Source: Bacillota bacterium (GTDB taxonomy: Bacteria > Bacillota > Clostridia > Christensenellales > Pumilibacteraceae). From it: a stretch of DNA of 64,000 nt. Below the pieces are notes generated by a model. That model saw nothing but the letters and a program-made list of their open reading frames with translations. It did not search any database and was not told the DNA's origin. This document shows, piece by piece, positions 1 through 64,000 of this stretch; the stretch's first letter is position 1; every line of letters starts with the position of its first letter. Where the stretch lies: positions 1 through 64,000 of the forward strand of contig WQVM01000002.1 in assembly GCA_009783985.1 (NCBI GenBank). Direction: 5' to 3'. The translations under genes and the position numbers were made by a program.

Positions 1-113
1 AATGCCCTCTCTATGTCCGGATTATAATCGAATTCAATCTTAAAGTCTGCAATAGATATTTTACCTTCAACAAACTCCGTCATGATTCTAACTGCGTCGT
101 TGTTATAGTTCAT
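1..113 (-). CDS. partial hypothetical protein (N-terminal part; runs off the window)
   Basis: ATG at 113 on the minus strand; open frame MNYNNDAVRIMTEFVEGKISIADFKIEFDYNPDIERA to the window edge. Confidence 0.4.
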   Translation of the reverse strand, partial: MNYNNDAVRIMTEFVEGKISIADFKIEFDYNPDIERA

Positions 114-273
114 ATCTCTCCTTGTTCTTTAGTTTGGCATTCTGGATAAATCTTCTTAAATTTCTACCCATTCATACGCACATTATATCACAAATACTAC
201 TAACTTGCAAACAATTACCCCTCAACCCCGCCAAAAAAATAAGAGCGGCAATCTCTTGCCGCTCTTATCTTAT

Positions 274-1107
274 TTACCAATTGTTTCCGTTATTATTGTT
301 GTTGTTATTATTCCAGTTATTATTGTTGTTGTTAAAATTCTGATTGTTATTGTTATTATTGAACCCTTGGTTATTGTTCATTCCACCCATATTATTATTG
401 CCCATATTGCCGCCCGCATTATTGTTAGAGGTGTTTTGAACAAGTTGTTGCATCAAGTTGATTTGTTGTTGATTTAGGTTAGCCAATTGGTTTTGGTTGT
501 TTTGAACTTGGTCCTGAATCTCTCTCAAAATTTCGTGCGGGTTTTGAACATACATAAAGTAAAACATTGAGCCGGTCATTCCGGGAGTTGTACCCATACC
601 TCTGCCATGACCTGCACCCCAGCCGCCACCACCGCCAAAGTTCATTCCGGGATTCATCATTGTCCAAAACTTAATAGAGCCGGTATTTTTGCGCAACATT
701 CTGTCAAGCACACTTATACGGACAAAAGAGTTCATATTTTGATTAAGGTCAAGGAATCTAAAGTTGCGACCGATTATTCCGCATTGAATTATTACTCGTC
801 TATTAGTAAAACAATACCAACGATTTTTGTACCACAATACACCTGCAAGCAACTCAATTCCAAAGAAAAGTAATATCAATCCAAAGACTGCCAGTATAAT
901 AAACAAGGCAATAAGTCCGCCTGCCAAGCCTGCTTCTACAAATATTACCGCCCCAAAAATCACGCCAAAAACAAGTAAGAAAAAGAGTGCAGGCAAATGA
1001 CCTAAAAGTCTGCTCGCCCAAAAACGACCCTTATGCGGCTTAAAGACCCTGATGACTTGCTCATCATTCGTTAAGACCTGCTGAAAAATTTGTGCATTTT
1101 CTACCAT
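274..1107 (-). CDS. PH-domain-like (YdbS/bPH2-type) membrane protein with long Asn-rich C-terminal tail
   Basis: Hydrophobic TM region followed by 'YCFTNRRVIIQCGIIGRNFRFLDLNQ' typical of bacterial PH domains; C-terminal poly-N/G/M tail. Confidence 0.6.
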   Translation of the reverse strand: MVENAQIFQQVLTNDEQVIRVFKPHKGRFWASRLLGHLPALFFLLVFGVIFGAVIFVEAGLAGGLIALFIILAVFGLILLFFGIELLAGVLWYKNRWYCFTNRRVIIQCGIIGRNFRFLDLNQNMNSFVRISVLDRMLRKNTGSIKFWTMMNPGMNFGGGGGWGAGHGRGMGTTPGMTGSMFYFMYVQNPHEILREIQDQVQNNQNQLANLNQQQINLMQQLVQNTSNNNAGGNMGNNNMGGMNNNQGFNNNNNNQNFNNNNNNWNNNNNNNNGNNW

Positions 1108-1360
1108 TTATATTGTATCCTCCAAAAAATATTATCGACTAAAATTATATATGATATTCATTATACCAAAGTGAGCGGATTTTGTCAATTGTTTTAAGAT
1201 AGTTGCTTGAATTAATTTTTTTAAGATTTGTAAAAATATTTTCTGTCATTGATTGCAACTAACTATAACTAGTTATCCCACCTCCTAATCAGCATATAGT
1301 GACTAAAAATGAGTTTCTTTGCTTCCACATTTGTCTAACTCATACTCTCACTACAAAAAA

Positions 1361-1395
1361 AGCGGACACCTTATTTATTAAAAATAGTGTCCGCT
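1361..1395 (-). terminator. intrinsic terminator downstream of galK
   Basis: AGCGGACAC/GTGTCCGCT stem followed on the minus strand by a T-run. Confidence 0.7.
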
Positions 1396-1404
1396 ATTAT
1401 TCTC

Positions 1405-2598
1405 TTACAACAATTCCCTTGCGCCGTCTTCTATACTCGTATCATAGAAATCTGCTTTGAGTCCGACTTTTTGCTCATATGTCTTGCCGACATTTTCCAC
1501 AAAATCCGCTACCGAATCTTTATGAACAAGACTCACCGTACAACCGCCAAATCCCGCACCCGTCATACGACTGCCGATACAACCCTTATGAGTCCTCGCA
1601 AGGTGTGTCAGCGTATCAAGCTCCACCCCCGTCACCTCATACAAATCCCTAAGGCTGTAATGCGACTGATTGAGTAGCTCACCAAACTCGGCAATCTTGC
1701 CCTTAGCTAGTGCCTTGACACTATCGGCGACCCTCACGCACTCACCCACAACATGGGTCACCCGCTGCCTAACCACAGGCGGTAGTAGCCCCTCGTATTT
1801 TTGCAAATCCTTAGGGGTGACATCGCTAAGATTTTGAATATTAGGTAGCTTGCTTTTGAGTACCGCTAGCCCTTCCTCGCACTCGCTTCGCCTCTCGTTA
1901 TACTTGCCCTCGGCTAAACTCCTGCGCTTGTTGCTGTTAGCTATAACAAGTCTATAGTCACCCAACTTGAGCGGGTTATAACTATATTCTAATGTCGCAC
2001 AGTCAAGCAGTATTGCACAATCTTTTTTTGCCATTGCGGACGCAAATTGGTCCATTATCCCACAGCTAACCCCTGCATATTCATTCTCGGCTTTTTGGGC
2101 AAGCACTGCAATCTTCACAAGCTCCTCTGCCGTCAACTCTCTTTTCTCTTTTTCTTTATTCCCCCCCTTTCTTCCCATAAGTGCGATTGTCACGCCCGTA
2201 GCCACCTCAATCGCCGCACTCGAACTTAACCCACTCCCAAAAGGAACATCACAATCATAAAGTAAATCCATCGCAGGGACATCATAACCCGCCCCCTGCA
2301 TCATATAAGCCATTCCTGCCTGATAGTTACCCCACTTCAGCTCCCTATAATCCCCTAACTTACCAATATCAAGACTTACCCTATCGCCAATGGTAGTTGC
2401 CGCAAGATTAACAACCTTATCGCTCCTAAGTCTCGCCGCCACAACACACTTAAGATTAAGTCCCGCAGGCAAAACCTTGCCACCGCAATAATCAATATGC
2501 TCGCCAATCAAATTAACCCGTCCGGCTGCGGCAAAAAACCGAATCTCGCCACCCGCCCCATATATCTCTTCAAATTTGTTCTTTAGTTTGTTATCCAT
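1405..2598 (-). CDS. galK: galactokinase
   Basis: GHMP kinase signatures: 'GRVNLIGEHIDYCGGKVLPAGL', 'PFGSGLSSSAAIEVA', 'MTGAGFGGCTVSL'. Internal ATG (MDNKLKNKF) preferred over the ORF start. Confidence 0.92.
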   Translation of the reverse strand: MDNKLKNKFEEIYGAGGEIRFFAAAGRVNLIGEHIDYCGGKVLPAGLNLKCVVAARLRSDKVVNLAATTIGDRVSLDIGKLGDYRELKWGNYQAGMAYMMQGAGYDVPAMDLLYDCDVPFGSGLSSSAAIEVATGVTIALMGRKGGNKEKEKRELTAEELVKIAVLAQKAENEYAGVSCGIMDQFASAMAKKDCAILLDCATLEYSYNPLKLGDYRLVIANSNKRRSLAEGKYNERRSECEEGLAVLKSKLPNIQNLSDVTPKDLQKYEGLLPPVVRQRVTHVVGECVRVADSVKALAKGKIAEFGELLNQSHYSLRDLYEVTGVELDTLTHLARTHKGCIGSRMTGAGFGGCTVSLVHKDSVADFVENVGKTYEQKVGLKADFYDTSIEDGARELL

Positions 2599-2670
2599 AA
2601 TAACCTCTCTATATGTAAAACGCTTAATAGTTTTGCTAGCCACTTAATAATTGTATGATTGGACTCTTAT

Positions 2671-3357
2671 TTAATTTACAATAAACGCCGTGTCGCAAAA
2701 TTGACAAAATCCTCTTTTAAGATTGCCTTGAAATTCTATTGTGCCACCACAAGCCGAGCATTTAAGTTTTGTTAATTGCGATTGTTGTGTAGGACTATTT
2801 TGAGAAAAATTAGTGCTACTGTTTTGTAAAATCGCTATGGCTTTTTGCCTCTCTAGCATCGAGTTTTTGCACCCATTAGCAATAGCTTTATCAAACCATT
2901 CTACAGCTTTTTTTACATCTATCTCCACACCTTTGCCTTCTAAATAATAACACCCGATATTACTTTGAGCCATAACAAATCCTTGTAGAGCTGACTTTTT
3001 ATACATCTCAGCCGCTTGTGCAAAGTTGATAGGGTTGCCCATAAAGCCTTGCGAATGATAGACGCCCAAAAGGTTTTGTGCAAAAGGATTGCCCTGCTCT
3101 GCCATTTTTTCAATCCTAGAAAAAGATTGGTCGAAGAATTTTTTTGATTTTTTGCGATTTGCCCTATTTATGAATGCCAGCATAAATAAGCATAACGCAT
3201 TGTCTTTCATTTTTGCACCTTTTTTCCACCAGCTAAAAGACTTTCCATAGTGAATTCCTACACCATGGTAACCGTGATGATAACAAACAGCTACAACATA
3301 AGCAGCAATGCCATCGCCACCTTTAGCTTTTTCTAATTCTTCGTCAAAGTTTATCAT
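2671..3357 (-). CDS. Sel1-like/TPR repeat protein with C-terminal zinc ribbon
   Basis: 'AQNLLGVYHSQGF...AEMYKKSALQGFVMAQSNIGCYYLEGKGVEIDVKKAVEWFDKA' Sel1 repeats; C-terminal CxxC...CxxC. Confidence 0.75.
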   Translation of the reverse strand: MINFDEELEKAKGGDGIAAYVVAVCYHHGYHGVGIHYGKSFSWWKKGAKMKDNALCLFMLAFINRANRKKSKKFFDQSFSRIEKMAEQGNPFAQNLLGVYHSQGFMGNPINFAQAAEMYKKSALQGFVMAQSNIGCYYLEGKGVEIDVKKAVEWFDKAIANGCKNSMLERQKAIAILQNSSTNFSQNSPTQQSQLTKLKCSACGGTIEFQGNLKRGFCQFCDTAFIVN

Positions 3358-3484
3358 TAAGACTTATTATCCTTTTCTGTCTTACAGTCAACCTAAAACT
3401 TAGCAAATAAGTGCGTAATTGAAAAAATGAATAAGTTGTGAAGGCACACTCTAGACCTTAACTCTTTACTTATTCACTATTTCG

Positions 3485-5161
3485 CTATTTCACTAAATGT
3501 GCATTAAAAGTTTTAGTGCACATTCTCACTTGGCGGAGTGGTGGTAAATGCGTTTGAACACTTACACCATTATTATTTGCCAATAATACTCCAAAAACAG
3601 CCTCTTTTGTATTTTTTAATGAAACTCGGTCGTTTTCGATACCGTTGCAACTGTTTAGGTTGAGAAATACAACCTTGTGTCCACCGTGACTATCACTAAT
3701 ATACACCTTATAAACTAATTTGTCAATCAATTTGCGTTGGTATTCTTTATCTTGCGGGTCGCCCTCTAAAAGTTCGGCGATAAAATCAAGCACATCACGC
3801 TTGGTCATTCTCAAACCTCGTTCCATTTCTAACTTGGATTTTTCGGTCAGCAGGTCATCAAGCACCGTTTCAATCTCTGTCATTTTCTTTTCAATGGTCG
3901 CTTGGAGCAAATCACTTTTTGCCTTAACAAAAGCGTCCGCAAGCTCCTCAACCTCTTTTCGGGTATTGGCGATTTTCGTTTCAACGCTTTTGAGATTGTC
4001 AGACCCCGTGCGTTTTTCGTAATATTTAATCGTGTCGCTTGCCGCAAGTTCGGCATTGGCAGGGTCACTCAAAAAGTCCCTCACACACTCGACAACATAT
4101 AATTCCAACTCGTCCTTGCCGTTGCGTTTTTTATCGCAAAAACGCTTTTTCATTTTCTTGCAAGCGTAATAATGATAGGTCGTGCCGTGTCTGCCCGTGC
4201 CACCATCGGACACTATATCAGTATCGCAATGCTCACAAACCGCCTTACCCGTCAAATAATACGGCACTCTCGCAGTAGCTACGCCACCCGCAAAATATTT
4301 GTTCTTACTTAACCGCTCTTGCACCCGCAAAAACAACGCTTTATCAATAATGGGCGGATACATATTCGTACAATGTCTTTCGCCAAAATAAAACTCGCCC
4401 GTGTACTTTTCATTGACAACCCACTTATCAAAGGACTTGCCCGTAAAGGGTTTGCCCCCGTATCTATGCCCCCGTGCGTTGAGGGCGGTGGCAATGTCCT
4501 TTTTTTCTACGCCCTTGTCGTATTCCTCAAAAACATAACGCACGATTACCGCTTGCTCCTCGTCAATAGCGACGGTCTTAATAAAACGGTCAACTTTTCC
4601 CGCTATCGGCTCTAGTATTTTCTTATAACCATAAATAAGGTAACCGCCACAATAAGTCCCGTTTGCTACGCTCGTATCTAACCCGTGCCTAACACGCCTT
4701 GACAAATCACGGCTATACTTTTCGTCCCGCCATTCTAGTATCATTTCATAAAGTTCGCCGCCCTCGTCGTCCCGTATGTCCTCGCATACGGACAAAACCC
4801 GAACCCCGTATTTCTCTAGTTGCGACTTGAACAATACGCTTTCGGCACGGTTACGGGCAAATCGGTTTAACTCATAAACGATTATATATTGAAAAGTACC
4901 GCCCTCTGCTACCGCCAACATTTTATGCAAGTCCTTGCGTTTGTTAGTTTCCTTGCTTGCGGACTTGGCTTTGTCGCCGTCAAAAACCTTGATAACTTTC
5001 AAACCCCTTTTTTCTGCATACTCCTTGCATAGTTGTATTTGCGTTTCGATAGTCTGCTCATTTTGTCCCGTGCTCGAATAGCGCGGATAAATAACGGCGT
5101 TATTCTTTGTTCCTGACTGTGCCGTTGTGCCTACTCTTGTGTGCATTACTACATTGCTCAT
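3485..5161 (-). CDS. large serine recombinase/integrase (island-end integrase)
   Basis: N-terminal resolvase domain 'AVIYPRYSSTGQNEQTIETQIQLCKEYAEKRGLKV', 'YELNRFARNRAESVLFKSQLEKYGVRVLSV'; recombinase domain; CxxC zinc ribbon; coiled coil. Confidence 0.9.
   Translation of the reverse strand: MSNVVMHTRVGTTAQSGTKNNAVIYPRYSSTGQNEQTIETQIQLCKEYAEKRGLKVIKVFDGDKAKSASKETNKRKDLHKMLAVAEGGTFQYIIVYELNRFARNRAESVLFKSQLEKYGVRVLSVCEDIRDDEGGELYEMILEWRDEKYSRDLSRRVRHGLDTSVANGTYCGGYLIYGYKKILEPIAGKVDRFIKTVAIDEEQAVIVRYVFEEYDKGVEKKDIATALNARGHRYGGKPFTGKSFDKWVVNEKYTGEFYFGERHCTNMYPPIIDKALFLRVQERLSKNKYFAGGVATARVPYYLTGKAVCEHCDTDIVSDGGTGRHGTTYHYYACKKMKKRFCDKKRNGKDELELYVVECVRDFLSDPANAELAASDTIKYYEKRTGSDNLKSVETKIANTRKEVEELADAFVKAKSDLLQATIEKKMTEIETVLDDLLTEKSKLEMERGLRMTKRDVLDFIAELLEGDPQDKEYQRKLIDKLVYKVYISDSHGGHKVVFLNLNSCNGIENDRVSLKNTKEAVFGVLLANNNGVSVQTHLPPLRQVRMCTKTFNAHLVK
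3529..3541. repeat. putative attL core (13-bp direct repeat CTTGGCGGAGTGG)
   Basis: Exact match to 53396-53408 at the tRNA-Ser 3' end; lies in the 3' end of the serine integrase gene. Confidence 0.7.
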
Positions 5162-5252
5162 TCTCTTAGCTCCTTTCGCTGTTTAAGGGTGCGACCCTAT
5201 CAAGATATGATGTTTTTTTGAGGTGGCGGGGCGGGGTTATTAAATTAGTGAT

Positions 5253-5464
5253 GTATGATGCCTTCCGTCAGCGTATGGGTATGGGGGTATAATAATCAAG
5301 AGCATATTCGGCAAGGGGCTGTCAAGGATACAGGGCAAAAATATTTTTCGCTTTGCTCCAAAGCCAAACTCCCGAAAAAATATTTTTGACCCATTGACAG
5401 CCCCTTGCCGAATATGCTACACCACAATACCCCCATACTCATACGCTGGCGGAAGGCATCATAC
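5253..5464. repeat. ~212-bp near-complete palindrome (MITE-like or cruciform element)
   Basis: GTATGATGCCTTCCGTCAGCGTATGGGTATGGGGGTA...GCATATTCGGCAAGGGGCTGTCAA mirrored by TTGACAGCCCCTTGCCGAATATGC...TACCCCCATACTCATACGCTGGCGGAAGGCATCATAC, with an inner CAAAAATATTTTT pair. Confidence 0.85.
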
Positions 5465-6463
5465 GACCGCATTATTATCTGCATTACCTACAACTGACTT
5501 GACATATGCGTCCATAGCAAATTCTACATCTCTTGGTGAGCTTATGCGTATTTTTCCACGAGAGTTAAGACACCAACCAAAAAAGGTAGGGCTGACTTGT
5601 ACTTTGACGGTTGTACTAAAGGTATTATTGTCTATTTGTTTTAAGGGGGTATTCTCGCCAAAACGGTCAAGTATGGCATCTATGCAGGTGTTGTCTACCT
5701 TTAATCTGACACTTTTTAAGTCACCGCCAAACATAGAAAAGGCTTGTTGCTTGTAGGTATGGATATTAAAATTATCGTACTGAGGGGCGGGAGTAACACG
5801 GCTTTTTTCTATCTCTACTTGCTCCATACGGTCAATGCGGTAATTACATAATTTGAGGAGTTTGTCCGAATAACATACAAGATAATACTTGTCATTAGTA
5901 TATAAGAGTGATAATGGGTTGACTATATAGCGATTACCACTTTTACGATAAACCTTGTTTTTACTTATATCCAAATCATAGTATAGGAATGAGGCTTTTT
6001 TCTTGCCCTCAATAGCGGATATTAGCGTGTCCACAGAATAGAATACATACTTATTACTGCGCTTGTTAGTATCGTAGCAAATAATGTTTTTCTTTAGGAG
6101 TTCCGAGCGGTGCTTACCCGCTAGGTCGGCAATCTTATCTACAAAAATCTTTGTCTTTTCTTCGGGAATAAAACTAGCCGTCTGCACTGCGTCTATAAGC
6201 ACCTTTAGCTCTGACAACTCAAAAGGGCGGTCAACCACATAAAAATAGTGGCTTTTACGCTTGTAGGAATTTACCTCATAACCATATTTATTGAGTAATC
6301 GTATATCCTCAATTAAAGCGCGACTGCCGACTGTGACCCCGTGCTTGCTTTGGAGCAGGTCAACAATCCCTTGCGTTGACAAAGGGTTATCCTCGTCAGT
6401 ATGACGGGTTAGCAAATCGTACAATATAAGTAATTTGATTTTTTGTTGCTTGCTTGTCGGCAT
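5459..6463 (-). CDS. WYL-domain transcriptional regulator
   Basis: N-terminal HTH; 'NPLSLLYTNDKYYLVCYSDKLLKLCNYRIDRM' WYL-type motif. Confidence 0.85.
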   Translation of the reverse strand: MPTSKQQKIKLLILYDLLTRHTDEDNPLSTQGIVDLLQSKHGVTVGSRALIEDIRLLNKYGYEVNSYKRKSHYFYVVDRPFELSELKVLIDAVQTASFIPEEKTKIFVDKIADLAGKHRSELLKKNIICYDTNKRSNKYVFYSVDTLISAIEGKKKASFLYYDLDISKNKVYRKSGNRYIVNPLSLLYTNDKYYLVCYSDKLLKLCNYRIDRMEQVEIEKSRVTPAPQYDNFNIHTYKQQAFSMFGGDLKSVRLKVDNTCIDAILDRFGENTPLKQIDNNTFSTTVKVQVSPTFFGWCLNSRGKIRISSPRDVEFAMDAYVKSVVGNADNNAVV

Positions 6464-6498
6464 ATTTATTTTACCTCTCGTTGTTAAATATTAAAAAA

Positions 6499-6547
6499 AG
6501 CCCCTCAAAAACTCCTTTAACAGAATTTTGAGGGGCTACTAATTTAG
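6499..6547 (-). terminator. intrinsic terminator downstream of the RCC1 gene
   Basis: AGCCCCTCAAAA/TTTTGAGGGGCT stem with minus-strand T7 run. Confidence 0.75.
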
Positions 6548-6604
6548 CGTCTGCACCCGTTATTTTAGTTCTTATCTATGAATGGAAAGGTTTATTGCTC
6601 AGCA

Positions 6605-7633
6605 TTATGCTTGGCTAATCATGCGCGGACGAGTTAAACTAGCTGTGTTTCCGTGTCCTAGTTGTCCACTACCGTTGCTGCCCCAAGTCCATATGTTTCC
6701 AGCGGTATCTACCGCCATATTATGAGTATTACCCCCGCTTACATTTATAAATACCGGCGCAAAGATAAGATAATTTGTCACTCCCTCAAAAACTTGACTT
6801 ATCATGCGAGGACTGCGTTGAATAGCTGTGTTTCCATGTCCAAGCGGACTATCGCCTACTTGACCGCCTGTAGCACCACCCCAAGTCCATAGGTTGCCAG
6901 CAGTATCTATCGCCATGCCGTGACGACCACCTGCACTTATATTAATAAATATAGGTGCAGAAATAAGGTTATCCGTCACGCCGTCAAAAACTTGACTTAT
7001 TATACGAGGGCGGAGCGTGTTAGCCGTGTTTCCATGCCCTAGTAAAGGACCCCAAGTCCATATATTACCAGTGGTATCTAGCGCTATGTTTGAAACTCTA
7101 TTTGCACTTATATTGATAAATATAGGTGCAGAAATAAGGTTATCCGTTACTCCGTCAAAAACTTGACTTATCATACGAGGGCGGAGTTGATAAGATAAGT
7201 TTCCGCGTTCACCGTGCCCTAATTCTCCAGTACCCCAAGTCCATACATTGCCAGCAGTATCTAGTGCTATGCTATAGTTACTACCTGAACTTATCTCAAC
7301 AAATACCGGTGCGGGAATAAGATTATCAGTCTCTCCGTCATATACTTGACTTACCATACGAGGACGGTATTGACTAACTCTATCACCGTGTCCTAGTTGT
7401 CCACCACTGTTCCAACCCCAAGTCCATACATTGCCAGCAGTATCTAATGCCATGCTATTACCATTAGCACTACCGATTGTAGCACTTATATCTGTAAATG
7501 CTGGTGCAGAAATAAGATTATTAGCCTCTCCGTCAAATACTTGACTTATCATTCGCGGGCGGTTTTGAGGACTCCAGTCTCCGTGTCCTAGTCGTCCAGT
7601 ACCGCCACTACCCCTTGTCATATATGACAGCAC
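6605..7633 (-). CDS. RCC1-repeat (beta-propeller) protein, apparently lacking its N-terminus
   Basis: Tandem ~50-aa repeats 'ALDTAGNVWTWGWNSGGQLGHGDRVSQYRPRMVSQVYDGETDNLIPAPVFVEISSG'; no signal peptide, starts mid-repeat. Confidence 0.8.
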   Translation of the reverse strand: MLSYMTRGSGGTGRLGHGDWSPQNRPRMISQVFDGEANNLISAPAFTDISATIGSANGNSMALDTAGNVWTWGWNSGGQLGHGDRVSQYRPRMVSQVYDGETDNLIPAPVFVEISSGSNYSIALDTAGNVWTWGTGELGHGERGNLSYQLRPRMISQVFDGVTDNLISAPIFINISANRVSNIALDTTGNIWTWGPLLGHGNTANTLRPRIISQVFDGVTDNLISAPIFINISAGGRHGMAIDTAGNLWTWGGATGGQVGDSPLGHGNTAIQRSPRMISQVFEGVTNYLIFAPVFINVSGGNTHNMAVDTAGNIWTWGSNGSGQLGHGNTASLTRPRMISQA

Positions 7634-7650
7634 CCCCTAAATTGATATAA

Positions 7651-9333
7651 TTATATGGTAGTGTTAATAAATCTATAAGTTATTGTGATTTCTTGATGTT
7701 TCTTACCGTTTATACGCTCTATGTGACGAACTTCTATGCGTTCTATCAATTCGTTAAGCATTTCAGCAGTTAATTCGGTATAGTCTGAATATACCGTCGC
7801 TATTTCTTTAAGTTTCTTTATCCGCTCATTATAGTCATCTGCTTTGTCTAGCTCTATGTTAATCTCAACTAGTCGTTCGCTTAACCGATCTTGCTCTTTT
7901 TGATAATCCTCTAAAAACTCTTTGTAATTGCCTACAGATATACTTTGTGCTGTATATTCCTCAAATAGTTTTCGGATAATCGGCGGTAATACACCAAGTC
8001 TCTTTTCAATTTTGTTTTTTTCTGCAAACAGCTTTTCTCTACTCCCTTCCTTAGCAATCTTAGCGGCAGCTGATTCGACTATCGTCTCGTCCTCTAGCAC
8101 AAGCCTAAACATACTTTTGACTCTTGTTAAGATTTGCTCACTAAGTTTATCTAAATAGATACAATTATGATGTTCACACTTAGTCGGGAAACGATAATGA
8201 AAATTACAACGATACATTGTTCTTGTAGCAATTACTCCACCAGCACATTTGACTTTTTTGTGAGCCAATGACATTCGACGACCACACTCGGCACAAAACA
8301 CAATTCCACGAAAGATGTTTTTAGTAAAGTGTACGGGCGGCATATACTTCGCTGAGATAAGCTGTTGAACCTTTTCATATACATCATAAGTTATGATAGA
8401 TTCGTGCATATCCTCGCAAATAATATGCTTGTCCTTTGGCATAACGGCAAGTCTTCCCGTCTTGTAGTTTATCGTCTCATATTTTCTGCTTACGACTGCT
8501 CCGACATATGTCCTGTCTTTTAGAATATTTACTACCGTCGTATAACTCCAATCACAATTAGACATAATTCGTTTTTTTATCCACGAACCACCTAATCCCT
8601 GCTCTGCTTTGTATGCCGACGGTACAAGCACCCCTTTTTTAGTCAATAATCTAGCAATGACATTTTTGCCCTCACCCGAAGCCGCTAGTCTAAATATTTC
8701 TCTTACAATCTCTGCGGGTTCTTCGTCTATGATGAGTTTGTTTTTATTGTTAGGGTCTTTCTTATAGCCATACGGAGCATAAGCGTGTTGGAACAATCCG
8801 TGTAATGCTCTCTGTCTTTTTGCCGACTTAGTTTTGCGGGATATGTCTTTAGAATACATATTGTTAATAATATTCCTAAAGGGCATAAAGTCCGCATTTT
8901 CGGGTTTCGATGTATCCGCTCCGTCATTTATCGCAATATACCTTACATTATAATCCGCAAAGTGCATTTCGACAAAGTAACCTGTTTGAATATAGTCTCT
9001 CCCTAATCGACTTTGGTCTTTGGTTATGACAAGATTTATTTTTCCCGCCTCTATGTCAGCTATCATTCTTTGAAAGTCTGGGCGGTTGAAATTTAAGCCT
9101 GTATATCCATCGTCCGAGTAAATGTCATAAACTTTGTATCCGTTATCTTTGCAATATTTTTCAAGCTGCATTTTTTGGGATTCAATACTTGAACTATCGT
9201 ACTCCGTACCGTCATCTCGCGAAAAACGCAAGTAAAGTGCGGTGTTGTATTGTTCAGGTAGCAGTATGTTTTCAATACCAAATTGCTGATTCCCGTGTGA
9301 TTTATATCCTAAATGCTCCATGTTTACCTCCAT
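7651..9333 (-). CDS. large serine recombinase, TnpX/Tn4451-like
   Basis: 'TALYLRFSRDDGTEYDSSSIESQKMQLEKYCKDNGYKVYDIYSDDGYTGLNFNRPDFQRMIADIEAGKINLVITKDQSRLGRDYIQTG' plus zinc ribbon. Confidence 0.92.
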   Translation of the reverse strand: MEVNMEHLGYKSHGNQQFGIENILLPEQYNTALYLRFSRDDGTEYDSSSIESQKMQLEKYCKDNGYKVYDIYSDDGYTGLNFNRPDFQRMIADIEAGKINLVITKDQSRLGRDYIQTGYFVEMHFADYNVRYIAINDGADTSKPENADFMPFRNIINNMYSKDISRKTKSAKRQRALHGLFQHAYAPYGYKKDPNNKNKLIIDEEPAEIVREIFRLAASGEGKNVIARLLTKKGVLVPSAYKAEQGLGGSWIKKRIMSNCDWSYTTVVNILKDRTYVGAVVSRKYETINYKTGRLAVMPKDKHIICEDMHESIITYDVYEKVQQLISAKYMPPVHFTKNIFRGIVFCAECGRRMSLAHKKVKCAGGVIATRTMYRCNFHYRFPTKCEHHNCIYLDKLSEQILTRVKSMFRLVLEDETIVESAAAKIAKEGSREKLFAEKNKIEKRLGVLPPIIRKLFEEYTAQSISVGNYKEFLEDYQKEQDRLSERLVEINIELDKADDYNERIKKLKEIATVYSDYTELTAEMLNELIERIEVRHIERINGKKHQEITITYRFINTTI

Positions 9334-9435
9334 TTGGAACAGCGTGTATTTAGGATAATTGACTTATACTAACTATACACAATATTGTCCCAAATTGTCA
9401 AACTTTATTGCCTTGTTTTTTTGTTTTTTATAAAA

Positions 9436-9475
9436 AGAAACGCAGAAAGTCTATTTGCTTTCTGCGTTTCTTTTC
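9436..9475. terminator. bidirectional intrinsic terminator
   Basis: AAAGAAACGCAGAAAG/CTTTCTGCGTTTCTTT stem with flanking A/T runs. Confidence 0.65.
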
Positions 9476-9479
9476 ATAC

Positions 9480-9623
9480 TTATCCGCCCGCATTTTCCTT
9501 ATTGTAAGCGGAACATATTAACTTGACTACTATATCTCTTAATATTTTCTTTCCATTGTAACATTCTTTAACAATAAATTTATCCGCACTTGTTGATTTT
9601 TCTTTTCTCTTTTCTTTTTCCAT
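9480..9623 (-). CDS. small transposon-encoded protein (TnpW-like position)
   Basis: 47-aa ORF absent from the supplied track: MEKEKRKEKSTSADKFIVKECYNGKKILRDIVVKLICSAYNKENAGG; directly upstream of the TnpX-like recombinase. Confidence 0.55.
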   Translation of the reverse strand: MEKEKRKEKSTSADKFIVKECYNGKKILRDIVVKLICSAYNKENAGG

Positions 9624-9841
9624 TAACAATCCACCTTTTTATTTTTATATAAATGTTTATTTGCTTTTAGTAATTTTTCTGTTGCTTTCTCATAAAACTG
9701 ACAAGTTATTATTTTCGTCTTATATGACTGTTTGCAATCATGTATACAAACCGCACATTTCTTGTTGTAAGTAACATCACCAGTTCTTGGATTGATAAAA
9801 AAGGTCATTTCTCTCTTAAATTTTTCTCTGTATCTCGGCAT
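9623..9841 (-). CDS. small Cys-containing hypothetical protein
   Basis: 73-codon ORF in the ICE operon, Cx3C motif (CAVCIHDC). Confidence 0.5.
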   Translation of the reverse strand: MPRYREKFKREMTFFINPRTGDVTYNKKCAVCIHDCKQSYKTKIITCQFYEKATEKLLKANKHLYKNKKVDC

Positions 9842-9877
9842 TCGTTATCTCCTTATTTGGGGTTAGGACTATTTTTA

Positions 9878-11437
9878 CTAATAATTTTCTGCTTGCCTTC
9901 CACGCACGGTAGACAATGCCTCGCTAATCATCTGACTACCGTAAGTACCGTTCCCTCGTCTTGAGTCCCATTTATTACGCATTAAACCTGAGGACCGAAC
10001 AATACGGTCTATTTGAGCCCCATCTTGAGTCCACCATGCTAGCGTATAAACTAATGCAGACTCTGCATGACTATGTGAAGGATATGCACCGCTATCTCCG
10101 TTATATAAAGAATTAAATTTTACACCTTGCTTGCTTTTAGATATTTTCTCTGTTAAGTCTGTATCGGATTGTGTCGCAGGAATATGTTTATATTCTCTCA
10201 ATGGAGGTCGCTTACCCACAAAGTCATAAGCTATCTGACTTATAATACTAGAATAATCTTTTATTTCGTTACTCTCATTTAGCACATCACCCGTAATGCA
10301 AATAAACCTACGCTTGTCGTACATTTCTATGCCAACTTTGTCATTCCTTCTATATGAATCAGAGGGCAAGTTGCCTTTTACAAGAATATGAATACCCGTG
10401 CCGCTCACAGATTTTTCCGTATAGGTATCGGGAAACAACTCTAAAAGTTGTTTTGCTTGTTGTGAGATTATCTTACCCGTATCTTTTTCTATTGCGTTAT
10501 CTAAATCTATAAAAGTGATACCCTCACCTAACGCAAATACTAATCCTTTGTAATTATGTCTTTTGGCATAACCTTTTGCCTGTTCATAACTTCCCCATGT
10601 ATGCGGTTCGTCACTTAGGGCAAAACAAGCATTGACGGGACTTATGATGACTTTTTTTAGCTTGCCGTTTTCTTTATTAGGATAGGTTTTGAATACTGTC
10701 CATTGTTTTAGACACTTTAATTCTTCGGGGATATTGTTAATCAGTTCCTCATCAGATGTTGCTTTAGGTGTTTCTGTTTTTTCAACAATATTATCTTGCG
10801 GTTTAACCATATCAGTATCGTCATCACTTGTGCCACTGTCATAAATATCATATTCGCCTATTTTGTCACGGTCAATTTCGTCCATCGGACTAACAGCAGG
10901 AGAAAATAAAGAGGTTTGCACAATTTCAGCCGGAGCAACCTGCATCCTCTTTACACAATCCTCAAAAGACTTTGCATATCGTTCATAGTCTTCATGCCGA
11001 CGCATATCCACAAGTTTGTCATCTTCTATATAATTTTTTAGTCCGCTTACAATACCTATTACATTATCTATATATAACTTTTCCCGTGTTTTAGGTGTAA
11101 AATCGTTATAATGCTCTACTATATACAGATAATTAGAGTCCTCTAAATATTTTTTGAGTGTAGCTCTTGCATTAGCACGGATCTCATCCGCTCGTGCCAT
11201 ATATTTATAATCTACCTTAGGCGGTATCTCTTTATGGTACGCTTCGGGGATACCTATCAATGTCGGGTTTTCCTCAATCTTTCCACGATAATACATAATA
11301 TGATTACGGACAAGATTAAGATTTGTCCCATCCTCCCAAAATGGGTCGCTTGCGCCATACTTATATAAATGCTCCCACCTGTCGTGTGACTCTTTGAGAC
11401 TTGCTCCATAATCCTCTTGTTTTTTTGTTTTACTCAT
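9878..11437 (-). CDS. primase-polymerase-like replication protein (NrS-1/prim-pol type)
   Basis: 'LVFALGEGITFIDLDNAIEKDTGK...YTEKSVSGTGIHILVKGNLPSDSYRRNDKVGIEMYDKRRFICITGDVLN' archaeo-eukaryotic primase-like signature. Confidence 0.7.
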   Translation of the reverse strand: MSKTKKQEDYGASLKESHDRWEHLYKYGASDPFWEDGTNLNLVRNHIMYYRGKIEENPTLIGIPEAYHKEIPPKVDYKYMARADEIRANARATLKKYLEDSNYLYIVEHYNDFTPKTREKLYIDNVIGIVSGLKNYIEDDKLVDMRRHEDYERYAKSFEDCVKRMQVAPAEIVQTSLFSPAVSPMDEIDRDKIGEYDIYDSGTSDDDTDMVKPQDNIVEKTETPKATSDEELINNIPEELKCLKQWTVFKTYPNKENGKLKKVIISPVNACFALSDEPHTWGSYEQAKGYAKRHNYKGLVFALGEGITFIDLDNAIEKDTGKIISQQAKQLLELFPDTYTEKSVSGTGIHILVKGNLPSDSYRRNDKVGIEMYDKRRFICITGDVLNESNEIKDYSSIISQIAYDFVGKRPPLREYKHIPATQSDTDLTEKISKSKQGVKFNSLYNGDSGAYPSHSHAESALVYTLAWWTQDGAQIDRIVRSSGLMRNKWDSRRGNGTYGSQMISEALSTVRGRQAENY

Positions 11438-11445
11438 TTTCTACC

Positions 11446-12831
11446 TCACAAAAATAAACTCCTAAATATTGCTTCTAATACTGGCACACAAATTCCATTA
11501 CCTGCTTGCATATACATATATCGCCGTGGCATTCCTACTGCAATAACTTTGTCTATCTCATGGTCTTTCCAACCCATTAGCCTCCAATACTCCCTCTCGG
11601 TCAATTTGCGAATTTTTAGTCCGTTATAAATGTCCTCTAAGGTGTATGTCTCTTTTTCACTAATGTCAATTTCGCAAACTAGATTATCTTTTCGTACAGT
11701 CGTAAGAGTATTGCTTACACCATTTCGATTAAACTCAAATCTTTGTTCAGTTGGAACACCCGCTGTCCTGTCGCTTGGATTGTTTGGATTGCGTCCTCGC
11801 TGTGCTACTATAATTGGCTCGTTTCGTGGCGGTACTGGAATACCGCCTTTTTTAACATTAGTCAAACGAAGTAGCATATCCCAAACAGCAGTTTCAAGTT
11901 TACCTGTCGGAACACAAATAGGGTGCGTTCCCTCTCTTGCCATTAGGGTCCTGCAAAAATCTTTGGTTTGGACATCTCGTCTAGTGTAATCATAAGTTGA
12001 GCGCAAAATAGTCTCAAATGACCCTATTTTCAAATAATACTTTTCATCAACTTGTTCGTCTAAATAGTCTTTTAGTTTTAACTGTCCTGTTATTGTGCAA
12101 GCGGGTCCATTAAAATCTCTTGCCCTTAGCGCTTGACAATAATCCTTTTTTTGAACTACATCCCTAAGCGAATTGAATTTAGAACTTAGTATCCCCACTA
12201 ATACACTTAACTTTAGATAGTATTTTTCATCGGCATTCGAATCCAAAAACTCTTTTAACACCGTTTCTCTCGTTGGTGTCATAGGAAATTCATAATTAGC
12301 ATTAACATCTAAAATGCTAACACAAAATACCCTTTCACGGTTTTGAGGAATATAGTCCTTAGCGTTAATTACTTTCCAAAAATTCTTGTATCCTAACCCA
12401 CTCAAAAAAGCTAACCATTGCTCATAATCAGCTCTATGATTTTTCCCTATTAAGTTTTTCACATTTTCTAAGAGTAAATATTTTGGCAATCGCCCTTGCT
12501 CTTTTGCTTTATATAGTAGCCTCTCTACCTCATATAACAGCCCTGACCTTGCCCCCTTTAGACCTAATTTTGTTGGAGAGGCTACAGAAATATCTTGACA
12601 AGGAAAACTGTATGTCCATAGGTCTGCTTGTGGTAGCTCTTCTATTTTTTGTATATCTCCTAAATTGTTTACATCGGGGTCATGCAAAGCCCTATAACTT
12701 CTGTCTGCATAAGGACAAATATCGCTAACTGCAACTACCTTATGCTTAACCCCTATATTCTTTAGTGCTTGTGTCTGACTGCCTACTCCCGAAAACAATT
12801 CTATTACCTTTAATTCTTTTGTTTTTATCAA
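11446..12831 (-). CDS. DNA (cytosine-5) methyltransferase
   Basis: 'VIELFSGVGSQTQAL', 'YSFPCQDIS', 'LLLENVKNL', 'YIPQNRERVFCV', C-terminal 'RKLTEREYWRLMGW'. Confidence 0.92.
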   Translation of the reverse strand: MIKTKELKVIELFSGVGSQTQALKNIGVKHKVVAVSDICPYADRSYRALHDPDVNNLGDIQKIEELPQADLWTYSFPCQDISVASPTKLGLKGARSGLLYEVERLLYKAKEQGRLPKYLLLENVKNLIGKNHRADYEQWLAFLSGLGYKNFWKVINAKDYIPQNRERVFCVSILDVNANYEFPMTPTRETVLKEFLDSNADEKYYLKLSVLVGILSSKFNSLRDVVQKKDYCQALRARDFNGPACTITGQLKLKDYLDEQVDEKYYLKIGSFETILRSTYDYTRRDVQTKDFCRTLMAREGTHPICVPTGKLETAVWDMLLRLTNVKKGGIPVPPRNEPIIVAQRGRNPNNPSDRTAGVPTEQRFEFNRNGVSNTLTTVRKDNLVCEIDISEKETYTLEDIYNGLKIRKLTEREYWRLMGWKDHEIDKVIAVGMPRRYMYMQAGNGICVPVLEAIFRSLFL

Positions 12832-12833
12832 TC

Positions 12834-13517
12834 TTATCCTCCGTTAATTAAAAAACAGGCATCGCCTGCCTGCTTTGTTTCATCATAATTTGTCCACTGC
12901 GCCGCCATTGCCTTAGCAATACCTTGAAATGTTTTGCTTCGCAGTTTGGATAACTCTTCTAAATTGCCTTTACATAAAGTTAGCGTATCTCTATACCATT
13001 TTGAAATAGGCTTTCCGTTGCCCCAATGTACTATCGTATCTTTTTCTACAATTTTAGTAGGCTTTAGTTTAGGCAACCCCTTTAGCCATAAACAAGTCTT
13101 CTTATTGACGCTATGTCCGAACATAAACGGCTGTATTATTTGGTCAGGCTTACGATACAGCGTGGATAATACTCCGACAGGATTCTCTATAGCAATCTTG
13201 TCACAATCCGCGCTTATAATAGCCTTGATAAACTCTACCGCTTCTTTGGTCTTTTGCCTACGCTGCTCCCGATACTCCTCGCTAGCATTTTTACGAGTTA
13301 AGTTACACATTCCAGCGTTACTTAAATAAGTACAAGGCGGGAAAGCAATTATCATATCCCACTTATCTTTTAATAGCGGTAGCACATCTTGCTGTAAGTG
13401 CCATTGTGGATAACCGCCTGAACACGGATATAAATCGCAAGAATAAGCCTCATGCCCTAGTTTTCTTAATTCAATAGTAACAGCCTGACTTTCTTCACAG
13501 GCTACAAGTATTTTCAA
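12834..13517 (-). CDS. C5-methyltransferase-fold protein (DNA cytosine methyltransferase-like)
   Basis: 'MKILVACEESQAVTIELRKLGHEAYSCDL', 'AFPPCTYLSNAG', 'IENPVGVLSTL'. Confidence 0.7.
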   Translation of the reverse strand: MKILVACEESQAVTIELRKLGHEAYSCDLYPCSGGYPQWHLQQDVLPLLKDKWDMIIAFPPCTYLSNAGMCNLTRKNASEEYREQRRQKTKEAVEFIKAIISADCDKIAIENPVGVLSTLYRKPDQIIQPFMFGHSVNKKTCLWLKGLPKLKPTKIVEKDTIVHWGNGKPISKWYRDTLTLCKGNLEELSKLRSKTFQGIAKAMAAQWTNYDETKQAGDACFLINGG

Positions 13518-13564
13518 CTTTCACTCCACCCCCTAAGTCGCCTAGTTTCTTTGTCCTTAATTTC

Positions 13565-14419
13565 CTACGCTTCATAATCCTCCCATAGCACGGACTTGAA
13601 AATAGCTTTATGATTAACCCATGTTGCAAACTTCCGTTGTTGTTTTGTTGGCTCTATTCCGTTTTTGAAATCCCGATACGGCTGTGCAAACGGGTCTACA
13701 TCCAAGCCCTTCAGAAAACGCACCCGCTCTAATGCGTCAGGTATGTCTTTGACTAGCACATACACAAAATACCTGCGAGGTGTCGCATTATGCCAACGCA
13801 AGAGTTCAACCGCCTTTTGAACATACGGAATCATAGCATGGTTATCGCAAGCAAGTCGTATAGGTTTTAACCACTTAACCTTTGCAAGTAGCTTTGCTGT
13901 GGCGTTATCTATAAGTCTTGCGTCTAAACCCTGATTAAAATCTACCCTTAAACCCAGCCATGCAATCTTTTCTATCTGCCGTATCCCATGTTCACTTGCC
14001 AACACATTATTATCCATAAGCACAACATCACGATGACGGGCAAACTCTGCTATATCCGCATGAGCGGTTATTCCGCCTTCTTTCTCCGGCACAAGACACC
14101 ACGGGCATTTTCTTATACAGCCTCTTGTTAAAAATCCTAAAGAGTAGTTTAAGTTATATAAGGCATAATCAGGACAGCAATGCTCTATTTCTTCCATTAG
14201 TTTTTTATCTAAACTAATGCCCGACCCTCCAACCTCAAAATGACTCGGCAATTCGGGCATAGGTGTAAAAGAAAAAACCTTGCTTGCAAAGCCTCTGTCG
14301 TAATCATTTGCTTTGTCCGGTGTGGTCATTTCAACTGAATGTCCTTGTGCCTTGCAGTAAGCAGATAATTTCATAAGTGCAAGATTATGACCGTCAATAT
14401 CTATAAGTCCTATCCTCAT
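13565..14419 (-). CDS. radical SAM-like protein
   Basis: 'GFLTRGCIRKCPWCLVPEKEG' CxxxCPWC cluster motif; internal start MRIGLIDIDGHN. Confidence 0.75.
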   Translation of the reverse strand: MRIGLIDIDGHNLALMKLSAYCKAQGHSVEMTTPDKANDYDRGFASKVFSFTPMPELPSHFEVGGSGISLDKKLMEEIEHCCPDYALYNLNYSLGFLTRGCIRKCPWCLVPEKEGGITAHADIAEFARHRDVVLMDNNVLASEHGIRQIEKIAWLGLRVDFNQGLDARLIDNATAKLLAKVKWLKPIRLACDNHAMIPYVQKAVELLRWHNATPRRYFVYVLVKDIPDALERVRFLKGLDVDPFAQPYRDFKNGIEPTKQQRKFATWVNHKAIFKSVLWEDYEA

Positions 14420-14427
14420 AAAAACTC

Positions 14428-14722
14428 CTAACAAAAAACAGGCGTTGCCGCCTGTTCCGTTCCATCGTTATTTTTGTAAGGGATGCCCATATAATCTAAT
14501 ACCTCTTTTAATCCCAGCCCGCCGTCCTCTCTATGTTTCATACAATAAGCCCATAGCTTCGAGTGCGTTTTCTCTAACCGCTGAAAGCGGTTAGGCTCAC
14601 CATCAAACTGCACACCAATCCCGTATCCTCTCTTTTGCCATAATGACTTTAGCCTCTAACGGCAAGGACTGTCTTTGCTTTAATTGCCATATCTCGTACT
14701 TGTTTTTAATTTTTTCTTTCAT
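14428..14722 (-). pseudogene. PAPS reductase (phosphoadenosine phosphosulfate reductase-family) remnant with internal deletion and frameshift
   Basis: N-terminal piece MKEKIKNKYEIWQLKQRQSLPLEAKVIMAKERIRDWCAV* (14603-14722), then in another frame QFDGEPNRFQRLEKTHSKLWAYCMKHREDGGLGLKEVLDYMGIPYK; the central SGGKDS-type catalytic region is missing. Confidence 0.65.
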
Positions 14723-14729
14723 TCAGCAC

Positions 14730-15437
14730 CTAAATTACAGAAGCGAGCCTATTAAGGCTCGCTTCATAATATTTTTTATTTATTTCAAAACCAATAAATT
14801 TTCGATTTAACCTCTTACAAGCCTCTGCCGTTGTACCGCTACCCATAAACGGGTCAAGTATTAAATCATTTTCTTTACTACTGTTTAACATAAGGTTGCT
14901 AATTATATTTAATGGTTTTACAGTAGGATGTGAGTATCTTTTTTTGTCTTTTACATTTAATAGAGAATAATAAACTGTTTTAGCTGTCTCAAAACTGACA
15001 GGCTTACAATAACCGCCACGCTTAAAATATAAACAATATTCTTTATCCGTAAGATACTTATTAAAAAACAGCGGCACAGGGTTGGTTTTATTCCATATTA
15101 GAATATCAAAATTACATTTATGCTTTTTTACAAAGAAGTCTAAGTATTGAATTATTTGTGCGCCGTTGCACCAAATATAAATGTTTGGTGTTTTCATCAG
15201 TTCCCACATTAAGTCCAAATATTCTTCGGTAATCCCACCCGTCAGATTGTTGTTTAATATCTCGTCATTCATAGGCTGCAAACTTTTAGACAACCTGCTT
15301 TTCCCTCCTGTGTTCGTATTGCGGATTAAATACGGCGGGTCAGCTATAATTAAGTCTGCCTTCATGTCCTGCTCTTTCATCAAACGCATCCCTTCTAAAC
15401 AATCAATATTATAGATTTTATTTAGTTCAATATTCAA
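14730..15437 (-). CDS. site-specific DNA methyltransferase (N4-cytosine/N6-adenine type)
   Basis: 'ADLIIADPPYLIRN', 'HPTVKPLNIISNLM', 'DLILDPFMGSGTTAEACKRLNRKFIGFEI'. Confidence 0.9.
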   Translation of the reverse strand: MNIELNKIYNIDCLEGMRLMKEQDMKADLIIADPPYLIRNTNTGGKSRLSKSLQPMNDEILNNNLTGGITEEYLDLMWELMKTPNIYIWCNGAQIIQYLDFFVKKHKCNFDILIWNKTNPVPLFFNKYLTDKEYCLYFKRGGYCKPVSFETAKTVYYSLLNVKDKKRYSHPTVKPLNIISNLMLNSSKENDLILDPFMGSGTTAEACKRLNRKFIGFEINKKYYEASLNRLASVI

Positions 15438-15445
15438 TTTTCCTC

Positions 15446-18400
15446 CTAGCCCATTTCATAGTCCTGTTCTCGCATAGCTTGTTTTTCAGGAATAACAATA
15501 GGGCGTTTTGTATCACCGTCACCACTCTCTTCCTCGTCTAAATCCTCTACTCTAACCTCATTTTGGAATTTAGTGTCATCAATTATAAGCTCTAGCTCAC
15601 CCTTGTCTAGGTTTAGTTCAGCGTTAATCTTCTCCAACTCTAAAGTCAGGTCACTAATTTTTTCAGCGTGTTCAAACGGTTTGCTTAGTTCAATAGTAGC
15701 CGCCTCTATATCGCTCTTATAGGTGGCTATCCGTTCACTAAGTGCCTTTAAGCTACCATCTAAGCCCTCTAAAGCGTTGTCTATGCGTGTCATAGTGCCT
15801 GTCGGACTCTCTGAAACAGTCAAACGGTGTTCTCCGTTACCTCGTAAAATGATAGCTTTATCCGTTAGCATTATAGGAGTTTCGGGTATAATTTCAAAGC
15901 CTTTGTATTTTGCAATTACTTTGTCCGAATTAGACGGTGAGTAAATTAGCTTGTGAAGTAATTCCACAGCATCCTTTTTCTCTGTGTAGTGCTTGCCCGC
16001 AATCGTCATAGAAAACTCATCAGCTGTATTAGCATTTCTCAAAGCTATGTCCTGTTCAAACTCCTCTGTCCGCTTTTCTGCATTAGCGATAGTGTGAGGC
16101 AAATCTTTAGCAACCTTATCTTGTAATGCATAACGATTTTTCCTATATTGCGACTCTAAAACTTGCAAGTTACCTACTTCATTCTCAACTTCATTCTTGC
16201 GTTTAATTAGTGGGTTAGCAGAAGTAATCGCTTTTATCTCTGCATAGGTCAAAGTCGTTTCGTCAATATCTGCTGCCTCTCTAACTGTAAGCTCACCCTT
16301 ATTCACTTGCGATATAAATCGTTGCTTATTCTCAAGGATCTGATAACTATAAGCGTCAAATGTGCGTTCAGTAACATATGTGCAAATGTCAACCTCTGCA
16401 TTGGTGTTACCTTGCCGTATCGCCCTACCCTCACGCTGTTCTAAATCTGACGGGCGATACGGAGTATCTAAATGGTGCAGTGCAACAAGTTTATTCTGAA
16501 CATTAGTACCTGCTCCGCATTTTTCTGTACTACCTATAAGTATCCGTACATTTCCCGCTCGGACTTTATTAAAAAGGATTTGCTTTTCAATATCGTTTTT
16601 AGCATCGTGGATATACGCTACTTCTTCGGGTGGTATGCCCATTTGTACAAGTGTTGTTTTTACATGATTATACACATCAAAATCTTTATCGGGGTCGTAA
16701 TCCTCATAGTCAGTTTTTGGTGTAGACAAATCACAAAAGACTAATTGCGTTCCGCTTATATGTTCCGTGTCCAGCCAAATCCTATAAATATTTTCTGACG
16801 CAATATTAACCTTATGGTCTGGGCTGTCGGGAGCATGACTATCAAAGCAGCGGGGGTCTAGTGCTAGCTTTCTACCGTCACCTGTTATTTTAAGCATATT
16901 ATCTATAGACGGGTCTACCTTACTGTTATTTATCCGCTCGGCTCTTTCAGCTATTACCTCACATAATTCAAGTATCGTATCGGTAGGTTTAATATTTATA
17001 ATATGCTTATTTGCTTTTGGCACGGGAAGGTTCAGCATCTCTGCTGTTTTGACATCGGCGGTCTTACGGTACATCTTTAATAATTCAGGTAAATTAGTAA
17101 ACTTTGCAAACCTTGTTTTTGACCTATACCCTTGTCCGCTTGGTGCAAGCTCCAAAGCAGACACCGTTTCTCCAAAGTTAGCTGCCCAATGGTCAAATAC
17201 ATTTAGTCCCGCATCAAGTAAGTCCTGTCTTTGCAAATACGACTGCATAGTAAACATCTCAACCATTGAATTACTTATTGGCGTACCTGTAGCAAAAACG
17301 ACGCCCTTTTGAGCGCCGCCATGTAATTCCGCAAGGTAATCTATTTTCATATCTAGGTCGCTTGACCGTTTAGAAGCCGCCTGTGAAATACCCGCAACAT
17401 TAGTCATTTTAGTATAGATAAACTTATTTTTGTACTTGTGCGCTTCATCACAGAACAAGTAGTCTACCCCTAAATCTTCAAACTTAATTAAATCGTCCTT
17501 TTTGCTGTCAGATAATTCCTTTAATGCCTTTTCCTTATCTTTAAGTACCTTCTCCATTATTTTAATAGTAATCCTATTATTGTCATCACGCGCATTCTCT
17601 AATGTCTCACGCACCGCGTCTATTTCCTCACGAATTTTCTTTTCTCGCCTTTCGTTGGATATAGGTATTTTTTCAAAAGATGACATTGCCATAATGACTG
17701 CATCCCAATCCCCTGTCGCAATTCTTGAAACAAACTTTAATCTATTCTCTTTCTCAAAATCTTTCTTTGTCGCTATTAGCAAATTAGCTTGCGGATACAA
17801 ATATCTAAACTCATTTGCCCATTGTAACACTAAATGATTAGGAACTATTATCATAGGCTTTTGGGCTAGTTTTAGTTGCCTTAATTTCATAGCAGCGGCG
17901 GCAACCTCAAAGGTCTTGCCTGCCCCTACCACATGATGCAAGAGTGTATTACCGCTAGTAATAATCCTTTCAACAGCGTCCTTTTGAAAAGGCTTTAACT
18001 CAATAAGCGGATTCATTTCAGGGAATGTCAAGTAACTGCCGTCATAGCTAGTTAGTGTAAGATTATTAAACTTTTCGTTATACTTGTTTACTAATTTCTC
18101 ACGGCGGTCGGGACAATCAAAAACCCATGACTTAAATTCCTCTTGGATTTTCCTTAGCTTTTCTCTAACGGCTATTGTTTCAGACTTATTAAGCACTCTT
18201 TTCTCTTTGCCATCTGACTCTGTTATCTTATCATAAACTGACGGGGTTTGTAAGTTAATAGCGTGTTCATAAATATTACAGCCGTTCATCCGTTCCGTAC
18301 CATATAAATTTGTAGCCTCGAAGTTGTATCTTACATTTGGCGCTTCCAACTTCCAACTTTGAGTGTATTGATTAAACGATAAATTTACATTTTTAGACTG

Positions 18401-21337
18401 CCAAAAATTCAGATTAAATTTCTCGCAAAGGAATTGCTTGTAAATTTCAGCATCAATCCAGCCCATACCCATTCGCACACTAATCTCTGATGCTGTAAGC
18501 GGTGTAGGCTGCACCTTTTCTAATGCCTCAATATTCTTATTGTACCGAGGATAGCTTTCAGCATAAGTCTTAACAAAATCTAGCTTTCGCCTAACATTGC
18601 CGGATAAGTATTCCGTCGCTGTTTCCCAACCCTCGTATATATTGTCCTCAAGTCCTAAAACTATTTCAGGATTACGGTAGATATGTCCGTCAAGCTCAGT
18701 TATAATATCGTCATAACTTTTGTTTGTCAATTCCTCTATGATTTTAAGATTAACACGCCCTGTCTCGTTTTTACTTATCTGTAACGCTTCAAGCACTGTA
18801 TCCGCACGGGTAGGACGGGTGTATTTTCTTATTGTCCGCTTAGAGAATATGTCCGTCTTTTTTGCCTTGCCGGACACCTCGTCATAATGCTCTAAAGATA
18901 TAAGCAAAGTATAATCAGCGTCATTACGAAAGATATTGCGGTTGGTTTTAGTGTTTAACGCTCCGTTATTCTTAACAAAGCTACCATACATGGCGTTCAG
19001 CTTACCCTGCTCCCGCTCTAAAATTTCATCTGAACAATCCTCTTGCTGTACTTTTAATAAGTTCCGCACTTGTTGTCTTAGGCTTATCAAGCCCTTGAAT
19101 CTTAATTCTTGCGTAGCTGGCACATTTTGCGGGACCATCTCATTATCCACACGCATATAAATTTTGTTTTCTTTTACCGCATAGCAATAATTTTTGACTG
19201 ACAAATCCGCCGGAATAGGCTCGCCCTCTTTCCGCTCCGTTGATAGAATTTTGGTGCGGGGCATATAGATATTTTCAGGCAAGAATTTTACAGCTTCCGA
19301 CAACGCATCTTTCAAATCCCGTCCGTTAGGCTCGCAATATGTTTCAGTATCGCTTCCGTACATGGATTGTCCTTGCTTCATTGTTCCCAGCACCATGTGC
19401 GGATTATCTATATAATACTGATTAACAGGCACACCGTTTGAATCTGTTCCTACATTCAACCAATCAACACTTGACTGCAGCGTCTGCGCCGCACCTTTAC
19501 GGAAAAACAGCACATCAGCTGTAACCTCTGTTCCGGCGGTTGCCTTAAACGCATTATTCGGTAATCGCACTGCACCCAAAAACTCTGCCTTTTCTGCGAA
19601 TAGTTTCCTTACACTTGCATTTGCCTTATCTAATGTACCTTTACTCGTAACGATAGCCGCTATACCGCCATGACGGAGTTTATCTAAGGATTTAAGAATA
19701 AAGTAATCATGGATATATAGATTATGCTTATTATATTTAGTATCAAAAACGGAGTACGAGCCAAATGGTACATTTGTTGCCACTCCGTCAAAATAATTGT
19801 CAGGAAAGTCTGTTTCCTCAAAGCCTTTAATTTGTATATCTGCGTTTGGGTATAAATGTTTTGCAATTTTGCCCGTAATAGTATCTAACTCGGCAGCGTG
19901 AACTTTACTCTTAAAGCTATCAGGCATTAAGCCTATAAAGTTCCCGGTGCCGACAGACGGCTCCAGCATAATACCGTCACTAAGACCCATACGATTAAGT
20001 CCTGCATATATTCCGTCAATTACTGTCTTCGATGTGAAGTGAGCATTAAGGGTAGACCCTCTTGCCTGACTGTATTCCTCATCGGATAAAAGCTCCTTTA
20101 ACTCTGTATACTCCTTTTTCCAATCCGCTTTTAATTCGTCAAACGCTTGCGGTATACCGCCCCAACCTGCATACCTAGCTAAAATATCCTGCTCTTCTTT
20201 AGTGGCAGGTGTTCCCGACTCCTCTAACTCTTTCAAAAGTCTAATAGCTTTAACATTATTATTGTACCGAGTTTTTGTCCCGCCTAAATTCTCAAAATTC
20301 TCATCCGTCAGCTTGTAGTTCGATAAATCACTTCTTCCAAAATTATCTCGTGTATCGTGTCCGCTATTTGGTTCTCGTAGCGTACTTTCGTAAGGAATGA
20401 AGTTTCCGCTTTTATCGGCATTGGTGTCTTCTTGCGTAAAGTTATATTCAATTCCTTCCGTAGCTTGTCCGCTTGCTTTTGTGCCGTTATAAGATACTTG
20501 TGCAGTTTCCTCGCCATCAACAAGTCTAAGTATAGGTTCGGCTCGTATACCATCATGTGATTCCGTAGTAGTATCCCGTACTTGGTCAAAGAACTCGAAG
20601 AAGGACTGTTGCGTACTTTCCCCTGTCCCTGTAAGCTCAACCTCTCTGACGGGGCGGTTTTGCCGTTGCTGTTCACTTTTTTCATCTCGTTTGCTCCTAT
20701 ATTTGGTAATATTATTAAATAGTGTTTCTGCTATTCTTGTTGCCGCTAATGCCGCCGAGGTGCTACTTCTGTCATCAAGACTGATATACTCCTCATGACG
20801 GACATACTCTAAAGGCTTGTTATAACGATTAACTATGCAAGTAAATACTCCGTCTGTTACGGCTTTCATAAACTCCTCGTCACCGGTTATATCTAAGTAG
20901 TTGTTTTCACAATAATCCTTAACCGCTGAATACAACCTATCCCTATATGTCCCGCTAACGCTACCCAAAAAAAAGCATTGACTTTTAATGGCGTCCAATA
21001 AAAGCGTATCTGTAATATTCTCGCCTGTCTTAAATGCCTTAAAGCCGTAGGTTTGTGACACATCAAAATAGTAGTTTCTTTTATTAGGATACAATGGGTT
21101 AGTAATCGGTATGCCTTTGCTCCCGCGTAATATCCGTCTATCCGTTGTATCGTGCCAATCATCGTATGTCTTAACCGCTGTAATGTTCGGATTGTAAACA
21201 AACGCTTCAACACACTGATAAAATGTCAGTTCAGTATTCCGTGAGAAAAAAGCGTAAAAATCCCTTAGTTGTTTTTTGTCATCAAATATTCCGTATCCGT
21301 CGGCTTGTTCATCTTTTAACGCATATGCCGTTTGCAT
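15446..21337 (-). CDS. giant SNF2/DEAH helicase-methyltransferase polyvalent protein of ICEs
   Basis: 1963 aa; 'NVPFG' methylase-like motif; 'LLHHVVGAGKTFEVAAAAMKL' Walker A; 'YLFCDEAHKYKN' DEAH; 'GTNVQNKLVALHHLDTPYRPSDLEQREGRAIRQGN' SF2 motifs V/VI. Confidence 0.88.
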   Translation of the reverse strand: MQTAYALKDEQADGYGIFDDKKQLRDFYAFFSRNTELTFYQCVEAFVYNPNITAVKTYDDWHDTTDRRILRGSKGIPITNPLYPNKRNYYFDVSQTYGFKAFKTGENITDTLLLDAIKSQCFFLGSVSGTYRDRLYSAVKDYCENNYLDITGDEEFMKAVTDGVFTCIVNRYNKPLEYVRHEEYISLDDRSSTSAALAATRIAETLFNNITKYRSKRDEKSEQQRQNRPVREVELTGTGESTQQSFFEFFDQVRDTTTESHDGIRAEPILRLVDGEETAQVSYNGTKASGQATEGIEYNFTQEDTNADKSGNFIPYESTLREPNSGHDTRDNFGRSDLSNYKLTDENFENLGGTKTRYNNNVKAIRLLKELEESGTPATKEEQDILARYAGWGGIPQAFDELKADWKKEYTELKELLSDEEYSQARGSTLNAHFTSKTVIDGIYAGLNRMGLSDGIMLEPSVGTGNFIGLMPDSFKSKVHAAELDTITGKIAKHLYPNADIQIKGFEETDFPDNYFDGVATNVPFGSYSVFDTKYNKHNLYIHDYFILKSLDKLRHGGIAAIVTSKGTLDKANASVRKLFAEKAEFLGAVRLPNNAFKATAGTEVTADVLFFRKGAAQTLQSSVDWLNVGTDSNGVPVNQYYIDNPHMVLGTMKQGQSMYGSDTETYCEPNGRDLKDALSEAVKFLPENIYMPRTKILSTERKEGEPIPADLSVKNYCYAVKENKIYMRVDNEMVPQNVPATQELRFKGLISLRQQVRNLLKVQQEDCSDEILEREQGKLNAMYGSFVKNNGALNTKTNRNIFRNDADYTLLISLEHYDEVSGKAKKTDIFSKRTIRKYTRPTRADTVLEALQISKNETGRVNLKIIEELTNKSYDDIITELDGHIYRNPEIVLGLEDNIYEGWETATEYLSGNVRRKLDFVKTYAESYPRYNKNIEALEKVQPTPLTASEISVRMGMGWIDAEIYKQFLCEKFNLNFWQSKNVNLSFNQYTQSWKLEAPNVRYNFEATNLYGTERMNGCNIYEHAINLQTPSVYDKITESDGKEKRVLNKSETIAVREKLRKIQEEFKSWVFDCPDRREKLVNKYNEKFNNLTLTSYDGSYLTFPEMNPLIELKPFQKDAVERIITSGNTLLHHVVGAGKTFEVAAAAMKLRQLKLAQKPMIIVPNHLVLQWANEFRYLYPQANLLIATKKDFEKENRLKFVSRIATGDWDAVIMAMSSFEKIPISNERREKKIREEIDAVRETLENARDDNNRITIKIMEKVLKDKEKALKELSDSKKDDLIKFEDLGVDYLFCDEAHKYKNKFIYTKMTNVAGISQAASKRSSDLDMKIDYLAELHGGAQKGVVFATGTPISNSMVEMFTMQSYLQRQDLLDAGLNVFDHWAANFGETVSALELAPSGQGYRSKTRFAKFTNLPELLKMYRKTADVKTAEMLNLPVPKANKHIINIKPTDTILELCEVIAERAERINNSKVDPSIDNMLKITGDGRKLALDPRCFDSHAPDSPDHKVNIASENIYRIWLDTEHISGTQLVFCDLSTPKTDYEDYDPDKDFDVYNHVKTTLVQMGIPPEEVAYIHDAKNDIEKQILFNKVRAGNVRILIGSTEKCGAGTNVQNKLVALHHLDTPYRPSDLEQREGRAIRQGNTNAEVDICTYVTERTFDAYSYQILENKQRFISQVNKGELTVREAADIDETTLTYAEIKAITSANPLIKRKNEVENEVGNLQVLESQYRKNRYALQDKVAKDLPHTIANAEKRTEEFEQDIALRNANTADEFSMTIAGKHYTEKKDAVELLHKLIYSPSNSDKVIAKYKGFEIIPETPIMLTDKAIILRGNGEHRLTVSESPTGTMTRIDNALEGLDGSLKALSERIATYKSDIEAATIELSKPFEHAEKISDLTLELEKINAELNLDKGELELIIDDTKFQNEVRVEDLDEEESGDGDTKRPIVIPEKQAMREQDYEMG

Positions 21338-21352
21338 TATGTTTACCTCCTC

Positions 21353-21940
21353 TTAATGCTGTTGATTGCCTTGTGAAATGTATGAATTTACTGTATTTGT
21401 TATATTTATTCTTGTTTTAGCACTTGACTGTGATATGTGGTGAAAATACATATCGCTAAGTAAGCCATGACTTTGCTTTAACAATGTCGGGTTCTCGCCT
21501 TTTTTTAATATTTCCTTGCATAGCTCTTCACTTAGTGTAGAACTACCTTTTGTAAGTCGTTTTACACTTTCATAAAAATAGATTCTATTATAGTTATCGT
21601 ATACTTGTGTTGGCGATTGCTTAATCAATTCATTCTTAAAAGCGACACATTCCTCATCTACTCTATCCATAAGTTTAGCTAACGGCGTTTTATCTTTTGT
21701 TTTCTTATCTGCATTTCTTTCAAAACAATGTTGCCATTTTTGGTCGTAAAACATAAAGCTGTGTAAGCAAAAGCCTCGCCCGTCCATAAAATGTGTTTGG
21801 TCAAGAATTTCCTTTATTGTGATTTCCTGCCCGATATGGTTCAAAAGACAATCGCCTACACGATACCGCTCACCGCCTATATGCATATACTCCCTGCCAT
21901 CTTTAAGGTCTTTGTCTAAAATTTCTTTACCTGTAATCAA
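21353..21940 (-). CDS. hypothetical ICE protein
   Basis: 195-aa ORF in operon context, overlapping the neighbouring start codon. Confidence 0.6.
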   Translation of the reverse strand: MITGKEILDKDLKDGREYMHIGGERYRVGDCLLNHIGQEITIKEILDQTHFMDGRGFCLHSFMFYDQKWQHCFERNADKKTKDKTPLAKLMDRVDEECVAFKNELIKQSPTQVYDNYNRIYFYESVKRLTKGSSTLSEELCKEILKKGENPTLLKQSHGLLSDMYFHHISQSSAKTRINITNTVNSYISQGNQQH

Positions 21941-22497
21941 GTGTTTTTCATCCTCACTTTAAGTGGTCGTTCATATTTTTTTAATTCCTCTAAAATTAGG
22001 CTATTTGGTAAAAGTCCATGACAAAAATATGCGCTCGCAAAATGATTGCCTTTTGTATAATCCCTGTAATTTTCATGGGTGTGGTAATCTACCCTCTTGT
22101 CAAACGCTAAAATCTCTACACCTTTTTGAAAGCTCTTAAACCGCCCTATACCTTGCAGACTGTTAAGCGGTAACAATACCGCAAACGGCTTGCCTAATTC
22201 GTACAACCTTTTCAAAACTTTATCTTTCTTTGAAAACGGCGGATTGGACACGATACAGTCATAATGCTCATTAAGTGTGTAATCAAAAAAGTCCTGACCA
22301 TTTCCAATATGGCTGTGAATAACCTTGTATCCTCGTTCCCTAAATACTTGCACAAATGCCGACCACTCCTCATCAAACGGACACCATATTGTAAAACCTT
22401 TAGGTATGTACTTTACAATAGGCTCTACCGCATAAAAAGGTGTGTATACTTCATCACTATCTGCACCCCTCCCACAAGTTAAATACCCTTTGTTCAT
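21937..22497 (-). CDS. adenine-specific DNA methyltransferase-like protein
   Basis: 'YDCIVSNPPFSKKDKVLKRLYELGKPFAVLLPLNSL' NPPF motif. Confidence 0.75.
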   Translation of the reverse strand: MNKGYLTCGRGADSDEVYTPFYAVEPIVKYIPKGFTIWCPFDEEWSAFVQVFRERGYKVIHSHIGNGQDFFDYTLNEHYDCIVSNPPFSKKDKVLKRLYELGKPFAVLLPLNSLQGIGRFKSFQKGVEILAFDKRVDYHTHENYRDYTKGNHFASAYFCHGLLPNSLILEELKKYERPLKVRMKNT

Positions 22498-22511
22498 TTC
22501 TCAATGTAAAA

Positions 22512-22547
22512 GTGAGGGGAAACTTTTTGTAAAAAGTTTCCCCTCAC
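22512..22547 (-). terminator. strong hairpin (terminator or operon attenuator)
   Basis: GTGAGGGGAAACTTTTT/AAAAAGTTTCCCCTCAC perfect 17-bp stem. Confidence 0.65.
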
Positions 22548-22574
22548 ACTCCCCTTCAAAAATTTTTATTACTA

Positions 22575-22802
22575 TTATTGTTTTCGTGCCACTAAATACT
22601 GCTTAAAGTTAAGTAGTTCATGCTCATCACAATATTCAATTTCCTCAATGCTTGCCATTATCATTTCCTCTACTATCAGGCGGTCGGGCTGAGATAGTCC
22701 CGACGCCCTTTTTTTAATGTCTTGTAGCTTTTCTAATAGCTCATCTTTTGAACCAAAATCTAACGCTTCAACAAAAGGCATTGTTTCACCGCTTATCATC
22801 AT
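22575..22802 (-). CDS. hypothetical ICE protein
   Basis: 75-aa ORF, 4 nt from the upstream gene. Confidence 0.5.
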   Translation of the reverse strand: MMISGETMPFVEALDFGSKDELLEKLQDIKKRASGLSQPDRLIVEEMIMASIEEIEYCDEHELLNFKQYLVARKQ

Positions 22803-22805
22803 AAC

Positions 22806-25748
22806 TTAACCTCCCGCTTCCATAGCCACTCTTGTGTTTTGAATAGGCGGTCTTTGAACTTGCACATTATTCACAGCAGGTGACGCTTCCTCTCTCACTT
22901 TACGAATGCCGTCAGCACTCTCTTGTCCGCTTATATACAGCTCTACTGCACTTGCAATCCTAGCTGCTCTTACACGCGCATTGTTTAAGTTAGAAGATAC
23001 TTTCAATATATCCTCATCATCAAAAACGGTAAAGTCAACGGTTTTAAGTTTCGTATCCCCTAAACCTAAACGACGAGATACAATATGTGTAGCCGCTGTA
23101 CCCTCTATTGCGTGAAACATGGCTCGACCTTGAGATATTTCATTGCCGTTTTCTCTTTCTCTACCCTCTGTATGAACTCGCACAACACTCCGTATCATGG
23201 CTTTAAGTGTATCCTCTTTGGATTGTCCACTTTTTATAGTAATCTTTTTACCCTTGAAATTCACTCCGCCGTTTTCGCCCTCGCTAAACTCGTACTCTTT
23301 AGCAAAACTTTGAATTGTTTGCTTAATACCCTCGTAATGTTTATCTAAAGTTTCAGCTGTGATAGCTTTCCCTTTAATGTCTTTCCCATGTGTCTGAGAT
23401 ACATCAAATACAAAACTTAGGCGATATTTTGGTGTGTTATCCCCACTCTCGGCATTCTCGCTTGATTCACCATCGGTGGTTTTAACCGCACTCTCAATAT
23501 TCGGGGCTAGAATTTTTAATGCTTTCTCACCCTTAACAATAGACCGCTTCTGATAATTCCAACTGCTAACACCCGCTACCTTTGTTGCATTAGGTAACTG
23601 ATTTTTTATTAGCATAACATTTCTTACACTGTAGCCTAAATCAGCAAGCCCGTTTATAATCTCATCGTACTTGCCCTCACGCATAGCTTTTATAAACTCT
23701 GCGTCAGCTACTTCTATAAATTCCTCCGGCGATAATTTAGGCGGTCCTGCACTCTCGGTAGTATTGTCCGCTTGCACTTCTGCACCCTCTCCGAATATAG
23801 GGTCATTTGCTAGTTCCTCTTTCATATTTCCCATTTCTTTATTGTCCTCCTTGACATTTTCTTGTGCCTGTATCGGCATTGTTTTTATTGTGGATATTTC
23901 CGTTTGCTTACTAACCTCGCTATCTATAGCTGAGGCTTTTGCAATTTCTTCAAAAAGTTGTCCTATTTTGCTTGCTAAATTAGGTAACGATGTAAAATTA
24001 TTCCTGCCACCCGTATAGTCCTTTTCATGTCGTGCTGTGCGTACTAATACATTCTTAAACCATTGGTCATTAACACCTCGAACATCACTTATAGACATAT
24101 ATACAATATGATTTTTATTATTTTTGATAAATGCAGAGAACTCATAATGCCTTTTTGATGCTCTAGCAAGTTCCCAACTGTTTGCAGTCGCTAGTTTTTT
24201 TAAGTGATTAAGATAAACTCTTTGAAAAGCAAGATAATCCTTACCCGCATAACTGCCACTACTAAATTCATGACCATGATAATAGTTTAAGTTTTTAGGT
24301 ATATCCAAATCAATAACTTTGGGCGATTGCTGTTCTTTTACAATGGACTCTTGACTATTCTTTTGTTTGGTATTGGTAGCTGTGCTTTTTGCCGACTCAA
24401 TTTTTCTTAAATAATATTCTCTAATTTCAGCTTCTTGCCATTCATTATCTACAAACTCGTTAAAACAAGCAGGGGTCATGGATTCATCATGGTCATCATA
24501 ATATTCATCTTTGTAGATTTCATAAGCTGCCTCTACTTCACTTATGTCACTATCAAAATCGCTTCCAAAATACTCGTAACCATCCTTGTCTACAATATTA
24601 TAATGCTCTCCAAACTCCATGTCGTGCCATTCAATACCGCTTCCACCACAATCATTGCAATTCCACGGAAGCTTTGCTCCGCCACTTGCTATTTCACTAT
24701 CTCCATAATCAAGATTTTCTACACCACATATAGGGCAAGCACCTTCTTTGGCTTTAGCAAATTCAAAATACTTATCAAAGACTCGCACAATAGCAGCATT
24801 ATCGTTTTTCTCTGCATTGTAATCATCAGACATTGCCGAAGTTTCTCGATCATAAAACGCATTCTTGACATCAGGCTCATCCTCATAGCCGTTTCGTATG
24901 AGCCACTCAGCTGCCTTGCGGACATTTTCCGGCAAAGTTTCGGTTGACCAATCATCCCAACCCTCAACTTGTGATTTTATCATTATATTTTTTGATGGTT
25001 CTGATTTCTGTTCTAATTGTTCTGCTTTTTGTGGTTGCTCGTCTTGAACTGGATATTCTTCCATAGTATCACTTAATATTTTTTCATAAAGTCCGTCTTG
25101 ATCCCAACCGTAAGCCACTAAAACACTTTCGCTTATCTGTTCGCTATATTCTTTACTTATTTCCTTTATAAATTTTTCTTGGACTTCGCTATGCTCCTCG
25201 CCTGTTATTTTTAAGAGTAGCTCATTGAGTATAATTTTTTCATAAAACAGCGTGTCAGAAATAGGGTCAACAAAAGATGCGTCAATATAACTCATATCCT
25301 TATTAACTATGTCTGAAAACACTTTAGCTACTTTACTTCTCGCAATAACATAATCTCTACGATAAATTTGCGAAATATCTAATATACCTTTCTCTATACT
25401 CGCCCTCGCTATTGAGTCGTAATAATGATCACTATCATCAACAAGAATCTTATTTTTCGATTGGTCTGCAAGCGGCTGCTCTAAGCTCTCTGCAACGGCA
25501 ACCCTATAACCCTTTTCAATAAGTTTCTTGGTATACTCGTCAAGAACATGAAACGGCACTCCCGTCATCGGCACTCGCTCCTTCGCTCCTTGCATATCGC
25601 GACCTATTAATGTTAAATCTAATTCCTTGCTGACAATAACCGCGTGGTCATCGTAACACTCATAGAAATCCCCAACCCGCAAAAATACTAGTGCGCCTCC
25701 GTAATGCTCTTTTAATTGCTTAATCTGACTGTAATCCATTTGTATCAT
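22806..25748 (-). CDS. polyvalent protein: N-terminal MutS domain I-like plus C-terminal ArdC-like region
   Basis: 'YSQIKQLKEHYGGALVFLRVGDFYECYDDHAVIVSKELDLTLIGRD...VPMTGVPFHVLDEYTKKLIEKGYRVAVAE' MutS-I; 'LPNATKVAGVSSWNYQKRSIVKGEKALKILAP' ArdC-like. Confidence 0.78.
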   Translation of the reverse strand: MIQMDYSQIKQLKEHYGGALVFLRVGDFYECYDDHAVIVSKELDLTLIGRDMQGAKERVPMTGVPFHVLDEYTKKLIEKGYRVAVAESLEQPLADQSKNKILVDDSDHYYDSIARASIEKGILDISQIYRRDYVIARSKVAKVFSDIVNKDMSYIDASFVDPISDTLFYEKIILNELLLKITGEEHSEVQEKFIKEISKEYSEQISESVLVAYGWDQDGLYEKILSDTMEEYPVQDEQPQKAEQLEQKSEPSKNIMIKSQVEGWDDWSTETLPENVRKAAEWLIRNGYEDEPDVKNAFYDRETSAMSDDYNAEKNDNAAIVRVFDKYFEFAKAKEGACPICGVENLDYGDSEIASGGAKLPWNCNDCGGSGIEWHDMEFGEHYNIVDKDGYEYFGSDFDSDISEVEAAYEIYKDEYYDDHDESMTPACFNEFVDNEWQEAEIREYYLRKIESAKSTATNTKQKNSQESIVKEQQSPKVIDLDIPKNLNYYHGHEFSSGSYAGKDYLAFQRVYLNHLKKLATANSWELARASKRHYEFSAFIKNNKNHIVYMSISDVRGVNDQWFKNVLVRTARHEKDYTGGRNNFTSLPNLASKIGQLFEEIAKASAIDSEVSKQTEISTIKTMPIQAQENVKEDNKEMGNMKEELANDPIFGEGAEVQADNTTESAGPPKLSPEEFIEVADAEFIKAMREGKYDEIINGLADLGYSVRNVMLIKNQLPNATKVAGVSSWNYQKRSIVKGEKALKILAPNIESAVKTTDGESSENAESGDNTPKYRLSFVFDVSQTHGKDIKGKAITAETLDKHYEGIKQTIQSFAKEYEFSEGENGGVNFKGKKITIKSGQSKEDTLKAMIRSVVRVHTEGRERENGNEISQGRAMFHAIEGTAATHIVSRRLGLGDTKLKTVDFTVFDDEDILKVSSNLNNARVRAARIASAVELYISGQESADGIRKVREEASPAVNNVQVQRPPIQNTRVAMEAGG

Positions 25749-26128
25749 ACGCTATCCTTTTTTCGACGCGGACGCCTGCGATCCCGCTGTACTGTTTCAA
25801 GCCGCAAATCCACCTTTTCAAGCGATGCTCTTTGCCCTATTATGTCGCGTGTAATACGCCGTTTTATATGCTCTAAAGATCCTCTATCCGTACAAGCGGG
25901 TATATTGATATACTGTATTTCTCCCTTCCCGCGCTTTGCTAAGATTAACCTCCGTCCCTCTTCGTCTCTCGCCGCTCTTAATGCCTGTGAAATTTTAGCG
26001 GCAATGTAGCAATTAGCAAGTTTTTCATAAGACGGCAATTTGTAAGTATCTCCGAATAATTTAATTATTTCATCCCTTCCCGCGCTCTCTCTGCCATTCA
26101 TATATGATAGTAAATCCTTGTTTCCCAT
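25745..26128 (-). CDS. hypothetical ICE protein
   Basis: 127-aa ORF, overlaps the start of the next gene by 4 nt. Confidence 0.55.
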   Translation of the reverse strand: MGNKDLLSYMNGRESAGRDEIIKLFGDTYKLPSYEKLANCYIAAKISQALRAARDEEGRRLILAKRGKGEIQYINIPACTDRGSLEHIKRRITRDIIGQRASLEKVDLRLETVQRDRRRPRRKKDSV

Positions 26129-26968
26129 TTATTTGCTTTCCTCCGATTTTTTATTAAACATAACTTTTAGTTTAAGCATCCACTCTATAACGAGGTCAAT
26201 AGACTCCGCGACATCCCAAGCAGGTACGGGACTTTTTTTCATGTAAATGTCCACGCACTCCTCAGTGATATATTCGTAATCAATAATCGCTGCCGAGAGA
26301 ATGTTGTGCAGTTTCTTTGCAATTTTTTCTTCCCTATATATCCTCTCTTCTTTTTCTTTTAGTTCTGCCATAAATAAAATCTCCGCCTCGTCCTCCCGTT
26401 CATCTTCCGGTATTTTTCTTAAAATATTATTCATTCTCGCCGCTTTATCTATAGATATTGTCTTACCCATAGCCTCACGGATAATTTCGGGAGCTTCATT
26501 GTCTACCTTTTCAATCTTTTCAATCGTTGTGTGTGATATCCCCGCTAATTTTGCGATCTCTTTACGGGTATCAATCGAGTTTGTCCGTTCCGCAAAATTT
26601 TGCGGAACGGTATTTTGTTTAAGCGTTGAGATTTGCTTTTCCCTCGCTTTCGCCATTATTACATCCTTTAATTTCAAAGCTAATCTCCCGCGTTCAACAT
26701 CAATTAAATTCCGCCGAGCAAACTGATTACGCATTATCCACTCTAAAGCCGCGTCCTCATCCTCAAACTCTTTCTCTAGGGTGTTAAACGGAATATCTAA
26801 CTCCTTACAAATCCCGTACCTGTTATGACCATCAATGATGACACCGTTCCATGTTACAATGCTATCCCTACAGCCCTCCGTCTTTAGGCTGTTATATAGC
26901 TCCGCATACTCTTCTTTATTAAGCGGTGGTATAATTTCCTCAAATTTCTTATTTATCTCTAACTCCAT
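26129..26968 (-). CDS. ParB-like nuclease-domain protein
   Basis: 'GVIIDGHNRYGICKELDIPF', HTH 'TRKEIAKLAGISHTTIEKIEKV'. Confidence 0.85.
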   Translation of the reverse strand: MELEINKKFEEIIPPLNKEEYAELYNSLKTEGCRDSIVTWNGVIIDGHNRYGICKELDIPFNTLEKEFEDEDAALEWIMRNQFARRNLIDVERGRLALKLKDVIMAKAREKQISTLKQNTVPQNFAERTNSIDTRKEIAKLAGISHTTIEKIEKVDNEAPEIIREAMGKTISIDKAARMNNILRKIPEDEREDEAEILFMAELKEKEERIYREEKIAKKLHNILSAAIIDYEYITEECVDIYMKKSPVPAWDVAESIDLVIEWMLKLKVMFNKKSEESK

Positions 26969-27005
26969 GATTTTTTGCTCCTAATTTTTTATTAAGTTTT
27001 TACTT

Positions 27006-29630
27006 CTACATAAATAAACTCTCTACATACGGTGTTGCCTTAATCGAAACATTAGTACGATTAGCCGCACCGTAAATAAAGAACATGCGTCCTCGCGGAT
27101 TATATGCAATACTCGCTTGCTCGCTCTCGTTTATCTCTCCTGCCTTTTCATATAACTTACATATATCTGTCATATCGCTTGGCGATAACGAAAAAATCAA
27201 ACTGTACTGTGATACATTTATAATCGCTGTAGATTTTCTCGCTATTTCAGGTGTACCCGCAAAGTCTTTAATGTTTTGTGTTATCACTATTTGCATACCG
27301 TCATACTTACGGATTCTTTTAGCAAGCTGAAACATAAAGTCTAATGCAACAGGATACTGCTCATTGACAAACAAATGTGCTTCATCAATTACAACTACTA
27401 TCTTTCTGCTCGTGCAATGACGCATATTATACTCTCTATTCTTTATGACTTCATTTTCAAGCCACTTCAAAATTAGTAGCATTTGAGCATTGGCAACAGT
27501 CTCATTTTTGTCCGCTAATAATTTTTGAAAATTAAAACATACAAAGTTTTCCGATAAATTAAATGATGATACTCCATTCCATAGCGCTGAGTTTCGTCCG
27601 CCGCTTTTGAATTTAGAAAGATAATTTTGTATAGTCTTTATACACGACAGTGTGTATGCGTCCGTTTCTTTTTCTGCTTGTTCGTCAACAACAGCGGCAA
27701 GGTTGTCAAAGGTGGGATAACTCTCACCTGTTAGCGTTTCCGGATTAGACTTGCCTGTAATGCCTTTAATACGATAACAGTCTAAAGTTGCCTTGTTTAA
27801 TAACTCCAAACAATCACTGTTAAGCCCTGCAAATGCAACCTTAAAAAACTGCTCTAAAAATCTTAAATGTGCGAAAAAGTCGTTACCCGTTTCCGTATCT
27901 GCGTCATCTTCTTTCATACCCGCAATAATTTGAAAAGGATTGATAATACCGTATTTAGAACTTGCCGCGTCTAAAACCTTACCGCCTAAGCTATCCGTTA
28001 CTTTTGAATATTCTGACTCAGGATCTAATACAAAAATTTTAGCTCCCGTAGATGCAAGATTACAAAGCATAGTCTTAGCGGCATATGACTTACCGCTACC
28101 GGGTTTGCCGACAATTACCATATTACTATTAACCCTTTCAGTATCCCGTTTCCAAAAATCCGCAAACACAGGCAAGTCGTTCTCTCCAATCAATAAACCG
28201 TCCTCATCAACAACTGCATTAGACACAAACGGAAAACAAGCCGCCACTGATGAAGATTGAATACCTCGTGAATAATTTAGCTTATCATAAAAGCCGTTTG
28301 CTAAGTATGCGTCCGATTGCCGTCCGATTGTTTCCGAAAAATTAAACCCCAATTCTCTTAGCTTTCGCTTAACAGTTCTTTTGACAGTATTTTTATTCGG
28401 TTCGTCATAAGCTGTAATCAAAAGCGTTGTGTCAAGCATAGTTTCGTTATCGTTTTGGAGACTGTTAAGTAATGCTGATAAAGTCTCTATGTGTGTTGAC
28501 TTATCTATTACCTCGCTTGCCTTATTACCTGCTCTTGCAGATAACTCCATTATTGCATTATCTATTCTGCGTGCCGCTTTAGATTTCTCAACAGGCTTTA
28601 GTGATAAAGTAACTTTCGTATAGGGTAAATCAAATAATCCTGCTCCCCATGCATTACCCACATTTAGCGGATAACCCGTAATAATAAAATGCGACAGGAT
28701 TTTATCGTCCTGCCGCGTCCGTAATAAGTTAAATTCAATCCGTTTTGGAATTAGACTACTTAGTGCATACTGATTTTGTTCTTCGGTTTCTTGGCTATTC
28801 GAATCGTATTCATCAACGGCTATTTGCCGTCCGACCGATAACCTAACGAACTCATATAATCCTGCCATTTTCAGTAGCCGCGCCTCCGCACCTGCCGAAC
28901 AAAAGAGCTGCCTAATATAGCTTATAGAGTTTAAGAGACTTTTTTCATCACGGTCGTAGAGTGCAAAATAATACGAGCCGTAATGGTTAGCTGATGAGCC
29001 ATTCATCTCATCAATCGTAAATGCCCTATCTTCAATGATATTCATTCTAGCCATATATTCGGTTTCGGATAGATTGCCACTCTCGTAGTTCTCAACTAAA
29101 TTCTTCATACGCTTAACTTCACTCTCTAGCTGTCCGTCAAGGTTTAGCGGTTTTTCAAGTTTAATTATAGATGCCTCTTGCCCGACACCCAAACTGTTAT
29201 ATACTGCTGTCATAGCGCCGTCAATAATGTAATCTTGTTTTGCCCCTGATAACAATCGAAATTCTAAGGGGTGTATTTCTAATACCGCCATAAATGTTCC
29301 GTTCTTTAATTCAATATAGTTTTCCTTTAACCGCTCATACGGAAACAAATCCGCTGTATCATGCTTACCGCCTCTATTAAATGCTTTAACACTAAATAAG
29401 TGCTTTACCATATACCACGCTGTCAAGTATATACGCTCCTCTCCAATCGGCAGAAATAGCGGAACAGACAAGCAAACCACACCCAAAGCAAGAACATACT
29501 TGTACGGCAGATTACTTGCTGCTATCATAGCTATAATCGACAGCAAGCAAACGCCAATTATAATATCTATCAAAGTTATGTTCTTATAAAACTTCAACCG
29601 TACTTTTGTACTTTTAGGTATAAACCTCAT
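27006..29630 (-). CDS. VirB4-family conjugative ATPase
   Basis: 'MVIVGKPGSGKSYAAKTMLCNLASTGAKIFVLDPESEYSKV', 'VVVIDEAHLFVNEQYPVALDFMFQLAKRIRKYDGMQIVITQNIKDF'. Confidence 0.93.
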   Translation of the reverse strand: MRFIPKSTKVRLKFYKNITLIDIIIGVCLLSIIAMIAASNLPYKYVLALGVVCLSVPLFLPIGEERIYLTAWYMVKHLFSVKAFNRGGKHDTADLFPYERLKENYIELKNGTFMAVLEIHPLEFRLLSGAKQDYIIDGAMTAVYNSLGVGQEASIIKLEKPLNLDGQLESEVKRMKNLVENYESGNLSETEYMARMNIIEDRAFTIDEMNGSSANHYGSYYFALYDRDEKSLLNSISYIRQLFCSAGAEARLLKMAGLYEFVRLSVGRQIAVDEYDSNSQETEEQNQYALSSLIPKRIEFNLLRTRQDDKILSHFIITGYPLNVGNAWGAGLFDLPYTKVTLSLKPVEKSKAARRIDNAIMELSARAGNKASEVIDKSTHIETLSALLNSLQNDNETMLDTTLLITAYDEPNKNTVKRTVKRKLRELGFNFSETIGRQSDAYLANGFYDKLNYSRGIQSSSVAACFPFVSNAVVDEDGLLIGENDLPVFADFWKRDTERVNSNMVIVGKPGSGKSYAAKTMLCNLASTGAKIFVLDPESEYSKVTDSLGGKVLDAASSKYGIINPFQIIAGMKEDDADTETGNDFFAHLRFLEQFFKVAFAGLNSDCLELLNKATLDCYRIKGITGKSNPETLTGESYPTFDNLAAVVDEQAEKETDAYTLSCIKTIQNYLSKFKSGGRNSALWNGVSSFNLSENFVCFNFQKLLADKNETVANAQMLLILKWLENEVIKNREYNMRHCTSRKIVVVIDEAHLFVNEQYPVALDFMFQLAKRIRKYDGMQIVITQNIKDFAGTPEIARKSTAIINVSQYSLIFSLSPSDMTDICKLYEKAGEINESEQASIAYNPRGRMFFIYGAANRTNVSIKATPYVESLFM

Positions 29631-31270
29631 TTCTTACTGTCCTCCTTTCTTGTTATATCCGCATGGTTTATTATTCCGCGCCCTGTAGCTATATTTTTAA
29701 TTCTCGGCCATATATTTTTTACTGTAGTGATAGCTCCGCCTTGCCACGCATCTTTTATTACACCGACAGGCATACTTGCAAGTCTGCTTGCTCCGCCTAA
29801 TGTTCGCAATGCTTTATTGCCTTTCTCACCGCCTTCACTTGTTTCTTTTTCAGAAGTCGCTTGACCTTGACTGTTTACGGCGTTATTAACATTGCTTTCA
29901 TTTGTGTTTTTTACTACTTGTGACTGTTGCCCTTTGTCTTTATTCGGCTTTCCTGATTGCTTTTGTTCCTGTGAGTTGTTTTCGGGTTTCTTTTTGCCAA
30001 GCAGCGCATTCATTTCTTTTTTGTTTTCACCGCTTTGTTTTTCGTCCATATTGCCTGTACCTTTGTTTTTTCCGTCTGCACTATCTAAATTGCGTTGATT
30101 GCGGTTGCCTTTAACAGATGCGCCTACATTATCCCCAAAACCCACGCCTCTCCGTAAGTTTCTTCTAAAGTCCGCGCCGCCGATTACTTGCCCTGCCGCT
30201 CCCATACCAAAACGAGCAACACCACGCACTGACCTTGCTCCGAAATAAATACCGCTTAAAGTTTGTTGTGCTTCCTGCGCACCCGCATTCGTCCCCGTAA
30301 GCTGTGCGATAACCATATACGCTTTAGTAACAGCAAATGCACCGCCTATCATAAACAGTAAGCCAATTAAACCATTTTGAAATCCACTATCAAAAAACTG
30401 TATGCGTATCATCTGCGGTATTATAAGGAAAAATAAGTTCATTGCAAGTATTATTCCGTATGCGGATAAGACCTTTGAAATAAGCATTTCTCGCCATAAC
30501 TTGAATCGCGCTCCGTCATCAACGGGAATAGTTGAAACCGAAACGGGCGAAACAATGTATAAAAGGATAATATCAAATATACGCTGAATAAAACGTAGTG
30601 CCGCAAGAGCAAACAATACAAGCAATATAACTCCGCTTGAAATCCCTATAACAAAATTTACATTAGATAAATCGTAATACCGTCTTACTACACTTAAATC
30701 TCTGTAACACAATGCACCCGTGATAAACATTTGCTCAATTTCAACTCTCCTCCCTGCGGGACCGATAAACGCATTATGTCCCGCCGTAACTAAAACCTGT
30801 CCGCCAAATAATGCTCTCTCACCTCCGCTTGCGTTCATTAGCATACTACTGTTCACTGCGCTCATAATTACATTTGTCAGCACTATTCCCGATGCAAGTA
30901 AAAACGGAATAAGCAAAAAGATAAGAAGACTCTGTCCCGCTTTGGCGAGTATCTGTGCTTTTGTTTTTTTATGTTGAGCGTCTGCATATTCACTCCGTAT
31001 TATTGCGATAATAACAAATATACAAAGTAGTATCATTCCGATAAGCATTACACCAAAAAATGCTGTCCGTACTGCGTTAGACTCTAAAAAGTGTGATAAT
31101 ATATCTGTCTGCCGTCCGTCCACAGTTACCGTATCAATACCAGCAAGCATATTAAATGTCTCAACAATAAAGTCAACAATAACGAATATACTCATTTGCA
31201 AGTTATACAATAGGTCAAAGAACCAGCCGAATAACAGTCCCGCTAAGTCATCTAAAAATCCGTCTAACAT
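29627..31270 (-). CDS. VirB6/TrbL-like polytopic conjugation membrane protein
   Basis: Multiple TM segments followed by low-complexity polar C-terminus; between VirB4 and VirB2-like genes. Confidence 0.8.
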   Translation of the reverse strand: MLDGFLDDLAGLLFGWFFDLLYNLQMSIFVIVDFIVETFNMLAGIDTVTVDGRQTDILSHFLESNAVRTAFFGVMLIGMILLCIFVIIAIIRSEYADAQHKKTKAQILAKAGQSLLIFLLIPFLLASGIVLTNVIMSAVNSSMLMNASGGERALFGGQVLVTAGHNAFIGPAGRRVEIEQMFITGALCYRDLSVVRRYYDLSNVNFVIGISSGVILLVLFALAALRFIQRIFDIILLYIVSPVSVSTIPVDDGARFKLWREMLISKVLSAYGIILAMNLFFLIIPQMIRIQFFDSGFQNGLIGLLFMIGGAFAVTKAYMVIAQLTGTNAGAQEAQQTLSGIYFGARSVRGVARFGMGAAGQVIGGADFRRNLRRGVGFGDNVGASVKGNRNQRNLDSADGKNKGTGNMDEKQSGENKKEMNALLGKKKPENNSQEQKQSGKPNKDKGQQSQVVKNTNESNVNNAVNSQGQATSEKETSEGGEKGNKALRTLGGASRLASMPVGVIKDAWQGGAITTVKNIWPRIKNIATGRGIINHADITRKEDSKK

Positions 31271-31278
31271 TTACCCTC

Positions 31279-31578
31279 CTAAATTTGTGACCTGACCCAA
31301 TCTTGTAATATAGGCATTGAAATCCTTAACGCTACTATTAAAATGAATATAAGCGCGAAACCTATAATTGCACCGAGTAAATCTTTTTTTGCTTTTTCAC
31401 GACTGTTCTGCTCGTCACTTTTAGCAATTTTAATTCCTAAAAATATACAATAAATCGTTCCTACGCTTCCGACTATAGCTATTGCCGGCCATAGCACTGC
31501 GTTAATTACATCGAGTATCGGTTGAACAATCGGATTAAAGTTCGGTGCTGCTAATATCATTGTCATAAATAATTCCAT
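31279..31578 (-). CDS. VirB2/TrbC-like (Maff2-type) small membrane protein
   Basis: 99 aa, two TM segments 'VLWPAIAIVGSVGTIYCIFLGIKIAKSDEQNSREKAKKDLLGAIIGFALIFILIVALRI'. Confidence 0.78.
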   Translation of the reverse strand: MELFMTMILAAPNFNPIVQPILDVINAVLWPAIAIVGSVGTIYCIFLGIKIAKSDEQNSREKAKKDLLGAIIGFALIFILIVALRISMPILQDWVRSQI

Positions 31579-31611
31579 TAAACTAACTCCTTATTTTGTT
31601 GTTTGAAAATA

Positions 31612-31728
31612 CGGAGACCTCTTATCTCCGCAATAAAACGCCGCCTTTGCGGCAAACGCTATAGGGTGTCCCTATAGGCGTAATTTGTGGGTGGAAACAG
31701 GGCAAAATGCCCGTACTGATTCACACCC
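31612..31728 (-). promoter_or_regulatory. multi-hairpin 5' leader upstream of the VirB2-like gene
   Basis: Four successive stems: CGGAGAtaagaggTCTCCG; GCCGCaaagGCGGC; GCCTATAGGGacaCCCTATAGC; GGGTGtgaatcagtacGGGCattttGCCCtgtttCCACCC. Confidence 0.6.
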
Positions 31729-31803
31729 TTATCCTGCTTGTCTTTTACTTATTCATTCCCCCATTTCTGAATCATAATAAGTAACTAGTTTTCTCACCAA
31801 TAG

Positions 31804-31833
31804 TGGGGCGCGGACTCCCCGTTCCGCGCCCCG
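31804..31833 (-). terminator. GC-rich hairpin downstream of the adhesin-like gene
   Basis: GGGGCGCGGA/TCCGCGCCCC stem. Confidence 0.6.
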
Positions 31834-31844
31834 CACCATAATAA

Positions 31845-34800
31845 TTAAGCGTTCTTTTTCGGTTTGGATTTGAAAGCCTTTCGCTTACGCATGACAATCA
31901 CTACCGTAATCCCGCCGACCAATAAGCCTATTATGAGGATAATAACAATCGTTCCGGCGGCATTGACCGCGTACACAATTTGAAAAGTATACTCGGTTAC
32001 ATTTCCCGCACTGTCAGTTAAAATAATTCTATAACTGCCCTCTGCCGTTAATACATTACCAAACGAAAATGCAAACGCTTCTCCGTTTAGATATGCTCTG
32101 ACAGTTACTTGCTTATTCGGATTTCTCAGCGTTACATTCCCGCCTGTTCTGCCACCGTTTGTTACACCCACAAGTTCGGCACTCGGCATAACCGTATCTA
32201 TCTCGAATATAAACTCAGTCTCATTGCCCGCGCGGTCAGTCAAGGTAATTCTATACGCTCCGCTCTCGGTTAACTGACTACCGCCTTCATATGTGCCGAT
32301 AAAAACTCCGTCCTTATAAAGTCTCGATATAATACCGACTCCGCCAAACTCCAGCCAAACAGGTTGATTTGTTATACCGCCGTTAGTTACACCGTTTAAT
32401 AAGCCTACAGGCAAAGCTTTAATGATAGTAAAGGTAAAAATTCTAATATAGCCGTTACTATCAAAGAACTCTAAAACATATCTGCCCTCTTCGGCAATTT
32501 CACGGTTAGAGGTATACTCAATCTCTATGCCTTCACGCATAAGCCTTACATATGCCTCATCCGTCCATGAAAACCTTACTGCGCCGTTTGTATACCCTCC
32601 GTCTTCAACACCGTGCAGAGTGCCGACAGGCGGTGGTTTCAGGTAATCAAACTCGGATATTACAGCGTCAATTCCGCTTCTGAAATTATCCGTAACAACG
32701 ACTCTGTACAGTCCGTCACGATTAAATTCAAAAAATAATCTCTCGGTATTGATTACTCTATTATAGTTATCTGTTTCTAACCGTTTCCATGTCAAGCCAC
32801 CGTCAATCGATCTATAAATCCGAATTTCTATCAGTGTTGCCCCAATATCGTTACTCGGCTCTATACGCACTTCCAAACGCTTACTAACTAAATTATCTAC
32901 AAATGTAATGACCAGACTGTTCAAGGATATAGCAAATTGAATCTCGGAAGATAACCCCGCATGGTTTATTGCTGTCACAAAATATCTACCGCTTGTTAAA
33001 GTAAACTCTTCATCGTGATGAACTACCGCTAAAATCTCACCAATGCTGTTACGAATAATAAGCATAGCGAAGTCAGCTCCAAAGTCAGAATTTATTTTAA
33101 GCGTAACCGCTTCCCTAAACGCATACCGAATATCCGAGTCAGCTAAGTTTAATACACCGCCCTCTAATCTAAACCAAATTTCGGGAACATTACGGACAAT
33201 AATAAGCGTAAATACATAACTGTTTCCCCAATCATCGTACACGGTCAAAATATGTTCTCCTTCCGTGCTAAAAACGCCTCCCGTAAACGGCACTCCGTTT
33301 ATACGATAATTAGCGTGAGCTGCAAGCGTTACGCTGTTTCCTATAAAAGTGTTGTACGCCGTTAGCTTGTGGACATTATTCCCCTCATAGGCTTGGGCGG
33401 GAGTTCGTTGCCACCAGTAGAATGTACTCACAGACTGTAGTGCAAATTCAGCGATTACTGCATTAAGCCTTTCAAGTGTAAAGTATGCAACCAATACATT
33501 ATGATTACCCGACATTTTATAAATAAAGTATTTTCCGTTTTGAGCGTTTACGCTGTCAATGTTATCCATCGGAATACCGCCGTCCCATGTATCGCCATAC
33601 CAAACAGCTGTACGGATTAAGCTCCGTTCCCGCGCTACCGCAAAAACAAACGCATTATAGAATGTATCAAAAGAAAAACGATTGCCGTCCTCATCTGCCG
33701 TTTCCCAAAACTGTTTGTTTATCGTATTGTTCATTACTTCTATACGACTTGCCGTGAAATCAGCCGTCCACACATTTCCTGCCGCGTCAATACTTTCTAT
33801 AACATATGCTCCGCCATTGATAGTTCGTATAACACCATTTGATGTAATCGATCTGCCGTTAACCGTAACCGAAACAATCGGCGCAGTAGTGAGCGGGCTG
33901 TCGTTAATCCAGCTTACAGTTACATTCTCACTCGTCCTATCATTGATGACACCGCTTAAAGTAACAGGCTTAGGTGTACGGTCAACAATAATGACATATA
34001 TATTTGAGGTGTTTCCGACAATATCCTGAGCAAAAAACTCATATCGACCCGCCGCAGTAAAAGTAAAGAATTGAGCGTACGGAATAAAGGTTGCCGTATT
34101 AGGCAGCTTTACAAATGTTACCAAAATCGAGCCACCGCTTGCCGACATACTGATACGCTCCGCATTAGTAAAAGTCCCGTTATCCACGGGACTTTCATTT
34201 GCAAATAGCTGTACTGACGGTCTTTCCGTTAATAGATACGCTTTATACTCATCACTCATATTTCCTGCTCTGTCTATCGCTCTGAAAGTATACCATCCGT
34301 CACCCGAATTAGTGGTTATTATCTCTCCGTTATAAATTGTCCATGTTCCGCTTGGACGCATTACCTCCTTTCTTGCTATTCCGCTTACTGAATCTACTGC
34401 TGAAAATCTTATAGCTAGGTTGGTACTTGCTCCGTTTAATATAGCTATGCCGCCTGCATAAAGCGTGCCAATAGGTCTACAAGTATCCAGTGTGACGCTT
34501 ATCGTTTCGGCTACATTTCCCGCCCTGTCCACGGCAAAAAAGTAATATCTGCCTCCTTCAAAAAACCGTGTGCCTTCTGTATATGGAATAAAGTTAGCTG
34601 TATTCGGAAGTCTTACAAACATTCCTGCAATTCCGCTTTCTAAGTCTGATGCAGAAAAACTAACAAAGCCGTTATTTGTATACGCACCGCTACTAAGTTG
34701 ACCCATTGCGTCAAAAATAGTCAGCTGAGGTTTAGTTAAATCAAGAAAAACCGAAATGACGGGCGATGTATTACCTGCTCCGTCCTCGGCATAGAAATAC

Positions 34801-35807
34801 CATCTGCCGACATTAGCCATAATCGCTTCTATCGTAACACTTGAACCTGTAACGATTGTAAATCCGCCGATACTACCTCGCCTATGAAATACCCGCACAA
34901 CTCCTGTAAGCACATCCGTTGCATAAAAGTTAATCGCTTGATTAGTAAATTCAGGCAGCGCCGCATTTACAGGCGGAGTTTTGTCTACAACAAGAGTAAA
35001 TATCGCCTGTCGCCCTGCCTCATTACGAAGTACAATTGTATATATACCGTCCGTTTCTATCGCAGAATTTCTCTGATACGGAACTCCGTTAATCGTCGCA
35101 TATTTAGCAGGCTGATTAACTAACGGATTATCCCAACTAAAACGCGGACTCGGCATAGACGCATTACTATAATATCTTCCGCTAGGTTGTCTTACAGCAT
35201 TAGTAAATGTACCCGTAGGCGTGGTTGTATTTATTCTCGCATTCATTACATTCGTACTGAAATAATTAAAATCCCAAAAAGCTCCGCCCGCCGTTGATAC
35301 AACTCTTATATGAAATGATATAATACAATCCCTATCCCATAAATTTGATACGGTATGCGAAAAGGGTGCTACCATAGTGCCGTTCGGCGGACTAAAATTC
35401 GGGTTTAGTTGGCTATGGATATAATGAAGATTACCGTTAATATATGCCCGTAATGTAACCTCTCGTATTGCGTTGTTGAATACAGCGTCAGTTGTAAATA
35501 TGATAGCGTCGTTATTGATTCCGACTGTCACGGCATTTATCATTATACTTGACTGTGCTGTACCGCCTCCGCCCGCTCCTGATGACATTAGATTTCCGTT
35601 AAGTGAAAACTCATGTCTTAGCATCGCATTAAATGTCATATTTATTGATGCAGACGCTTCCGCGCGTTCTTCTCTTGAATTTGATGTAGCCGACATAAAA
35701 ATGAATAAACCTGTCGCTACCGCGATAAGCATACTTATTACAATTATCCTTACTTTAATTTTTTTCACTAAAATTTTCTCCTTGTAAATGTTTAGATATA
35801 ATTTCAT
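31845..35807 (-). CDS. large Ig-like-repeat surface protein (adhesin-like) of the conjugation module
   Basis: 1320 aa; N-terminal TM/signal; repeated 'VDKTPP...FYATDVLTGV', 'YYFFAVDRAGNVAETISVTLDTCRPIG'; C-terminal TM plus KR-rich tail. Confidence 0.8.
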   Translation of the reverse strand: MKLYLNIYKEKILVKKIKVRIIVISMLIAVATGLFIFMSATSNSREERAEASASINMTFNAMLRHEFSLNGNLMSSGAGGGGTAQSSIMINAVTVGINNDAIIFTTDAVFNNAIREVTLRAYINGNLHYIHSQLNPNFSPPNGTMVAPFSHTVSNLWDRDCIISFHIRVVSTAGGAFWDFNYFSTNVMNARINTTTPTGTFTNAVRQPSGRYYSNASMPSPRFSWDNPLVNQPAKYATINGVPYQRNSAIETDGIYTIVLRNEAGRQAIFTLVVDKTPPVNAALPEFTNQAINFYATDVLTGVVRVFHRRGSIGGFTIVTGSSVTIEAIMANVGRWYFYAEDGAGNTSPVISVFLDLTKPQLTIFDAMGQLSSGAYTNNGFVSFSASDLESGIAGMFVRLPNTANFIPYTEGTRFFEGGRYYFFAVDRAGNVAETISVTLDTCRPIGTLYAGGIAILNGASTNLAIRFSAVDSVSGIARKEVMRPSGTWTIYNGEIITTNSGDGWYTFRAIDRAGNMSDEYKAYLLTERPSVQLFANESPVDNGTFTNAERISMSASGGSILVTFVKLPNTATFIPYAQFFTFTAAGRYEFFAQDIVGNTSNIYVIIVDRTPKPVTLSGVINDRTSENVTVSWINDSPLTTAPIVSVTVNGRSITSNGVIRTINGGAYVIESIDAAGNVWTADFTASRIEVMNNTINKQFWETADEDGNRFSFDTFYNAFVFAVARERSLIRTAVWYGDTWDGGIPMDNIDSVNAQNGKYFIYKMSGNHNVLVAYFTLERLNAVIAEFALQSVSTFYWWQRTPAQAYEGNNVHKLTAYNTFIGNSVTLAAHANYRINGVPFTGGVFSTEGEHILTVYDDWGNSYVFTLIIVRNVPEIWFRLEGGVLNLADSDIRYAFREAVTLKINSDFGADFAMLIIRNSIGEILAVVHHDEEFTLTSGRYFVTAINHAGLSSEIQFAISLNSLVITFVDNLVSKRLEVRIEPSNDIGATLIEIRIYRSIDGGLTWKRLETDNYNRVINTERLFFEFNRDGLYRVVVTDNFRSGIDAVISEFDYLKPPPVGTLHGVEDGGYTNGAVRFSWTDEAYVRLMREGIEIEYTSNREIAEEGRYVLEFFDSNGYIRIFTFTIIKALPVGLLNGVTNGGITNQPVWLEFGGVGIISRLYKDGVFIGTYEGGSQLTESGAYRITLTDRAGNETEFIFEIDTVMPSAELVGVTNGGRTGGNVTLRNPNKQVTVRAYLNGEAFAFSFGNVLTAEGSYRIILTDSAGNVTEYTFQIVYAVNAAGTIVIILIIGLLVGGITVVIVMRKRKAFKSKPKKNA

Positions 35808-38025
35808 GTGTTCTGCCTGTTTTATCAGCTTGCTGTAGCTTGATTAACTTCTCGCTTAAATCACTCAGTAGCTCAATAAGATAATAATTCTTAAATCCGT
35901 TTGCAATTGCTCGTGCCTCATCTATGACTCCTATAGCTTCCACATATTGCCTATTGTCTAAATAAGACATTAGTTTTGCATACCCGCTGTCATCAATTAA
36001 GCCTTCCGTTGCCGCCTCTGCTAAGTTCTTATAATGCTCTATAAATAAATCCATTTCTTTGTCGCTGACAGGGTTAGGCACATTTCCGTTTGTTCCGCCG
36101 TTACTTTCATACGGTATAATAACGCTGTTACGCTTTTTCATATCGTAATAAACCTTTGTTTCGTCAAAGAATTTTCCCTCGTGTAATTTTTGAGTTGTCT
36201 TTTCCATTTTTAATGATGTACACTTAAAGCTGGGTGTGAATTTACTTCTAATAGGGTCAAATCCAAAAACCGTCACAATTGCGTTACCCATATCTGTCGG
36301 TGAATTGAGTTTTTGTAATTCCGACGGGTAAATAAGCGGGCGCTCCTTAATACTTGCATTGGAGTTAATGTCGCTTGCTTTTATTGTGTTGTAGCCGACA
36401 TTCCTTGTGATTACCGAAAAGTTGCCGCACCGTTTACTAAATTCCTCGATTGTCTTTTGGTCAGTCGAGCCTATAAATACTTGGATATTGGTATTAGACT
36501 TAATAATCTCGCTTACCTTTTCGTCGTACACCTTAGCAAGTTGCGCATATGATTGAATAACTAAATGAAGCCAGATATTGCGTGAGCGGCCGACTGTTAT
36601 CATCTGCTCCAGCTTTGGTATTGGAGGCAACTGTCCGAACTCGTCAAGCAAAAAGTAAACAGGACGCGGCAAAGTCAAATCCTGCTTTTCATTTGCCACA
36701 CGCACAAGCTCCTTATACGCTTGCAAAATAACCATTGCCGCAAGCGGGTGTCGCGTTTCCCTCTCATCGGGTATTTGTAAGAATAGTGCCGTCGGCTTAT
36801 CCGCTAAACTTGTAAAATCTATATCGTTTTCGCTTGTTAGACTGCATAGCGACAAATCGGCGAATAAGTTGAGTTTATCGAAGAGAGTAGATAAGTAACT
36901 GTTCCGTGTTTTATCCGAACTGCCGATAACTTGCTTAGATAAGCTCCGCGCTCTTGATGTGTCGGGTCTGCCAAGAAAATATTTAAGTAATTCTTCACAA
37001 TCATTTTCAGTATTTGTCGCTATAGCTTTAAGATTATAAAAATTATATCGCTCCTTTGTCATTCCTAAGTCGGGATTTTCGCTGTCCTCTAACATCGCAA
37101 GCGCAATCGCTAATATAAAATTCTTTGCTCCGCTTTCCCATAGAGGTTCTTGCTTATTTTGTATCGGGCATAATACAGTAGCTATGTCGTGCAAGTCCTC
37201 GTACACGGTGTCACCTATCTCTTGCCTTTTAACTCCGATTGCATTTTCTAACTTTTTTATGTCGTAATACTCCTCACCGTTAAACATCATACCGCCCGTT
37301 TCTTCATTAACTTTTACTTCCGTTTCAAGCCGTAACATTCTTTGATGATTGAGATACGCTCTTTCTAACGGATTCCACTTAATCGAGTGAAACGGGTTAC
37401 GCAAATCAAGCACCTTAACATCATAGCCTCTATCCATTAGGCTCTTTGCATGGAGCTGATACAGTTCTCCTTTGGGGTCACTGATAAGCATTGACGCTTT
37501 TGACGCACTCTCTGCAAGGATTTGTATCACGGGATTGATATAGGCTGTGGTTTTTCCGCTTCCTGTTGTGCCTATAATAAGCACATGGGCAAACCCTGCA
37601 AAATCTATGTCATAGGTTCTGCCTTGAACTGCTCTGATAGGAACACCGCTTATATTGCGTTTACTTAAAGACTCGAAATCCGAGTGATTAAAGTTCTTGC
37701 GGATTTCTTCATCAGTTTGAAATTTTGCGTCCTCTAAATTAGTTTCAATATCGCTATCGCGCTTATGTCCCTTAATAATCCTGTTTGTCGCTTTTAGCCA
37801 ATAATGATTATAGTAATAAATAGCGTAAATTAAGATTGATACACCCATAAACAGCCCCGTATATATAAATGTATCACGGTGTGCTAGTAACCAAATACTA
37901 AAACGAAAGCTAAAATTATTTATTACTAAGCTATTAAATACAAACCCGCAAGCGTATGATAATGCCGTTAAAATTAAGACTGCCAATAGTATTTTTTCTA
38001 ATTGTTTATTCCATTTCGATTTCAT
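35755..38025 (-). CDS. VirD4/TraG type IV coupling protein
   Basis: 'HVLIIGTTGSGKTTAYINPVIQILAESASKASMLISDPKGELY', 'VYFLLDEFGQLPPIPKLEQMITVGRSRNIWLHLVIQSYAQL'. Confidence 0.94.
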   Translation of the reverse strand: MKSKWNKQLEKILLAVLILTALSYACGFVFNSLVINNFSFRFSIWLLAHRDTFIYTGLFMGVSILIYAIYYYNHYWLKATNRIIKGHKRDSDIETNLEDAKFQTDEEIRKNFNHSDFESLSKRNISGVPIRAVQGRTYDIDFAGFAHVLIIGTTGSGKTTAYINPVIQILAESASKASMLISDPKGELYQLHAKSLMDRGYDVKVLDLRNPFHSIKWNPLERAYLNHQRMLRLETEVKVNEETGGMMFNGEEYYDIKKLENAIGVKRQEIGDTVYEDLHDIATVLCPIQNKQEPLWESGAKNFILAIALAMLEDSENPDLGMTKERYNFYNLKAIATNTENDCEELLKYFLGRPDTSRARSLSKQVIGSSDKTRNSYLSTLFDKLNLFADLSLCSLTSENDIDFTSLADKPTALFLQIPDERETRHPLAAMVILQAYKELVRVANEKQDLTLPRPVYFLLDEFGQLPPIPKLEQMITVGRSRNIWLHLVIQSYAQLAKVYDEKVSEIIKSNTNIQVFIGSTDQKTIEEFSKRCGNFSVITRNVGYNTIKASDINSNASIKERPLIYPSELQKLNSPTDMGNAIVTVFGFDPIRSKFTPSFKCTSLKMEKTTQKLHEGKFFDETKVYYDMKKRNSVIIPYESNGGTNGNVPNPVSDKEMDLFIEHYKNLAEAATEGLIDDSGYAKLMSYLDNRQYVEAIGVIDEARAIANGFKNYYLIELLSDLSEKLIKLQQADKTGRTHEIISKHLQGENFSEKN

Positions 38026-39238
38026 CTCGCTCCTTTTGTTTATCGCTCCCGATATTATTCATCTCTGCCTCCTTTAATTTTGCTAAATATTCGCTAAAAG
38101 CGGTCATCGCTTCGCGTTCAATCAGTACGCCCATCTTTAAGCAATGTGTCAACATACCCGCTGTCATTTGCTTTTTCACTCTTTTTCTTATTGCGTTGCT
38201 TTTTGTGGCTTTTTGCTTGTTCTTAAATACCCTAGCCGTATTGATAATATAATTCCCTAGCCGTTTGTACACATCATCTAAAACCTTATCCGCCGTTAAA
38301 TACTTTTCCCAATACTTTTCGTCTACCTTTTGAGATATTAGTATTTTCTTTGTCCGCTCGTCATGTATTACCGCCGCATTACAAAACACATTAAACGCAT
38401 TATACAGCTTTTTGTCCGATTTAATTAATAGATCCGTTATACAGTTTATCCTTGGTCTAAGCGCTGTCATATTTTCACTTGCATAGGATAAGTGTCCCTC
38501 GGCAGGCAGCAGCGTTACAAGTTTGAGCATTTTTTCTTGTATTGCCGTTAAGTTTCTTTTCATGTTGCCCGTACTGAATAATACATTTTTTGCGATACTC
38601 GTCACACCCTTACGCGCTAATTTCAATTCACCGGTTATATCCGTTAAACATCTCTCAATATTTATCTTAAAGCGGGTTAGAATATTTTTATTGATTAGCC
38701 CGTTTGAAAACTGCGGTTCATTGTTTTTCCGCGCGGTATATCTTAACGGCTCATTCTCAAAGAATGAAAAATGGATATGCTTGTTAAATGTATTCTCATG
38801 AAGTCCCGCATACCATGTTATATTCTCAGCCTTGAGTCCCGCGCTCTTAAATAGCTTCGGAAGTTCCTTGTTCATTAGCCTTAACGCATCGGCATTATCC
38901 GTCATGTACTTATTGCCAAACTCGGTGGTAAAAGATATGACACCGTGCCAAATAACGCTTTTTGATGCTCGCAACTTTTTTCTCAGCTCTGTTTGTTGTT
39001 CCTTATCTAATTGTCCATCGCTATCATAAACACCGTGACTTTTCTCTTTATTTCCCGTATATGACACATAATCTATCTTTTGTTTTGACCCGTCATTAAC
39101 ATAACTGACATAATTGGACTTACCTCTACAAGAATAAAATTTACGCTTTTCTCCGTACTTCTCTCTTAAAGACGGTGTTATTTGGCTATCCTCATGCGGA
39201 GCGTATGCAAATCGCAATACAACATTGGGCGCACTCAT
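38006..39238 (-). CDS. MobL/MobP-type relaxase
   Basis: 'WYAGLHENTFNKHIHFSFFENEP' HUH-type motif; 'VSYVNDGSKQKIDYVSYTGNKEKSHGVYDSDG'; upstream of VirD4. Confidence 0.82.
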   Translation of the reverse strand: MSAPNVVLRFAYAPHEDSQITPSLREKYGEKRKFYSCRGKSNYVSYVNDGSKQKIDYVSYTGNKEKSHGVYDSDGQLDKEQQTELRKKLRASKSVIWHGVISFTTEFGNKYMTDNADALRLMNKELPKLFKSAGLKAENITWYAGLHENTFNKHIHFSFFENEPLRYTARKNNEPQFSNGLINKNILTRFKINIERCLTDITGELKLARKGVTSIAKNVLFSTGNMKRNLTAIQEKMLKLVTLLPAEGHLSYASENMTALRPRINCITDLLIKSDKKLYNAFNVFCNAAVIHDERTKKILISQKVDEKYWEKYLTADKVLDDVYKRLGNYIINTARVFKNKQKATKSNAIRKRVKKQMTAGMLTHCLKMGVLIEREAMTAFSEYLAKLKEAEMNNIGSDKQKERDEIEME

Positions 39239-39684
39239 TTATTTACGGACTTTGATGTAAGGCTAGCAAGTATTTTATTAAATCTTGCCGGCAGGTCATC
39301 GAAAAACCCGTCCTCTATTTTTTGCGGCATTACTTTTTCGCCGCCTGTTAAGGCAAGTAACATACGGTAACTTGCGGATAACAGCCTTTGAAACACCTCC
39401 TGATAAAGCTCCAAAGTCCTAAACCGCAATATTTCATACTCGGCTGTCTGTGTTACAATGTCCTTAATTTCCTTAATACATTGACCTACATCCGTGCCAA
39501 TCACTTCGCTTTTGTTTTCATTCACATAGCTTTCATACCCAAGTCTTAAAAGCGCGGTCAAAAATTCATTGTTGCTTTTGAATTGCTTTTGCTCCTTTTT
39601 TTGTAGTGCCTTAATCTTAGCTGCAAATTCAGAATCATAAAGCCTAAGCACTTGTGTAGCTTCATTACTCATTTTCAATTGCAT
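39235..39684 (-). CDS. hypothetical, possible relaxosome accessory protein
   Basis: Overlaps the relaxase start; 149 aa. Confidence 0.55.
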   Translation of the reverse strand: MQLKMSNEATQVLRLYDSEFAAKIKALQKKEQKQFKSNNEFLTALLRLGYESYVNENKSEVIGTDVGQCIKEIKDIVTQTAEYEILRFRTLELYQEVFQRLLSASYRMLLALTGGEKVMPQKIEDGFFDDLPARFNKILASLTSKSVNK

Positions 39685-39997
39685 CCTCCTTTTTTGCCGT
39701 ATTGCATTGGTAAAAATTGCGACTTCTTATATTTCTCTTGCGTATATTGAGATAAGGATCACTTAACCCTAAAATCTCCCAGTCAATATATCGATGAGCA
39801 TATTCAGCTTTATAGTGAATAATAAATTTTTTTGCTATGTCCTTGCCCATCTTTTCGCCAGATAATAAGCTATACGCTTCAATAGGCTCAATGTCTAAAT
39901 CCTCTGCGAAGGCTAAAACTGTTTTACCGGCAAATGCAAGCACTTTATACATTACATCGGGTTTTACTACTAAAAACCCCGGTGGCTTATAATTCAT
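39665..39997 (-). CDS. small HTH-like regulatory protein
   Basis: 'VLAFAGKTVLAFAEDLDIEPIEAYSLLSGEKMGKDIAKKFIIHYKAEYAHRYIDWEIL' phage-regulator-like HTH. Confidence 0.5.
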   Translation of the reverse strand: MNYKPPGFLVVKPDVMYKVLAFAGKTVLAFAEDLDIEPIEAYSLLSGEKMGKDIAKKFIIHYKAEYAHRYIDWEILGLSDPYLNIRKRNIRSRNFYQCNTAKKEDAIENE

Positions 39998-40080
39998 TTT
40001 CTTTACCTCGTTTAATGATGCTGTTGTGATTTAACCAGTTTTTAAGGTTAGCAACATCACTCTAAAAAAACACCCTCTAC

Positions 40081-40593
40081 TTAATAGCCAAGAACTCTGC
40101 TGTTTTGGTACCCACCCCTCTTTTTTAAAACAAACTTATTAATTACTCTTATCTGTACTTTTTTGATGATTTTACTTATAATGGGACGGCTTATGCCTAG
40201 TTCAGTTGCAATTTGTGCGTGAGTTTTGTTGTTAGCATAATACTCAACTGCTATTTTTCTTTGGTAGTCTGTTAATCCTAAAGAGAAATCTTTAAGTAGC
40301 GGCTTGTTTCTCTCTTGCTCTTGCTGTAATAAAATTTCTAAAGGGTCATGCTCATTTGAAATATATGAATAGGTTTCTTGATTCCGCTTGAGGGATTTTT
40401 TTTCCAAACTACCGCTTAAATTTTCTTGTTCCTCAATCTCCATAAGCATATCTAATGAAATATGTCTCCGTGTTTCCTTACGATATACTCTCCGCTCTTC
40501 CACACATAACTTTGCGTACTCTGTCGCAAATTCGTCCGTTACCTCTATTTCCTCTACACTACCATCCGCCATTTTGTACTTGATTGTTTTCAT
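40081..40593 (-). CDS. sigma-70 region 4-like regulator
   Basis: 'LTDYQRKIAVEYYANNKTHAQIATELGISRPIISKIIKKVQIRV'. Confidence 0.75.
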   Translation of the reverse strand: MKTIKYKMADGSVEEIEVTDEFATEYAKLCVEERRVYRKETRRHISLDMLMEIEEQENLSGSLEKKSLKRNQETYSYISNEHDPLEILLQQEQERNKPLLKDFSLGLTDYQRKIAVEYYANNKTHAQIATELGISRPIISKIIKKVQIRVINKFVLKKRGGYQNSRVLGY

Positions 40594-40673
40594 TTTTATT
40601 TTTCTCCTACTTTTTTGATAAGTGCTTAAAGCGCTCTCATATAGCAGAGAAAAATTATAGGTTTGTTGACGGG

Positions 40674-41084
40674 TTAAACCAAATATTTTTTTATTTTTTC
40701 TTGGATTCTTTTTCGCATATGTGAAATGGCAGACTTATCCACTCCTAACTTAGTCGCAATGTCAGTAACGCTTATACCATTTTTAAGCATAATTACAAGC
40801 TGTCTCTGCTCTGGTGTTAATGATTGCAGCGCAGTTTTCAGTTTTGCCCTAAGCTCATTATGCTCCTCGCTTTGAACAAGTAAATACTCCGGATCAAACT
40901 CACTTGACCCTATTTCCTCGTCCCTATCGTTAAGTTTGTTAAGTTTGATGTGTCGGTAATATCTTTCTTTAGCCTCGTTCCGCCATTCTGCTCTACGAGC
41001 CTCGGCAATTACATCTGCCACTTCATCACTTACTTCTTGGGTGACTCTCTTACTCTCATGGTCAAAAAAATAAATTGTTTTCAT
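40674..41084 (-). CDS. sigma-70 region 4-like regulator (paralogue of the adjacent gene)
   Basis: 'LQSLTPEQRQLVIMLKNGISVTDIATKLGVDKSAISHMRKRIQEKIKKYLV'. Confidence 0.78.
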   Translation of the reverse strand: MKTIYFFDHESKRVTQEVSDEVADVIAEARRAEWRNEAKERYYRHIKLNKLNDRDEEIGSSEFDPEYLLVQSEEHNELRAKLKTALQSLTPEQRQLVIMLKNGISVTDIATKLGVDKSAISHMRKRIQEKIKKYLV

Positions 41085-41146
41085 TTTTAACTCCTTTCCC
41101 GCTTTTTTGAAATTACGGAACAGGAGATAAAATGGGTAAACAAAAA

Positions 41147-41176
41147 GCCCGTTCCGTCAGAACCGACAGAACGGGC
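41147..41176 (-). terminator. second terminator downstream of the ncRNA candidate
   Basis: GCCCGTTCTGTCGGTTCTGACGGAACGGGC followed by TTTTTG on the minus strand. Confidence 0.75.
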
Positions 41177-41221
41177 ATCATAGTCTATAAATATTGAGTT
41201 TTTTCCTTGGATATAGAAAAA

Positions 41222-41272
41222 CCCTTGCTAGATAGACCAATGAAAAAATTCCATCGGTTTACCTAGCAAGGG
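41222..41272 (-). terminator. terminator of the ncRNA candidate
   Basis: CCCTTGCTAG...ACCGATGgaattttttCATTGGT...CTAGCAAGGG followed by TTTTTCT (minus strand). Confidence 0.8.
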
Positions 41273-41274
41273 TG

Positions 41275-41466
41275 TATTCGCCTAACTCAACCTTTCTCCG
41301 TTTAGGGCTTAATTATTTAATGTCTTTCGGACAACGCTATTTCTAACGCAAATCTCCCCGTAGTGGTTTGAGCCTCCTACTTGTTGAAACTAGCTCTCTT
41401 CCCAAGGTCAGATTCGCCGTCTTGACAACGGCTTGTATCTTGGGCGCAAACATATTCAGTTTTTCT
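41275..41466 (-). ncRNA. structured noncoding RNA, tentatively raiA-motif-like
   Basis: No credible ORF; nested pairings CCCAAG/CTTGGG enclosing GCCGTtgtcaagACGGC, CCTAA/TTAGG, long-range TTGCGCC/GGCGAA; ends in a terminator. The raiA identity is from memory of the motif and unverified. Confidence 0.55.
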
Positions 41467-41490
41467 TTTACATTACTATACGGCTTTATT

Positions 41491-41676
41491 TTAGAGAAGA
41501 GGTATGTTCGGCAGACCGTCCGCCGCTTCTATCTCCTCAATCTTAACCCTTCCGCTCTTGTCCCTCTTTGCTTTCAGCCTTGCTCCGCAAAAGATGCATA
41601 GCAGTATTACACTGCTTGAGACATCAATGCTCATAGGCTGCTGCCTCGTACAACTTACACACACAATGTTTTTCAT
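41491..41676 (-). CDS. small zinc-ribbon protein
   Basis: MKNIVCVSCTRQQP...LLCIFCGARLKAKRDKSGRVKIEEIEA (two CxxC). Confidence 0.5.
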   Translation of the reverse strand: MKNIVCVSCTRQQPMSIDVSSSVILLCIFCGARLKAKRDKSGRVKIEEIEAADGLPNIPLL

Positions 41677-41680
41677 TTTC

Positions 41681-42295
41681 TCACCTCAAATCTTTTATTA
41701 CCTTTAATGCCACACCCTGTATGCGGCACTCCTTTACATATATATCTTCCATTGTACTGTTTTCGGGATGAAGGCATATCATCTGCCTTTTGTCATCACG
41801 ATAGTATCTCTTTAGTGTGTTTTCACCGTCTTCGGTTAGAGCAACTATGATTTGCCCGTCATCCGCCTCCTCTTGCTGCTTTACTAAAACCAAATCTCCG
41901 TCATCAATACCCGCCTCTATCATGCTTTCCCCCGATGCTCTTAAAAAGTAATAATTTCCTCGTCCTAAGAGTTCGGTAGATATTGTAATATAGCTGTCTA
42001 TATTCTCTTCTGCAAGCACAGGCGTTCCGCAAGCGATAGATCCGACTATAGGTATACACTTAGAACCGCACTTTGCTTTTTTTATTGCTGTTGTTACCGC
42101 TCCGCGACTCTTTCCCCCATCATACTCGATAATGCCCTCTTTCCCCATTAATTCTAGGTAGCGAACAACATTGCTTGCCGACATTTCCACAGCTTCTGCA
42201 AGCTCCCTTGCGCTCGGAGCTTGTCCTGTGTCAAAGAACCATTCATTGATAGCTCCTTCAATCTCCTCGAATTTTTCTCTGTTTATTGTTCTCAT
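41681..42295 (-). CDS. lexA: LexA-type repressor with S24 autoprotease domain
   Basis: 'PIVGSIACGTPVLAEENIDSYITISTELLGRGNYYFLRASGESMIEAGIDDGDLVLVKQQEEADDGQIIVALTE'; start at MRTINREKFEEIE preferred. Confidence 0.88.
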   Translation of the reverse strand: MRTINREKFEEIEGAINEWFFDTGQAPSARELAEAVEMSASNVVRYLELMGKEGIIEYDGGKSRGAVTTAIKKAKCGSKCIPIVGSIACGTPVLAEENIDSYITISTELLGRGNYYFLRASGESMIEAGIDDGDLVLVKQQEEADDGQIIVALTEDGENTLKRYYRDDKRQMICLHPENSTMEDIYVKECRIQGVALKVIKDLR

Positions 42296-42314
42296 ATCTA
42301 TCCAAATTCTAAAC

Positions 42315-42374
42315 GGCACAACTTGTGCCATATAGAATTATACCCATAATACCATGTCTTAAAACCTATGTCAA
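42315..42374 (-). promoter_or_regulatory. lexA promoter plus palindromic operator
   Basis: TTGACA (42369-42374) N17 TATTAT (42346-42351); perfect palindrome GGCACAAcTTGTGCC (42315-42329) before the start codon. Confidence 0.72.
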
Positions 42375-42485
42375 CTAAAAAAAGACAAGTATTAAAAAAT
42401 ACTTGCAATTTTTTTTGACGAATTTAGGAATTATCTTTTTTCTTATAAAGGTAATCTTATCAAGATGCTTTTGATATAAAACCCT

Positions 42486-42773
42486 CTACTCCTCTCTTCT
42501 TTTTGAGCTACGCACCAAGTCTTTAGCCATATTCATGATACGGTCTAATTCCTCTTTACTGTATTTGTCCATCATATCACCGTACTGCTCACGCATTCGC
42601 AAATGAATAATTTCGTCAAAATTGATAAGCTCTACTTTCCCTTCTGGGGTTATTATCATGCCAAGTTTATCCCCTGGCTTCAATCCGAGTGTATCGCATA
42701 TTTGCATCGGTACTGTAACTTGCCTCTTAGCGGTGAGTGTAGGCGCATAATATATTTCGGGGATTTTTTTCAT
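42486..42773 (-). CDS. AbrB/SpoVT-type DNA-binding protein
   Basis: 'YYAPTLTAKRQVTVPMQICDTLGLKPGDKLGMIITPEGKVEL'. Confidence 0.85.
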   Translation of the reverse strand: MKKIPEIYYAPTLTAKRQVTVPMQICDTLGLKPGDKLGMIITPEGKVELINFDEIIHLRMREQYGDMMDKYSKEELDRIMNMAKDLVRSSKRREE

Positions 42774-42813
42774 TTTGCATTACTCCTTACTGCAAGCGTC
42801 ATTGCTCCTTACT

Positions 42814-42842
42814 AGTCTAACAAAATGCATAACGCCTGTCAA
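42814..42842 (-). promoter_or_regulatory. sigma-A-type promoter of the AbrB gene
   Basis: TTGACA N17 TAGACT on the minus strand. Confidence 0.6.
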
Positions 42843-42890
42843 CTGATTTATAAGGCTGTTTGCAAAATCGCTAAAAATTTTTTTACCTAA

Positions 42891-42942
42891 AAAATCCCCG
42901 TAAGCTGAAACCTATTCAAACGGTTTTACTTACGAGGATTTT
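42891..42942 (-). terminator. terminator of the phage-tail-like operon
   Basis: AAAATCCTCGTAAG...AACC/GGTT...CTTACGGGGATTTT followed by T's (minus strand). Confidence 0.75.
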
Positions 42943-42949
42943 AGAATAG

Positions 42950-43474
42950 TTACTCATTATATGTTATTGCTTGCGAATACGACTCGTAACCTTGCTGCGG
43001 ATTATTTTGAACTTTTGTTACCTCAGCTTCTTTTGATTTTTCTTCTGCTTGCTTTCTTGCCAACTCATGCTCTTTCATACGCTCGTCTATTCGGTTCTTG
43101 TAAAAAAGGTCAGTATCGTCATAATACTTAGCTACAAGTTTCTTGAAAGGCTTTGGGATACGGCTTTTGAGGGAGATTAAACAGCGGTCTAATGCTTCTA
43201 AAGAATTCTTCTTATAGATTTCTTTATTGAAAACTCCTGCCAAATGTTCCCACTCACCTGTTTCTTTCAGCTTGTCCACAAAGTTCTTATTGACCGTATT
43301 GATACTGTCGTCTATCCAAATATCTAGCCTTTTATTAAGCTCCTCTATAATTGGGTTGTTAATACGCTTACTCCACTTAAGTGCTTTTGACCTTATCCAT
43401 GTAATAGCTACAGTTGCAGCTACAGACAAACCACCTATCCCTAATGTCGTCAATAATGATTGCCATCTTAACAT
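42950..43474 (-). CDS. small membrane-anchored hypothetical protein at the end of the tail module
   Basis: N-terminal hydrophobic helix then charged coiled coil. Confidence 0.5.
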   Translation of the reverse strand: MLRWQSLLTTLGIGGLSVAATVAITWIRSKALKWSKRINNPIIEELNKRLDIWIDDSINTVNKNFVDKLKETGEWEHLAGVFNKEIYKKNSLEALDRCLISLKSRIPKPFKKLVAKYYDDTDLFYKNRIDERMKEHELARKQAEEKSKEAEVTKVQNNPQQGYESYSQAITYNE

Positions 43475-43490
43475 ATTCTGCTTTTTCCTC

Positions 43491-43910
43491 CTAACCTCTC
43501 GGTGGTTTGCCCTCTAACTGTCTGAGCTCAGCATGTACTGCCCTAAATCTTGCCTTGCGTTCCTCTATATCTGGAATATTGATTCCCATTTGTAGCTGAA
43601 TAGCATCCTCACTATACGCCGTTAACTCTCGCCTTAATTCGGATATCCTTTTTGTCTGTGACATCAACACCGCTTGTTTTTGACGCTCTTTCTCAAAACC
43701 GTTATGACTCTTATCAAAATACAACCGACCATCTCTAAGAATATAGTTGAGGTAGTTATTATTAAAATGTGCTAGTTGCTCCTCAGCTGTTTTGCCACCT
43801 TCAATATTTTTTAGCACTATTACATGCTCAAATGTCGCCGAACTAGATTCTCTAACTTCGTGCCACTTACCCACATACCCATTGGTTAACTGAAAAGATA
43901 TTGTTATCAT
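43491..43910 (-). CDS. hypothetical phage-module protein
   Basis: 139-aa ORF, overlaps the next gene by 4 nt. Confidence 0.5.
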   Translation of the reverse strand: MITISFQLTNGYVGKWHEVRESSSATFEHVIVLKNIEGGKTAEEQLAHFNNNYLNYILRDGRLYFDKSHNGFEKERQKQAVLMSQTKRISELRRELTAYSEDAIQLQMGINIPDIEERKARFRAVHAELRQLEGKPPRG

Positions 43911-45700
43911 AGCTGTACCTGCCTCCTTATAGGTCTTGATGTTATGTTGTTGCTCCTAAATCTGCTGCCCTCAGACGCCAATTGTCCGATTATTCGATTA
44001 TGGGGACTTATCTGGTCACTAATTATACAGCCGCTTACAACATGAGTACCCGAAAAACCCAAGTTGATAGCCTCTACATTTGTGCTTGACACATTAAAGC
44101 CTTGAGCTGCCCCTATTGGAAATCTACAATTCTGTATTATATGATAAGTATCCCATGCCGAATTATTAGTCCTGTATCCACTAGCACCCCGACCATCAGC
44201 AGTCAAGCCAATGCCGTCGCAATTTACAAGCATAGCATTATGACAATGAAAACCGACGCCTAAACGACTTCCCATTCCCATGGCTATACCCGTGCCTATG
44301 CAACTAGCATATTCGCTTTCGTCACCATTAAAGCCATCTCCTCTAATGGTTGAGGTGTCATGACTACTTGCCGTCAATCCTATTCCCATTCCATTACAGT
44401 TAGTATATTTATTAGTCCGCCCACTAAACCCTCTGCCTGAATTATCTGAAGTGCTAGATGTCATAACTGTGATTTTTCCAATTCCAGTACAATTAAAATG
44501 GTTATTATTGTTGCCGTGAAACCCTGTAGCTCTCACAACTCCCATTGCCACTCCTTTGCAATATGAATAAGCATTATTATTGCCTCCAAAAGCTGTAGTA
44601 GAACTACCTGTCGTTGTAGTTGCAACCTCACAATTAAAATGCTTGTTGTTGTGTCCACTATATCCTCTACTTGCAGCTGATGTCGCTACTGTAACCCTAC
44701 AATCATAATATATATTGTCATTACCCATAAATCCTGTGCCTGACATAGACGATATTCCAGACTCCGAACTTATATTAACTGTACCCTTAGAAATTATAGT
44801 ATTATCCCCATAGAAAGCTGCGCCTCTTCCAGTAAATCTAAAATTAAGAGTTATTTTTATATTGGCTTTCTCATGACCAATAAAGCTTCCATTATTATAG
44901 ATTAGTACGCCATTATCCCCTCCATTAAAAATCTTTTGCGGAATTGTTGCATTACTCCAATCTATATAAAGTTTTCTATTGCCGCTATAATTTGCAATAC
45001 CAAAATCAAAATATCTCCAATCATTACTCCATGCACCTGTTCCTGCGATTGGTCTTTCAGTTATTCCCACAACACCATTAACCACAATCTTGAGTGATGC
45101 ATTATTATTTAATGCTCCCTCACCTGTAAGCGGAGCATTATAAAAATCCTTGCTCATTCTAGTCAATATTTCATTGTCATTGACTCCATTGCAATTGTAC
45201 ACAAAAGAAGCACCCGCACCAGCTGGCAACTTCTCTAGCGGCACTTGTCCATTCTCATCAAGTGTCGCTATTCCATTTGGTCGTCCAAACAAATGTGTTA
45301 CATCTCTACCATCTCTTCCGGGAGCACCTACTGGACCCTGTATCCCCTGTATGCCTTGCAGTCCAGTAGCTCCTCTAAGATCAGTAAATGCACCCCAAGC
45401 ACCATTAGCATTTTGAAATCTCAAACTTGTCCCATTCCATTCATGTTGTGGCGGATTTCCTTGAGGTCCCCTTAAATTACCGGCCGCTTTTCCGGTTTCA
45501 TTTGATGTCACTATCACTATATCTCCAATTGCCGCCATAACACCAAGCAACCTTACTGGCATCTTGCCGGTATTGACAACAGCATCGTCAATTCTCAACC
45601 CTTCAATATAGGATATGTTTTCCAATTCCTCATCTTTATTCCATGCAAAGAAATGTCGTCCTTTATCTCCTCTAACATGACCTAGTTTTATCTCTCTCAT
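43907..45700 (-). CDS. tail-fibre-like protein: collagen-like segment plus Cys-containing repeat region
   Basis: 'GATGLQGIQGIQGPVGAPGRDGRDV'; 'NGIATLDENGQVPLEKLP' tail-fibre motif; repeated 'GFxGxNNxxxxCxG' units. Confidence 0.72.
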   Translation of the reverse strand: MREIKLGHVRGDKGRHFFAWNKDEELENISYIEGLRIDDAVVNTGKMPVRLLGVMAAIGDIVIVTSNETGKAAGNLRGPQGNPPQHEWNGTSLRFQNANGAWGAFTDLRGATGLQGIQGIQGPVGAPGRDGRDVTHLFGRPNGIATLDENGQVPLEKLPAGAGASFVYNCNGVNDNEILTRMSKDFYNAPLTGEGALNNNASLKIVVNGVVGITERPIAGTGAWSNDWRYFDFGIANYSGNRKLYIDWSNATIPQKIFNGGDNGVLIYNNGSFIGHEKANIKITLNFRFTGRGAAFYGDNTIISKGTVNISSESGISSMSGTGFMGNDNIYYDCRVTVATSAASRGYSGHNNKHFNCEVATTTTGSSTTAFGGNNNAYSYCKGVAMGVVRATGFHGNNNNHFNCTGIGKITVMTSSTSDNSGRGFSGRTNKYTNCNGMGIGLTASSHDTSTIRGDGFNGDESEYASCIGTGIAMGMGSRLGVGFHCHNAMLVNCDGIGLTADGRGASGYRTNNSAWDTYHIIQNCRFPIGAAQGFNVSSTNVEAINLGFSGTHVVSGCIISDQISPHNRIIGQLASEGSRFRSNNITSRPIRRQVQL

Positions 45701-45719
45701 TGGTTTTACTCCTTTGAAT

Positions 45720-46487
45720 TTATCTTTTAATGTATACGCTTATAATTGTTTTTCCGTTTTGATTTGTTGATTCTTGAATATCAAACCTATAAGGACTTCC
45801 AAGCGGAACTTGATGATACAAAAACCCTTCATAATCTTTGAATATTAGCGTTACTAAAAACTCATCTGCTCTAAAAATATTGAATCTTGTTTCTCCGTCA
45901 TCTGAAATTGCTTCTTCAAACCTAATAGCTTCTATCGGACTATTATCATCCGGCATAGCTCTAAGTTGCCAAATACTTCTATTAGGCAAAGAGTTTTCTG
46001 ATTTTTCAGCTTCTATTATAACAATAGGTGCTCGTTCAATAGGTCTATCTCCTAAGTTCTCCCCATCTATTATTGTTTCAAGTTTACCCGTTCCTTTAAT
46101 GCTTATATCTATCTTAGCTACGCCTTCAGCACTCATATCTACACTTAGCGATTCAATAAACCCATTGCCCAAAAAATATGTGCTATCTTGACCGTTACGA
46201 ATACTATCAAATAGATGCAATTGAAGTCTTACCCTTTGCCCCAATTGTTGAGCGCGAAATAACTGTTCATGACCGCTATTCTCACCACTAAAAACAATTG
46301 TACCGCTGGCACTAGCACTCCAGCTTTGCTTTCCGGTATAAGCCTCTTTGTCTACTTTGCCTACTTTCGAAATCTCAATAACTTCGGTAGATTGCTCTAA
46401 GTTCCAGCCGCTTATGAAAGCAACGCTCTCATACCGACCCGTAAGTCCCGTAAGCGTTTTTAACGCTCCTGTTAATCCTGTATACAT
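45720..46487 (-). CDS. phage major tail (tube) protein-like
   Basis: 'FISGWNLEQSTEVIEISKVGKVDKEAYTGKQSWSASASGTIVFSGENSGHEQL' tail tube-like fold signature. Confidence 0.6.
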   Translation of the reverse strand: MYTGLTGALKTLTGLTGRYESVAFISGWNLEQSTEVIEISKVGKVDKEAYTGKQSWSASASGTIVFSGENSGHEQLFRAQQLGQRVRLQLHLFDSIRNGQDSTYFLGNGFIESLSVDMSAEGVAKIDISIKGTGKLETIIDGENLGDRPIERAPIVIIEAEKSENSLPNRSIWQLRAMPDDNSPIEAIRFEEAISDDGETRFNIFRADEFLVTLIFKDYEGFLYHQVPLGSPYRFDIQESTNQNGKTIISVYIKR

Positions 46488-46520
46488 TTTGCCTCCTCTT
46501 TTTTGCTTGTTTGTTTATTA

Positions 46521-47801
46521 TCAATAGTGCAGAATAGCCGCTCCAGTTCTTCCATTTAATCCTCTCCACCAAAACCCGCCTGTAAACAACCCTGATGTAG
46601 TTGATCTACTGCCTCCTAAACCACCAGAACCATATCCCATCGTACTGCTACCTCCTGAAGAAGTTGCAGTTGTAATTCCTAAAACAGATCCAGCACCCCC
46701 TCCACCACCAGCACGCCGATCAAGGACTGAACCTGTATTATTTATACCATTCCCACCATTGTGCGTAATAAGAGGCGTTCTGCCCGAACTACCGACACCT
46801 CTTAAATTAGCCATATGCACCCGTATGTTAGGAATAATTCCTGAGCCGTCTATTACAGTATTATCATTATTTGCATAGCTTCCGCCCGCCGCACCGTTTG
46901 TGTGAGTGCCACCGCTATTGCTTCGACCTCCTGAACCTCCCGAAAGTCCGCTAGTCCTTGTAAGTAGTTGTATTCCTCCTATTGACACTGACGGTAAAGA
47001 GGTTGTTCCACCAGCTCCGCCATGTCCGCCAATAGTCCCCGAATTTGTAGAACCGCCACTCTGCCCGCCTCTACCACCTGAAGCTGTTATACTCCGCATT
47101 GTTCTAAGTGATAGCCCTAGTATAACAGTTGGCACCGACACACTCATAAACTCAATTGATGTTGAACCACCATTTCGTCCGACAGTATCACCATCAATAT
47201 TTGATTGGTCGCCACCTCTGCCTACTACTACTCTAATTACTCCAACAATTGAAAGATTAATAGCATATGAAAGAAACCCTCCGCTTCCGCCACCACCTCC
47301 GGCAGCAGCCGTATTACTAGAACCTGTATTAGGATTCCCCCCGCTTCCACCGCCCCCTATCATGTCAATTATCATTAAACTATGCCCTAGTTTTAACGCA
47401 GTCCAATTTCCATTTGTTCCGTTTGTAGTATCAATAGACTCATAAATTCCTGCCCCTTGGGAACCACAAGCCCTATACCATCGTGTTTCCCCGCCTACAA
47501 GACGTCTTACTCCCCAATTTACTGCACTTAAATTGCTTGGTCTATGAGGTACAAAGCCACTAGCAGGAGCTGTAAATGGAAGCTCTCCGTTTGTATCACG
47601 AAAGTCGGTTGATACCAATGAATTTCCCCACCAACCGTTTAATATTGCGGTTTGTCGAGTAAGATAATAACGCTCAGTACCACTTGGGATAAAATTACGA
47701 CCCGAAAGTCTAAAACACAAAGATTTATGAATAGGAGATGTTGACGCATAGTTAGCAACTTTATCATTCAACCTATTATTTCTACTATAAAAGCCTGACA
47801 T
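46521..47801 (-). CDS. glycine-rich tail-fibre-like protein
   Basis: 'MIGGGGSGGNPNTGSSNTAAAGGGGGSGGFLSYAINLS...GRGGDQ' Gly-rich domain. Confidence 0.65.
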   Translation of the reverse strand: MSGFYSRNNRLNDKVANYASTSPIHKSLCFRLSGRNFIPSGTERYYLTRQTAILNGWWGNSLVSTDFRDTNGELPFTAPASGFVPHRPSNLSAVNWGVRRLVGGETRWYRACGSQGAGIYESIDTTNGTNGNWTALKLGHSLMIIDMIGGGGSGGNPNTGSSNTAAAGGGGGSGGFLSYAINLSIVGVIRVVVGRGGDQSNIDGDTVGRNGGSTSIEFMSVSVPTVILGLSLRTMRSITASGGRGGQSGGSTNSGTIGGHGGAGGTTSLPSVSIGGIQLLTRTSGLSGGSGGRSNSGGTHTNGAAGGSYANNDNTVIDGSGIIPNIRVHMANLRGVGSSGRTPLITHNGGNGINNTGSVLDRRAGGGGGAGSVLGITTATSSGGSSTMGYGSGGLGGSRSTTSGLFTGGFWWRGLNGRTGAAILHY

Positions 47802-48748
47802 TAACTATCCTCCTTCTTTGCTTTTAACTCATCAAGTTCCTTTCTCATTTTTTTTAATTCGATTAATAATAAGTAAGCAAGTTTGGATTCTTCTATGCTA
47901 AGATATTCATCCTTTTTTTTCTCATCACCATGAACAAGCTCGGGAAAAACTTCCTTAAGTTCTTGAGCGATAAATCCAATAGATTTTTTATCTGAATCTT
48001 TATATTTATATTCTTTAACATCAAGTTCTAAAATTGACCTGTCTGTATTAAAATCTTTGATCTCTTTTTTAAGCCTTTTGTCGGATGTAGATCTAATTGT
48101 TGATGCTTCAAATGCTCCGTTATCTACAAATCTCCAGCGTCGAGGAGTTTCGCTGGCTGTTCCTGTCGCACTATGCCAAACTATATCCATCGAATTTGGA
48201 CCGCTACTACTATATACTCCAAGAGAAAAACATCCTTGATTATTATTACTATTTGCATTTGTGTTGGGTTCTGCCGCATTAGATATCCTAGAAGATATAA
48301 GCGGAGTCCACTCACTTCCAGCTATAGGAGCTCGCTTGCGTATTGCAGCTCTCGCATCACCAATAAGATTTCCCGTCACGTTGTTATCGCGCCATACTCC
48401 GCCTCCAGTATCAGAAGTTATATTTCTGCCAAATGTATATGCTGCAGGAAGCGTCGTTGAAAAAGACGGATTATTGTTGACCCCCCCGTTACTTATCAGA
48501 ATACTACCGGCATTTCCTGCACTAGTTGATGCTAATTCTGTAGCCGAATCGGCAAACACAACCCCTTTTGATGTAAAGTTTGTCCCCCGACCAGTGCCAC
48601 CTCTATTGACAGGTGTTATTCGACTTTCTAAATGGACAGTGTTGTCGACAAGCATATTCATATCATCTACGGTTAGTATGCTATCTTCATTAAAATTACC
48701 GTTATTACCTCGTCCATTAAATTCACTTTTACCATTAAATTGTGACAT
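47801..48748 (-). CDS. tail fibre with C-terminal intramolecular chaperone (Peptidase_S74)
   Basis: 'STSDKRLKKEIKDFNTDRSILELDVKEYKYKDSDKKSIGFIAQELKEVFPELV'. Confidence 0.9.
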   Translation of the reverse strand: MSQFNGKSEFNGRGNNGNFNEDSILTVDDMNMLVDNTVHLESRITPVNRGGTGRGTNFTSKGVVFADSATELASTSAGNAGSILISNGGVNNNPSFSTTLPAAYTFGRNITSDTGGGVWRDNNVTGNLIGDARAAIRKRAPIAGSEWTPLISSRISNAAEPNTNANSNNNQGCFSLGVYSSSGPNSMDIVWHSATGTASETPRRWRFVDNGAFEASTIRSTSDKRLKKEIKDFNTDRSILELDVKEYKYKDSDKKSIGFIAQELKEVFPELVHGDEKKKDEYLSIEESKLAYLLLIELKKMRKELDELKAKKEDS

Positions 48749-48797
48749 TGTTATATCTCCTCAAAAATTATTTTTACTGCTAATGATAGCATTTCAG

Positions 48798-48826
48798 TTG
48801 ACTTTTTTGTGCTGTTGTGATATACT
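48798..48826 (+). promoter_or_regulatory. sigma-A-type promoter of the collagen-like lipoprotein
   Basis: TTGACT N17 TATACT. Confidence 0.7.
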
Positions 48827-48867
48827 AATCATAGTGGGTTTTGTCCCATAAAAAGGAGTTAATTACT

Positions 48868-49509
48868 ATGAAAAAGAAGATTTTAATTAGTATTGTATTA
48901 GCGTTAGTATTGGGCTTGTCTATGCTTGCTTTTGCGGGCTGTGGGTCTGACAGTGACTTGTTACGCCGTATAGAGCAGTTAGAGCAAGAATTAGCCGAAG
49001 CAAGGGAGTTAGGCGGAATACCCGGACCACAAGGTCCTCAAGGCGAGCAAGGCACAGCAGGTAATGACGGTGCTGCCGGTCCTCAAGGACCACAGGGTCC
49101 TCAAGGTGACACAGGTGCTACTGGTCCAATCGGACCCGAAGGTCCTGCTTGGCAACCGGAACTAAATAGGATACATCAACTTGGTGACACTTTTGTTTTT
49201 ACAAATCACGGACAGGCATTATTTAGCATAAGAGTATATGTTCTTTCAGCAGAAGCAACTTCTTTTCGCATTACCGTTACGAATATTAATCATCTCCCTT
49301 TTGTTGTAAACGACCTTGTCCGTACACGAAATGGAAATACTACAGTAACAGCTCCTAGCACTATTTCAACAATAACACTTCACAACTATGAAGACTATGT
49401 GACCATTAATTCTGGATTTGGAGGGTTAGGAGCAGGTAATAATTATGTTTGGTTCGGGACTCCCGTCGGAAACACAATTATTCCTTTCGCCGTTTTTAGA
49501 GTTCGTTAG
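48868..49509 (+). CDS. collagen-like lipoprotein (prophage moron-type)
   Basis: Lipobox '[13 protein letters not shown]', coiled coil, '[44 protein letters not shown]'; own promoter, opposite strand to the tail genes. Confidence 0.8.
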
Positions 49510-50522
49510 TTTATTAGAATTTCAATTTCCTTAAAACTGCGTGTTCTTGATGATAAACTAATTTTTAGACTGCTAGCGGTTGCCGAGATTACTTTAGCAA
49601 ATCTAGCTTCGTCAATACCAACGATTTCACCCATATTGATACGGTTAATGTAGATGTTATCAATTTTTTCATACACCTTTTCAAGTTGAATTGTAGTAAC
49701 AACACTATGTGTATGATTAAGCGGTGTTCCATTAGGTCGTGGGTTAGAAATTGAAAATTCAGTTACCTCACAATCCTTATAGTTGACCGTCACAGTTTCC
49801 CCACCGCCGTCAGGCACAAGCACATAGTATTCGACATTAACCTTATTGACGATAGTCCTTGACTTAACGGGGATATTGTAGCTAAAGGCATTGTCGGGGG
49901 TTATCTTGACGGGGCAATTACATTGCGTCCCTGCTTGACAATTACATTGTACCCCCACCGGAGTTCTGCTCTTGCACCTGCCCTTAGTCACCTGCCTAAA
50001 GCCCCCGCTATCAAGAGACAACTCATTAGACAGACACTCATACTCCTTTGCCCGTGCCGGCTCCTCGTGTAAGCTATGAGCCACAAACTCATCACTTAAT
50101 CCTAACCTAATATCACCTTTCCATTCGGTGTCGACAAAGTCTACACCGTTTTTATATTTAGCAAGTATTCTATTAGCTATTGCCTCTAATATCGGCGGAA
50201 CTCGGGTGGTATTAGTAGTAGCGTATATAGCAGCGTCATATTTGTACTCACTCAAACCGTAACTACGGATACTATCCTCGTCGCAGACGCTAAAATACGC
50301 TTTGACCTTTTTGTAACTGGGTGATTCTGTTTGAATATCCTCGTCTAAACGCACCGGCAAAGCACTCAGACTATCTTCTTGACTGACTACCATACCCGTC
50401 CTGTCCGCATATACATACATAGCCGCCAAATTAGCTATACTCTGCAATACCTGTCTTGCCGACTTTTCTTCTATCAAACGGTTTAGGAGTTTGGCGGATA
50501 AACTGATCGAGGTGCAATACAA
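49506..50522 (-). CDS. phage-module hypothetical protein, probably 5'-truncated
   Basis: Continuous 338-aa ORF upstream of the fibre genes; N-terminus abuts the oppositely oriented Rep module. Confidence 0.55.
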
Positions 50523-50859
50523 ACAAGATTACTACGCTAAAAACGGCGAACTCTTAAAAACCGTTTGGGCGTGCTTGGAGTTTGCGGGTATCAGAGCTTT
50601 TGCACGGTATAAGGACACGGGCAGTCTAAGAGAGGCTACGGCTACGACTTATACTCACACAGGCAATATCTACAACTGCGTTGACAGCTTTAGCGGTAAG
50701 GAGTATTTTTATAACGGTATGACGGGTAATTACCATACTGCGCTTGCCACCCCCACGACTAATAACAAAGCGGGTATGCTTGCTAGGTGTAAGCGTTACC
50801 CGCTATTTAAGAATGAGCCTACCGACAACGGCAAGGAGTTTGACATATGGAAAAATTAA
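50491..50859 (+). CDS. hypothetical protein of the Rep module (5' end uncertain)
   Basis: + strand ORF overlapping the next ORF by 13 nt; start lies inside the opposite-strand gene, so the boundary is uncertain. Confidence 0.5.
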   Translation: MADKLIEVQYKQDYYAKNGELLKTVWACLEFAGIRAFARYKDTGSLREATATTYTHTGNIYNCVDSFSGKEYFYNGMTGNYHTALATPTTNNKAGMLARCKRYPLFKNEPTDNGKEFDIWKN

Positions 50860-51158
50860 ACTTTGTAGAATTACACAAGGAAAAGCTATCTCTTATCTTT
50901 GAGAATATTGACAGTCTTTCAACTATGAAAGAGAGCGATACCCAATTACCGTCTAAGTTTTTCAAAGGGATAACCGACGATGTAATTTTGGACTACACGG
51001 CAAAAATGAGTATCCTCAATAAAAATACCAAGTTTGTCATTAAGGAACTCAAAAAGGACTTCCGCTTATCCCGCCGTATACAAAAACGTAAACAAGCGAT
51101 TTTGCGTAAGGCTCGGAAACAAGCCGCTAATTTATACCAACCTACGCCCACGCAATAA
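50847..51158 (+). CDS. small basic hypothetical protein of the Rep module
   Basis: 103 aa with C-terminal KR-rich stretch 'FRLSRRIQKRKQAILRKARKQAANLYQ'. Confidence 0.6.
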   Translation: MEKLNFVELHKEKLSLIFENIDSLSTMKESDTQLPSKFFKGITDDVILDYTAKMSILNKNTKFVIKELKKDFRLSRRIQKRKQAILRKARKQAANLYQPTPTQ

Positions 51159-51164
51159 CGGACA

Positions 51165-51234
51165 CACACGGGCGACGAAGTCGCCCGTGTGCCGGAGGCT
51201 TATTATTACCCTCCGGCACTGCGATACACGATAC
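51165..51234 (+). promoter_or_regulatory. putative rolling-circle origin (CRESS-type stem-loop plus iterons)
   Basis: Perfect hairpin CACACGGGCGAC-gaa-GTCGCCCGTGTG (51165-51191); then GCCGGAGG-ctTATTATTAC-CCTCCGGC (51191-51217) with nonamer TATTATTAC at 51201-51209; then tandem CGATAC at 51222-51227 and 51229-51234; 25 bp before rep. Confidence 0.8.
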
Positions 51235-51258
51235 CAACTTTTATAAGAGGTTTTATAT

Positions 51259-52440
51259 ATGGAAAACGACAAAATTATTGATACTCCCGAAAGTGCGACG
51301 GGCTTTAGAAAGCGGTGGTTAGTAACTATTAACAACCCTATCTTTATAGACAGCGACTTGACGGAGCTTGACCCGACTAATACCGATTTAGAGGTATTAG
51401 AAACTCACTATGATTTGTCCGTTTTACAAGAAACCGAAAACCAAGAATATTTTGAATATAGATACTTCAAGGTCGAAAAGGACGGTAAGGATAAAATAAT
51501 AAAACGCCCCTTTTTCAAAGATTTAGACTGCGTGGAAAAATACTTAAAAACTCTCAAAGATTTTGGCAATCTCAAATACGCAATCTATCAGTATGAGAGG
51601 GGCGAAAACGGAACACCGCATATACAAGGCTTTATTATATACAAGAATAACAAGCGTTTTAAGAATGTAAAACAGGACTTTCCTACGGGACACCTTATTA
51701 TCCCTAACGGCTCTAATATAGAGAACCGCGACTACTGCACCAAAAAAGACACTCGGATTGCTCCGCCTGTTGAAATTGGCGAGTTTAGCGAAATGCGTTC
51801 ACGGAATGACATTGTACAATTCTTTGAAATGCTAAAACTGGGTGCATCTAATGTTCTATTAAAAAATATGTTCCCCGTACTGTACGCACAGTACGGACCC
51901 GACAAGATAGAAAGATTTAGACAAGACGAGTTAAAAGAGGAACACGGGCAACGCTTTAGAGATATTAAGGTAACATACATTTACGGCAATACCCGACTAG
52001 GCAAAACAACTTATATATACGACAAGTACGACATTAAGGATATATGCCGTGTCAATAACTACGAGCGCGGAACATTCGAGGATTACCAAAACCAAAAAAT
52101 ATTAGTTCTTGACGAGTTCACGGGTAAGATAGAAATAACCTTTATGAATAACCTATTAGATAAATTCCCCGTCAATCTACCCGCCAGATTTGCCAATAGA
52201 ATGGCTTGCTTTGACGAGGTATACATCATATCCAACTTACCGCTTGATAAGCTGTACACATTTGAACGGCAAACTACACCCGAAGTCTACAACGCTTTTA
52301 TTCAGCGTATACACAACATAATACAATTTACGGCATTAGGTGTTTGGCATTACGAATTACAGGACGGCAAGGCGGTATACAAGGCACAATCTAAACAAAC
52401 CGAACTCATACCCGTTGCCGATGACGAATTGCCGTTCTAA
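51259..52440 (+). CDS. rep: CRESS-DNA-type replication initiator (HUH endonuclease + SF3 helicase)
   Basis: HUH motif I 'WLVTINNP', motif II 'TPHIQGFI', motif III 'RDYCTKKD'; SF3 Walker A 'GNTRLGKTT', Walker B 'ILVLDEF', motif C 'VYIISNLP'. Confidence 0.92.
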   Translation: MENDKIIDTPESATGFRKRWLVTINNPIFIDSDLTELDPTNTDLEVLETHYDLSVLQETENQEYFEYRYFKVEKDGKDKIIKRPFFKDLDCVEKYLKTLKDFGNLKYAIYQYERGENGTPHIQGFIIYKNNKRFKNVKQDFPTGHLIIPNGSNIENRDYCTKKDTRIAPPVEIGEFSEMRSRNDIVQFFEMLKLGASNVLLKNMFPVLYAQYGPDKIERFRQDELKEEHGQRFRDIKVTYIYGNTRLGKTTYIYDKYDIKDICRVNNYERGTFEDYQNQKILVLDEFTGKIEITFMNNLLDKFPVNLPARFANRMACFDEVYIISNLPLDKLYTFERQTTPEVYNAFIQRIHNIIQFTALGVWHYELQDGKAVYKAQSKQTELIPVADDELPF

Positions 52441-52457
52441 TACTAAGGATAAAATAT

Positions 52458-53213
52458 ATGGATAAAAATATTGCTTTTCACTGCCTGTTTGAGCAGTCAG
52501 GCACATTCAAAAATATGTTCAAATCTTACGGACATAATGCCTACAATTATGATATTCTTAACGATTACGGGCAAACCGATTTCGCCGTTGACTTATTCAA
52601 AGAGATAGAAAACCAATTTGACAACATCACTAAAGGAACAAAATACAAAACAATTTTTAGTAATATGCAACCAAAGAAAGATTTTATATTCGCTTTTTTT
52701 CCTTGCACATACTTTGCCGATACAAACGAATTGCTTTTCAAGGGATATTACGGTCAGCACGAGCCAAATTTAGATAAAACAACAATAGAGCGAATACTAA
52801 AAAGAATAAAAAATAGAGCGTATAATTTCGCATTATGGACTAAATTTTGTTTTGTTTGTCAGGAGCTTAATATTCCCACGATTATTGAAAATCCGGCAAT
52901 CGGCAATAGTTACCTCAAACTATATTCCGCTTGGCAACCGTCAATAACCGATATTGACCGCTCAAGGTTTGGCGATAAATTTAAGAAACCCACATATTTT
53001 TTTGCGATTAACTTTGAGGTAAAAGAAAATTTTATGTGGTTTGATAAAGAGTATAGTTTGAAAATAGTCAGAAAGACACGGGGCAAAGAGCGGAGCGAAA
53101 TAACATCACGCTATGCGGATAACTTTTACAAAAGATTTTTTCTTAAAACAAACCATACAAAACCAAAAGATTTATCCCTCTTTGATTATGCGGAAAACTT
53201 AAACAACTTTTAG
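52458..53213 (+). CDS. DNA methyltransferase-fold protein (C5-MTase-like) of the Rep module
   Basis: 'FAFFPCTYFADTNELLF' PC-type motif, 'IPTIIENPAIGNSYLK' ENP-type motif; similar layout to 12834-13517. Confidence 0.65.
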   Translation: MDKNIAFHCLFEQSGTFKNMFKSYGHNAYNYDILNDYGQTDFAVDLFKEIENQFDNITKGTKYKTIFSNMQPKKDFIFAFFPCTYFADTNELLFKGYYGQHEPNLDKTTIERILKRIKNRAYNFALWTKFCFVCQELNIPTIIENPAIGNSYLKLYSAWQPSITDIDRSRFGDKFKKPTYFFAINFEVKENFMWFDKEYSLKIVRKTRGKERSEITSRYADNFYKRFFLKTNHTKPKDLSLFDYAENLNNF

Positions 53214-53220
53214 AAAATAC

Positions 53221-53259
53221 AAAAAGACAACAAGACTTAATTTGCCTCGTTGTCTTTTT
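53221..53259 (+). terminator. intrinsic terminator of the Rep operon
   Basis: AAAAAGACAAC/GTTGTCTTTTT. Confidence 0.75.
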
Positions 53260-53395
53260 GTTCTTTATTGTACTTTTGCAAGCCCTGCCCATTATGTGAC
53301 AACTGCTTGCGGTTCTCTGATTGCAACTACGCCTGCAACACCCTCAACGAATATATAATGCAATATATTCTTATAGGGGTTCAAACGCGGTTGTT

Positions 53396-53408
53396 CTTGG
53401 CGGAGTGG
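53396..53408. repeat. putative attR core (13-bp direct repeat CTTGGCGGAGTGG)
   Basis: Identical to 3529-3541; overlaps the tRNA-Ser acceptor stem 3' end. Confidence 0.7.
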
Positions 53409-53488
53409 GAGGGATTTGAACCCTCGCACCGGTTACCCGGCCTACATCCTTAGCAGGGACGCCTCTTGAGCCACTTGAGTACCACTCC
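53401..53488 (-). tRNA. tRNA-Ser (anticodon GCU)
   Basis: Minus strand GGAGTGGTACTCAAGTGGCTCAAGAGGCGTCCCTGCTAAGGATGTAGGCCGGGTAACCGGTGCGAGGGTTCAAATCCCTCCCACTCCG: acceptor stem, long variable arm, GGTTCAAATCC T-loop. Confidence 0.95.
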
Positions 53489-53678
53489 GTACTTAAAATA
53501 TTATACGCTATCTCAAAACAAAAGTCAAATAAATTTTGTGGGTATTTATTTGTTTTCTGTATGTATTGTTGCTATGACGATACCTCCTGCCTTTTGGGAC
53601 ATTGTTCAACTAGCACGGAAAAAGATTACATCTGTCACTGTCTTAAAAATGCCGATTAAGTGTCGTTGGTTTGGTGTC

Positions 53679-53759
53679 ATCTCGACCGAAGCGGAGAGAA
53701 TCTCCTTATTTGCCGTATTTTTGTACAGTTTTTGAGGAGATTTCTCCTTCGGTCGAAAT
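53679..53759. repeat. imperfect inverted repeat (REP/MITE-like)
   Basis: ATCTCGACCGAAGCGGAGAGAATCTCC ... GGAGATTTCTCCTTCGGTCGAAAT. Confidence 0.7.
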
Positions 53760-53927
53760 ACCTGCGGTGCTTCGTAGGACACCTAGCTTTTGCAAAATTT
53801 AGATTTTGTTTGAGACTTAATCAGCGTTTCCAAGACGATTTGTTAATAAATTACATTAACTCACAACTTAGACATACCTGTGCTCTTGTAGTAGGATTAT
53901 GGAGTGAATAGCTATCCACCAACAACT

Positions 53928-54968
53928 CTATCCCTTACTCTTACCGTGTGCCACGCTCCAAATCGCCTCTTTCATTACATCTATGGCATTGGCTGCAACA
54001 ACATTAAAGTCAATTCCTTTTATCTTACCCGTAGCCAGTCCGAATATTATATCGCCGTCAAATTCTGTATGCACAGGACTGATACACATCGCATAAGCGT
54101 TATGCGTAATGTCCGCTAGCTTATTGACCTCAACTTTTGTCATATCAGCATTAGTCATTATTACTCCAAGCGTTGTGTTCTGACCTTTTTGTTTATCGTT
54201 GCTGGACGCCAAAGCCCCCATTAACATCTTGTTGCAATCCAAAAACTTACCGCCCTTATTAGCTCCGGCTATTATCTTGCCGTCCTTGACAATGTCCCCC
54301 ACAGCGTTGACTACAACCAAAGCCGTAATCTCTAAGTCTCCTATCTTTCGACTCGCAAAACCAATTCCGCCTGCCGCCACAAACTCTGCACCGCAAATCT
54401 TGCCAATCGTCGCCCCTGTCCCTGCACCTATCTGTCCGTTATTGCTTTTGCTTGTGGGTGTAGTAACACAGTCAGCCCCTAGAGTGGCGGTATGGCAGGT
54501 ACCGTTTGACGAGATAGTCCTCTTTGAGGGTCTTATACAATCTAAACCTCTTGTCCTATCACCACCCCGTCCTTCGGACACCCCTCCGCAGGAGGGGAAT
54601 TTTTGCATCGCATTTTCGCACGCTTTGTAGCCCATATCTGCACTAGGCTTAGCGCCCCCCGTCCTCGTCAAATCAAAAATAGATGCTCCGCAAACAATAG
54701 GCACTTTATGTCCCGCATCAAAACCATAGCCCCTCTCACTAAGCCACCTCATTACACCGCCGCACGCATCCAATCCAAAAGCACTCCCGCCGCTAAGACA
54801 TACGGCGTGGATTTTTTGAATCATCTTGTGGCTGTCAAGTAGTGCCGTCTCCCGTGTAGCAGGTGCCGAACCTCTCACAGAGCAACCCCCGACAGCCCCC
54901 TTAGGTGTCAGTACAACAGTCACCCCCGTACCGCCCTCACTATAATGTCCTATCTTAATATCATCCAT
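53928..54968 (-). CDS. P1 (S58/DmpA-like) family peptidase
   Basis: 'IKIGHYSEGGTGVTVVLTPKGAVGGCSVRGSAPATRETALLDSHKMIQKIHAVCLSGGSAFGLDACGGVMRWL'. Confidence 0.88.
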   Translation of the reverse strand: MDDIKIGHYSEGGTGVTVVLTPKGAVGGCSVRGSAPATRETALLDSHKMIQKIHAVCLSGGSAFGLDACGGVMRWLSERGYGFDAGHKVPIVCGASIFDLTRTGGAKPSADMGYKACENAMQKFPSCGGVSEGRGGDRTRGLDCIRPSKRTISSNGTCHTATLGADCVTTPTSKSNNGQIGAGTGATIGKICGAEFVAAGGIGFASRKIGDLEITALVVVNAVGDIVKDGKIIAGANKGGKFLDCNKMLMGALASSNDKQKGQNTTLGVIMTNADMTKVEVNKLADITHNAYAMCISPVHTEFDGDIIFGLATGKIKGIDFNVVAANAIDVMKEAIWSVAHGKSKG

Positions 54969-55010
54969 AGTTTTTTTTGTTTTCCCTTGTGTGTTACATG
55001 TCTTCAACCT

Positions 55011-55106
55011 GTAGGGGCGGGCGTCCCCGACCGCCCGAATACTTTCAAATCCGTATTTGATAATAATGATAATTACCATTCGGGCGAGCAATGCTTGCCC
55101 CTACAC
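55011..55106. repeat. palindromic repeat copy 1 (TGTAGGGGC...GCCCCTACA)
   Basis: Terminal inverted repeats TGTAGGGGCGGGCG.../...TTGCCCCTACA. Confidence 0.75.
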
Positions 55107-55138
55107 TTAGATTTTCTGCTATACCTGTTTATCCTATC

Positions 55139-55229
55139 GTAGGGGCGGGCATCGACCGCCCGAATATTTCTAACCTTGTTTTTTGATAAGGATAATTGTT
55201 GTTAGGCGGCTGATGACATCCGCCCCTAC
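55139..55229. repeat. palindromic repeat copy 2 (GTAGGGGCGGGC...GCCCCTAC)
   Basis: Shares GTAGGGGCGGGC and GACCGCCCGAATA with copy 1. Confidence 0.75.
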
Positions 55230-55257
55230 CATAGATACCTAATTACCCGACAGTTAT

Positions 55258-55734
55258 TCAATATTCCATATCACCACAATCCATCACCTTATCGCACACT
55301 CTCTTAACCGTATCCCACTTAAAGCCCTTACCCGCCAAGTGTCTCGACAACTTAACCTTAAGTTCAAACCGCTCCTTCTTGTCCTCACTTATTTCCTTAC
55401 CCCTCAAATACCTCCGTGCCAGCTCCTCCGCCTCTTCTGCTTGGTCACCCAAATTCTCCAAAGCATTGTCAATTGCATCTTTATCCGCACCCGCTTTATA
55501 CAACCCAGCCCTTAGCTTGTTGATTCCGCCCCTTGCCCTATATGCATCCACATACTGCTCGGCAAATTCCCCGTCATTAAGATACCCATACTCTAATAGC
55601 TTGTCCACCGCCTCTTTAACTTCTACCAAACTATAACCCTTGCCCACAAGATATTGCCTCATCTCAAAAACCGTCCTGCGTCGCACTCCCAAATATCTTG
55701 TCGCCCTCTCAAAAGCCGTAATCTTTTCTTTCAT
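55258..55734 (-). CDS. recX: regulatory protein RecX
   Basis: 'ATRYLGVRRRTVFEMRQYLVGKGYSLVEVKEAVDKLLEYGYLNDGEFAEQYVDAY'. Confidence 0.88.
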   Translation of the reverse strand: MKEKITAFERATRYLGVRRRTVFEMRQYLVGKGYSLVEVKEAVDKLLEYGYLNDGEFAEQYVDAYRARGGINKLRAGLYKAGADKDAIDNALENLGDQAEEAEELARRYLRGKEISEDKKERFELKVKLSRHLAGKGFKWDTVKRVCDKVMDCGDMEY

Positions 55735-55778
55735 GTCAATATTATAACCCAAATCCCAAAATTTGTCAACACACAAAA

Positions 55779-55810
55779 AGCCGTCCAAAGCATTTTTGCT
55801 CTAGACGGCT
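55779..55810 (-). terminator. terminator of lipoprotein unit A
   Basis: AGCCGTC...GACGGCT with internal AAAGCA/TGCT pairing. Confidence 0.65.
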
Positions 55811-55825
55811 AATTATTGTTTTTTA

Positions 55826-56317
55826 TTAAGATCCCTGTCCAGGCATTTGCCAGTCACCCATATCGCTCGCACGAGCTCTTACTCTAACCCAAGATGAAAC
55901 AATGGTGCCATTTCTCCATACTCCAGTATTAAGGGTTACACCACTAGGGGGGTCAGGCACGAGATTGAAAGCCGCTTCTGTAATTCCAAAGGCTAAAGTC
56001 GCTGCAATTTCACCCGTACCTAATATTCCATCTGAAAAATATTGAACTGTAACTATCTCTGTTGTCACTCTAGTATTTTCGTCAAATCCTTCGGCAGGTC
56101 TATTAGGATTAGTTCTCTCGGCGTTAATTGTTGTTATACCCGCTGCCGTCGCTCTTGTAACAGTCCACCCAGCACTTTCAAGTCTTTCTACCAACACATC
56201 AGGGTCTGAAGGCGGATTTCTTACTGCACTTGGTGCACTGGCACCGCAAGCTGTTGCAAGCAGCATGATACACACTACAATACCTGCAACAATAGCAGAA
56301 CTTAATTTCTTTTTCAT
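55826..56317 (-). CDS. small lipoprotein A
   Basis: Signal peptide and lipobox 'MKKKLSSAIVAGIVVCIMLLATACGAS'. Confidence 0.75.
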   Translation of the reverse strand: MKKKLSSAIVAGIVVCIMLLATACGASAPSAVRNPPSDPDVLVERLESAGWTVTRATAAGITTINAERTNPNRPAEGFDENTRVTTEIVTVQYFSDGILGTGEIAATLAFGITEAAFNLVPDPPSGVTLNTGVWRNGTIVSSWVRVRARASDMGDWQMPGQGS

Positions 56318-56570
56318 TTTTTTGTTTACTCCTTTTTGTCGTACGACGACGGCGGTTGCTGGCAACTTCTTGCCACAAAAAATTTGTGACAAATCTACCG
56401 CTATCGCATCAACTACCTTTTTAAGGTTTGATAGCTTTCTAAGATGTTTACTTTTATTTAGAGCTATCATTTTCTAAATAAAAGTAAAAGGGGTACCCCT
56501 TTTAGACGCCACCATAATTTGGAGTAACCTAAAAAAGTTCCCTTATATGTATTATATTATATTATATTAT
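56318..56570 (-). ncRNA. structured 5' leader, copy A
   Basis: Multi-hairpin leader duplicated at 57414-57648; compensatory differences between copies (see findings). Confidence 0.6.
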
Positions 56571-56605
56571 ATATTCTGTGTCAACCATTTTACTAGAACA
56601 AAAAA

Positions 56606-56636
56606 AGTCGTCCAAAGTATTTTGCTCTAGACGACT
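56606..56636 (-). terminator. terminator of lipoprotein unit B
   Basis: AGTCGTC...GACGACT, homologous to 55779-55810. Confidence 0.65.
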
Positions 56637-56660
56637 TTTATTGTTTTTGTTAATTAGTCC

Positions 56661-57413
56661 TTAGTCTTGCCATGGGTATGGGGTCGTGTTAGGAATGCGT
56701 ATTGAAGACGCTCTATCCCACTCAACAGTGCGTCTTTCTTCGTTAATTGCCCCAGTAGCACCCTGTCTTGAAGACATAAAAGCATTGGTGATAATTCCAT
56801 CTACAACTGTAATTTCTATTCTTAATCTATCTCTTCTATGTGGCTCCGGAAACGGCTCACCTTCCAGCTCCTCATCCCATTCTTCTCTCTCAGCCGCTAT
56901 CAATCTATCAGTATTGAGAACCATTCTTCCGCCTCTAAACTCAAAGAATTCATAGCCGAAAGTATTAATCCAGCTATTTACCAAAGTAGAAATATTAACT
57001 CTAGGAGGGGAGGTCCATTGGCTTAGGCGGTTGTAACCTTGTTCACACAAATAAATACGCTCATACCTTCTCGCATTACCTGTGCCTTGAGTGTCATAAA
57101 GTCTCCAAAATTCATTGCCTCTTTGAACATTATCTCCATTGCGTATAGTTCTTTGTACTAAGTGACTTTCTGAACGGTTATTGCCGTCAATTCTAACTTG
57201 ATCTCTAGTTTCTCTTGTCATTGTCCAGTTGCGGTCATTTCTTGCCTCTTGAAGTTGTGTTGCTGTAATCACCCCACGCCATGATGCTTCGCCGTCAACA
57301 TTTTGACCACTACCACCGCCACGAGAGATTCCTCCACCGCAACCAACTGCCATCATTGCAAATGTCATAACAAAAGCACACAACAATGATACTACTAAAA
57401 GTTTCTTTTTCAT
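56661..57413 (-). CDS. small lipoprotein B
   Basis: 'MKKKLLVVSLLCAFVMTFAMMAVGCGGGIS' lipobox. Confidence 0.75.
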   Translation of the reverse strand: MKKKLLVVSLLCAFVMTFAMMAVGCGGGISRGGGSGQNVDGEASWRGVITATQLQEARNDRNWTMTRETRDQVRIDGNNRSESHLVQRTIRNGDNVQRGNEFWRLYDTQGTGNARRYERIYLCEQGYNRLSQWTSPPRVNISTLVNSWINTFGYEFFEFRGGRMVLNTDRLIAAEREEWDEELEGEPFPEPHRRDRLRIEITVVDGIITNAFMSSRQGATGAINEERRTVEWDRASSIRIPNTTPYPWQD

Positions 57414-57648
57414 TTTGCTCCTCTTTTGACGTGCGACGACGGCGATTGCTAGCAATCTCTTACCACAGGAAATTTGTGGCAAACCTATCTCTATCGCATC
57501 AACTACCTTTTTAAGATTTTGATAGCCCTAAGATGTTTACTTTTATTTAGAGCTATCATTTCTAAATAAAAGTAAAAGGGGTACCCCTTTTAGACGCCAC
57601 CATAGTTTGGAGCAGGTAAAAAGTTCCCTTATATGTATTATATTATAC
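57414..57648 (-). ncRNA. structured 5' leader, copy B
   Basis: See copy A. Confidence 0.6.
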
Positions 57649-57746
57649 CATAAATACTCTCTGTATGTCAACTATTTTGTCATACTAAATCCTTGCATAA
57701 ATTATTGCTAGCTACGCATACTAGCCAACAAGGAGATTTGATTACA

Positions 57747-57944
57747 ATGCCAAAAAACGGCTTTACAACTAAGGACCTGACGGTCTTGCAAGAGGTTATG
57801 ACCTTTGAGATGCTTATGCACAAAAAGTGTACTGCTTATGCATCACAAGCAATAGATAGTAGCTTGCGTCAGATTATGTCCGCTCATGCGGATTCTCACA
57901 AAAAGCGTTTTGACACCCTTTTTGCGTATCTAGGACAACAATAA
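57747..57944 (+). CDS. CotF-like small protein
   Basis: 'TTKDLTVLQEVMTFEMLMHKKCTAYASQAIDSSLRQIMSAHADSHKKRFDTLFAYL'. Confidence 0.6.
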   Translation: MPKNGFTTKDLTVLQEVMTFEMLMHKKCTAYASQAIDSSLRQIMSAHADSHKKRFDTLFAYLGQQ

Positions 57945-57985
57945 CAAAATAACAAAACTAACAAATAAAGGAGAAACAGAAAACA

Positions 57986-58282
57986 ATGTCACTAAAAGAT
58001 TATTTAGAAAACAAAAGCAGTCAGCTTACAGACCAAGAAATTATCACCGATACTTTAGGCGGTCAAAAGGGTCTGCTCAAAATGTACACAACGGCACTTT
58101 CGGAAGGAAGTAATCCGTCTATCCGTGATTTGTTCCGCAAGAATTTATCAGAATGTGCGTGCGACCAATATGGTAGTTTTGAATATATGCAACAAAACAA
58201 CCTCTACCCTCTTGAGTCTGCCCCACCCGACAAAATCAAAGAGGCTCAAACCAAATTCGCTGAGCAAAAAAAGAATTGTTAG
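57986..58282 (+). CDS. spore coat CotF-like protein
   Basis: 'LTDQEIITDTLGGQKGLLKMYTTALSEGSNPSIRDLFRKNLSECACDQYGSFEYMQQNNLYP'. Confidence 0.65.
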   Translation: MSLKDYLENKSSQLTDQEIITDTLGGQKGLLKMYTTALSEGSNPSIRDLFRKNLSECACDQYGSFEYMQQNNLYPLESAPPDKIKEAQTKFAEQKKNC

Positions 58283-58395
58283 CAGAATTGCTCAATGTGT
58301 AAAACAGCAAAGGGAAGTATAGTCTTATACTTCCCTTCTTTTTAGCGTATTCTCACTTGGAAACAACTCTAATTAAAAAAGCGTTTAAGTCAATC

Positions 58396-59049
58396 CTACA
58401 AAGCTCCGAAGGTGTTTTCTCTCTCACTCCCAATTACCCGTCCTCTCCTCAAGCACACTATCAATATCGGTATAAAAACAATCTGCACAGCAATACCGGG
58501 TAAACTTGTTACAAACATACTTCTCATAAATGCCGACCATCCAAAGTTGCCCGCCCCCATAAAAGGAAGTCGGGCTAATCCAAATGCGACCCTGCCCAGA
58601 ACCAAACTTATAGCAAGTGCAGCGACAATCAACGCCCCCTCAACAACAATGTCAACCCAACCGTTCTTCTCGCCCTCTGCTTTAACCTCTACTACTGTTT
58701 TTTCTCTTTTTTTTCTAAAAAACATCCAATAAAACAATCCCGCAAAAAAACCGTACGCCGCTAATTCAAAAGCCATAAAATACACTACAGGCATGGGACT
58801 GGCTATAGGTCGCCCTGTTATAAAGTGAGATATAAATGGGGTAACAAATCCTGCAACCCCGCCGCATTTGTGTCCGCAGACAAAACCGCACACGATTATG
58901 GGTATATGCATAGGCAAAAACATATGACCCGGCAAATTGCCCACATGAAAAATTGTGCTTGTGGCAATAGCCAAAGCCACACATAGCATAGATGCTACAA
59001 GCCTAAAAGGTATCCCCTGTGTAATTACTATTGCTTTACTCTGTTGCAT
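58396..59049 (-). CDS. ECF transporter S component
   Basis: 'NLPGHMFLPMHIPIIVCGFVCGHKCGGVAGFVTPFISHFITGRP' multi-TM. Confidence 0.78.
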   Translation of the reverse strand: MQQSKAIVITQGIPFRLVASMLCVALAIATSTIFHVGNLPGHMFLPMHIPIIVCGFVCGHKCGGVAGFVTPFISHFITGRPIASPMPVVYFMAFELAAYGFFAGLFYWMFFRKKREKTVVEVKAEGEKNGWVDIVVEGALIVAALAISLVLGRVAFGLARLPFMGAGNFGWSAFMRSMFVTSLPGIAVQIVFIPILIVCLRRGRVIGSERENTFGAL

Positions 59050-60481
59050 TTTTTTGTTCACCTTCCTTGTTTTGACTACTATTATCCTTGCCAATCCTGT
59101 TATGACACTCTAGCATCACCATAACAAGGGCATATATGACAAGCATTCCAGGATTGAATAATGTGTTGTCTAATGATGCCGTCAATACAAACATAACAAT
59201 ACTTATAAAAATAAATATCTTGATGCGGTCAATTTTTTTGATAAGTAACTTAACTGTTTGGGCTCTATGAAATCCATATGCAGCCAATCCGACAATTCCC
59301 ATAGATGCCAAAAACTGCAGGATATGATTATGGTATAACGAATATCCTATTCTCTCTGTTTCTCCCGTAAGGTATCCAAACCCTACCCCAAATATAGGTG
59401 CACTAAAGAAATGCTCAACAGCAGCTCTATACAAATCAAACCTACCCCTATCCTCAATTCCTAATGAATTAAAGAAGTCCAAGCTATTGATAATAGGCGT
59501 CCAAAATGCAATTAGTGTTATAATACCTATAGCCGCCGTTACCGAATAAGCTACCCATAATGTCTTTTTTCCCTTAGCTCGCAAAAGTGCAAATACCGAC
59601 ACTGCCAAAAACATAGGCACCGCAAACATCACAGCATTTCGACTAAAAGTATAAATAATCGCAAACAATGCCGCACAGACAACTACAAAATATACAATCG
59701 GTTGTTTAGCATTATACATACGATACAGCACGAAGGGCAAAATCAAAGCTGTTTTGATACCGATAAGATTAGACGGCGACCATCCAAGAAAAATCATGCT
59801 TTTTGCCGCATTAGAGTTGCTACTCGTAAGATACCTAAGAGTCGGTTCTGTTAAATACAATAGCCCCATTTGAACAGCGATAACCGCCGCCATAACGGTT
59901 GCACACTCACAAACAAACTCAAAACTTGCCCTATCCCACTCTACCGTAACTACAAAATATACAAACACACTTAGTAAAACCGCAGACAAAGATGCCGCAA
60001 GCCATAATCCCGATAAAGTATATCCTGCAGTAAAGAGCCCTCCCGCAAAGTACGATATAGCTAAGACAATCAAACCCAAGAGCAATTTACTTTTTGTCAG
60101 TGCCTTACGAGCATTACACTCCTTAACCAGCTTAAAGACAAAAAGATACAGCAACGCAGCAAATAAGATAATTCCTAAGATTGTAAGATAAATAATTCCG
60201 CCAATACCTGTAATAAAGCTGTCAAAGTCCGTAATAAATATGTAGGAATTGTTGACTCGACTAAGTGCAATAAGCGAAAATAATAAAAGAGGAATAAGTC
60301 TTAAACCATTTCTGTTAAATATACAAATATAGACTGCAACAAGTGTAATAGTGCTAAAGTAAAAATATTCCCAACCAAAACTATGACATAATAAGCAAAA
60401 AATACCGATAACCGCTGGATAATACCATTTGGTCATAAATAAATTGATTTTATCTTTTACTTTATTAAAATATCGCATCAA
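59036..60481 (-). CDS. O-antigen ligase-like polytopic membrane protein
   Basis: Multi-TM; 'DRGRFDLYRAAVEHFFSAPIFGVGFGYLTGETERIGYSLYHNHILQFLASMGIVGL' Wzy/WaaL signature. Confidence 0.85.
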   Translation of the reverse strand: MMRYFNKVKDKINLFMTKWYYPAVIGIFCLLCHSFGWEYFYFSTITLVAVYICIFNRNGLRLIPLLLFSLIALSRVNNSYIFITDFDSFITGIGGIIYLTILGIILFAALLYLFVFKLVKECNARKALTKSKLLLGLIVLAISYFAGGLFTAGYTLSGLWLAASLSAVLLSVFVYFVVTVEWDRASFEFVCECATVMAAVIAVQMGLLYLTEPTLRYLTSSNSNAAKSMIFLGWSPSNLIGIKTALILPFVLYRMYNAKQPIVYFVVVCAALFAIIYTFSRNAVMFAVPMFLAVSVFALLRAKGKKTLWVAYSVTAAIGIITLIAFWTPIINSLDFFNSLGIEDRGRFDLYRAAVEHFFSAPIFGVGFGYLTGETERIGYSLYHNHILQFLASMGIVGLAAYGFHRAQTVKLLIKKIDRIKIFIFISIVMFVLTASLDNTLFNPGMLVIYALVMVMLECHNRIGKDNSSQNKEGEQKNATE

Positions 60482-60710
60482 AACATTGTTGCTTATTGCT
60501 GTCTTAAACTTAATTTCTCAAAAAAACGGCAAAATCAAAGCAATTGCTCCCAATATAGTCTAAATACTTTTTGCAACTCTCCTTTGTAACTAACACTTCC
60601 TATTATACAATATTTTAAGAAACTTGTACAGCATTTTTTAGTCGAAAATTAACGAAAACCCTAATCTATCAACAAATTGACTTTTTGTTTCACTTTTTGC
60701 GAAACAACAT

Positions 60711-60874
60711 TAGAGTTGTTCCGCAACCTAGAGTGGTAGGATATGGTGTGGATTATTAGTCACAAGACAGTATCTTGACGAAGGCAATACTAGAAGTATT
60801 GTCAAGGAAAGAGGTTGGCTTGTGGCTGATAAGACCCACCTTAAACTGCCGCTCTAGGTTGCGGAATAACTCTA
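60711..60874 (+). other. long imperfect hairpin (structured RNA or MITE candidate)
   Basis: TAGAGTTGTTCCGCAACCTAGAG / CTCTAGGTTGCGGAATAACTCTA outer stem plus inner stems TTATTAGTCACAAG/CTTGTGGCTGATAA, CTTGA/TCAAG and CAATACTagaAGTATTG. Confidence 0.6.
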
Positions 60875-60876
60875 TT

Positions 60877-60918
60877 AAAAAAAGTGTTGTCACATTAATT
60901 GTAGTCAACACTTTTTTA
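60877..60918. terminator. bidirectional intrinsic terminator
   Basis: AAAAAAGTGTTG/CAACACTTTTTT. Confidence 0.7.
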
Positions 60919-60984
60919 ATGTTAATAAGTTGTTGTATAAATCTGTTCTAAAGTTAGAAATAGCAAATATAGGTTAGGACAGTT

Positions 60985-62604
60985 CTAATCTTTCATTATG
61001 CTTTCGCCTGTTTTGGCATCTTGAAACATTAGCCAGTAGCCTTCTTTTTGAGGCTCTTTTGGGTCTAGAGGCAACCATTGGCAATAGCCGTCTAATTCTT
61101 TGGGAGGTTCGGGGCTGTACTTGGCAGGGACGCCGTATACGATGTACTCGGGTCCTTGCCCGATTATTCCGACCACATAATGCCTTCCTCTGTTATCCCA
61201 GTCAACCTTAACCCAACGACTGTCTTCGATGAGGCTTTTTAGGCGGTCTTCCTTAGGATACTTGTCAAAAAGCGATTCAATTTGGTCACGGGTCTTATCA
61301 AAAAACGAAAGTGGTTTGACACGAGCGGTACGAGCAGCGGATTTTGCCGACGATGCCGAATATGTCTTGATAGTGGGTATAGCATATGCAGGATTAAGAA
61401 CTTGGGTTGTTACGGTATCATTATTAACCGCCCCGTTGTTATGAGATTGATTTTGGTTAGGTGGACTATCGGGTTGTGCCTTGAGACTGACAGGTGGCGG
61501 AACAACAATAGGGTCGACTGATTCTTTTTTTGGGGCAGGGTGTTCTATACCGTCTTTAATTGATTTTTTTGGAACGGCAGGCTCCGCACTTTGGATATAT
61601 CCTCTGTATAAGTCCGTAGGTGTCACCCGTGAGATTGCTTCGTCGGCGTTGCCTCCTCGCAATGACACTTGGGAGTAGTCGGAAGGTGTACCTCGTGGGT
61701 CAGCGCCACTCCCTCGCACCTCACTAGATGCCACCCGTGATTGTTCCTCTGCTGTCTGTCGTATGGATGGACGAGGGTTGCTAGCCTGCGATGACCTACC
61801 CGTATACCCATAATCAGGCGGAGCGTAACCTTGTGGCAAGTCGGGCGGAATATAATCTGCCGTTTCTTCCATAAAATAATTAACCTCGGCGACCGCCGAA
61901 TCATCATACATTTGGGCAAGGTCGGTAAGGTTGCCAGAAGATTGCTGTGACCAATTTCCCGCCGCCGCAACTTCGCCCTGATAACTCGCCGAAGTAACCC
62001 CCTGCCCCTCATCACCACGATAACCGCCCGAACTATACAGACTCCCGTACGGCTCGGCGGCTTTTTCAGGGACAATATCCAAAAAATAATCTGTCAGCTT
62101 ACCTTTGCTATAGCTAGGTGAAGTGACCTCTCCGCTACCCGAAGTAAGTGCGGCATAATTCGGTTGCTTTTCTTCTTCACCAAAAGTCTCCGAAACAACT
62201 TCTCCGCCGTTGCCGCCGATAAGCCATCCGCCCTTTACCCTCTGCAACCCGTCAAACATATTGCCGCGCCAAAGTTTGTTAGGACTTAGCGTGCCGTACA
62301 TCACAGGCTCGACATTCTTGCCTACTTGCGCCACAACGCAATGCAAATCATCTATATCCAATCCGGGGGGCAAGTCAAAACGGGTGCTTATCTTGCCAAG
62401 ACTCCCGAGAGGTCGCATTTGACAAGGCAAATCAAGCGCACGCACCGCCAAAAAATATTCGCCGTCGTCCAAATTCTCGAGGTCGTAAGTATTGATAAGA
62501 CACTTAAGGGTGGACGCATTTTTTTCCATCGTAACCGTACCCTTGCAATCGTAGTCCAATCCCTTTAGCATGATTAGCTTTTTTTCAAATTTCATAATTG
62601 CCAC
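60985..62604 (-). CDS. hypothetical protein with low-complexity middle region
   Basis: 539-aa ORF; conserved-looking N- and C-terminal domains 'RYVVGIIGQGPEYIVYGVPAKYSPEPPKELDGYCQWLPLDPKEPQKEGYWLMFQDAKTGESI'-type. Confidence 0.7.
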   Translation of the reverse strand: MAIMKFEKKLIMLKGLDYDCKGTVTMEKNASTLKCLINTYDLENLDDGEYFLAVRALDLPCQMRPLGSLGKISTRFDLPPGLDIDDLHCVVAQVGKNVEPVMYGTLSPNKLWRGNMFDGLQRVKGGWLIGGNGGEVVSETFGEEEKQPNYAALTSGSGEVTSPSYSKGKLTDYFLDIVPEKAAEPYGSLYSSGGYRGDEGQGVTSASYQGEVAAAGNWSQQSSGNLTDLAQMYDDSAVAEVNYFMEETADYIPPDLPQGYAPPDYGYTGRSSQASNPRPSIRQTAEEQSRVASSEVRGSGADPRGTPSDYSQVSLRGGNADEAISRVTPTDLYRGYIQSAEPAVPKKSIKDGIEHPAPKKESVDPIVVPPPVSLKAQPDSPPNQNQSHNNGAVNNDTVTTQVLNPAYAIPTIKTYSASSAKSAARTARVKPLSFFDKTRDQIESLFDKYPKEDRLKSLIEDSRWVKVDWDNRGRHYVVGIIGQGPEYIVYGVPAKYSPEPPKELDGYCQWLPLDPKEPQKEGYWLMFQDAKTGESIMKD

Positions 62605-62685
62605 CCATCTCTTACAGTATACAGTAATACTGTACGCACAATTTATCTTTTGTTGTCAATTATGTGGGGAAAATGTAAAATTTTA

Positions 62686-62801
62686 ATAACGCAAAGTGCA
62701 AAACGCATAACGCATAATGATTGATAAGTTGTTTGCTCATATAACACCCAACTATTCACTCGTCCGACATTATGCGTTATGCGTTTTGCATTTTGCATTA
62801 T
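62686..62801. repeat. inverted repeat (MITE/REP-like)
   Basis: CAAAGTGCAAAACGCATAACGCATAATG ... CATTATGCGTTATGCGTTTTGCATTTTG, 28-bp arms with one mismatch. Confidence 0.8.
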
Positions 62802-62807
62802 TATCTA

Positions 62808-63935
62808 TTACTTCCTATTCTTTTGTCCAATCCCTTTAAGCACATCACTCTTATACACATAGGTCAGTCCGTCCCTATCAGCTTGCTCCTCTTTTGCCAG
62901 CCTTATCAAGCGGCTCAAAAGTTCGGCATAACTCATTCCTTCATATTCAAAAAGATAAAAAGACAAACTCCCCGGTATTGTATTAATCTCATTTACATAT
63001 AGCTTATCGCCGTCCATCAAAAAATCAATTCGTGCCACTCCGCTCGCTCCGATACTTTCAAAAGCCTGCTTTGCTACGTTTTTAACTTTAGCCTTTAGCT
63101 CGTCATCTATTTGAGCGGGCGATTTGACCCGTGTTCCCTTATCCGACTTGTACGCAGGGTCCATATATTTGTCCTCAAAAGTCAAAAATTCTTTCCATCC
63201 GACAGGTTGCTCTACTCCACTTGTTATCAAATCATTTTCACGACCTAATACCGCACAATTAAGTTCGATAAAGTCCACCAACGCTTTTTCGACAACCAGC
63301 TTACTGTCATATGCCGCCGCCGCCTTTGCCGCCTCGATAAGTTCGGCATCATTATTCGCAATTCCGATACCTATACTGCTACCAAGATTAGCCGGCTTAA
63401 CAATAACGGGGTATTTAAGTTTTTCAGCGATTTTAAGAAGCTTATTAGGAGTTTCGTTAGCTTCTTTACTCAAAATCACATCATATGGCACCAACGGCAA
63501 CTTAGCGTGCTTAAAAATCTTTTTCATCACGGCTTTGTCCATACCTGCCGCACTTGCCAAAACCCCGCAACCTGTATACGGTATGCCTGTGAGTTGAAGC
63601 AGTCCCTGCAAACACCCGTCCTCACCACCCACACCATGCGTACACACAACAATGCAATTAAGATTTTTGATATGTTTGCCCTTAGGTCCGATTAACGCCT
63701 TGCAACTTGGCTCAAGCCTTACGGGCAACCATTTTTTGCGTACCTTAGGATTGACATCTTCAAAATCAGCAACAGTTGTCATTTCTTTACCGCTATACCA
63801 AGCCCCTTCGCCGTCAATGTAAATAGGAACGGCGTCATATCCCGCCACTTGCAGTACATTGAGCGCTTGAACGCCCGTAATTATTGAGATATCATGCTCG
63901 CAACTTTTGCCCCCGAATATCACACCTACACTCAT
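62808..63935 (-). CDS. ddl: D-alanine--D-alanine ligase
   Basis: 'VGVIFGGKSCEHDISIITGVQAL', 'PVIVKPANLGSSIGIGIA', 'VNEINTIPGSLSFYLFEYEGMSYAELL'. Confidence 0.93.
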   Translation of the reverse strand: MSVGVIFGGKSCEHDISIITGVQALNVLQVAGYDAVPIYIDGEGAWYSGKEMTTVADFEDVNPKVRKKWLPVRLEPSCKALIGPKGKHIKNLNCIVVCTHGVGGEDGCLQGLLQLTGIPYTGCGVLASAAGMDKAVMKKIFKHAKLPLVPYDVILSKEANETPNKLLKIAEKLKYPVIVKPANLGSSIGIGIANNDAELIEAAKAAAAYDSKLVVEKALVDFIELNCAVLGRENDLITSGVEQPVGWKEFLTFEDKYMDPAYKSDKGTRVKSPAQIDDELKAKVKNVAKQAFESIGASGVARIDFLMDGDKLYVNEINTIPGSLSFYLFEYEGMSYAELLSRLIRLAKEEQADRDGLTYVYKSDVLKGIGQKNRK

Positions 63936-64000
63936 TATTTATGTAACTCCCCCGTAATCTATGTTTAGACCTGACCCAAAACCTATAGAAACTATCTAGC

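Follow-up and report, generated by a model that had tools for sequence, protein, structure and literature searches.

The 64,000-nucleotide stretch of DNA analyzed here, hereafter the window, contains an ICE with a transfer operon on the minus strand. It encodes a MobL/MobP2-type relaxase (positions 38006-39238) and, at 27006-38025, a VirD4 of the CD1115 family, a surface protein, a membrane protein and VirB4. On the same strand, and in front of these genes, a LexA/S24 repressor gene (41681-42331; TIGR00498, 148 bits with a cut-off of 111; PF00717 and PF01726) is followed by an ORF for a 61-amino-acid Zn-ribbon protein (41491-41676), an intergenic region with two terminators, designated T1 and T2, and two ORFs for sigma-region-4-like regulators. 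The first of these regulators, related to sigma-70 region 4 (136 amino acids, 40674-41084; PF08281, phrog_11138), is encoded by the first ORF behind the terminators, and the second has 170 amino acids (40081-40593). The minus strand of 41222-41466 is free of ORFs and starts ~25 nt past the end of the Zn-ribbon ORF. A structured non-coding RNA inside the ICE had been proposed here by the initial annotation, rightly so, as an intergenic element with a core at 41464-41276 on the minus strand is recognized by two covariance models, R2 and R3, with matches that extend over 41464-41254 and so also take in the start of T1.

From 5′ to 3′, the RNA has the conserved sequence ACAAYUGAAUA (UGUUUGCG), a P2 hairpin, a linker, helix P4 around helix P3, and ACCCUUGC, which is the start of T1. 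P2, with its variable interior, occupies 41401-41444 and pairs CCCAAG (41444-41439) with CUUGGG (41406-41401). The linker, AAGAGAGCUAGUUUCAACAA in the window and AAGAGAGYUUGU.UCAACAA as the consensus across copies, is conserved and unpaired, and with the P4 5′-arm (GUAG, 41380-41377) spans 41377-41400. P4 in general pairs GUAG with CUAC and encloses P3; in the window the 3′-arm is AUAC (41274-41277), of which UAC pairs with GUA at 41380-41378. P3 (41286-41372) pairs CUCAA (41372-41368) with UUGAG (41290-41286) at a position chosen post hoc, and in the window its loop has two additional hairpins, P3a (41349-41334) and P3b (41333-41321). With T1 included, the fold has a z-score of -4.57, and with T1 left out this is -0.69; the core of the closest relative, G015, scores +0.57. 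As the low energy comes from the 3′-terminator T1, any claim of an unusual fold must rest on conservation, and the structure of this RNA is visible in conservation, not in stability. The RNA described at the outset as highly structured is therefore so by conservation and not thermodynamically. The nested stems noted then are present and are backed by covariation in relatives, while the pairing of the two ends (UUUGC with GCGAA) holds, by inspection, in the window and in G015 and is not clear in the other copies.

The family has eight copies, the window RNA and seven more, all in genomes of the window's order. A DNA search returned one relative, G015, in which the gene order is that of the window, namely a LexA/S24 gene, Zn-ribbon ORF, RNA, two terminators and a small ORF. 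A search with a profile of two Zn-ribbon ORF sequences gave G032 and G019, with a shorter RNA at the equivalent place, and model R1, built from these two, gave G103. A pattern scan of 85,488 GTDB genomes added one more copy, G025, and model R2 identified two that were not in its seed: G000b, at another site of the genome to which the window belongs (G000:C9), and G157, which is decayed. Model R3, seeded only with G025, G103, G032 and G019 and thus without the window, has a single match up to E = 10 in the 64-kb window, at 41464-41254 on the minus strand (39.6 bits; E 2e-6), and also matches G157, G000b and G015. The E-values are rough, and the variable loops of the seed alignments (A6 and A9) were trimmed, so that the loops in these seeds are artificial. 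With filters off, the match in the window is split into two weaker ones. G019, G103, G025 and G032 are Bacillota MAGs with isolate names that, as we read them, fit termite-gut samples. No additional member was found in samples of 392 genomes of the class and 397 of the order, in 41 pattern-matched viral contigs or in pattern scans of the viral collection. Several candidates were rejected: L007, inside a phage coding gene, and L038, within an apparently chromosomal gene, are chance matches to the pattern; L024 to L027 were judged by eye from their sequences to be chance; 41 IMG/VR contigs bearing the linker motif are without a model match; and L035 has a sigma-like relative, but upstream of it neither a Zn-ribbon ORF nor the RNA. 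The existence of the family is close to certain. It was previously uncatalogued and is absent from Rfam 15; at gathering cut-offs, Rfam 15 yields only a tRNA in the window and nothing in the relatives.

Covariation, which the initial annotation had suggested as a check, is strong for P2 and P4. In a six-sequence alignment, 96.7% of their cells are paired and 8 of the 10 pairs have changes on both sides, a combination equalled by none of 500 shuffles; slid controls have only 27-43% pairing. Counted by hand over the usable copies (seven or eight), 42 of 42 pairs are formed in P2 and 30 of 32 in P4, the fourth P4 pair being missing in the window and in G015. P3 is paired at 37 of 37, but was placed after the fact. 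Both P2 and P4 contain G-U pairs on the transcript strand. The covariation is thus clear despite only eight known copies.

The initial annotation had labelled the RNA as possibly raiA-motif-like, with a guide-RNA-like RNA as a less likely alternative. RaiA motif RNA (ModT, RF03072) has eight helices and two pseudoknots, and is found near comFC and raiA (74% and 66%, respectively) (PMC11706538). The window RNA is like it in being from Bacillota, in its length of about 200 nt and in having a terminator at the end. However, the helices are different, the neighbors are LexA, Zn-ribbon and sigma-like genes rather than comFC or raiA, and there is no RF03072 match in the window at the gathering cut-off of 101.3 bits, nor any in the local region at E up to 10. 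Across the window's whole genome there is only a meaningless 8.8-bit match, on another contig, and there is none in 25 genomes of the window's family. This test is informative because the same search detects raiA in four further families of this order, with E from 1e-41 to 1e-49. In the opposite direction, R3 has no match in three raiA loci, or where the conjugation operon of pLS20 begins. The raiA label is therefore refuted; with no TnpB, IscB or Cas-type protein found adjoining the RNA, the chance that it is either a raiA or a guide RNA is negligible.

T1 (41216-41273) is a strong, bulged terminator (-34.4 kcal/mol) with a stem at 41273-41221, followed by a U tract, of which the conserved 5′-arm is ACCCUUGC. 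T2 (41142-41176; -23.5 kcal/mol) has a 13-bp stem (41176-41147), also followed by a U tract. Both had been seen in the initial reading; T2 is present as described there, and T1, then given as a 10-bp GC stem, is real with a longer stem of about 14 + 10 pairs. T1 is located behind the RNA in all eight copies and T2, with a conserved CCCGUU..GUCGG stem, in seven, being weak or absent in G000b. These are the strongest operon-strand terminators found in the window ICE, and in G019 the strongest over the first 17 kb behind the RNA, beyond which the genes run the opposite way. The window operon carries no series of strong terminators, and T1 and T2 dominate a few weaker others.

The best sigma-70-type promoter of the region (TTGACA-17-TATTAT with TG before the -10; 42346-42374, minus strand) is in front of the LexA gene. 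Just upstream of it, read directly, is a palindrome, CAAGTATT-TTTT-AATACTTG (42386-42405), that is probably the operator; a LexA box of the Bacillus type (GAAC-N4-GTTC) was not found at this promoter. In G032, where the repressor gene as read from the sequence is apparently divergent, a TTGACT-17-TATAAT promoter is aimed at the Zn-ribbon ORF. In seven of the eight copies, no promoter-like pair precedes the RNA, and the TATAGT at about 41480-41475, earlier suggested as a -10-like box, has no -35 partner that we could find. Between T1 and the start of the next ORF, there is no promoter-like site in any of the eight copies, so that the ORF behind T2 seems to need readthrough for its transcription. 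The Shine-Dalgarno (SD) sequence of this ORF in the window is within a hairpin (41091-41126, minus strand; z-score -3.4) that pairs AGGAG (41095-41091) with CUCC (41126-41123), so that five of the five SD bases are paired. Such a hairpin is clear in the window, G015, G032, G019 and G025, and weak or missing in G103, G000b and the decayed G157. The order in intact elements is thus Zn-ribbon ORF, RNA, T1, usually T2, and then a regulatory ORF, nearly always sigma-region-4-like, with an SD that is usually hidden.

In an alignment of eight, the Zn-ribbon protein has four invariant cysteines (C6-C9-C27-C30). It could be assigned to no specific family, and Pfam provides no support for Mu Com or any other named family. 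The AlphaFold model (mean pLDDT 77) is a generic LysW-like ribbon without a significant match in the PDB; neither the window Zn-ribbon protein nor the window sigma-like protein has a match in 50,697 phage records. G015 has a second Zn-ribbon ORF (L017; 295-498, G015:C23), with no RNA behind it, that adjoins a chromosomal gyrB-like gene and is perhaps a remnant. The elements that carry the module are diverse. The window copy is in an ICE; in G000b (L044; 435-12774), the module is followed by prophage genes (terminase, portal and major head), and in G103 tail genes precede the module. G019 encodes a serine recombinase, a Rep and a Zot-domain protein, with the module before small regulators and further element genes, and G032 encodes a Viral_Rep-type Rep. 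The hosts of the module are therefore an ICE, tailed prophages and small Rep-encoding elements, which argues for a general on/off function in mobile elements and against a role in conjugation DNA.

This RNA, which is conserved, covaries and always has the same setting, with T1 directly behind it and T2 in most copies, could be a cis-acting gate that lets RNA polymerase pass T1 and T2 and so serves as a switch for the mobile element, a reading to which we give about even chances. A single transcript would begin at the LexA/S24 operator-promoter and cover the repressor gene, the Zn-ribbon ORF and the RNA. While the element is at rest, this transcript would end at T1 and T2, so that the repressor is made and the transfer (or virion) operon is unexpressed. 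After induction, presumably via LexA cleavage, there would be enough transcription of the operon for the nascent RNA, with P2, the AAGAGAG...CAACAA linker and P4/P3, to act; probably bound by the Zn-ribbon protein as its partner, it would modify RNA polymerase, and the modified polymerase would then pass both terminators and transcribe the genes for the sigma-like regulators and for transfer. The hairpin over the SD of the regulator may provide an added translational lock. By analogy with known systems, the mechanism is probably processive antitermination aided by the Zn-ribbon protein. A single alternative fold would hardly control two terminators in a row, which favors a processive change of the polymerase; processivity is not, however, demanded, because only T1 and T2 are strong and no terminator run follows along the operon. 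The weak or absent T2 in G000b and the lack of a specific family for the Zn-ribbon ORF argue against the gate. A broader proposal, in which Zn-ribbon protein and RNA form an undescribed two-part antitermination module that in gut Bacillota is swapped as a cassette among conjugative elements, tailed phages and small Rep-encoding elements and serves as their common on-switch, is more tentative, and we consider it possible but rather less than probable. In ICEs, prophages and small Rep elements alike, the RNA has a fixed place, with repressor genes on one side and the main operon on the other, and this makes it a direct, testable candidate for how uncultured mobile elements silence costly genes while making their own repressor.

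Other explanations also fit parts of these observations. The RNA might be a stable sRNA, the released 3′-terminal part of the transcript of the repressor and Zn-ribbon genes, with its end at T1 and a function in trans; it might, for instance, open the SD hairpin of the mRNA for the sigma-like regulator or bind the Zn-ribbon protein. T1, immediately behind the RNA, would give it a clean 3′-end, most copies have the SD of the next ORF in a hairpin, and the conserved single-stranded linker could be the seed; but no promoter of its own was found for the RNA, no consistent complementarity of the linker to the SD hairpin is apparent by eye, and transcription of the ORF behind T2 is left unexplained, and we regard an sRNA as unlikely. 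Less likely again is a riboswitch-like attenuator, controlled by a ligand or protein, in which alternative folding decides termination at T1 only. An aptamer-like architecture, with two covarying helices and conserved unpaired motifs, is indeed located immediately before a terminator, but an upstream complement to the T1 5′-arm (ACCCUUGC) was not seen by eye across the copies, an independent T2 is behind T1 in seven of the eight, and the downstream genes are those of mobile elements, with no metabolic set.

Equally doubtful is that the RNA is an ordinary 3′-UTR with tandem terminators as insulators, having its role elsewhere, for example in an RNP with the Zn-ribbon protein, and that the transfer genes have other promoters. 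Promoter-like sites do occur inside the window operon, at chance density, but the first regulatory ORF is nearly always present and yet in no copy has such a site after T1. That the element functions as single-stranded DNA, as an oriT or single-strand origin, and not as RNA is very improbable: it does lie in an ICE, with the relaxase gene some 2 kb downstream, and hairpins with conserved loops are typical of such elements, but a copy also precedes the virion genes of a tailed prophage, P2 and P4 have their G-U pairs on the transcript strand, and intrinsic terminators are always coupled to the RNA.

Antitermination by a protein together with an RNA is documented for conAn of pLS20 (ConAn1 and conAn2) (PMC8955417), and the proposed gate resembles this by analogy at most. 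In both, a Gram-positive conjugation operon has close to its start a small protein gene and then a structured RNA, their counterparts in the window being the Zn-ribbon ORF (41491-41676) and the covarying RNA (41464-41276), and the transfer genes of both include a MobL/MobP2 relaxase, a CD1115 VirD4 and a pLS20_p028-type membrane protein. ConAn1, which we identified with the gene at 2564-3082 of NC_015148 because this opens the operon, has 172 amino acids and is without a CxxC...CxxC ribbon, whereas the window protein is a 61-amino-acid Zn-ribbon; the conAn RNA region of pLS20, about 380 nt long, folds differently, and an R2 search of it gave no match. Homology to ConAn1 or conAn2 was thus not detected, by model search for the RNA and as judged from length and cysteine motif for the protein. 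The pLS20 operon also has >20 intrinsic terminators, unlike the window operon with its dominant T1 and T2. CanT of Tn916 is a cis RNA antiterminator of an ICE (PMC11658703) and, by its description, similarly lets transcription pass terminators that guard transfer genes. Unlike the window RNA, canT is at the other end of its element and acts after excision, and a tested fragment of about 450 nt is independent of other Tn916 genes (PMC11658703). HK022 put RNA and B. subtilis EAR are nascent structured RNAs with which polymerase passes terminators (PMC9378689, PMC8955417). As described, these are like the window RNA in being structured, nascent and made where transcription of a phage or operon starts. 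Their architecture differs from that of the window RNA, and neither is known to have a Zn-ribbon partner gene. The window RNA is therefore a new RNA family with a function of a known kind and, if the Zn-ribbon protein is its trans factor, the module would be a second protein-plus-RNA antitermination design beside conAn.

Several other features of these elements were recorded. In the window, a repetitive predicted surface protein of 1320 amino acids is encoded within the ICE transfer region (31845-35807), two ORFs of the transfer operon are separated by a 16-pair hairpin with a T tail on the operon strand (22512-22547), and two large serine recombinases of about 560 amino acids are encoded near one element end (3485-5161 and 7651-9333). 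The viral contig L008, to which R1 and R2 give no match, has at 600-1950 a LexA homologue, another ORF, a Zn-ribbon-like ORF and two terminator-like hairpins, and also a hairpin and GUA...UAC ahead of the terminators, a similar layout that we take as a lead only. Phage tail genes on the same strand (42950-50522), including that for a major tail protein (45720-46487; phrog_1407), are directly upstream of the LexA module in the window, as in G103, and the window ICE borders on prophage material or is fused to it. Further upstream, 51259-53488 contains a gene for a Rep with Viral_Rep (PF02407) and RNA_helicase domains, an ORF and a tRNA gene (53401-53488, minus strand), and similar Reps are found in the G032 and G019 elements.
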